A stretch of 25,989 bases of DNA, taken from a virus. A program made the position numbers and the translations under genes. Positions 1-25,989 of the stretch are shown piece after piece. The notes under the pieces are model-generated. The model was not told where the DNA came from and ran no database searches. It saw nothing but the letters and a program-made list of their open reading frames with translations. The stretch is from positions 1 through 25,989 of the IMG/VR virus record IMGVR_UViG_3300048810_000040. The stretch is one strand, 5' to 3'. The first letter of the stretch is position 1, and every line of letters begins with the position of its first letter.

Positions 1-184
1 AGCGCAGCGTGGTCGGATTAAAAATGACCGACCCGACCTCGTAGCCCTGGGTTGAGTCCGTGGTAACGCCTGGATCGGCCACCGCATTGAAGTTGTCGAA
101 CACCCGCTTGAGCGCGGCGCTCGGCGCACCGCCTGGCGTCTGCGGATAGACGCTGCGGATCTGACCGAGAAGGTTCTGGGCCAT
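1..184 (-). CDS. Phage structural protein, N-terminal part only (runs off the window)
   Basis: An open frame starts at the ATG at 184-182 (protein begins MAQNLLGQIRSVYPQTPGG) and stays open to the window edge, so only about 61 residues are visible. The visible part ends in a TTDSTQGYEVGSVIFNP stretch. That resembles the 'GY.VGS.W.N' turn found in phage tail or virion surface proteins. It lies downstream of the capsid, cement and 210-residue genes on the same strand, where late virion genes would be expected. Function is inferred from position and this weak motif. The remainder outside the window is needed to say more. Confidence 0.6.
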   Translation of the reverse strand, partial: MAQNLLGQIRSVYPQTPGGAPSAALKRVFDNFNAVADPGVTTDSTQGYEVGSVIFNPTTLR

Positions 185-196
185 TCAAGCCTCCGT

Positions 197-829
197 TCAG
201 GCAACCCGACGGCCGACGATGGCCGGCGGCAGATCACCAGTCTCCATCGGACGCGGCGCGGCCATCGGCCGATTGGATTCCGGTCCCTGCTGCGCAGGCT
301 GGGCAACCGCCATCGCTTTGCGTGGGCGACCGGGTCCGCGGCGCGCGGCGGCCTGCGCTTCCGGCAGATGCGGCATCGCCGGAATCTGGCCGTGCTGCAC
401 CGGCATCTTGATCTCCGGCACCGGCACGGTATCGGCCTTGGCGTCGGCCATGGCAGTGTCGATCAGCGTGTTCCGATCGGTCACCAGGCCATAGAAATGC
501 CGGCCGCGGCGTGCCGCCATTTCCCGGGCGCCGTCGGTCTGAAGGTCGATCTCCACCTGCAGGCGCCGACGCGCGGCGTCGTTCTGCGGCACCATCGTCA
601 GGTTCGGCGGGTCCGTGTAGTCGATGATCGAACCGCGCTCGAAGTAGGTGTCGTCGTAGTAGCCCGGCTCGTTGAGCAGGTAGCGGGGCACCTCGCCGCG
701 GAACTGGCCCTCGACCACATTGGCCTGAAGCGCCGCCAGCGCCCGCCGGAGTTCCGCGTTCTCGCGGACCAACGTCGAGTTGCCGTCGTGCTGCATCGCG
801 ACTGCGGATGCGCTGTTTTCGTCGGACAT
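197..829 (-). CDS. Hypothetical virion-associated protein with AT-hook-like motif
   Basis: This is a 210-residue protein directly downstream of the capsid cement gene in the head module. A ribosome binding site AAGGAG sits 8 bases before the ATG. Residues about 10-40 could form a short coiled coil (RENAELRRALAALQANV). Residues 50-85 hold a Tyr/Asp-rich segment (YYDDTYFERGSIIDYTDPPN), and 'GSIIDY...PNLTMVPQN' type sequences recur in phage proteins of unknown role. The C-terminal third is Pro/Ala-rich and contains RRGPGRPRK, the core of an AT-hook DNA-binding motif. I do not recognise a named family. A minor virion or DNA-contact role is an inference from neighbours and the basic motif. Confidence 0.75.
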   Translation of the reverse strand: MSDENSASAVAMQHDGNSTLVRENAELRRALAALQANVVEGQFRGEVPRYLLNEPGYYDDTYFERGSIIDYTDPPNLTMVPQNDAARRRLQVEIDLQTDGAREMAARRGRHFYGLVTDRNTLIDTAMADAKADTVPVPEIKMPVQHGQIPAMPHLPEAQAAARRGPGRPRKAMAVAQPAQQGPESNRPMAAPRPMETGDLPPAIVGRRVA

Positions 830-841
830 TCAGCAAACTCC

Positions 842-870
842 TTGCTGGGACAATACCAAACCTGTATACT
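842..870 (+). promoter_or_regulatory. Sigma70-type promoter for the HNH gene at 878
   Basis: TTGCTG (842-847) is followed by a 17-base spacer and TATACT (865-870). Transcription would start around 876-878, at or next to the ATG at 878, so the message would be nearly leaderless. It lies on the strand opposite to the head genes, in the 48-base gap between two divergent starts. No ribosome binding site precedes the ATG, which fits a leaderless start. Confidence 0.5.
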
Positions 871-877
871 GGCCCAC

Positions 878-1390
878 ATGAGAAAGAGAGAAAAACGGCT
901 GCTGACACACGCCCGTCTGGTCGAAGTCCTCGACTACGATCCCGTCACAGGTTTCTTCACCTGGAAGCATCGCGCCGACGCGCTGCCGCGCTGGAACACC
1001 CGCTATGCCGGCAAGCGAGCCGGGCAGCTTATGGCGAAGGGCTATCGGCTCATCGCCATCGACAGAGGTATTCCCCAGTACGCCCACCGCCTCGCATGGT
1101 TCTACGTGCACGGCGAGTGGCCGCCCAGCGATCTCGACCACGAGAACCGGCGACGCGACGACAACTGGATCGACAACCTGCGGCCGGCGACCAATTCCCA
1201 AAACGGGATGAACAAGAGTGGCGTTCGCGGCGTCAGCTTCTACCCGCCCACCGGGAAATGGCGAGCGCGTATCAGCGTAGACAAACGCGAAGTCTATCTC
1301 GGTTACTTCCTGACGGAAGCCGAAGCGATGGCAGCTAGACGGGAGGCCGCCGAGAGACTTCATGGTGAGTTTGCCGGCCACCTTCGTTAA
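878..1390 (+). CDS. HNH homing-type endonuclease with AP2-like DNA-binding domain
   Basis: This is a 170-residue free-standing endonuclease of the HNH_3/AP2 kind common in phages. The HNH core lies at about residues 65-115: YAHRLAWFYVHGEWP, then DLDHENRRRDDNWIDNLRPAT, with the conserved His, Asp-His and Asn residues. It is followed by an AP2-like segment (NKSGVRGVSFYPPTGKWRARI, then YLGYFLTEAEAM) that would bind DNA. The gene sits antisense between two head genes and has its own promoter. Its stop overlaps the stop of the convergent cement gene in the shared bases TTAA (1387-1390). The start at 878 was chosen because both the promoter and the domain boundary point to it; the frame is open much further upstream, inside the 210-residue gene. 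The role as a selfish mobile element is family knowledge. Confidence 0.88.
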   Translation: MRKREKRLLTHARLVEVLDYDPVTGFFTWKHRADALPRWNTRYAGKRAGQLMAKGYRLIAIDRGIPQYAHRLAWFYVHGEWPPSDLDHENRRRDDNWIDNLRPATNSQNGMNKSGVRGVSFYPPTGKWRARISVDKREVYLGYFLTEAEAMAARREAAERLHGEFAGHLR

Positions 1391-1923
1391 GCTACTGAGA
1401 ATCCAGCCGGGTAAGCGCCGAGAGTGCTCGCGCTCTGCGGAGCCGCCAGGACGATGCCGGCCAGGATGGTGCCGGTCGAAATGGTTGCCGCGCCGCCGCC
1501 GGTCAGGTTCAGGTTCAGGTCGTAGTAGAGCGGCAGCGCCACCAACTGCGACGCCAGCAGAGGATCGGTCGGTCGCGATGGCACGTCGAACACATACTGC
1601 GTGCCGGCCTGCCAGCTTGCGGTCGATGCCGGCGTGGTCTCGTAGTAGACGGTCCAGTTCACCGAGTCCGTCGAACCGCGAAACTGCAGGTTGATCAACT
1701 GGCTCGACGACGCCGAGGTGAACGCCGTGCCGACGATCGCCACCACCTGCGGAATTTCCGCGCCCGGGCCGATACCGAGGTCTCGCGGATTGCCGAGGTT
1801 GATCGCCGTGCTCACCGATGAGGACGTGCCGACGATGCCGGCGACGCTGACGAACTCGCCAGCCGTCAGATTGTAGACGTTGCCGGTGTGATAGAACAAT
1901 AAAGTAGAATCGAACAGCGCCAT
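1387..1923 (-). CDS. Bbp16-like capsid cement protein
   Basis: This 178-residue protein follows the major capsid gene, separated from it only by an inserted HNH gene. It begins MALFDSTLLFYHTGNVYNLT and contains INLGNPRDLGIGPG, the 'DLG.GR DLGIG' turn typical of the Bbp16-type cement family. The remainder is Ser/Thr/Ala-rich beta sequence, as expected of a jelly-roll decoration protein. A ribosome binding site AGGAG lies 7 bases before the ATG. In phage BPP-1 the matching protein binds the capsid exterior and stabilises it; that role is carried over from the family. The length fits. The assignment rests on the N-terminal pattern plus the position beside a Bbp17-like capsid gene. Confidence 0.8.
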   Translation of the reverse strand: MALFDSTLLFYHTGNVYNLTAGEFVSVAGIVGTSSSVSTAINLGNPRDLGIGPGAEIPQVVAIVGTAFTSASSSQLINLQFRGSTDSVNWTVYYETTPASTASWQAGTQYVFDVPSRPTDPLLASQLVALPLYYDLNLNLTGGGAATISTGTILAGIVLAAPQSASTLGAYPAGFSVA

Positions 1924-1941
1924 GAGACGGCTCCTATTTGT

Positions 1942-2622
1942 TCACCAGCAGAGTAGGCCATTTCGGCGCCCGAATTCGATCGGGTCCGATGCGTGCTTCT
2001 CCATATTGCACTTGCGGTGCAGCAGACGGATGTTAGACACGCTATTTGAGCCACCAAGCGATAGCGGCATGTAGTGATCGATGTGCGGGGTGGCATTCCC
2101 GAGAGACTTCAGGCACCAAGCGCAGTTGCCATGCTGCTTCTGGAAGAGCGCAGCGATGTCGGCTGGGGTGAATTCGCCGCCAGCAGCGAGTTTGCGAGCC
2201 CGTCGATTCCCAGCATAGGCGACGCCAGCAGCGCGAGCTTTTACTGGGTCCGCCCAATAGCGTTCGCGAAGCACCTGGCGGTGTTTCTCCGGATTTTCCT
2301 TACGCCGTTCGCGTGCACGAGCGTTCGTCACCGTTTTATAATGATCGAGGCGACGTAGCCTGCGAGCCTTCTGCGCAGCAGTTTCGCGTTCCAGGAACGT
2401 CGGATCGGCGGCGATATCCGCCAACCGCTTCGCTTTCTCTTTTGCGAGAATCTCTTCCTTCTTCGCGTTGTAGCGTGCAGTCGCAGCGGCCTTCTTCGCC
2501 TCGCGGTTGGCCTCGTAATGAGCCTTGGCCTTCGCGATCGCCTTCTCGCGAATTTCAGGATAGCGGGCGATATCATACGCGCGTTTCGCGGCACGCCGCT
2601 GCTCAGTCATCACACGCGGCAT
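1942..2622 (-). CDS. HNH endonuclease with long basic N-terminal region
   Basis: This 226-residue protein is inserted between the capsid and cement genes. The first 150 residues are very rich in Lys, Arg, Ala and Glu, likely helical and DNA-contacting. The C-terminal part carries a Zn-type HNH domain: CAWC, then HIDHYMPLSLGGSNSVSNIRLLHRKCNMEKH, with the catalytic His-x-x-His-type pair, the GG.N turn and the second metal-binding cysteine. The start at 2622 (MPRVMTEQ) is preferred because AGGAG lies 8 bases upstream. The frame also has an upstream ATG at 2703, but the promoter at 2657-2684 lies downstream of it. A mobile free-standing homing endonuclease is the likely identity. Confidence 0.87.
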   Translation of the reverse strand: MPRVMTEQRRAAKRAYDIARYPEIREKAIAKAKAHYEANREAKKAAATARYNAKKEEILAKEKAKRLADIAADPTFLERETAAQKARRLRRLDHYKTVTNARARERRKENPEKHRQVLRERYWADPVKARAAGVAYAGNRRARKLAAGGEFTPADIAALFQKQHGNCAWCLKSLGNATPHIDHYMPLSLGGSNSVSNIRLLHRKCNMEKHASDPIEFGRRNGLLCW

Positions 2623-2656
2623 TTCTGGCACTCCTGCGGACAGAATTCCTGCCGCA

Positions 2657-2684
2657 ATCATACCGGAAAAGTCACGAACTGCAA
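2657..2684 (-). promoter_or_regulatory. Sigma70-type promoter for the HNH gene at 1942-2622
   Basis: Read on the minus strand, TTGCAG (2684-2679) is followed by a 16-base spacer and TATGAT (2662-2657). Transcription would start about 30 bases before the ATG at 2622. The same -35 hexamer is found before the GIY-YIG gene near 19005-19034. Confidence 0.5.
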
Positions 2685-2735
2685 TGGTAGAATAGCAGCG
2701 CATCGCGATTTACTTACTCACCTTTTCAGTGCGTT

Positions 2736-2747
2736 ACTTACGTAAGT
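2736..2747. repeat. Perfect 12-bp palindrome at the 3' end of the capsid gene
   Basis: ACTTACGTAAGT covers the last codons and stop of the capsid gene. On the minus strand GTAAGTAA occurs here and again about 25 bases further on (near 2708-2716), flanking the start of the inserted HNH unit. It could be an insertion scar or a protein-binding site; no function is established. Confidence 0.4.
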
Positions 2748-3781
2748 GCCGATTCCGTATTCAAAAGTGCATCCACCACACGGATGGGAATCCCGCGGAA
2801 TTCGACGACGGGCTGGCCGGCGTATTCGGTTGGGCGTAGGAGAACATTCTTGTCACGAATCGCCTGGATATCAAGGCTTTCCCGGATTGTCCTGTTGCAG
2901 TAGAACGCCGGGTTGATGCCGGGCGCCGGCTCGTCGGGCGCGTCGGTCTCGGTGATGCCGGACGCGCGCTTGGTCAGCGTCGGGAAGCGAACCACGGCCT
3001 TGCTCATCAGCAAGAACAGGTCCGGCGGGGTGGTGCCGAACAGGCCGACGGCAGCGGTGGTGGTGTCGAGGTTGCAGATGCGGACGGCGTAGCGCCAGTC
3101 CTTCGTCACCAGGCCGGCGTTCCACTCGAAGTAGGAGGTGTACGCCGGGAACGGGTTGTTGCTGGCGTCATAACCCGGCACGATGTCGCCGCGATCCTCA
3201 AAGACAAGGCCGGCCTTGGTGCCCTTCGGGTAGATGCCGAAGTTGGTCATGTCGCCCCAGCCGACCATCCACAGGCTGGCGTTGCTGGAGGCGGTGCCGC
3301 CACCGTTGATGCAGTTCTGGGCGTTCGCCGCATTGGCGGTGGTGATGGTGTTGTAGCGCGGGGCAAAGCCGGTGAACTGGCTCGGCGCCGTCGCGCTGTT
3401 CCCATACCAGAAGGTGGTCGCCATCTGCTGGCTCATGCCTTCCAGGAAGGCCGAATCTTCGGTGAGCCGGATCTGCGCCACCTTGCCGCCGAGTTCGGCG
3501 ACGCGCTTGTCGATCTGGCTGTAGGCGGCCAGGAACCCGAGGGTGTCCACGACCTGCGCGGTGGTCGACCGGGCGTAGGGCACACCAGCGTAAGCAAGGC
3601 GCCAGGTGCCGCTCGGCAGGCCGGTGCGGACCGTGCTCTTGTGGCCGGTATCCAGGTTCGACTCCGCCCAGGTCATGTCCTGGAAGAACTCGTTGGCCTG
3701 GCTCAGAAGCTCGGCGATGGTGTCGATCTCGCCTTCCGGGTCCATACGGCGGGCGGCGTCCATCAGGGACAGGAATGCCAT
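2738..3781 (-). CDS. Major capsid protein (Bbp17-like)
   Basis: This 347-residue protein is the shell-forming subunit of the phage head. It begins MAFLSLMDAARRMDPEG and contains the family's landmark segments: LTEDSAFLEGMSQQMATTFW (about 106-125), the YGN and GFAPRYN stretch (126-144), and a C-terminal IRESLDIQAIRDKNVLL (about 299-315) followed by YAGQPVVEFRGIPIRVVDAL. The last pattern ('F.GIPIR..DAL') is typical of HK97-fold capsid proteins. The ATG at 3781 overlaps the scaffold gene's stop (TGATG), so translation is coupled. The frame is open upstream to 4117 but that is scaffold coding sequence. The 106-144 and 297-324 segments reappear in two mini-genes near 25 kb. Confidence 0.92.
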   Translation of the reverse strand: MAFLSLMDAARRMDPEGEIDTIAELLSQANEFFQDMTWAESNLDTGHKSTVRTGLPSGTWRLAYAGVPYARSTTAQVVDTLGFLAAYSQIDKRVAELGGKVAQIRLTEDSAFLEGMSQQMATTFWYGNSATAPSQFTGFAPRYNTITTANAANAQNCINGGGTASSNASLWMVGWGDMTNFGIYPKGTKAGLVFEDRGDIVPGYDASNNPFPAYTSYFEWNAGLVTKDWRYAVRICNLDTTTAAVGLFGTTPPDLFLLMSKAVVRFPTLTKRASGITETDAPDEPAPGINPAFYCNRTIRESLDIQAIRDKNVLLRPTEYAGQPVVEFRGIPIRVVDALLNTESALT

Positions 3782-4650
3782 CAGGCGGCTCCTTGGTTCG
3801 GAATCGAGTTGCGGTACATGCGGGTGGCCCTGGAGCCGGCCTGCACGGGAGTGCGCGGCATCATCGGAGTGACGACGCGGGCGGTTTCGGTGAGGCGGCC
3901 GGCGGCCCAGTTGACGAACCGGAGCACCTCGATGTGATTGCCGGCGCCCGTCATGGTGAAGATGTCGCGCAGCGCAGCGAGCCGTTCCGGGCCGGCGCTG
4001 GAGCCGTACAGGTCCATCAGGCCGCCCATGCGGGCCAGCGTGGTCTCCTGGCGGTTCTTGCCAAGCTGCGGGTCGTTCCGAAATGCGGACTGCCAGTCTT
4101 CCTGGGTGCGCTCCCACATCTCTTTCTGGAGCCGGGCGGAGCGCTCGTTGGCCGCCTGCATCTCGGACACATAGAGGTCCATCGCCTTCTGGCCGAACTC
4201 CTGCATGGCTTCGTGAGCCTTGGCAGGGTCGGCGGCGATCTTGGCTTCGGTCTCGCCGAGGATACCGGTGAAGGCGCCGAGCTTGCTGTCGTCCAGCTTC
4301 ACGCCGTCGGGCAGTTTGATCTCGTAGACGGGTGGTTTCGGCGGCTCCGCCGCCTTTTCCGCTTCGGCTGCTTCAGCGGGCTTGGCGTCGGCGGTCTCGG
4401 CTGGTGCTTCCGCCGCAGGGGCCTCGGCGGCGGGAACGGGTGCTTCCTCGGGCTTCGCGGCACTGAGGATGCTGTCATTCGCGACCGGGGACTCTACCGA
4501 CGGTTCAGAAGAAGCTGCCGGTACCGCTTCCGCGGCCACCGGCAGAGTTGCGCCCGGAGCGGGTCCCGACGGAGGGGCAACGGACGGGGAAGGGGCGGCG
4601 GGTGCAGCAGCAGGAGCGGCGGCGACGGCCGGGGCGATTTCGTCAGCCAT
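3781..4650 (-). CDS. Scaffold-like protein preceding the capsid gene
   Basis: This 289-residue protein lies directly upstream of, and overlapping, the major capsid gene, the usual place of the internal scaffold. Residues 1-105 are an Ala/Pro/Glu-rich, low-complexity and probably disordered stretch. This is followed by YEIKLPDGVKLDDSKLGAF and a long charged helical region (about 120-200: AKAHEAMQEFGQKAMDLYVS, then ARLQKEMWERTQEDWQSAFR) and a basic C-terminus. The 'LPDGV..D......F...' start and helical centre are typical of phage scaffold proteins; some relatives are labelled peptidases. I see no clear protease motif. It would guide capsid assembly and then leave the head. Family knowledge plus position support the call. 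Confidence 0.8.
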   Translation of the reverse strand: MADEIAPAVAAAPAAAPAAPSPSVAPPSGPAPGATLPVAAEAVPAASSEPSVESPVANDSILSAAKPEEAPVPAAEAPAAEAPAETADAKPAEAAEAEKAAEPPKPPVYEIKLPDGVKLDDSKLGAFTGILGETEAKIAADPAKAHEAMQEFGQKAMDLYVSEMQAANERSARLQKEMWERTQEDWQSAFRNDPQLGKNRQETTLARMGGLMDLYGSSAGPERLAALRDIFTMTGAGNHIEVLRFVNWAAGRLTETARVVTPMMPRTPVQAGSRATRMYRNSIPNQGAA

Positions 4651-4978
4651 CGTTTTCGGCCACCATCAAGCCGAAGTTCGTCGGGCTGACCTTGGCGAAG
4701 CGGCGCATGGCCCCAAGCCCTGCTTCGCGCTCGCCAGCCATAAATCCGTTCTCGTACTCAGACTGCGACATTGCGATACGCATTTCCCAAACATGCAGGC
4801 GCGTCAGGAAAGCCCAGAGCCATTCACGGCCTTCGCGGGTTCCGATCAGCGCGGCCTCAACGGCACGCAGACGGTCTTCACGAAGGCTGGCTTCCGCTTT
4901 CCGCTTCCGCTCGCCTTCCTGGTCGGGACTGTCGTAATCACCCGGCATGGGGTCGGTCGGCAGCATGGGCTCAGCCAT
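4643..4978 (-). CDS. Bbp19-like phage head-module protein
   Basis: This 111-residue protein overlaps the scaffold gene start by 8 bases. Residues 35-100 contain ALIGTREGREWLWAFLTRLH, then SEYENGFMAGEREAGLGAM, the 'GT.EG R.FLW.LL...F..GRR..GL' pattern of the Bbp19-like phage domain found beside the portal and scaffold genes in BPP-1-like phages. Its function is unknown. The N-terminus is acidic and Pro-rich. No strong ribosome binding site is visible before the ATG at 4978. It is the last head gene before the strand switch at 5 kb. The portal gene it would normally neighbour is 17 kb away. Confidence 0.75.
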   Translation of the reverse strand: MAEPMLPTDPMPGDYDSPDQEGERKRKAEASLREDRLRAVEAALIGTREGREWLWAFLTRLHVWEMRIAMSQSEYENGFMAGEREAGLGAMRRFAKVSPTNFGLMVAENDG

Positions 4979-5049
4979 GCGGCGGAAAATGCCGGGAATT
5001 TCGTTTAATTACAGGGAAATTCGGACCAAATCTCTGGAGCGTATGACGC

Positions 5050-5078
5050 TTGCTTAGAATCGGCGGCGTTGTTATGTC
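5050..5078 (+). promoter_or_regulatory. Possible promoter of the rightward operon
   Basis: TTGCTT (5050-5055), a 17-base spacer and TATGTC (5073-5078) lie just before the ATG at 5085. The -35 hexamer is good and the -10 is moderate. The position at the strand switch, between divergent gene blocks, makes it the natural start of rightward transcription. The 106-base gap 4979-5084 holds nothing else I can identify. Confidence 0.35.
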
Positions 5079-5084
5079 GCTCGT

Positions 5085-5270
5085 ATGAGCAGCACAGCGT
5101 CGCTAAACCTGAACCGGCTTACGATCTGCATCACGAACCGGCAGCGGGAATTCCTGCTGACGCAAATGCGGCATCACCAAATCGGGCTTTCAGATTTTGC
5201 CCGCCGGGTTTTTGACTGGGTTTTGGTCCAAATGGACGAATCGGGATCAGATAAATGGCCCCCTCGGTAA
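5085..5270 (+). CDS. Small protein, possible ribbon-helix-helix DNA-binding protein
   Basis: This is a 61-residue protein and the first gene of the rightward block. Residues 12-55 read TICITNRQREFLLTQMRHH, then SDFARRVFDWVLVQMDE. A beta strand followed by two helices with 'LSDFARRVFDW' is the layout of ribbon-helix-helix repressors, but the match is by eye only. The ATG is nearly at the predicted transcription start, with no ribosome binding site. The 3' end overlaps the GIY-YIG gene by 16 bases. If real, it could regulate the nearby promoter; that is a guess. Confidence 0.5.
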   Translation: MSSTASLNLNRLTICITNRQREFLLTQMRHHQIGLSDFARRVFDWVLVQMDESGSDKWPPR

Positions 5271-5704
5271 TCCCTCACGATGGACCGGGGATTTATTCGA
5301 TAGCCTGCACAGCCCGTCCTCCTGGACCCTACGCTGGGTGGAAGTATTTCGGCGGTGCGGTTAACGTGATGGTCCGAACTTACGGACATTTCTGCCAACT
5401 TAAGGGAGGTTGGCACACAAATGGGCGCCTGAAAGCCGCCCTGCGTATCCATGGTATTGCAGCATTTCAATTCATGCTGCTTGAGACGCTTCCGCTCATG
5501 GCAACAGCCGAAGAGATGGCGAAAGCCCTCAACGCCGCCGAACAGCGGTACATCACCGCTCATTTTGGCAGCCGCTGTTTCAACAGCATGCCACGAGCAT
5601 GTACGACACTCGGTCTAGGCCGATATGCCGGGAAACCCTGGCCGCCACCGCTTTCGCTACGAATAGCTAACGCTACGCCGAATCCGCCACAGGAACTTAC
5701 TTGA
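5255..5704 (+). CDS. Diverged GIY-YIG nuclease
   Basis: This 149-residue protein has the GIY-YIG layout. It has GIYSI at residues 12-16, then KYFGGAVN at 30-37 in the place of the usual YIG motif, Arg41 and His45 (VRTYGHF), a helix HTNGRLKAALRIHG, and NAAEQRYITAHFG with the metal-binding Glu96 followed by Gln. The second half of the signature is altered (YFGG for YIG), so activity is uncertain, though the catalytic Arg and Glu are present. The C-terminus is Pro-rich and has no clear DNA-binding module. The gene overlaps the preceding small gene. It is probably a free-standing mobile nuclease or a derivative of one. Confidence 0.7.
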   Translation: MAPSVIPHDGPGIYSIACTARPPGPYAGWKYFGGAVNVMVRTYGHFCQLKGGWHTNGRLKAALRIHGIAAFQFMLLETLPLMATAEEMAKALNAAEQRYITAHFGSRCFNSMPRACTTLGLGRYAGKPWPPPLSLRIANATPNPPQELT

Positions 5705-5761
5705 CGACTCGGGTGTTTCTACCGATAGCGGGAGCGGAACATTGCGGCTTGGGGGCGTGAG

Positions 5762-5980
5762 ATGAGCCTACTCAAAGGCGAAGACGGGCTTTGCGGCTGC
5801 ATTACCTGCCATCTGGAGCGGCGGTCTTCGGCTGTCGAAGAGAGACCGTTCGGCATGGCGCCTGGGTTCCGCTACTGCTGCGAAATCTGCGGCAATAAGC
5901 GATGCCCTCACCACACTGACCATCGCCTTGCGTGCACCAACAGCAACGCAACCGGCCAATTCGGAAGCGTTTACGCGTGA
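5762..5980 (+). CDS. Small cysteine-rich, probably zinc-binding phage protein
   Basis: This is a 72-residue protein with two cysteine clusters: LCGCITCHLE near residues 10-19, and YCCEICGNKRCPHHTDH then CTNSNATGQFGS near 38-68. The second pattern (CGNKRCPHATDHR..CTGSN) recurs in small proteobacterial phage proteins of unknown function. GGGGGCGTGAG just before the ATG can serve as ribosome binding site. A zinc-knuckle fold is inferred from the Cys/His spacing. No more specific role can be given. Confidence 0.65.
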   Translation: MSLLKGEDGLCGCITCHLERRSSAVEERPFGMAPGFRYCCEICGNKRCPHHTDHRLACTNSNATGQFGSVYA

Positions 5981-6018
5981 CGGCCCGCTTCGGTCACTCC
6001 AAACCCAAGGAGACCCCA

Positions 6019-6864
6019 GTGTCAGCAGCCCTGAAGCCCGTTCCGAAGGCAGCGCCATCGGGCGGCATGCTCACCTTTCGGGAACACATCTCCCCCGCAC
6101 AGGCGGCGGAATTGCTGCGGAAGAACCGGATCAACCGGCCGCTCCGGCTCGCTTGGGTAGCCGCCCTGGCGGAGATGATCGAGCGCGGCGAATGGATTCT
6201 GACCCACCAAGGGGTCGCCATCACCACCGACAACGAGCTTGTTGATGGCCAGCACCGGCTGAGCGCCATCGTCAAATGCGGCATCGGCGTGGAGATGAAC
6301 GTCTCCTACGACTGCGACCCGCTCAGCTTCCAGGTCATCGACGGCGGTATCAAGCGATCGGCGGCAGATCACCTCCGTGTGCCCCCGATGATGACGGCCA
6401 TCGCCAAGACGCTGTGGAAACTGTCGTTTCCGACGACACGGAAGCCGCCGTCGGCGCAGCAGCTTTCATCGGTGTTGGCATGGTCTCGACCAGTTGTTGA
6501 GCGGTCCATGGAAATCGGCCGGACGAAAACGCCGCGGACGGCTGCGACCGTCCAGACAGCAATCGTCTGTCACCTGATGGCTGGCCGGGACGAGGTGCTG
6601 CCGAAATTCAGCGCTTTCGCGTCTCTCGACAGAGACAACATGCCGCCAAGCATCTGGGCCTTGGCCAAGCAGATGGCCGACAAGTCGGCGTCGACCAGGG
6701 TGGACGCATGGGACGTGGTCTGCCGCGCTTGGCGGGCGTTTGACCCGAAGAACTGGGAGCAGCAGCGGTTGCAACTCAAGGGGACCGAAGCCCCATTGTC
6801 GGAAATGGCCCGGGTCGCCGACGCCTACCAGCGGGCGGCGACGAGCAAAACCTTTCGCCGGTGA
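6019..6864 (+). CDS. Phage ParB-like 'DGQHR' protein
   Basis: This 281-residue protein has the DGQHR core (LVDGQHRLSAIVKCGI at about residues 78-93), preceded by AAELLRKNRINRPLRLAWVA and GEWILTHQGVAIT, and followed by SYDCDPLSFQVIDGG. This arrangement is seen in phage proteins related to the ParB/DndB nuclease-like fold. The C-terminal 150 residues are helical. The GTG start at 6019 is chosen because AAGGAG lies 7 bases upstream; the frame also opens further upstream at 5932, inside the preceding gene. It may bind or nick DNA, but its role in phage replication or host takeover is not established. The next gene's GTG overlaps its stop codon. Confidence 0.75.
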   Translation: MSAALKPVPKAAPSGGMLTFREHISPAQAAELLRKNRINRPLRLAWVAALAEMIERGEWILTHQGVAITTDNELVDGQHRLSAIVKCGIGVEMNVSYDCDPLSFQVIDGGIKRSAADHLRVPPMMTAIAKTLWKLSFPTTRKPPSAQQLSSVLAWSRPVVERSMEIGRTKTPRTAATVQTAIVCHLMAGRDEVLPKFSAFASLDRDNMPPSIWALAKQMADKSASTRVDAWDVVCRAWRAFDPKNWEQQRLQLKGTEAPLSEMARVADAYQRAATSKTFRR

Positions 6865-7091
6865 AAGGCATTCCGAAGCCCTGCAAGCGCACGGCGAAGC
6901 GCCGGCCTCACTACGAGCCGCGCGGCAAGTGCAACTGCGCCGTCTGCGGGGAATACGAGCAGCTTCATGATGTCGTCGAGTTCCACCAGGAGCAGGGGTG
7001 CCGCAATGTCGCGATGAACTTCCTGGCTATCATGGAGGACATCCGACTCGGGCGGCGACCGCCTTACGATCTGAGTGTGTGTTTCGATTGA
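6861..7091 (+). CDS. Small hypothetical protein with CxC-x2-C motif
   Basis: This 76-residue protein starts at a GTG overlapping the stop of the DGQHR gene (GTGA). The N-terminus is strongly basic (KPCKRTAKRRPHYEPRGK). CNCAVCGEYEQLHDVVEFHQ is a likely metal-binding turn, and the rest is helical. I do not recognise a family. Coupled translation with its neighbour suggests joint expression only. Confidence 0.6.
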   Translation: MKGIPKPCKRTAKRRPHYEPRGKCNCAVCGEYEQLHDVVEFHQEQGCRNVAMNFLAIMEDIRLGRRPPYDLSVCFD

Positions 7092-7102
7092 GAGGGACAG
7101 CT

Positions 7103-7348
7103 ATGGAAGTCAAAGAGTTGCTTGAGCGTTCTCTGCATGAAATCACAGCCCTGCGCCATGCAAACGAAATCCTCCAGGCGAAGGTCGAGGTTTTCGAAGC
7201 CTGCGCCGCCATGGTGCAGGCAGAGCCGTCGCGTCGGGGTTATGGTGCGATGCACCCGGATATCGCATTCGAACTTCGCCAAAAACTGGACGCCGACGCC
7301 AGCCAACCTGACGACAAGAAAGTTACGACCACGAAGCGGACGCGCTGA
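7103..7348 (+). CDS. Small coiled-coil hypothetical phage protein
   Basis: This is an 81-residue protein with ribosome binding site AGAGGGA 5 bases before the ATG. Residues 1-40 form a predicted coiled coil (MEVKELLERSLHEI, then LRHANEILQAKVEVFEACA). After it comes RRGYGAMHPDIAFELRQKL, a segment I recognise as common in small proteobacterial phage proteins without known function. The tail is Lys/Thr-rich. The stop overlaps the next ATG (TGATG). Confidence 0.65.
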   Translation: MEVKELLERSLHEITALRHANEILQAKVEVFEACAAMVQAEPSRRGYGAMHPDIAFELRQKLDADASQPDDKKVTTTKRTR

Positions 7349-7881
7349 TGGCTGGCAAAGTCCGCGCAGTTCGCACGCCGCCTGCCTCACTGGTGCAGAC
7401 GGGGGAGATGAACAAGGGTTACCGGTTCATGTCCGGCTCGATGGGAGCAGCTACGCCGCCGCCGCCGCAGGATGCTGCCTTCGAGGCGGCCATCGAACTG
7501 ACGCCAGAAGAAATCCGCCAACGCGAGGAAGCTGTAGGGTTGCCGCTGGAGCCGGAGAGCGTGCCGCCAGCGTCCGCTATCAACTATGGAATTCTGGCAA
7601 ATCAGCTTGATGCCGCCGAGTGGAACCGAGGAGCATCCAGTATCCCTATGCGTCCACGCGGTTGGCAGTCACCTGATATCAACCTGTCATCTCTTCCAGA
7701 TCGCTTCACCATCGAGGTTGAGCGCAAGGGCAACGTCTGGGTGGTGCGAGCGCCGGCGGTGCACCAAGCTTTGTTCGTCGCCGATGGCGACCTTGTGGAA
7801 GCCCTGTCGCAGGCACCTGGCCGACTGGCGGAGATCGTCAATGTGGACGGCATCGTGCCGGCCAAGGGGAGGAAAAAATGA
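7348..7881 (+). CDS. Hypothetical phage protein
   Basis: This 177-residue protein is coupled at both ends: ATG overlaps the previous stop, and its TGA overlaps the next ATG. The N-terminal half is Pro/Ala/Glu-rich, with TPPPPQDAAFEAAIELTPEE. The C-terminal half (about 110-170) looks like a small beta-rich domain (FTIEVERKGNVWVVRAPAVH then LFVADGDLVEALSQA). I see no catalytic motif and do not recognise the family. Confidence 0.65.
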   Translation: MAGKVRAVRTPPASLVQTGEMNKGYRFMSGSMGAATPPPPQDAAFEAAIELTPEEIRQREEAVGLPLEPESVPPASAINYGILANQLDAAEWNRGASSIPMRPRGWQSPDINLSSLPDRFTIEVERKGNVWVVRAPAVHQALFVADGDLVEALSQAPGRLAEIVNVDGIVPAKGRKK

Positions 7882-8054
7882 TTACTGCCGCCGTCTTTGC
7901 TGCGGTCATCTGTGGCGCAGCGATGGTGAACGCCGTATGGGCTGCCGTCCTGGCGACAGAAAAGCGTTCAGAAGGAATGGGAGCGCTTGCCATACTCAGC
8001 GCGCTTGCGTTCGCTGCTTTCGGAATCGTCGTTTTGACGTGCTTGACGCACTAA
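7878..8054 (+). CDS. Small two-span membrane protein
   Basis: This is a 58-residue protein. Two hydrophobic stretches (AAVFAAVICGAAMVNAVWAA near 4-23 and ALAILSALAFAAFGIVVLTC near 36-55) flank a short charged loop (TEKRSEGMG). GGGAGGAAA precedes the ATG. It overlaps both neighbours (ATGA, TAATG). Size and topology would fit a class II holin, but it is far from the lysozyme and on the opposite strand, so I only call it a membrane protein. Confidence 0.6.
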   Translation: MITAAVFAAVICGAAMVNAVWAAVLATEKRSEGMGALAILSALAFAAFGIVVLTCLTH

Positions 8055-8812
8055 TGGCTGGACGCGTCGTTCTGGTACTCGGCTGCCATCGGAGCGGCAC
8101 CTCTCTGGTCGCCAATGCGCTGCCGTGCCTCGGCGCGAGCCTAGGCCCGCGGGCGGCATGGGGCGGCCGGGACAATCCCAACTTCGGCGAGGACCTTGAT
8201 GTCCTGGGGCTGGACGAGCGGCTTATGATGGCGTTCGGTGCGCGATGGGATGATCCAACGCCGCTGCCGGCCGGGTTCGAGCAATCCATGATAATCGAGT
8301 GGGGGTTCGGCTCCGAGGCGATCTGCCTGCTTGCCGATCGGCTAACGGCGCATCCGCTGCTGGCCATCAAAGAACCGCGGATGTGCCGGCTGTTGCCGTT
8401 CTGGCGGAAGATGTTCGCCCAGGTCGGCTGTCGCGTCTCGGTTGTCTTCGTGGTCCGGCATCCCTTGGCAGTGGCGGCGTCGCTGACGAAGCGGAACGGC
8501 ATCCCGAAGGAGCAGGGATTGGCGCTTTGGCTGGAATACGTCACCAGGGCGCGGGCGGAAGTCGATCCGGCATGGCCCTCCACGACCGTTCAGTACGACC
8601 AGATGGCAGTCCTCCCGAGGGTGACGATCCAGGAGATCGGCTACGCCCTTGAGTTGGTGCCGGACGAAGCGGTGGTCGAGAAATTCGCCGACGAGTTCGT
8701 TGACCGCTCCCTGTGGCACCAGGACGAGGGGGACGATGGTGCGCTCCCGGCCGAGGTGCTGGCGGCATGGAAACTGGAACAGGCGCGAGCAGCGCGAGGG
8801 ATGGCAGCGTGA
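8054..8812 (+). CDS. Sulfotransferase family protein
   Basis: This 252-residue protein has the hallmarks of PAPS-dependent sulfotransferases. A P-loop-like 5'-phosphosulfate motif LVLGCHRSGTSLVANAL lies at residues 7-23. IKEPRM at 105-110 is a conserved context, and VVFVVRHPLAVAASLTKRNG at 130-149 supplies the Arg135 and Ser143 that contact the 3'-phosphate. It would move a sulfate group from PAPS to a sugar or other hydroxyl acceptor. The next genes encode an HNH-like protein and a glycosyltransferase, so a glycan acceptor is plausible. The ATG overlaps the previous stop (TAATG). The length is normal for short bacterial members. The acceptor is unknown. Confidence 0.85.
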   Translation: MAGRVVLVLGCHRSGTSLVANALPCLGASLGPRAAWGGRDNPNFGEDLDVLGLDERLMMAFGARWDDPTPLPAGFEQSMIIEWGFGSEAICLLADRLTAHPLLAIKEPRMCRLLPFWRKMFAQVGCRVSVVFVVRHPLAVAASLTKRNGIPKEQGLALWLEYVTRARAEVDPAWPSTTVQYDQMAVLPRVTIQEIGYALELVPDEAVVEKFADEFVDRSLWHQDEGDDGALPAEVLAAWKLEQARAARGMAA

Positions 8813-9498
8813 GGTTCAAAGATATCACGGGACAACGGTTCGGTCGCCTCACCGTCATTCAGCCTGCGGGGCGCAACGTATCCGGAAATGTCCTCTGGAT
8901 GTGTCGCTGCGAGTGTGGGAGCAATCCCAAGATCGTCAACAGCGGCAATCTCGGTCGGAGTGTAAATTCGTGCGGTTGCCTTCGGTCCGAACTTCAGTCC
9001 GCATTCATGCGGGAAAATGCGGCTTCGTGGGGGACTACCCACGGGGCAAAATCTCGGACCCACTCGATTCCCCAAAGCTATCGATCTTGGCAGAGCATGC
9101 GCACCCGCTGTCTGAACCCAAAAAGTAAATCCTGGGCTTATTACGGCGGCCGAGGGATTTCGATCTGTGAGCGATGGTGCTCTTACGAAGCATTCCTCGC
9201 CGACATGGGCGAAACCACATGTGGAATGGAAATCGAGCGGCTGGACAGCAATGGGAACTACGAACCTGCCAATTGCGTGTGGGCAACCCGCACCGATCAG
9301 AACAGAAACACGAGTCGCAATCCTCGGATAACACTCTGCGGAGAAACGACCACTATTTTAGCCGCGTGTGAGCGGTATGGAGTAAAGCCGCATCAGGTTC
9401 ATCATCGCGTCTGGCGCACTGGCGAAACGCATACGGAAGCGTTCCTGACGATGCTCGGAAACAAGATTGAGAAGGATGGACGCTATGCCTCGGCTTGA
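8809..9498 (+). CDS. Zn-ribbon / HNH-like phage protein (first of two paralogs)
   Basis: This 229-residue protein starts at a GTG overlapping the sulfotransferase stop (GTGA). The N-terminus reads ITGQRFGRLTVIQPAG, then CRCECG and SCGCLRSE, forming a zinc-ribbon. The middle (about 95-165) has SWQSMRTRCLNP, YYGGRGISICERW, then IERLDSNGNYEPANCVWAT, the 'GGRGI.VC.RW...F..DMG...IDR.D..GNYEP.NC.WAT' pattern of a widespread phage family related to HNH homing nucleases. The C-terminus (ATILAACERYGVKPHQVHHR-like) may be a helix-turn-helix. Catalytic activity is not assured. A second copy lies at 23875-24495. Confidence 0.75.
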   Translation: MRFKDITGQRFGRLTVIQPAGRNVSGNVLWMCRCECGSNPKIVNSGNLGRSVNSCGCLRSELQSAFMRENAASWGTTHGAKSRTHSIPQSYRSWQSMRTRCLNPKSKSWAYYGGRGISICERWCSYEAFLADMGETTCGMEIERLDSNGNYEPANCVWATRTDQNRNTSRNPRITLCGETTTILAACERYGVKPHQVHHRVWRTGETHTEAFLTMLGNKIEKDGRYASA

Positions 9499-10426
9499 AT
9501 TGCGGGTGCCGCTTTCTCCTACGCCGGCATTTTTGAATCGGCTACGAATCCTGGCCGGCAGCATTCGATCATTTTATCCCGACACGACTGTGCGCGCCTA
9601 TATTGGATCGAGCGACTTTCCTGCCGACATGGGGGTCACAGTCGGGCTTCTTCGTGCGGACAACATCGATGTCACATGGTTAAGCGGTGCTATTTTCGAT
9701 AGCTGGAGCGGCACGCGCTCGCCGTACATCGAGACGATGAACCGCCGCTGGTCGCTTCCAGTCGATGCCGATTTTGTCATGATCGCTGACTGCGACATAA
9801 TCGCCGTTCGACCATTCCCGGAATTGTTCGATGTCGATGCCGTGCAAGGAGTTCAGGCCCACGTGCCCCCGATGAATAATATTGATTGGGTGCGGCTGTT
9901 CGGTCTGTCCGGGTTGCCTGACATACCTCGCGTCAATCACATCTACAGCGGCGCAGGGATCATGTGTCCACCCGGCACGACGGGTCCCTTCTATGCGAAC
10001 AGCGGCATGATTTTCGCTCCACGAATCATGTTCGAACAGATGATCGCCCCCTATCACGACGCCATCGATTTCTTGCGGCGCACGATCAAGGATACCTACT
10101 GGTTCGATCAGGTTGCCGTCGCTCTGGCCGTGGGATGCGCCGACGTCCCCGTGAAATCGCTCTCCCTCCGCTACAACTTCCCCAACCAGGCCGCGTTCGA
10201 CCAGGCGCACCCGGAGGAGTTGGCCGACTGCCGGTTCCTCCATTATCTGCGGACAGACACGGTGGACCGCGACAAGGACTTCGCCGATCTGGGTGCGATC
10301 GGCCGCTTCATCTGCCGCCCCGGTCTGATGGGCAGCAATCTCTTGCTCCAGAAGCGGGTGGCTGAACTTTACGAGAAGGTCTGGCCGGCGCCGACCTATA
10401 CAGCGGAGGATGCGCCATATGCGTGA
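9485..10426 (+). CDS. Glycosyltransferase-like protein (GT-A, DxD)
   Basis: This 313-residue protein begins MPRLELRVPLSPTPAFLNRL. It has a Rossmann-like N-terminal half, the DxD-type metal/nucleotide-sugar motif MIADCDIIAVRPF at residues 99-111, and a second half with FYANSGMIFAP and KDTYWFDQVAVALAV, as in GT-A fold transferases that use nucleotide-sugar donors. The start at 9485 is supported by AAGGA 8 bases upstream; a TTG at 9467 and an ATG at 9476 are alternatives. It overlaps the preceding gene by 14 bases. It probably adds a sugar to a cell-surface or virion glycan; donor and acceptor are unknown. Confidence 0.75.
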   Translation: MPRLELRVPLSPTPAFLNRLRILAGSIRSFYPDTTVRAYIGSSDFPADMGVTVGLLRADNIDVTWLSGAIFDSWSGTRSPYIETMNRRWSLPVDADFVMIADCDIIAVRPFPELFDVDAVQGVQAHVPPMNNIDWVRLFGLSGLPDIPRVNHIYSGAGIMCPPGTTGPFYANSGMIFAPRIMFEQMIAPYHDAIDFLRRTIKDTYWFDQVAVALAVGCADVPVKSLSLRYNFPNQAAFDQAHPEELADCRFLHYLRTDTVDRDKDFADLGAIGRFICRPGLMGSNLLLQKRVAELYEKVWPAPTYTAEDAPYA

Positions 10427-10586
10427 TGACATCGAACTACCTGAGTGGAGCGAAATCTTCGTAAAACGTGACGCTGGCGAAGAATTGACAGCGGTGGAGC
10501 AATTCATCTTCAACAACGAACCCGCTGGGAAAAAGAGCGCTGAAGAATGGCGCGCGCAACTGAAGGCCGTACTGGAGCACCAATGA
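10419..10586 (+). CDS. Small acidic hypothetical protein
   Basis: This is a 55-residue protein beginning MRDDIELPEWSEIFVKRDAG. A strong GGAGG site lies about 8 bases before the ATG, and the gene overlaps both neighbours, which supports it as real despite its size. It is acidic and helical (ELTAVEQFIFNNEP, then AEEWRAQLKAVLEHQ). I do not recognise a family. Confidence 0.6.
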   Translation: MRDDIELPEWSEIFVKRDAGEELTAVEQFIFNNEPAGKKSAEEWRAQLKAVLEHQ

Positions 10587-11173
10587 ACGACCCCTGGGTA
10601 GCACTCGCCCGCAACCATGGCCGCAAGTCCGTCATGTCGCTCAGCATCGACGACGCGACGCTCGATGCCGAGACCCAGCGGCAGATCGCCGCCGTCTTCC
10701 CGAGGTTCGCCCCCCTGCTGAAGGGTGAATTCACCGCCCTCGATTACGGCTGCGGTGCCGGCCGGTTCACCCATGCGTTGGCGCAAGCCACTGACGCCTT
10801 CACCACGGGTTACGACCCTTGTGCGGAGTTTTCCGAACACTGGAAGACGACGGAGACGATCAAGTTCACCTCGGATCGAAGCACCCTGCTGGATGGCTCC
10901 TACGAGCTCGTCCTGGCCTGGGTGGTGTTCTGCGTTCCTGACGTCAATCAAGAGGCTGCGGCGGCGGATATCGCCAAACTGCTGGCGCCTGATGGCCTAC
11001 TGGTACTGGTGGATCACATGACCCCAGACGGCCAGGATCGGTGGGCGCGCTTCCTGCCGGCGACGCATTACCTGGATCTGTTCATCAGGAACGGGGTCTC
11101 CCTGCAGGTACTCGGTCACGACAAGCAAATGGACAACCACATCACCATCTTGGGCGGGAGGAAAGTGACGTGA
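10583..11173 (+). CDS. Class I SAM-dependent methyltransferase
   Basis: This is a 196-residue protein. SAM-binding motif I is LDYGCGAGRFTHAL (residues 53-66), the acidic residue of motif II is in GYDPC (76-80), and motif IV-like ELVLAWVVFCVPD and post-motif LAPDGLLVLVDHM follow. It is a small-molecule or glycan type methyltransferase rather than a DNA methylase, as no NPPY/DPPY-like motif is present. Its place after glycosyltransferase and sulfotransferase genes suggests decoration of a glycan; that is an inference. The ATG overlaps the previous stop. Confidence 0.8.
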   Translation: MNDPWVALARNHGRKSVMSLSIDDATLDAETQRQIAAVFPRFAPLLKGEFTALDYGCGAGRFTHALAQATDAFTTGYDPCAEFSEHWKTTETIKFTSDRSTLLDGSYELVLAWVVFCVPDVNQEAAAADIAKLLAPDGLLVLVDHMTPDGQDRWARFLPATHYLDLFIRNGVSLQVLGHDKQMDNHITILGGRKVT

Positions 11174-11442
11174 CCCTCTCCGCCGAGAAGCGCCGCACCA
11201 TCGATGCCATCCTCGAGCCGGCGATACGCGAGGTGGAGAGGAAACTGGTCGCCGCCGGCTTCTGCGTCGAGGCTGGCATACTCCTGACAGTAATCGTCCC
11301 GAAGGACGAAGCTGAATTCATCACCGTCGAGTGGCGACTTTGGCCGGAGGGGATGCCGGGCATTCTCGACCGGGCGGTCCACGATGCGCTGACGATCGCA
11401 CCGACAAGTTGGTTCGACGCCGTCAAACGCGGTGTTTCCTGA
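11170..11442 (+). CDS. Hypothetical protein, last gene of the coupled rightward operon
   Basis: This 90-residue protein starts at a GTG overlapping the methyltransferase stop. An N-terminal helix (AEKRRTIDAILEPAIREVER) is followed by a small alpha/beta portion (EAGILLTVIVPKDEAEFITV, then EWRLWPEGMPGILDRAVHDA). I see no recognisable motif. Confidence 0.6.
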   Translation: MTLSAEKRRTIDAILEPAIREVERKLVAAGFCVEAGILLTVIVPKDEAEFITVEWRLWPEGMPGILDRAVHDALTIAPTSWFDAVKRGVS

Positions 11443-11460
11443 CAGCTACCGGAAGCCAAG

Positions 11461-11480
11461 GTCTGCGCTCTTGCGCAGAC
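11461..11480. terminator. Perfect GC-rich hairpin, terminator-like but without a T-run
   Basis: GTCTGCGC-TCTT-GCGCAGAC forms an 8-bp perfect stem with a 4-base loop, 18 bases after the last gene of the operon and 90 bases before the transposase. It could weakly terminate the operon, insulate the transposase, or be a palindromic protein-binding site. The lack of a following T-run argues against a standard intrinsic terminator. Confidence 0.4.
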
Positions 11481-11518
11481 GTCACCTGTCGAGCCACCAT
11501 CCAGGGGCGAAGTTACAC

Positions 11519-11547
11519 TTGACAAACCCAACCTCCATATATAGATT
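11519..11547 (+). promoter_or_regulatory. Promoter of the transposase gene
   Basis: A perfect -35 hexamer TTGACA (11519-11524) is followed by an AT-rich stretch with TATAGATT. The -10 may be TATAGA (11540-11545, spacer 15) or TAGATT (11542-11547, spacer 17). AAGGAG lies at 11555-11560, before the ATG at 11570. Confidence 0.5.
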
Positions 11548-11569
11548 GGCGGTCAAGGAGTTAGCCGCC

Positions 11570-12517
11570 ATGAAGACCACCGCACTTTCCGCCCCGCATC
11601 TTCAACATGAGGACGCCGCCTTCGCATATGTCGAGGCGAAGCTGTGGCCCGATGGTCCAGTTTGCTCGCACTGCGGCGTGATCGGGCAAGCTGGCAAGCT
11701 CCAGGGCAAGAGCGTCCGGCCCGGCTTGTGGAAGTGCTACGCCTGCCGCAAGCAGTTCACCGTCAAGATCGGGACCATCTTCGAGGCCAGCCATGTGCCC
11801 CTGCACATCTGGTTGCAGGTCATCTATCTGATGTGCAGCAGCAAGAAGGGCTTCAGCACCCGCCAGATACACCGGACTCTCGGCGGCAGCATGAAGACCG
11901 CTTGGTTCCTCGGCCATCGCGTGCGGGAAGCCATGAAGGAAGTCCGCGATCTCTACACCCCACCGCTTGGCGGCGCTGGCGAAGTCATTGAGGCGGATGA
12001 GACTTTCATCGGCCGGAAAAGCAAAAGCAAAGCCTTCAAGCCGCCTGGCGTGAAGCAAGCCGTCATGTCGCTGGTGGAGCGCGGCGGCAAGGTGCGGAGC
12101 TTCCACGTCCCGAACGTGACCGCCAACAACCTGCGTCCGATCATCGGCCGCCACGCGCACCCGGATTCCCGCTTCATGACCGATGAGTCGCTCATCTACA
12201 CCGGGATAGGCTGGAATTTCGCCGATCACGGCACCGTGAACCATAGCATCGACGAATACGTGCGAGGCGATGTCTATACCAACACCGCCGAAGGCTACTT
12301 CTCCATCCTCAAGCGCGGTATTTACGGGGTTTATCAGCACGTTAGCGAGGCCCACCTGAAGCGGTATCTGGCCGAGTTTGATTTCCGCTACTCCAACCGG
12401 ATCAAGCTCGGCATCGACGACGCACAGCGCGCCGATCTCGCCCTGGTCGGTGCCAAAGGCAAGCGGCTGACCTATCGAACAATTAGTGGAAGCCGGACAG
12501 CGCCGCCTGCCGCCTAA
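11570..12517 (+). CDS. IS1595-family (ISXO2-like) transposase
   Basis: This is a 315-residue transposase. The N-terminal zinc-ribbon has CSHCG near residue 32 and CYACRKQF near 59. A linker WLQVIYLMCSSKKGFSTRQI typical of the family follows. The catalytic region contains VIEADETFIG (first Asp, about residue 143), FMTDESLIYTG (second Asp, about 205) and TAEGYFSILKRGIYGVYQHV (Glu and following residues, about 245-262). All three acidic residues look intact and the length is normal. It has its own promoter. I could not find matching terminal inverted repeats in the flanks, so whether this is a complete insertion sequence or a captured gene is open. Its stop overlaps that of a convergent small frame. 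Confidence 0.9.
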   Translation: MKTTALSAPHLQHEDAAFAYVEAKLWPDGPVCSHCGVIGQAGKLQGKSVRPGLWKCYACRKQFTVKIGTIFEASHVPLHIWLQVIYLMCSSKKGFSTRQIHRTLGGSMKTAWFLGHRVREAMKEVRDLYTPPLGGAGEVIEADETFIGRKSKSKAFKPPGVKQAVMSLVERGGKVRSFHVPNVTANNLRPIIGRHAHPDSRFMTDESLIYTGIGWNFADHGTVNHSIDEYVRGDVYTNTAEGYFSILKRGIYGVYQHVSEAHLKRYLAEFDFRYSNRIKLGIDDAQRADLALVGAKGKRLTYRTISGSRTAPPAA

Positions 12518-12639
12518 GCCGGGGCAGGATCATCCGTGGCGGCGGGGATCGCATAACGCTGATCCTCGGCAGGGGGAACTGGCATTGCTGTCCCCGAAGA
12601 ATACCGTGCGATAAACTTTTCGTAGGACTCCCTTCCCAT
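12514..12639 (-). CDS. Possible 41-residue protein antisense to the transposase 3' end
   Basis: A frame begins MGRESYEKFIARYSSGT and ends in a Pro/Ala-rich tail; its TAG overlaps the transposase TAA. An AGGGAG lies 10 bases before the ATG. No family is recognised and the frame may be chance. Confidence 0.25.
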   Translation of the reverse strand: MGRESYEKFIARYSSGTAMPVPPAEDQRYAIPAATDDPAPA

Positions 12640-12853
12640 GGGAGGACGGCTCCCTATATTGAAGGAGCGCGCCGCCATAGTTACGCGTCGCCCGGCTGGA
12701 CAGAGTTGCAGCGATGCAGCATGTTGCTGCCGGCGACGCTGGCGGCTCGCGTCGCGCGCCGTCATTCCGCGTCGAAACTTCGGCGGAATTGACGCATTGC
12801 TAACCGATGTGTCTTACTTTGTCGCGCAGGAATGCCTGCGCGGGAGGAGAACC
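12518..12853. other. 336-base gap without a convincing gene
   Basis: Apart from the doubtful small frame at 12514-12639, I see only short inverted repeats. AGGATCA (12526-12532) pairs with TGATCCT (12560-12566), and GCAGCA-TGT-TGCTGC occurs in the 12710-12735 stretch. The strong hairpin at 12823-12842 is listed separately. A TTGACG at 12789-12794 could be a -35 for the next gene, but no good -10 follows. The stretch may contain the right end of the transposon. Confidence 0.4.
12823..12842. promoter_or_regulatory. Perfect hairpin/palindrome abutting a strong ribosome binding site
   Basis: CGCGCAGG-AATG-CCTGCGCG makes an 8-bp perfect stem and 4-base loop. It is immediately followed by GGAGGAGA (12843-12850), the ribosome binding site of the gene at 12854. 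As RNA it could affect ribosome access. As DNA it is a palindrome that an autoregulatory antitoxin could bind. Confidence 0.4.
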
Positions 12854-13174
12854 GTGACAACCATCAACATCCGTGTGATCGTCTTCCAAGAGGGGGACGC
12901 GTGGCTAGCTCAAGCCCTTGAGCACGACATCGGCGCCCAGGCGCCGACTCTGGACGCCCTGCAACACCGCCTCGCCCTCACGCTCGAAGCCGAGTTAGAG
13001 GAGAGCCTTCGCCGTACTGGAAAACCGTTTGGGGGGATCGCTCCTGCACCGGAACACTTTCAGAAGCAGTGGGTCACCGACGGAAAAAGCGAGCAGTTCC
13101 AGGCTTCTGGGTCAATCATCCCAAAAGCTAGCGGCTCGCCTCCAGTCCGGTACGAAATGCGTGTTGCTGCTTAA
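12854..13174 (+). CDS. HicB-like protein
   Basis: This 106-residue protein starts at a GTG 5 bases after a very strong GGAGGAG site. Residues 1-50 (TINIRVIVFQEGDAWLAQAL, then EHDIGAQAPTLDALQHRLAL) match the partial RNase-H-like fold of HicB-type antitoxins ('...W.A..LE.DI.....T..EA...'). The C-terminal part is Ser/Pro-rich and lacks an evident helix-turn-helix. No HicA-type toxin (small dsRBD-like, with catalytic His) is visible; the next gene is unrelated in sequence. It may be an orphan HicB-like regulator. Upstream in-frame codons to 12638 look non-coding. Confidence 0.6.
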   Translation: MTTINIRVIVFQEGDAWLAQALEHDIGAQAPTLDALQHRLALTLEAELEESLRRTGKPFGGIAPAPEHFQKQWVTDGKSEQFQASGSIIPKASGSPPVRYEMRVAA

Positions 13175-13177
13175 TCG

Positions 13178-13471
13178 ATGAGCACCCCGTTTGGTGGTCA
13201 CCCGACGTTTCTCCAATATCTGAATTGGACGATTTTGGTCGGGTGCACCACCAAACACGGGGTAGCTTACACGGACGACGGCGGAGCAACCCGGCTACTC
13301 TTGATCGAAGCCCCCAATGGAAATTGGATGGCAGTGGTGGGTATGGCGGACAGCGAGAGGTTGCTTCCAACAACGATCGCTCGCTTCGACCGCCGGCTCG
13401 GGATCGCATCTCCATTTTTCAAAATCGATGGAGATGACCCTCCCCAATTACGTTATATAATCATGAATTAG
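13178..13471 (+). CDS. Hypothetical protein following the HicB-like gene
   Basis: This 97-residue protein starts 4 bases after the HicB-like stop. Sequences such as WTILVGCTTKHGVAYTDDGG and RLLLIEAPNGNWMAVVGMAD suggest a small beta-rich domain. No catalytic motif is recognised. Its stop overlaps that of the convergent gene at 13468 (TTAG). It could be the partner of the HicB-like protein by position only. Confidence 0.5.
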   Translation: MSTPFGGHPTFLQYLNWTILVGCTTKHGVAYTDDGGATRLLLIEAPNGNWMAVVGMADSERLLPTTIARFDRRLGIASPFFKIDGDDPPQLRYIIMN

Positions 13472-13692
13472 GCGGAGCGGCGCGGACCTATCCACGATAG
13501 GATGACGCCAACGCCGGAGCAGCGCCGGCATTCCGGATCCCAGTCCAGCCAACGATCGTGCCAACGCGGGAATGGATTGTGCTCCCATCCCCTACCGCCG
13601 CAGCGCCGGCATTTCTCCAGGACGTGCTCGTCGGTCTCGATCGAGGTCGGCGCACGTTGCTCGGGGAGTGAGCCGAAGAGGCTGGCGTTCAT
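13468..13692 (-). CDS. Small DnaJ-type zinc-finger protein
   Basis: This is a 74-residue protein with two CxxC-x-G-x-G type motifs, CRRCGGRGWEHNP (about 28-40) and CRRCSGVGVIL (about 55-65), as in the cysteine-rich domain of DnaJ. Such single-domain proteins are common in phages and are of unknown role. It is the last gene of the leftward lysis block. Confidence 0.65.
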   Translation of the reverse strand: MNASLFGSLPEQRAPTSIETDEHVLEKCRRCGGRGWEHNPFPRWHDRWLDWDPECRRCSGVGVILSWIGPRRSA

Positions 13693-13695
13693 GGC

Positions 13696-13767
13696 TTATC
13701 CGACCCCCCGATCAGTCCAGCGCCCCCAGATCAGGACGCCGAGAAGAAAAACCGCCGCTATCGTCAT
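13696..13767 (-). CDS. Tiny 23-residue membrane peptide coupled to the lysozyme
   Basis: The ATG overlaps the lysozyme stop (ATGA). The peptide is a hydrophobic N-terminal segment of about 15 residues (MTIAAVFLLGVLIWGRW) followed by a short basic tail. It is followed 3 bases after its stop by the next gene. A single span next to a lysozyme suggests a lysis accessory, but it is shorter than known holins. Chance cannot be excluded. Confidence 0.4.
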   Translation of the reverse strand: MTIAAVFLLGVLIWGRWTDRGVG

Positions 13768-14258
13768 GGCGCAGCACCGAGAAACACGGCCTGCTCCTTC
13801 AGCCGCCGGTTCCGCAATCCCTCAACCTCGACAAGCTGATGCGTCACCGGGTCGTGGTCGTAGATCCAGTCCATGAAGTGTTCGGCGGCACCAGCATCGT
13901 CGCCTTGGTGGATAAGGTACAGGATGGTCGACCCTCGGAATGCCCCAAGGCCTTCATTGTAGCTGAAGCTGGCACAGGCGGCGATCTGCGCTTCTGTGAC
14001 GGACCACGGTCCGGCACCAGGGCACAGCAGGCCGCGCACGCTTTTCACCACCGGCTGCAACTCGGACTCCATCAGAGTCCGCGCCGTTGGCTCGTCGATC
14101 GGTGGCGTGTTGGCGGTCACCGGCTGGCCGTTGATGCGGATGGTGCCATAGCCGATGGTCCAGATGCCGGCGCTGTCCAGATACGGAGCACTGCGAAACC
14201 CTTCGCAGCCGCAGACCAGAGAGGTTGCCAGGGAATCTGCGGTCGGTGCGTCACTCAT
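13764..14258 (-). CDS. Endolysin, GH24 lysozyme (muramidase)
   Basis: This 164-residue enzyme cuts the glycan backbone of peptidoglycan for host lysis. The GH24 catalytic triad is visible at the N-terminus: CEGFRSAPYLDSAGIWTIGYG with Glu19, Asp28 and Thr34 (E-x8-D-x5-T). A later CASFSYNEGLGAFRGSTIL and a C-terminal GLRNRRLKEQ are also typical (GL..RR..E). No signal peptide or anchor is seen, so it would need a holin. The ATG overlaps the stop of the preceding small gene. Confidence 0.93.
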   Translation of the reverse strand: MSDAPTADSLATSLVCGCEGFRSAPYLDSAGIWTIGYGTIRINGQPVTANTPPIDEPTARTLMESELQPVVKSVRGLLCPGAGPWSVTEAQIAACASFSYNEGLGAFRGSTILYLIHQGDDAGAAEHFMDWIYDHDPVTHQLVEVEGLRNRRLKEQAVFLGAAP

Positions 14259-14464
14259 GAATCAAGCCTTTCGCGCTTTGCTGCCGCGCCGCCGGCCAGC
14301 GGCTTCGGTCCCTTCGGTGGCTCGACGGCTACGCCTTCTGCTGAAGGGCGGCGCTTGCCGCCGCGACCTAGGCTTACTCTCGGCCCGGCCACCCACGGCT
14401 TCTTCCTCCCGCATTCAAAGCAGATCGGCTCGGCGATGAGTTGCGGGCAGCGGGTGCAGGTCAA
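14255..14464 (-). CDS. Small basic protein with CxxC pairs
   Basis: A 69-residue frame overlaps the lysozyme ATG. The likely start is a TTG at 14464 that overlaps the previous gene's stop. CTRCPQLIAEPICFECGRKK near the N-terminus has two CxxC pairs, a zinc-ribbon spacing. The rest is Gly/Pro/Arg/Lys-rich. The start codon is uncertain and no family is recognised. Confidence 0.45.
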   Translation of the reverse strand: MTCTRCPQLIAEPICFECGRKKPWVAGPRVSLGRGGKRRPSAEGVAVEPPKGPKPLAGGAAAKRERLDS

Positions 14465-14661
14465 TCTTTTGCGTCCATCGCCATCTTCTTCGGGTCGATG
14501 TGACCCTTCATGGCAGCCCAATATCTCCGCATGTTTGCACCAGCGCAAGGATCGCAGCAATCGCAGCGGTAGCCCTTCGGCGGCGTGTGAAAGTCGGCCT
14601 TCGGTCTGAAAGCCTTGCAGACTGAGCACCACTTGGTTCCGGCAGGGGGTTCCTTCTTCAT
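14461..14661 (-). CDS. Small zinc-finger-like phage protein
   Basis: This is a 66-residue protein. KWCSVCKAFRPKADFHTPPK, then CDCCDPCAGANMRRYWAA, is the 'C..C....P...F......D....C..CNN..RR.Y' pattern seen in many phage HNH-associated zinc-binding proteins. The start at 14661 is chosen because it overlaps the previous stop (ATGA); an ATG at 14673 is an alternative. Confidence 0.6.
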   Translation of the reverse strand: MKKEPPAGTKWCSVCKAFRPKADFHTPPKGYRCDCCDPCAGANMRRYWAAMKGHIDPKKMAMDAKD

Positions 14662-15107
14662 GAGCGCGGCCATACATCAGCCAGCGTGGCGAAGCCAGTG
14701 CGCGGCGGCCCATACTTAGCTGGCTCGCCAGCGGGGATGAACTTCGGTGGCGGTTCTGCTTTTACCTGTAATGAGTGCAGCCCCCATTTTGAGGCGATGC
14801 CAATTTCAGACATCGCTGATTTTGGTTTTGCAACGGCCCTGACGCAAGCGACCGCCCCCCAGCAGTGACCACACATCCCACGAAGAGCATTGCAATGGGC
14901 GCACATGATCTTGTGCATGATCGTGTCTGGCGGATAGGTGTAACGGCGCGTCCTGGGCAGGATGTGGTCGCGCGTCGCCGATCGCTTGGTGTTGCCGGCC
15001 GGCTCCATTGGATCGCCGCACTGCGGGCATAGGACTTGCTCCCCGCTCGCTTTGGCGAGGTCGAAGAGAAGCTCCTTAGACTTCCGGAAGCCAGTCGTTG
15101 CGCTCAT
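14658..15107 (-). CDS. HNH-type endonuclease-like protein
   Basis: This is a 149-residue protein. A zinc/HNH core lies at about residues 27-88: CPQCGDPM, RDHILPRTRRYTYPP, then MCAHCNALRGMCGHCW. The CxxC...DH...CxxCN layout matches cysteine-type HNH domains, with the catalytic His in RDHILP. The C-terminal 50 residues are basic and Pro-rich. It may be a packaging- or recombination-related HNH protein or a mobile one. It sits inside the lysis block and is coupled to the downstream gene. AAGG precedes the ATG. Confidence 0.7.
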   Translation of the reverse strand: MSATTGFRKSKELLFDLAKASGEQVLCPQCGDPMEPAGNTKRSATRDHILPRTRRYTYPPDTIMHKIMCAHCNALRGMCGHCWGAVACVRAVAKPKSAMSEIGIASKWGLHSLQVKAEPPPKFIPAGEPAKYGPPRTGFATLADVWPRS

Positions 15108-15141
15108 GGGCTGCCTTCATGAAGAGGCGGACGATTCCGCG

Positions 15142-15612
15142 TCAAGCGGTTCCCGGCCAACCTTTCCAGAACGGGTTAGGGCAGATACGGCCCTTCTGAT
15201 ATCCATCAGGACCGCAGTTGCAATAGTCAGGACCGCAGTGCGTATAATTCTCGTCTCTAGAGGTCAACGCCACCAGATCATCGATCGAATGACCGTCCAC
15301 GAACGCCTTGAGCCGCCGCCCTTCCGCCGTCAGCCATGCGTAGCGGGGCGACGTGCCGTATTCCAGGACATCGACCGGGAACCGGCACAGGGCGTTGATG
15401 AGCAGCCACGCCACCGTCGGCGTTAGACCAGCCTCTAGCACCTGATAATCATAGCCGCCTTCCGCCGGAACGAGGGCGAAGAACTCCTTCAGGGCCGTCA
15501 GCGTGTGTGGCTCGCCTGTGCCGTAGCCGAAGCCGAACGCCCAACTTTCCCAGTCGGTGAAGTGCTCGTCCTCGGTTTTGCGGTAACTGCCGTCTGCCAG
15601 TCGCTCGGACAT
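15142..15612 (-). CDS. Hypothetical phage protein with cysteine-rich tail
   Basis: This is a 156-residue protein. The N-terminal part has EDEHFTDWESWAFGFGYGTG, and the centre includes LTPTVAWLLINALCRFPVDV and YAWLTAEGRRLKAFVDGHS. The 'WLT..G..L..F' phrase recalls winged-helix-like ends. The C-terminus carries HCGPDYCNCGPDGYQKGRIC, a probable metal site. The ATG overlaps the previous stop (TGATG). The frame is open further upstream, in the neighbours. Function unknown. Confidence 0.65.
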   Translation of the reverse strand: MSERLADGSYRKTEDEHFTDWESWAFGFGYGTGEPHTLTALKEFFALVPAEGGYDYQVLEAGLTPTVAWLLINALCRFPVDVLEYGTSPRYAWLTAEGRRLKAFVDGHSIDDLVALTSRDENYTHCGPDYCNCGPDGYQKGRICPNPFWKGWPGTA

Positions 15613-15794
15613 CAGCCGTCCCCGAATAGCGCTGGAAGGGCGAAGCGCACGAAACCTTCGGCAGAATCCCAGAAAACGCCGAACTCGCCATCGGTGCCAC
15701 TCATCAGGTCGGCAACCATGTGCCGGTCGATGTGCGGCGGGATGACTTTGCCGGGGCGGTTCTTCAGCCGTTCGGCCCGCACTTCCTCTGCCAC
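15612..15794 (-). CDS. Small hypothetical protein
   Basis: This is a 60-residue frame starting at a GTG within the end of the HAD gene (a second GTG at 15782 is an alternative). It includes RLKNRPGKVIPPHIDRHMVA and GEFGVFWDSAEGFVRFALPA. Overlap with the following ATG suggests it is translated. It could be a displaced continuation of the unusually short HAD protein, but I see no HAD motif in it. Confidence 0.45.
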   Translation of the reverse strand: MAEEVRAERLKNRPGKVIPPHIDRHMVADLMSGTDGEFGVFWDSAEGFVRFALPALFGDG

Positions 15795-16039
15795 ACTGCA
15801 CAGTGCTTCTTCAGCCACTCCACTGTGGTCGGCCGCTCCTGCTCGCCGCGGCCACTGCACAAGATGATCCGGTGCGCGAGCATTGGGAGCGACCGCACCA
15901 GCACAGCGACCGGCTCGACCACCTTATCTAGATGGGCAAGCTTCTGGAATGCCGGCCAATTCTTTGGTTTAGAGGCGACGAGGTGCCGACGGTGGCTGAT
16001 GTCGGCCAATGTGCCATCGAGATCGACCACGATATCCAT
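15764..16039 (-). CDS. HAD-family phosphatase, T4 PseT/Pnk 3'-phosphatase-like (short)
   Basis: This is a 91-residue protein. HAD motif I is VVDLDGTLADISHRRHLV with Asp6 and Asp8, and motif II is IILCSGRGEQERP with Ser62. KPKNWPAFQKLAHLDKVVEP and TVEWLKKHC resemble the phosphatase half of T4 polynucleotide kinase, which removes 3'-phosphates in RNA/DNA repair. The protein stops where the family's later motifs (Lys and acidic pair) would start, so it is shorter than usual. It may be truncated by a frameshift or be a minimal form. AGGAGA lies 6 bases before the ATG. Confidence 0.7.
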   Translation of the reverse strand: MDIVVDLDGTLADISHRRHLVASKPKNWPAFQKLAHLDKVVEPVAVLVRSLPMLAHRIILCSGRGEQERPTTVEWLKKHCAVWQRKCGPNG

Positions 16040-16056
16040 TGCGATTCTCCTGCCAG

Positions 16057-16085
16057 TTTATTGCGGCAGCGGCAGTGGATGTCAA
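16057..16085 (-). promoter_or_regulatory. Promoter between tRNA and HAD gene
   Basis: On the minus strand a perfect TTGACA (16085-16080) is followed by a 17-base spacer and AATAAA (16062-16057). It lies just downstream of the tRNA 3' end and would drive the HAD-to-lysozyme block. Confidence 0.4.
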
Positions 16086-16095
16086 CGGGGGAGGG

Positions 16096-16172
16096 TGGTT
16101 GCGGAAGTCCGATTCGAACGGACGGCCTCCAGCTTATGAGGCTGGCGAGCTACCGGGCTGCTCCATTCCGCA
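16096..16172 (-). tRNA. tRNA-Met (anticodon CAT), initiator-like D arm, CCA encoded
   Basis: A full cloverleaf can be drawn. The acceptor stem TGCGGAA/TTCCGCA has 7 pairs, the D stem is GAGC/GCTC, the anticodon stem CCAGC/GCTGG with loop CTCATAA, the T stem GTCCG/CGGAC with loop TTCGAAT, and the 3' end is ACCA, encoded. The D arm (TGGAGCAGCCCGGTAGCTCG) is that of bacterial initiator tRNAs, including the A11-T24 pair. However, the three G-C pairs of initiators at the base of the anticodon stem are absent, and position 1-72 is T-A rather than a C-A mismatch. CAT could also be a lysidine-modified Ile anticodon. Confidence 0.92.
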
Positions 16173-16183
16173 CCAGTGCTGTC

Positions 16184-16396
16184 CTATGAAGGCGTCGCCT
16201 CTGGCTTGTCAAGCGCCGCGTTCGCCTCGGCTTTGCCGATCAATTCGAGAATCCGCATAGCCTGATCGCGACGGATCGCGAACCCGCCGCCCTCACAGAC
16301 CGGGATGCTGCGGATCACGAGACCCCTGAGCATCACCCAGTCCGGCATCGCCGAATGATAGCGCGGCTCAACGCCGGCAAGCGGATCGTCGGTCAT
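16184..16396 (-). CDS. Small hypothetical protein
   Basis: This 70-residue protein overlaps the Dam-type gene stop (ATGA). It includes MLRGLVIRSIPVCEGGGFAI and RRDQAMRILELIGKAEANAA. It ends 12 bases before the tRNA. No family is recognised. Confidence 0.55.
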   Translation of the reverse strand: MTDDPLAGVEPRYHSAMPDWVMLRGLVIRSIPVCEGGGFAIRRDQAMRILELIGKAEANAALDKPEATPS

Positions 16397-16917
16397 CGTT
16401 CGCCCTCCGCCTGGGCGAACAGCGGGGCGTCTCGACGCAGGTGGACGAAGAAGCCGGACAAGCCGCAGTTCTCCAGAAGTTCGGCATCCTCGCGGCCATA
16501 AGCAATGAGCGCGATCGGGCAACCGCTATTGGCCTTCGCTCGCGTGCCGTCCTGATAATGGAAGTGTGGCCGTCCTTGCAGGAACAGGACCGCCGCAGCA
16601 TGCCGCCAGACCCAGTTGAACCAGATTGCCGTTTCTGTCCTAGCGGCTAGAAGCGCGGTGCCGTGGTTGTGGCTGGCCATCATCGCCATAAAGCCATTCA
16701 GCAACGGAAGCGGACCGAAGGGCGGGTTGAGCCAGACACGGCCGTACCAGGATCGGATCAGCCCGTAAGGCTCAACGATATGGCTGGCAGCAGTCGACCA
16801 CGGTCTCGGCAGCGGACAGGCACACGGATCGAGATCGAACTTACCTAGCGCCGCCAGGATATCCGGCGGCGTCAACCATGTCGTCGTCTCAGCCGTCGCC
16901 GATTGATGGGAACCCAT
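16393..16917 (-). CDS. Phage N6-adenine DNA methyltransferase (Dam, phage type)
   Basis: This is a 174-residue protein. The start WLTPPDILAALGKFDLDPCA (about 14-33) and the catalytic motif VWLNPPFGPLP with NPPF at residues 64-67 match the phage Dam family (PF05869-like), which transfers methyl from SAM to adenine N6. Such enzymes protect phage DNA from host restriction. WFNWVWRHAAAVLFLQGRPH and SGCPIALIAYG are further family regions. The start at 16917 is chosen because a GGGGGG-rich site lies 9 bases upstream; an ATG at 16926 is an alternative. Confidence 0.87.
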   Translation of the reverse strand: MGSHQSATAETTTWLTPPDILAALGKFDLDPCACPLPRPWSTAASHIVEPYGLIRSWYGRVWLNPPFGPLPLLNGFMAMMASHNHGTALLAARTETAIWFNWVWRHAAAVLFLQGRPHFHYQDGTRAKANSGCPIALIAYGREDAELLENCGLSGFFVHLRRDAPLFAQAEGER

Positions 16918-16965
16918 TGACCGCATCCCCCCTCTATGCCTCCCCCCCTCATAGGGGCGCAACGG

Positions 16966-17964
16966 TTAATCGGGGGACAATTCCATCTGTCGAGCGTCGG
17001 TGCGTCCTTTCTTGGCCGACGCATCGTAATACTCGAAGGGGACGGCCCGGTACAGGCCGGTGACCACCCATCGTTGGAACCGCTTCAAACTGCGATACCG
17101 CTCCGGATCAGCCGCGCGGCAGTCGAACACCATCGGAAACGGCTCGATGCCTCGGGAAACCATCGCGTTGAACCGTTCCCAGATGGTCGGCCACGTCTCG
17201 TTCTTGAAAAAACCGACCAGCATGTAGGCCATGACGTGCTTCGGCGGCACCCCAGCGGCCTCCAGCATGTCCACGCCGCGCATAAAGATCGGCCAATCCT
17301 TGAAGTTGTCCCATGCGGTGTAGATGCGCCGCTCCTGAAACCCGTCGTCTCGATACTCGACGCTGGCGACAGCTTCGGCTGCCGCCAGCGACAGATGCCG
17401 CACGTTGATCCCTTGGTTGAAGCAGACACGGAAACCGCCGCGCCTTATTTCCTCGATGCGGGCTCGCCACTCGGTTTCGGGCTGCCCGAAGAAATCGTTA
17501 TCGAGCAGATGCAACTTCTTGGGGTGTTTCCCGCCGCGCCAGATATCAGCGATGGTGTTCACCGAGACCGGCTTGCCTTCTTTCCCCGGCACCACGCAGA
17601 ACTTGCAGGCTAAGCGGCAACCACGCTGGGTGAAGCCGATCGACGGCTCGAAGCCAGGCGCTATCGAGTAGTCATACCGCTCGTAGACCGGCTCCCCGAT
17701 GATGTCCTCGACCGTATGCTGGCGGTCCGTTCCCGTTCCCCCGAGGACAGCCCCTGGAAAGGCAGCGATAAACCGAGCGATCTTCGGCGCGCTGAATTTG
17801 AAGATAGCAGAGCCGTATACGACACCATAATCCGCCTCGAACAAGTCCCGCTCGGCCTGCCGGGTGTAGTGTACGACGTCGCCGCGCTCTCGATGCCAGT
17901 GGGCGAGCTTCATCAACGCGAGGTTGGGAAGACTGCCATCAAGCTGGGTGAGACGGACATGCAC
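16966..17964 (-). CDS. Radical SAM protein
   Basis: This 332-residue protein has a Cys116-x3-Cys120-x2-Cys123 iron-sulfur motif (GCRLACKFCVVPGKEG), preceded by a B12-binding-like N-terminal domain (PNLALMKLAHWHRERGD, YGSAIFKFSAP, LGGTG). The rest fits a TIM-barrel (LLDNDFFG, CFNQGINVRHL, AYMLVGFF). The enzyme would cleave SAM to start radical chemistry. Relatives of this form occur in phage genomes without known substrate, and it is not QueE-like. It starts at a GTG. It lies between the Dam-type methylase and a homing endonuclease, so a nucleic-acid or glycan substrate are both possible. Confidence 0.85.
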   Translation of the reverse strand: MHVRLTQLDGSLPNLALMKLAHWHRERGDVVHYTRQAERDLFEADYGVVYGSAIFKFSAPKIARFIAAFPGAVLGGTGTDRQHTVEDIIGEPVYERYDYSIAPGFEPSIGFTQRGCRLACKFCVVPGKEGKPVSVNTIADIWRGGKHPKKLHLLDNDFFGQPETEWRARIEEIRRGGFRVCFNQGINVRHLSLAAAEAVASVEYRDDGFQERRIYTAWDNFKDWPIFMRGVDMLEAAGVPPKHVMAYMLVGFFKNETWPTIWERFNAMVSRGIEPFPMVFDCRAADPERYRSLKRFQRWVVTGLYRAVPFEYYDASAKKGRTDARQMELSPD

Positions 17965-18002
17965 CCGCCTCTTATGCCGATCGCGATCCCCAGGCGCAAT
18001 GG

Positions 18003-18938
18003 TTAATCGGCGGCGAGCAGCGACGGCTGCGCGGCATTCCGCTCGGCAGCCTTCTTGGCTTTGGCGACTGCTCGCTTGGCTCGCAATCTGTCCCGCTCCA
18101 TCAGGCGTTTCCGTTCCTCGTTGGCCGCGACCATTTCCGGGGTCCAGTGGGAACGCTTGGCTTTCTTGCCAGCCGAAATGTTGGCGGCGATCTCAGCGCG
18201 GCGTTCTGGCGTGCGTTTTTTCCAACGTTCGAAAGCAGCCACGCGACTCTTGCCAGATGCGATCCTGGCAGCCGAGGCCTTAGCAATCTCCTCCGGGGTC
18301 CACCCTCTCGCCGTCCGGTAAACCCTCAGCGCATCGCGATGCTCGGGAGACACCTGTTGTCCTTTATGGATGGCCGACAACTTGGCTTTCGTCGCGTCAG
18401 ACGCCTTCCTGCCCAGATTAGCCGCCCTGGTTTTGGCTATCGCTTCTGGCGACATCTTCCGCCCGGTATTCGCGGCTGATATCTTAGCTCCTGTCTCGGG
18501 AGACCGCTTTCGCCCCTTGTGGAGGGCCGACATCCGCGCTCTTTGCTCATCCGATAGATCGGGCTTCTTGCCTTTCTTGCTGGCGCTGATTTTCGCTCGG
18601 CTGACGTCCGAATGGCGGAGACCTAGCTGGTTGCCAGCTTTTGGCCTAGCATTGTAGCCAAACAAGCGATCGCAGGACTGGAAGATGTCCATCCAGAACT
18701 GCTCCCGCTCGATGAGCATCGTCGGTTCAGCAACCACCTCAACGATGCCCCATTCGAAGGTATCCTCCCCGTATTTCGTCCAGGCTGCCTGAAGGTGCGG
18801 GCAATGCGAACGGCCGCGGCGAAGCGCGTAGAGATGGTCGTTCCTGCGTTCGAGCGCGTCGATAGCCGAGCCAATATAGACTTTGCCATTCTCGCGGTTG
18901 CGGAACGCATAAATCGCGGGTAGGTTTTCACGAGCCAC
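18003..18938 (-). CDS. GIY-YIG homing endonuclease with NUMOD3 repeats
   Basis: This is a 311-residue protein. The GIY-YIG domain covers residues 1-95: AIYAFRNRENGKVYIGSA, Arg31, His35, LQAAWTKYGEDTFEW, and IEREQFWMD with the metal-binding Glu. From about residue 103 on come several NUMOD3 repeats (GLRHSDVSRAKISASKKGKK, then HKGRKRSPETGAKISAANTG and further copies), which bind DNA. The C-terminus is Lys/Ala-rich. It starts at a GTG with AAGGA 9 bases upstream and has its own promoter. Very likely a mobile free-standing homing endonuclease inserted between the glycosyltransferase and radical SAM genes. Confidence 0.92.
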   Translation of the reverse strand: MARENLPAIYAFRNRENGKVYIGSAIDALERRNDHLYALRRGRSHCPHLQAAWTKYGEDTFEWGIVEVVAEPTMLIEREQFWMDIFQSCDRLFGYNARPKAGNQLGLRHSDVSRAKISASKKGKKPDLSDEQRARMSALHKGRKRSPETGAKISAANTGRKMSPEAIAKTRAANLGRKASDATKAKLSAIHKGQQVSPEHRDALRVYRTARGWTPEEIAKASAARIASGKSRVAAFERWKKRTPERRAEIAANISAGKKAKRSHWTPEMVAANEERKRLMERDRLRAKRAVAKAKKAAERNAAQPSLLAAD

Positions 18939-19004
18939 AGCGGTATGTCCTTGGACGCTGGAGGTCAGGGACGGGGAGACCGCGCCAACGGCTCCTCGCC
19001 CCGC

Positions 19005-19034
19005 TTTATACCTTTAGTCGGCCGCGTCCTGCAA
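19005..19034 (-). promoter_or_regulatory. Sigma70-type promoter for the GIY-YIG gene
   Basis: On the minus strand TTGCAG (19034-19029) is followed by an 18-base spacer and TATAAA (19010-19005). It overlaps the last codons of the glycosyltransferase gene, about 70 bases before the GTG at 18938. Confidence 0.45.
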
Positions 19035-20690
19035 TGGTTTCTCCGCCACTTCTGCCGGCGGCCTTTCGCACGTTACCGTCTGCACCCCGATATGACCTAC
19101 CTCGAAGGTCAGATCGAGGTCGCACCAGACCGAGAAGCCGGCCTTCCTCGCGGCCTTTATGAAGTAGAGGTCCTCGCTGAAATAGCGTTCGGGGCTGCCG
19201 GCGTCGACCGCCACCTCGTAGTGATCCCGCATCCACGCACCGAGCTTGGTGCTGTCGAGTTCGTCCATCGCTTCCGCCGGCGGTTCAGCCGTGAAATAGC
19301 TGCGCATCTGCCGTTTGAAGGCGTCGAGCCCGTCGTCGCCTTCCCACTTGTAGCATTCAGCGTACCAAGGCCATTTCAACGCTTTGTAGACTTTCATATC
19401 CACCAACAACAACCCACCAGGTAGCAACTCTGCTTCGTGGAGACCGCCTGAGCGCAGTACATGCCCACCAGGATTTGGTCCCTTGAGGCGGCCTAGCGTT
19501 TGAAAATTTGGAGTGCGCCGATTATAAGTGGCCCCACAGATATCTTTTTTATGTTGCAGTAACCGCACCAAAGTATTGGGAGGGAATGTCATATCTGAGT
19601 CCACCCAACATAGGGCGTCGCAATTATTCTCCATCGCTATTTGAACTGTACTATTACGGCCATGCGTAATTGCACTGGTCTGCACGTTGATGAGCGAGAG
19701 GTCAATTCCTGCTTGTGCTGAATATGCAGCCATTGCCGCTATACTGTTGGCACATCCAGCTTCATACGACCGGCCGGATGGCGTGCAAATAGCAACCCGC
19801 AGTTTCCGCGGCGCCTGCTTCGCCAGATCGGCGATCATCCCTTCGGCGTATTTCTTCACCTCCGCGTACGCTGGATACGGCGGTTCGGTTGCCTTCGACC
19901 CCCAATAATCCAGGAAAGCCGGGTTCTTCAGGTGCGCGACCCGGGCGGCGCAGATTTGCTGGCGCCGGCCGAGGTCGGCCAAGGCGGCAGCACCTTCCTT
20001 GTGGTCCTTGCCCCATGCCGCCTCGATGAGTTGAATACCTTCCTTCAGCCGCACCGGAGTGATGGCATGGAAGAAATCCACCCAGAACGGCAATTCGTAG
20101 CGACCGTCGATGGTGCCGTCGGTGCCTTCCTGGACGGCGAGTTCGACCGGGATCTCGAAGCGAACACCTAGCAGCACACCGAGTTGGTCCCAGTGGGTGT
20201 CAATGAACCAGTAGGGGTAGCAGGGCGGCATGACAAATCCAACGGCCTTCTCCATCTGCCTGGTGACGATAGGGAAGGCGGCGTGGTCAGGGTGCAGCGG
20301 GTCCTTGGGATAGGCAACGCCGATGCCGTTCGGCAGGCTGGCGACGGCTTCGCGGAACTTGGTCGGCCAACCCTCGGTGAGCATGAGGCGATCATTTGCT
20401 ACGGACCAGAGGATGGTTCCATGCGCCTCTTTCGCCAGCATGTTGATCTTCTGGCCGAGCGTGAGCGGCCGTGGCCAAGTGAAATATCGCACATGCCGGC
20501 TTTCGACCGGATCGACGCCGTGATGTGCGCTGTCGTCCTCGTCGATCGCCACCAGGATTTCGTAGCGCTTGTCATCGCCATCGTGTGTGACGAGGGACCA
20601 CAGCAACGCCTTCAGTGCCTCCGGCCGGCCGCGCTCCGGGATCAGGACGCTGATAAGGGGTTTCTCACGGCGTAGTTTGGCTTCGCCCAT
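19014..20690 (-). CDS. Two-domain glycosyltransferase
   Basis: This 558-residue protein has two GT-A like domains. Domain 1 (about 10-270) begins PLISVLIPERGRPEALKALL and has ILVAIDEDDSAHHGVDPVES and ILWSVANDRLMLTEGW. Domain 2 (about 295-535) has RVAICTPSGRSYEAGCANSI, a DxD motif in LCWVDSDMTFPPNTLVRLLQ (Asp364, Asp366), KDICGATYNRR and YFSEDLYFIKAARKAG. It probably adds two sugars, or one domain is regulatory. The start at 20690 (MGEAKLRRE) is preferred over a TTG at 20699. About 330 bases coding for the core of domain 2 (near 19430-19760) are much richer in A/T than the flanks. Confidence 0.82.
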   Translation of the reverse strand: MGEAKLRREKPLISVLIPERGRPEALKALLWSLVTHDGDDKRYEILVAIDEDDSAHHGVDPVESRHVRYFTWPRPLTLGQKINMLAKEAHGTILWSVANDRLMLTEGWPTKFREAVASLPNGIGVAYPKDPLHPDHAAFPIVTRQMEKAVGFVMPPCYPYWFIDTHWDQLGVLLGVRFEIPVELAVQEGTDGTIDGRYELPFWVDFFHAITPVRLKEGIQLIEAAWGKDHKEGAAALADLGRRQQICAARVAHLKNPAFLDYWGSKATEPPYPAYAEVKKYAEGMIADLAKQAPRKLRVAICTPSGRSYEAGCANSIAAMAAYSAQAGIDLSLINVQTSAITHGRNSTVQIAMENNCDALCWVDSDMTFPPNTLVRLLQHKKDICGATYNRRTPNFQTLGRLKGPNPGGHVLRSGGLHEAELLPGGLLLVDMKVYKALKWPWYAECYKWEGDDGLDAFKRQMRSYFTAEPPAEAMDELDSTKLGAWMRDHYEVAVDAGSPERYFSEDLYFIKAARKAGFSVWCDLDLTFEVGHIGVQTVTCERPPAEVAEKPLQDAAD

Positions 20691-20695
20691 AAAGG

Positions 20696-21124
20696 TCAAT
20701 GTCCTTCAGATCGTGGGAGGATGAGGAGAGGCGGCGCCGCCCGGTCGAACAGCCGCGTAACTTGGTGCTCCAGCTTTTCGAGCAGCTTCACCCGATGGTT
20801 CCAGCGTTCGGTGCGATAAACCAGCGCTACACCACCCTGGCCAGCAACTTTGAATTCAGCCTGTAGCTGGTCCTCCATCTGCTCGGCGATGCGGGCCGGC
20901 AGGAGCCAGCGCATATCCATGCGGAGGGCGGCGATGCCGCGGAAGCAGTCGCGGAAGCCATGCAGGTGGATCATGCAGTCGAGCGGCGTCCGCGCCGTTG
21001 CATAGCGCTGGGCCATCGCTTGGAATGCCTCCCGAAGCTTGCGGATGTGGCCGACACCTTCGCGAAGGCACTCGCGCTCGGACATCTCGCGACCTTGCTG
21101 CATCTGGCCAGCAACTTCAGGCAT
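20696..21124 (-). CDS. Hypothetical helical phage protein
   Basis: This 142-residue protein is mostly alpha-helical and charged (ECLREGVGHIRKLREAFQAM, then RIAEQMEDQLQAEFKVAGQG, then WNHRVKLLEKLEHQVTRLFD). It lies between the HiPIP-like gene (8-base overlap) and the glycosyltransferase. No family is recognised. An ATG 13 codons further in is an alternative start. Confidence 0.6.
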   Translation of the reverse strand: MPEVAGQMQQGREMSERECLREGVGHIRKLREAFQAMAQRYATARTPLDCMIHLHGFRDCFRGIAALRMDMRWLLPARIAEQMEDQLQAEFKVAGQGGVALVYRTERWNHRVKLLEKLEHQVTRLFDRAAPPLLILPRSEGH

Positions 21125-21308
21125 TCTTCTTCTCTTTCACGGTGGCGCGCTCGAAAAGGCGGCACCAAGCTCCAGGGTCGATATCGCCGGCGACGAGCAC
21201 GCACGACTTCGGCTTGCGGAAGTGCTCGCAGACACCGCAATGGCGGGTCATCTTCCCGCGACCGTAGCGGACTGATGCCTTGGAAACTTTCGCTGGCTTC
21301 TCAGCCAT
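21117..21308 (-). CDS. HiPIP-like small four-cysteine protein
   Basis: This is a 63-residue protein. HCGVCEHFRKPKSCVLVAGD followed by IDPGAWCRLFE gives cysteines 24, 27, 36 and 49. The pattern 'C..C..F..P..C..V.G.I.P.GWC.L' is that of small phage proteins related to high-potential iron-sulfur proteins, where four cysteines hold a 4Fe-4S cluster. There is no export signal, so a periplasmic electron carrier is unlikely. The ATG overlaps the previous stop. Structural zinc binding is the alternative. Confidence 0.65.
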   Translation of the reverse strand: MAEKPAKVSKASVRYGRGKMTRHCGVCEHFRKPKSCVLVAGDIDPGAWCRLFERATVKEKKNA

Positions 21309-21762
21309 TGCCGCAGATGTCCTCGGACACGGCGGCGCGGCGCACTGCCAGTCGAACAGCCTTATCCAGCGGCGCACGCATCGCTGTCAGCGTGGATGTG
21401 AATATCGGCCTGTCGCTGATATAGTCGGCGGCGTCGTAGTGGTGCGAGCACAGCACGATGGCCGATCCGCCACCCGGCGTGCCCCACGCGTAATCGATCC
21501 AAGTCATCGGCGGCAGATACAGGGCCTCTCCTGGGATCACGCCGTATTTGTGCTTAGCGCCGTCGTCCAGGTTCACCAGCAGCGTGTTTTTCGTCGGCAC
21601 CAGAAGCTGATGGCACGTCCGCAGGGCATGGCCGCCCCGCCACTGGAACACCTGGTCGGACGAAATGGTGAACGCCCGCACTGCCGGGAACGGCAGCCGG
21701 TCGAGCACGGTCAGCAGTCCGCGGCCGTCCTGGTGACGGGTGAATTTCAGAATGCGGTCCAT
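21301..21762 (-). CDS. WxcM / FdtA-QdtA-like cupin, sugar 3,4-ketoisomerase type
   Basis: This 153-residue protein has the phrases of this cupin family in order: HQDGRGLLTVLDRLPFPAVR (about 10-29), VFQWRGGHALRTCHQLLVP (38-56), a dimer-type centre LYLPPMTWIDYAWGTPGGGS, and IVLCSHHYDAADYISDRP (102-119). The family's members FdtA and QdtA isomerise dTDP-4-keto-6-deoxyglucose at positions 3 and 4 on the way to amino-deoxy sugars. WxcM-like members occur in glycan loci. The conserved His and Tyr (YDAADYI) are present. It suggests that the phage alters an unusual surface sugar. The ATG lies just at the stop of the upstream gene. Confidence 0.75.
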   Translation of the reverse strand: MDRILKFTRHQDGRGLLTVLDRLPFPAVRAFTISSDQVFQWRGGHALRTCHQLLVPTKNTLLVNLDDGAKHKYGVIPGEALYLPPMTWIDYAWGTPGGGSAIVLCSHHYDAADYISDRPIFTSTLTAMRAPLDKAVRLAVRRAAVSEDICGNG

Positions 21763-21953
21763 CAGGTTCCCTTGGGAATATCAGTGACGCGGACGCGGCC
21801 GACGCCAGTTTCGATCCAGATTTCGCCAACCGGCACACGGCCATCAGGGATCACACGCACAGCCCGCGTCGAGTTACCGGCGGCATGCCGCAGCTTCTCG
21901 ATGATCGCGTTCACGTTGCTGCTCGCTGACAGGGGACGAAGGAGGTTCAGCAT
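21762..21953 (-). CDS. Small protein directly downstream of the portal
   Basis: This 63-residue protein has an ATG overlapping the portal stop (TAATG). It includes NVNAIIEKLRHAAGNSTRAV and GEIWIETGVGRVRVTDIPKG. It appears to be the last head-type gene before the accessory block. No family is recognised. Confidence 0.6.
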   Translation of the reverse strand: MLNLLRPLSASSNVNAIIEKLRHAAGNSTRAVRVIPDGRVPVGEIWIETGVGRVRVTDIPKGT

Positions 21954-23875
21954 TACGCGGCTCCCCCAGGCTGTGCTCCAGGACCGCCGCCACCGCCGTT
22001 GATACCCTGGCCGAGCCCGGTGAGCAGCGACATTGCATTCTGGCCGCCGCCGATATCCGTACTTCCGAGCGTCTGAGCGGTCGTTGCAGCGTGCTGCGCG
22101 GCGATCATCGCCTGGGCTTGCTGCTGTTGCTTCTGACGCGCCGCAGTCAATGCCTTCACTGCATCCGGGCTGCGCACGATCTTCTTCGGGATAAACAGCG
22201 TGTCGGACATCTCGCGCCCCCACTCGACGACGTCCCAAAGGTCGGCGATTTCCGGATGGAGTTGCTGCTGGGCGTTCATCTGGTTGGCGAATTCGGTCAG
22301 CGCCGCCGACATCGAGGCCTTGGATGCCAGCGCCAGAACGCCGACGTATTCGACGCCGAGCGGCACGCCTTCGAGCGAGCGCGGCAGCGGCGGCAGCAGG
22401 TTCCGGCGGTTGGCGATCGAGAACACCCGGCGGATGGCCGGGCCCAGGCCTTCGTTTTGAAGTCGCTCGACCACGGGGCCGAGGATTTGCAGCTTTTCCT
22501 GGTTGCGGGCGGCGACTTCGTACGCCGTCATGTCCTTTTTGGTCTGCTCGAGCATGGCGAAGAGGTCATTGAAGAACCCTTCGCGGCAACGCTGCTGGAT
22601 TTGCAGGATGGTCTCGGCGAATTCCCTGGTCTGCGGGTTGACGGTGTAGGCTGGCCGCATGCCGACTTCCGGGCCAAGCTTCGGAACGTAGGTGAGCTTG
22701 CCCGGCAGCACGCTGGCTGGCTCGTTCTTCATCTCGATGCTCGCCAGCATCGGCGGCCGGACCATCTTCTCCTGCGCCTCGGCCATGCGGCTCGTCATCA
22801 CCTGCAACTGCAGGATGTCCGGCATCACATCCATGCCGACGCTGCGGCCGTAGGCGTCGTTGCTGGTGACGCTCCAGCGCGGGCAGATGAATGGCGGCTC
22901 ATGGAAGCCGGACAGGCTCAGAGGCCACTCGTTGCTGGCGCCCCAGATCCAGTAGGCCTCACGCCAGGCGAAGCCACCCGGAACCATGCCAGCGGCTTCG
23001 TCCATGCCCGGGGCGTTGATCGGGCTGTTCGGCTCGATGATGTGGGCGACCAGCCGCTCCACCTCGAGCGCGCCGCCCTTCTGCCGCCACATCTCCTGGA
23101 CTTCCGGCGGGCAGTTTTCGAGTTCGAACATCTCCACGATGGCAGAGATCGTCATCACGAAGAGGCGGCTCAGGACGCCGACGCGGTTGCCGGACGAGCT
23201 CGACAGCAGATATTCGCCGCAGCAGGGCGTGTAGCAGCGGATGAGATCGGCCTGATCTTCGTAAATCAGCATCGGGCCGGTGCCGAAGATCACCAGGTCC
23301 TCAAACATCTGCGCGGCTTCGTCGTAGAAGTTGCTGCGCGCCATGATGGTGTGCAGCCGGTCCTCAACCTCTTCGAACCACTCGATGGCGTCCGGCGGCG
23401 CTTCCGAGCGATCGGCCAGGGCTGGTTTCAGCTTGAACCACTGCCGTGATGGCGACATCTCGTTGGACATGATGCCGGCAGCACAGCGGCGGGCAGCATA
23501 GGTGCCGGTCGGGTCGACGATGTTCTGGTTGATCGGCTGGCCGCGGATCATGGAGTTCGGCGTCGGCATCGCCGTGTTGATGAAGATGCCGCGGCGAGGC
23601 TGAATGTAGGCCTCGAGCAGTTGGTAGTTCTGCATCCATGACTGCCGCCACGAGCGCTGTTGATTAATCCTCTGCTCTGAATGATGCCGAATTTGCGCCC
23701 AATTACTATCAGAACCGTCGGGCCGTCGCTTCTTGGCCTTTGCCGGAGTCTTCGACAACCTATCGGCGCTAGCGTCTGCATACGACAATTCAGCGCGTTT
23801 TCTCGGCGCCCGCTTTGCACCCTCAGGGCGAGGTTGCGCAGCACCGTAGCCAGAATTGCCTACACTCCCGGACAT
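21953..23875 (-). CDS. Portal / head-tail connector protein
   Basis: This 640-residue protein is of the short-tailed-phage connector type (PF12236-like). Landmarks are NIVDPTGTYAARRCAAGIMS (about 118-137), SPSRQWFKLKP, FEDLVIFGTGPMLIYED (about 190-206), and KKDMTAYEVAARNQEKLQIL followed by PVVERLQNEGLGPAIRRVF (about 460-500), the 'R.TA.EV..R..E....LG.V..RL..E...P...R' pattern of portals. The Gln/Ala/Gly-rich end is typical. It forms the dodecameric DNA gate at the head vertex. The ATG at 23875 overlaps the preceding stop (TGATG); a GTG at 23890 is an alternative start. Confidence 0.92.
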   Translation of the reverse strand: MSGSVGNSGYGAAQPRPEGAKRAPRKRAELSYADASADRLSKTPAKAKKRRPDGSDSNWAQIRHHSEQRINQQRSWRQSWMQNYQLLEAYIQPRRGIFINTAMPTPNSMIRGQPINQNIVDPTGTYAARRCAAGIMSNEMSPSRQWFKLKPALADRSEAPPDAIEWFEEVEDRLHTIMARSNFYDEAAQMFEDLVIFGTGPMLIYEDQADLIRCYTPCCGEYLLSSSSGNRVGVLSRLFVMTISAIVEMFELENCPPEVQEMWRQKGGALEVERLVAHIIEPNSPINAPGMDEAAGMVPGGFAWREAYWIWGASNEWPLSLSGFHEPPFICPRWSVTSNDAYGRSVGMDVMPDILQLQVMTSRMAEAQEKMVRPPMLASIEMKNEPASVLPGKLTYVPKLGPEVGMRPAYTVNPQTREFAETILQIQQRCREGFFNDLFAMLEQTKKDMTAYEVAARNQEKLQILGPVVERLQNEGLGPAIRRVFSIANRRNLLPPLPRSLEGVPLGVEYVGVLALASKASMSAALTEFANQMNAQQQLHPEIADLWDVVEWGREMSDTLFIPKKIVRSPDAVKALTAARQKQQQQAQAMIAAQHAATTAQTLGSTDIGGGQNAMSLLTGLGQGINGGGGGPGAQPGGAA

Positions 23876-24495
23876 CAGCAGGCCCCCCACAGCATCTCAA
23901 TCGGGAAGTGCGGATCAACCCACGGACGCATCGGGGCTTCCCATTTATTCTTCGCTGCCGTGGCGGCGCCGGCCCGCCGCGAGTTTTCAGCCTTGGTGAT
24001 CCACTCGCAGTTCCCAGGATCGTAATTCCCCCAGGACGACTTGCGCTCAATGGTCAGATCGTCGGCGTAGCCATTAGCGCGTGCCCAATCGCGGAACACC
24101 GCGAAATCTGACCACTCAGGGCAGACGACAATTCCCTTCGCCAGATAAATGTCCCAGCCACGCGGCGACGAATGCCGACCAGGGTTACAGCGCTCGTGCA
24201 TGGATGCCCATGTACGCCATAACCGCGTCTTGCGGCCCTTGCTGCCCATGAAGTCGCCATGCTTAGCCTTGGCCAACGCCTGCCTCGCGGTTGAGCACTG
24301 GCGACACCCCGGTGTCTTCGTCTGCTTCAGCCGGTAGGTGGCAAGCGTCACCTCGCCGCCGCAGTCGCAGGCGCAGCGCCATTTCGTGACCAGACCGGGG
24401 CCGCCAACCCATTCCTTGATGAGCAATCGGCCGAACCGCACTCCCACATCAACGCCGAGTTCAGCCAGGACGGGCGCTTGCGCTGCGCTCTTCAT
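23875..24495 (-). CDS. Zn-ribbon / HNH-like phage protein (second paralog)
   Basis: This 206-residue protein is of the same family as that at 8809-9498. It has VGVRFGRLLIKEWVG then CACDCGGEV and CRQCS (zinc-ribbon), RTWASMHERCNPG, KGIVVCPEWSDFAVFRDWAR, and TIERKSSWGNYDPGNCEWIT then KAENSRR. The family's Asp in 'IDR' is a Glu here too (TIERK, against EIERL in the other copy). It lies directly before the portal, translation-coupled at both ends (ATGA and TGATG), with no promoter of its own, so it relies on the late operon. Mobile nuclease or derived regulatory protein; activity uncertain. Confidence 0.75.
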   Translation of the reverse strand: MKSAAQAPVLAELGVDVGVRFGRLLIKEWVGGPGLVTKWRCACDCGGEVTLATYRLKQTKTPGCRQCSTARQALAKAKHGDFMGSKGRKTRLWRTWASMHERCNPGRHSSPRGWDIYLAKGIVVCPEWSDFAVFRDWARANGYADDLTIERKSSWGNYDPGNCEWITKAENSRRAGAATAAKNKWEAPMRPWVDPHFPIEMLWGAC

Positions 24496-24683
24496 GGCTT
24501 GAATCCGATCGGCTCACGGTCCTGAACGCGGTAGATCGGCACGCCTTGGGCGGTCACGAGACCGGTTTCACGCGGCGAGTCGTCCTGCGCCCAGACGGTG
24601 ATGGTGGGCAGCGGTTCAGGTATATTTGTTGCCGACACCCATGCGCGCGGCGGCTTGGCCATTGCCTCGTAGCGCGGCTTCAT
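24492..24683 (-). CDS. Small hypothetical phage protein
   Basis: This is a 63-residue protein with MAKPPRAWVSATNIPEPLPT and RETGLVTAQGVPIYRVQDRE. The phrase 'R.TGL....G.PIYR' is common in tiny phage proteins located between terminase and portal genes. Both ends overlap neighbours (ATGA). Function unknown. Confidence 0.6.
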   Translation of the reverse strand: MKPRYEAMAKPPRAWVSATNIPEPLPTITVWAQDDSPRETGLVTAQGVPIYRVQDREPIGFKP

Positions 24684-24901
24684 CGGCGCGCCTCGCTGAT
24701 GCCGAAGCGGGCCACCTCAGTCCAGCAGCCGACGCTCAGCGCCAGCTTGGAGCCGGAGGAAAGGAAAGCCTGGCTGGCGGTTTGCGTGACCGGCCGCCGG
24801 CGCATGAGCGTCGAAGCCCATTGCTCCCGGGCGCGCTGGATGGCCTGCGCGTCGGCGGCGAACTGGGCGGCGGCTTCAAGGATGTCTGCATCGTCGGACA
24901 T
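24680..24901 (-). CDS. Small hypothetical protein
   Basis: This 73-residue protein has AGGAA 8 bases before the ATG. It is alanine-rich and helical (ADILEAAAQFAADAQAIQRA), then has RRRPVTQTASQAFLSSGSKL. No family is recognised. Coupled to the next gene by an ATGA overlap. Confidence 0.5.
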   Translation of the reverse strand: MSDDADILEAAAQFAADAQAIQRAREQWASTLMRRRPVTQTASQAFLSSGSKLALSVGCWTEVARFGISEARR

Positions 24902-24982
24902 GGCTGCGCTTCCTGCGGGTATTCAGGAGCGCGGCCGGGTCCTCCGTGCCGCAGTCAGTGACTCAATAAGCGGAACGACGGG

Positions 24983-25285
24983 TTAATTCAAGCGGGTAGG
25001 CTCATTGAAGCCGCTCAAGCCCGGCAGTTCGAACGGATGCAGATCGGCGTTCCCGTACCAGAACTGCGCGACGATCTTCTGGCTCATGCCTTCGAGAAAG
25101 GCCATTTCTTCGGCAAGACGCGCGTTCGGCTCCAGATACGGGATAGCGTTGATAGCTTCTCGCCATCTCGCAAACTGTCCTAGGTCCTTGACCGCCTTGA
25201 CCGGCATCAGCCCGCAGCGGCGGGCGATCGCCGGCCCTGCCAGCAGGCCAGCCAAGCCAGCGATGAAGCCGCGGCGGGCGATCAT
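24983..25285 (-). CDS. Mini-protein B: Tat-like leader plus central capsid-protein segment
   Basis: This is a 100-residue protein. Residues 1-30 (MIARRGFIAGLAGLLAGPAI then MPVK) look like a twin-arginine or signal-like leader with a hydrophobic core. Residues 56-93 (RLAEEMAFLEGMSQKIVAQF, then WYGN and GFNEP) match the major capsid protein at about 105-142, with about 16 of 23 residues identical in the core and clear DNA-level similarity (for example TCTGGCTCATGCCTTC near 25078, against about 3431). The protein ends just after that segment. The ATG overlaps the stop of mini-protein A. No function is known. Confidence 0.7.
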   Translation of the reverse strand: MIARRGFIAGLAGLLAGPAIARRCGLMPVKAVKDLGQFARWREAINAIPYLEPNARLAEEMAFLEGMSQKIVAQFWYGNADLHPFELPGLSGFNEPTRLN

Positions 25286-25557
25286 GCGGCAATGTCCGAG
25301 ACGGTGTTCCATATACCGGTGTCGGCGTCGAGTTGCTGGATAATCGTTCGTGGACCCCAGTTCAGAGGCCGCCCTGCGTAATCATCTATATGGAGCAACA
25401 CATTGCGGTCGCGGATAGCCTGCACATCGAATTGGACTCGGATTGTCCTCGGCAGCTTCAGTGCCCTCACGGGCATAATCAGCCCTGGCGTCCTGATGAT
25501 AGCCGGAGCGCAGAGGGCGGCGGCGATGCCGGTGAGGAAGCCGCGGCGCTGGATCAC
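25282..25557 (-). CDS. Mini-protein A: Tat-like leader plus C-terminal capsid-protein segment
   Basis: This 91-residue protein starts at a GTG with GGAGGAAGG 8 bases upstream, and the GTG overlaps the previous stop. Residues 1-30 (QRRGFLTGIAAALCAPAIIR then GLIMPV) match the leader of mini-protein B in pattern. Residues 37-65 (RTIRVQFDVQAIRDRNVLLH then DYAGRP) match the capsid protein at about 297-324, with about 18 of 28 identical residues, and DNA similarity is visible (CGGATTGTCCT is shared). It then diverges from the capsid sequence. Tandem arrangement with B shows a common origin of the leaders. Function unknown. Confidence 0.7.
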   Translation of the reverse strand: MIQRRGFLTGIAAALCAPAIIRTPGLIMPVRALKLPRTIRVQFDVQAIRDRNVLLHIDDYAGRPLNWGPRTIIQQLDADTGIWNTVSDIAA

Positions 25558-25910
25558 AGCACGAACCTTCCTCCGTTGGCCTCGGCCATCTGCCGAATGC
25601 GCGCTGGCGTGATGCCGCGTCGCCACGCTCGAAAGACATCTGCGTAGCCATATTCGTGGCAAGCGTCTCGATAGGCCTTGGGCATGCTGTCGACCGCGTC
25701 CATGACCGGCTTCGCCACTTTCTCTGCGTAGTCGGGATGATCGGCAGCGACTTTCGGCTGATAGGCGTTCGTGATGCCGTCCGTCAACGGCCGGCCGTCG
25801 GCGGCGAACCGATCCGGCGCACTTGCGGCGTCGCGCTCCTCGGCTTGCCGCAGCCATGCCAACCGGGAAGCACGTTCACGGGCTCGGCCGACTATCGTTC
25901 GACGCAGCAT
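25554..25910 (-). CDS. Hypothetical helical protein
   Basis: This is a 118-residue protein. A basic N-terminus (RRTIVGRARERASRLAWLRQ) is followed by acidic and helical parts such as DYAEKVAKPVMDAVDSMPKA and ADVFRAWRRGITPARIRQMA. The last phrase ('F.AWRRG.TP..I...A') recurs in small phage proteins, perhaps DNA-contacting helix-turn-helix remnants. The stop overlaps the GTG of mini-protein A. Confidence 0.6.
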   Translation of the reverse strand: MLRRTIVGRARERASRLAWLRQAEERDAASAPDRFAADGRPLTDGITNAYQPKVAADHPDYAEKVAKPVMDAVDSMPKAYRDACHEYGYADVFRAWRRGITPARIRQMAEANGGRFVL

Positions 25911-25989
25911 CGGGTATCAGTGTCTCCGAGATCCGAACTAGCACCAGATGGCCGTTCCGATATTGGAAAGTCAATTCCCCGTGGAAACC
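25876..25989 (-). CDS. C-terminal end of a phage protein (starts beyond the window)
   Basis: The visible 37 residues include GFHGELTFQYRNGHLVLVRI then SETLIPD. 'FHG.L...Y..G..VLVR...T' is the typical end of a small phage protein that often sits next to the terminase genes. It overlaps the next gene's start by 35 bases. Only the end is seen, so the frame is moderately supported. Confidence 0.5.
   Translation of the reverse strand, partial: GFHGELTFQYRNGHLVLVRISETLIPDAASNDSRPSP

Follow-up and report, generated by a model that had tools for sequence, protein, structure and literature searches.

Small phage genes that join a shared leader to short segments of capsid and portal proteins

The closest described relatives of the proteins reported here are the major capsid proteins (MCPs) of the GP7 type (Pfam PF20911), a family that includes Bbp17 of phage BPP-1 and gp7 of epsilon15 (PDB 3j4u and 3j40), and the portal proteins of family PF12236. 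Capsid-derived or capsid-directed interference is known from Gag-derived restriction factors such as Fv1 and from the capsid-remodelling proteins of phage satellites. These would be comparable only in the way they work, as shell-related or shell-acting proteins that hinder or redirect assembly; they are whole domains or dedicated proteins, whereas the small proteins described below consist of a leader and short, exchangeable pieces. No family library names such leader-segment proteins, and no description of them was found in the open-access papers searched. Judged from sequence, the class is new in its architecture; its function we infer.

The window, that is, the whole stretch of viral DNA analysed, is 25,989 nucleotides long and contains two such genes, A and B, together with the genes for its own capsid and portal proteins:

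2738..3781, minus strand: MCP of the window, GP7 family (Pfam PF20911, 387 bits; PDB 3j4u, E=5.8e-73)
2807..2893, minus strand: MCP gene region to which A aligns (protein alignment)
3362..3475, minus strand: MCP gene region to which B aligns (protein alignment)
21953..23872, minus strand: portal (head-to-tail connecting) protein gene (Pfam PF12236, 397 bits)
24983..25285, minus strand: mini-gene B, leader and capsid middle segment (100 aa, ATG start)
25013..25126, minus strand: capsid-like segment of B, residues 54-91, corresponding to MCP 106-143 (E=9e-11; Pfam GP7)
25187..25285, minus strand: leader of B, residues 1-33 (homology to the A leader; leader profile)
25282..25557, minus strand: mini-gene A, leader and capsid C-terminal segment (91 aa, GTG start)
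25363..25449, minus strand: capsid-like segment of A, residues 37-65, corresponding to MCP 300-328 (62% identity, E=6e-10)
25459..25557, minus strand: leader of A, residues 1-33, ending RRGFLTGIAAALCAPAIIRTPGLIMPVRAL (homology to the B leader, E=4e-10; leader profile)
25554..25910, minus strand: 118-aa gene upstream of A, no significant family
25566..25574, minus strand: ribosome-binding-like GGAGGAAGG, 8 nt 5' of the GTG of A (sequence inspection)

The two small genes are coupled by overlapping starts, as the original prediction had it: the stop codon of the 118-residue gene overlaps the start of A as GTGA, and the ATG of B overlaps the stop of A as ATGA. The ribosome-binding site proposed for A is likewise present, as GGAGGAAGG before its GTG. 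The order of the pieces is reversed with respect to the capsid, with the C-terminal piece in the first gene (A) and the middle piece in the second (B). Open reading frames of 73, 63 and 206 residues follow 3' of B on the same strand, and then the portal gene.

Statistical alignment places both mini-proteins beyond chance against the MCP of the window, and the capsid segments first assigned to them by eye were recovered. Residues 37-65 of A match MCP residues 300-328 with 62% identity (E=6e-10); the whole alignment of B has E=9e-11, with residues 54-91 against MCP 106-143 as its best-matching part (MCP residues follow the P0003 numbering; counted from the methionine they are lower by 3). Permutation z-scores are 14.7 for A and 16.6 for B, neither score being reached in 2000 shuffles, and against the MCP profile both segments stand at 0/1000 shuffles. 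B passes the Pfam GP7 threshold (28.0 bits, cut-off 27), A has no Pfam match, and neither matches the portal family. The capsid segment of A retains 15 of the 16 strongly conserved capsid positions and has the consensus residue at just one of 13 variable positions. B covers 38 of the 313 GP7 profile positions and A spans 29 MCP residues, both far from a full-length HK97-type capsid protein; because only these short stretches are covered, A and B are not classed as capsid proteins, and on these alignments their homology to the capsid is by segment only. The same applies to related minis from other loci (designated L below), of which those of L003, L004, L047 and L079 score below the GP7 cut-off. 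Unlike GP7-type MCPs, the minis hold about 20-55 of some 350 residues behind a foreign leader, which makes an HK97-type fold impossible.

Predicted models of the MCP and of B (mean pLDDT 46.9 and 49.4) provide rough secondary structure only and are too weak to show folding. In these low-confidence models the B segment lies on and just after a long MCP helix (residues 104-129), and the A segment on a helix near the C-terminus (residues 300-312). This modelled helix agrees with the P-domain helix of 7 turns that has been described in BPP-1 (PMC3863775).

The leaders of A and B are homologous, being 59% identical across 34 residues (E=4e-10), and leaders of this kind usually end in LMPVK or LMPVR. 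Their earlier description as Tat-like is apt as a resemblance to the signals modelled by TIGR01409 and PF10518: they contain RR, a short hydrophobic stretch and, in many members although not in A and B, V-R-A before LMPVK. As an assignment it is not secured, since every score lies under the curated cut-offs of the Tat models (12.9-15.3 bits against 16.7 for TIGR01409, 19.1 bits against 22.7 for PF10518), and Tat signals do not include the LMPVK/R that is conserved beyond the expected cleavage point. In the reading proposed below, the leader would keep the peptide at the inner membrane. Among the leaders of L047 and L139-L143, pS is 0.27-0.70 and pN 0.02-0.13, the latter lowered somewhat by the use of AGSLMPVK as one search pattern in collecting them. 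By these substitution rates the leader is under purifying selection, and its low pN/pS supports the view that the leader genes are translated.

Near relatives of the window carry either the same genes or a recombined allele. L001 and L002 have A and B unchanged; in L003 and L004 a single gene replaces the pair and consists of a leader, B-like in L003 and A-like in L004, then TEQYGRSIALMALPDLRMIQ, then the capsid segment and tail of B. The TEQYGRSIALMALPDLRMIQ middle is similar to portal proteins of family PF12236 (E=0.0075-0.01, below the cut-off; 0/1000 shuffles) over some 20 conserved residues, YGRSxxMDALPD, which are also present in the L139 mini. The portal scores, 14.8 bits for L003, 15.2 for L004 and 19.9 for L139, remain under the Pfam cut-off of 27 and cover about 20-30 of 489 positions, and unlike full-length portal proteins these minis lack the rest of the protein. 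The similarity of L003 and L004 to the window ends within gene B:

24492..25108, minus strand: stretch 99.5% shared with L003 and L004; the alleles switch to another leader and middle at its upper end, within B

These alleles switch within the gene, near 25108, and recombine its parts; leaders, middles and tails are thus exchanged as modules.

Portal and capsid searches yielded 111 loci in total. Six of the ten distinct leader proteins in them have capsid and/or portal segments, whereas among about 1,280 other small genes eleven do, some of them only weakly, so that leader and segment co-occur far more often than by chance (Fisher p=4e-10). A scan with the L047 mini and genomes of the Rhizobium order brought the leader proteins to 21 altogether, and in 10 of the 21 a capsid and/or portal segment reached a score that none of 1000 shuffles equalled. 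Eight carry a GP7 capsid segment (A, B, L003/L004, L047, L079, L100, L139 and L147), two of them with a portal segment in addition (L003/L004 and L139); L142 and L146 match the N-terminus of a second major head protein (L236:18748-19752; phrog_9953, E=2.9e-25), and for L146 the head protein of this second family on its own contig was the best match in a blast search against own contigs. The order varies, from leader, portal and capsid in L003/L004 to leader, capsid and portal in L139, and does not follow the gene order in the genome. In roughly half of the leader proteins the origin of the tail was not recognised; those of L140 and L141 look portal-like by eye, but with 10/1000 shuffles and no match, respectively, both were left out of the counts. 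The idea of capsid pieces in small genes therefore stands for A and B but is incomplete, as relatives also carry portal pieces, in shuffled order, and pieces of a second capsid family. By architecture and recurrence in the sequences compared, A and B represent an undescribed family of small phage proteins in which a mobile leader module carries short capsid or portal segments.

Profiles of scaffold, tail, c4, Bbp16, terminase and gp200 proteins matched only three leader proteins in the shuffle test: L068 (tail, 1.6 bits, 0/1000), L146 (terminase, 1/1000) and A (Bbp16, 11/1000). About 190 profile-protein pairs were tested, with about 0.2 false matches expected at 0/1000, and the MCP profile gave no match to reversed sequences. 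A scan of all open reading frames revealed stand-alone pieces for capsid, portal and scaffold, and only frameshift, fragment or divergent full-gene cases for other late families. The bias of the tails to procapsid proteins is suggestive, with profile sensitivity varying by family and many loci having been collected via capsid or portal. Separately, the tail of the leader protein at L068:19595-19927 weakly matches a 961-aa tail protein and is possibly a piece of a third virion protein.

The distribution of the family is patchy. Most related phages have no leader gene, and searching the genome contigs with a profile built from B and its alleles gave no relative. The 397 Rhizobium order genomes contained two leader proteins, with tails matching nothing. 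Compared with annotated phages, A, B and the L047 mini hit mostly capsid genes, and no relative across the whole length was found; phages of Caulobacter vibrioides CB15 have GP7-like matches. Leader queries found nothing either, which is weak evidence of absence because the leader is short and of low complexity. Annotation overlooks such genes, because each segment scores near or below the family cut-offs.

The original prediction had proposed, from similarity at the DNA level, that the segments derive from the capsid gene of this phage or of a close relative. At residues shared with the own capsid, however, identical codons number 8 in A, 13 in B and 6 in L047, against 10.3, 11.4 and 11.1 predicted from codon usage, and the similarity of A and B to the capsid DNA is no more than their common amino acids require. 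The capsid or portal genes whose amino acid sequences are most similar diverge from the segments at 0.43-1.06 of synonymous sites, and no close donor was found at such sites among the sampled capsid genes. Among 136 capsids, the own MCP ranks 54th for L047, 106th for L079, 61st for L139, 29th for L147 and 3rd for L100; a separate ranking puts the own capsid type in sixth place for A and in second place for B. With codon agreement at chance and the own protein usually not the closest, the DNA argument for capsid derivation fails; the homology of the proteins is unaffected. On the same grounds we reject a recent copy of the phage's own capsid gene. The portal-before-capsid order of L003/L004 suggested a remnant left by collinear deletion in a duplicated portal-capsid block, which the capsid-before-portal order of L139 contradicts.

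The best reading, to which we give a probability of about 35%, is that the segments interfere with procapsid assembly. The mini-protein would be made during infection and its segment would bind the natural partners of the same capsid or portal stretch; once bound, it would block or divert procapsid assembly, most usefully in co-infecting related phages, and the shuffling would stem from selection to match changing competitors. This is suggested by the recurrence of the genes, the specificity for procapsid proteins, the unfixed order, the co-occurrence of leader and segment, the constrained leader and the often better match to foreign capsids. Several points speak against it: an exporting leader would remove the peptide from the cytoplasm, where capsids are assembled; B, L100 and the portal piece of L003/L004 match the phage's own protein comparatively well; the origin of roughly half of the tails is not recognised; and in L047 and L022 the mini is encoded on the other strand from the late genes. 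The wider proposal that mobile, shuffled, leader-tagged minigenes form a modular, re-armed peptide system, presenting procapsid segments against co-infecting phages or host capsid sensors, is a little easier to credit, although still short of even odds.

That the tails are recombination by-products, as the original prediction had allowed, is a weakened and rather unlikely alternative. Only the leader would then be functional, perhaps as a small peptide that is exported or sits in the membrane, and its tail would be swapped by illegitimate recombination with nearby late genes and drift. Illegitimate recombination is well known in phage genomes, alleles of these genes switch inside the gene, and unrecognised tails are frequent. 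The leaders are constrained and also move separately, because those of L047 and L139 are closer (dS 0.49) than the segments behind them (pS 0.82). Yet the recognised tails are almost only capsid and portal, not terminase, Bbp16 or the long tail gene, with the proviso that profile sensitivity differs, and conserved capsid positions have been kept although there is no recent donor among the sampled capsids. The L047 and L139 segments moreover both have NRVIR, a pattern absent from the 92 capsids in which the motif was found; with pN 0.23 against the pS of 0.82 (one pair, 22 codons), the capsid segment itself seems constrained outside the capsid, if the two descend from one mini.

Interference with assembly is also favoured over a role as immune-sensor decoys, a proposal we hold equally doubtful, in which the segments would occupy the site of a host sensor for capsid or portal without triggering it, leaving the real capsid unnoticed. 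Known bacterial sensors do recognise such proteins: CapRel binds newly made MCP and is escaped through changes in MCP residues 111-124, the short MCP peptide Gol can activate Lit (PMC9712102), and a TIR system senses capsids (PMC11312562). An arms race would also predict short, conserved and shuffled segments, as observed. A faithful mimic, however, would be expected to trigger the sensor rather than block it, several segments are closer to the capsids of other phages than to the own one, and no sensor is known for the hosts of these phages.

Improbable next to all of these is a role in the phage's own assembly or virion, as membrane-anchored nucleators, regulators or minor head components contacting the shell or portal vertex: the segments do derive from procapsid proteins, both the window and L100 have the leader gene a short way upstream of the portal gene and on its strand, and degenerate capsid paralogues occur in this phage group, but leader genes are missing from most related phages, some lie on the opposite strand, and the own capsid is often not the best match.

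Leader-segment proteins may interfere with the building or the sensing of virus particles. If the segments act on assembly or its sensors, they would be natural peptides marking functional spots of capsid and portal, and a new route of phage competition or defence escape. Even with passive tails, a mobile leader repeatedly joined to shell segments from two capsid families is a gene-birth process, of which no description was found in the papers searched.

In the window, the portal and scaffold/capsid genes are separated by some 17 kb in which accessory genes occupy both strands (5000-21800), including:

11432-12517, plus strand: IS1595-type transposase
13764-14258, minus strand: lysozyme
16393-16962, minus strand: Dam methylase
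18003-18938, minus strand: GIY-YIG/NUMOD3
19014-20699, minus strand: glycosyltransferase
21301-21762, minus strand: FdtA-like

Another tandem pair of overlapping leader genes, whose tails differ from each other as those of A and B do, is located at L148:4117-4521 and 4454-4945. The L047 mini ends a minus-strand cassette opposite the late genes (L047:7040-8094), which begins with a small protein resembling, by eye only, AlpA/excisionase-type DNA-binding proteins.

Leaderless small proteins with pieces of the same late proteins also occur. Those at L025:14025-14333, L025:14315-14896, L025:3282-3977 (minus strand) and L011/L014:13768-14262 share the capsid stretch FEDRGDIVPGYD..PFPAYT (MCP 197-224), present twice in one of them; the corresponding piece forms a hairpin (residues 194-229) in the MCP model. 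One portal segment each is found in L100:3006-3263, L041:468-752 and L045:7796-8236, two of them strong (about 1e-11) and that of L045 weak, while L100:7253-7621, L101:5363-5794 and L089:7741-8448 resemble the C-terminal part of the scaffold/protease. The degenerate capsid paralogues (233-256 aa; L040:2992-3690, L079:5322-6020 and L096:2433-3200) are missing the 196-225 hairpin and the greater part of the N-terminal third; their genes precede the true capsid gene, upstream of it within the late region.
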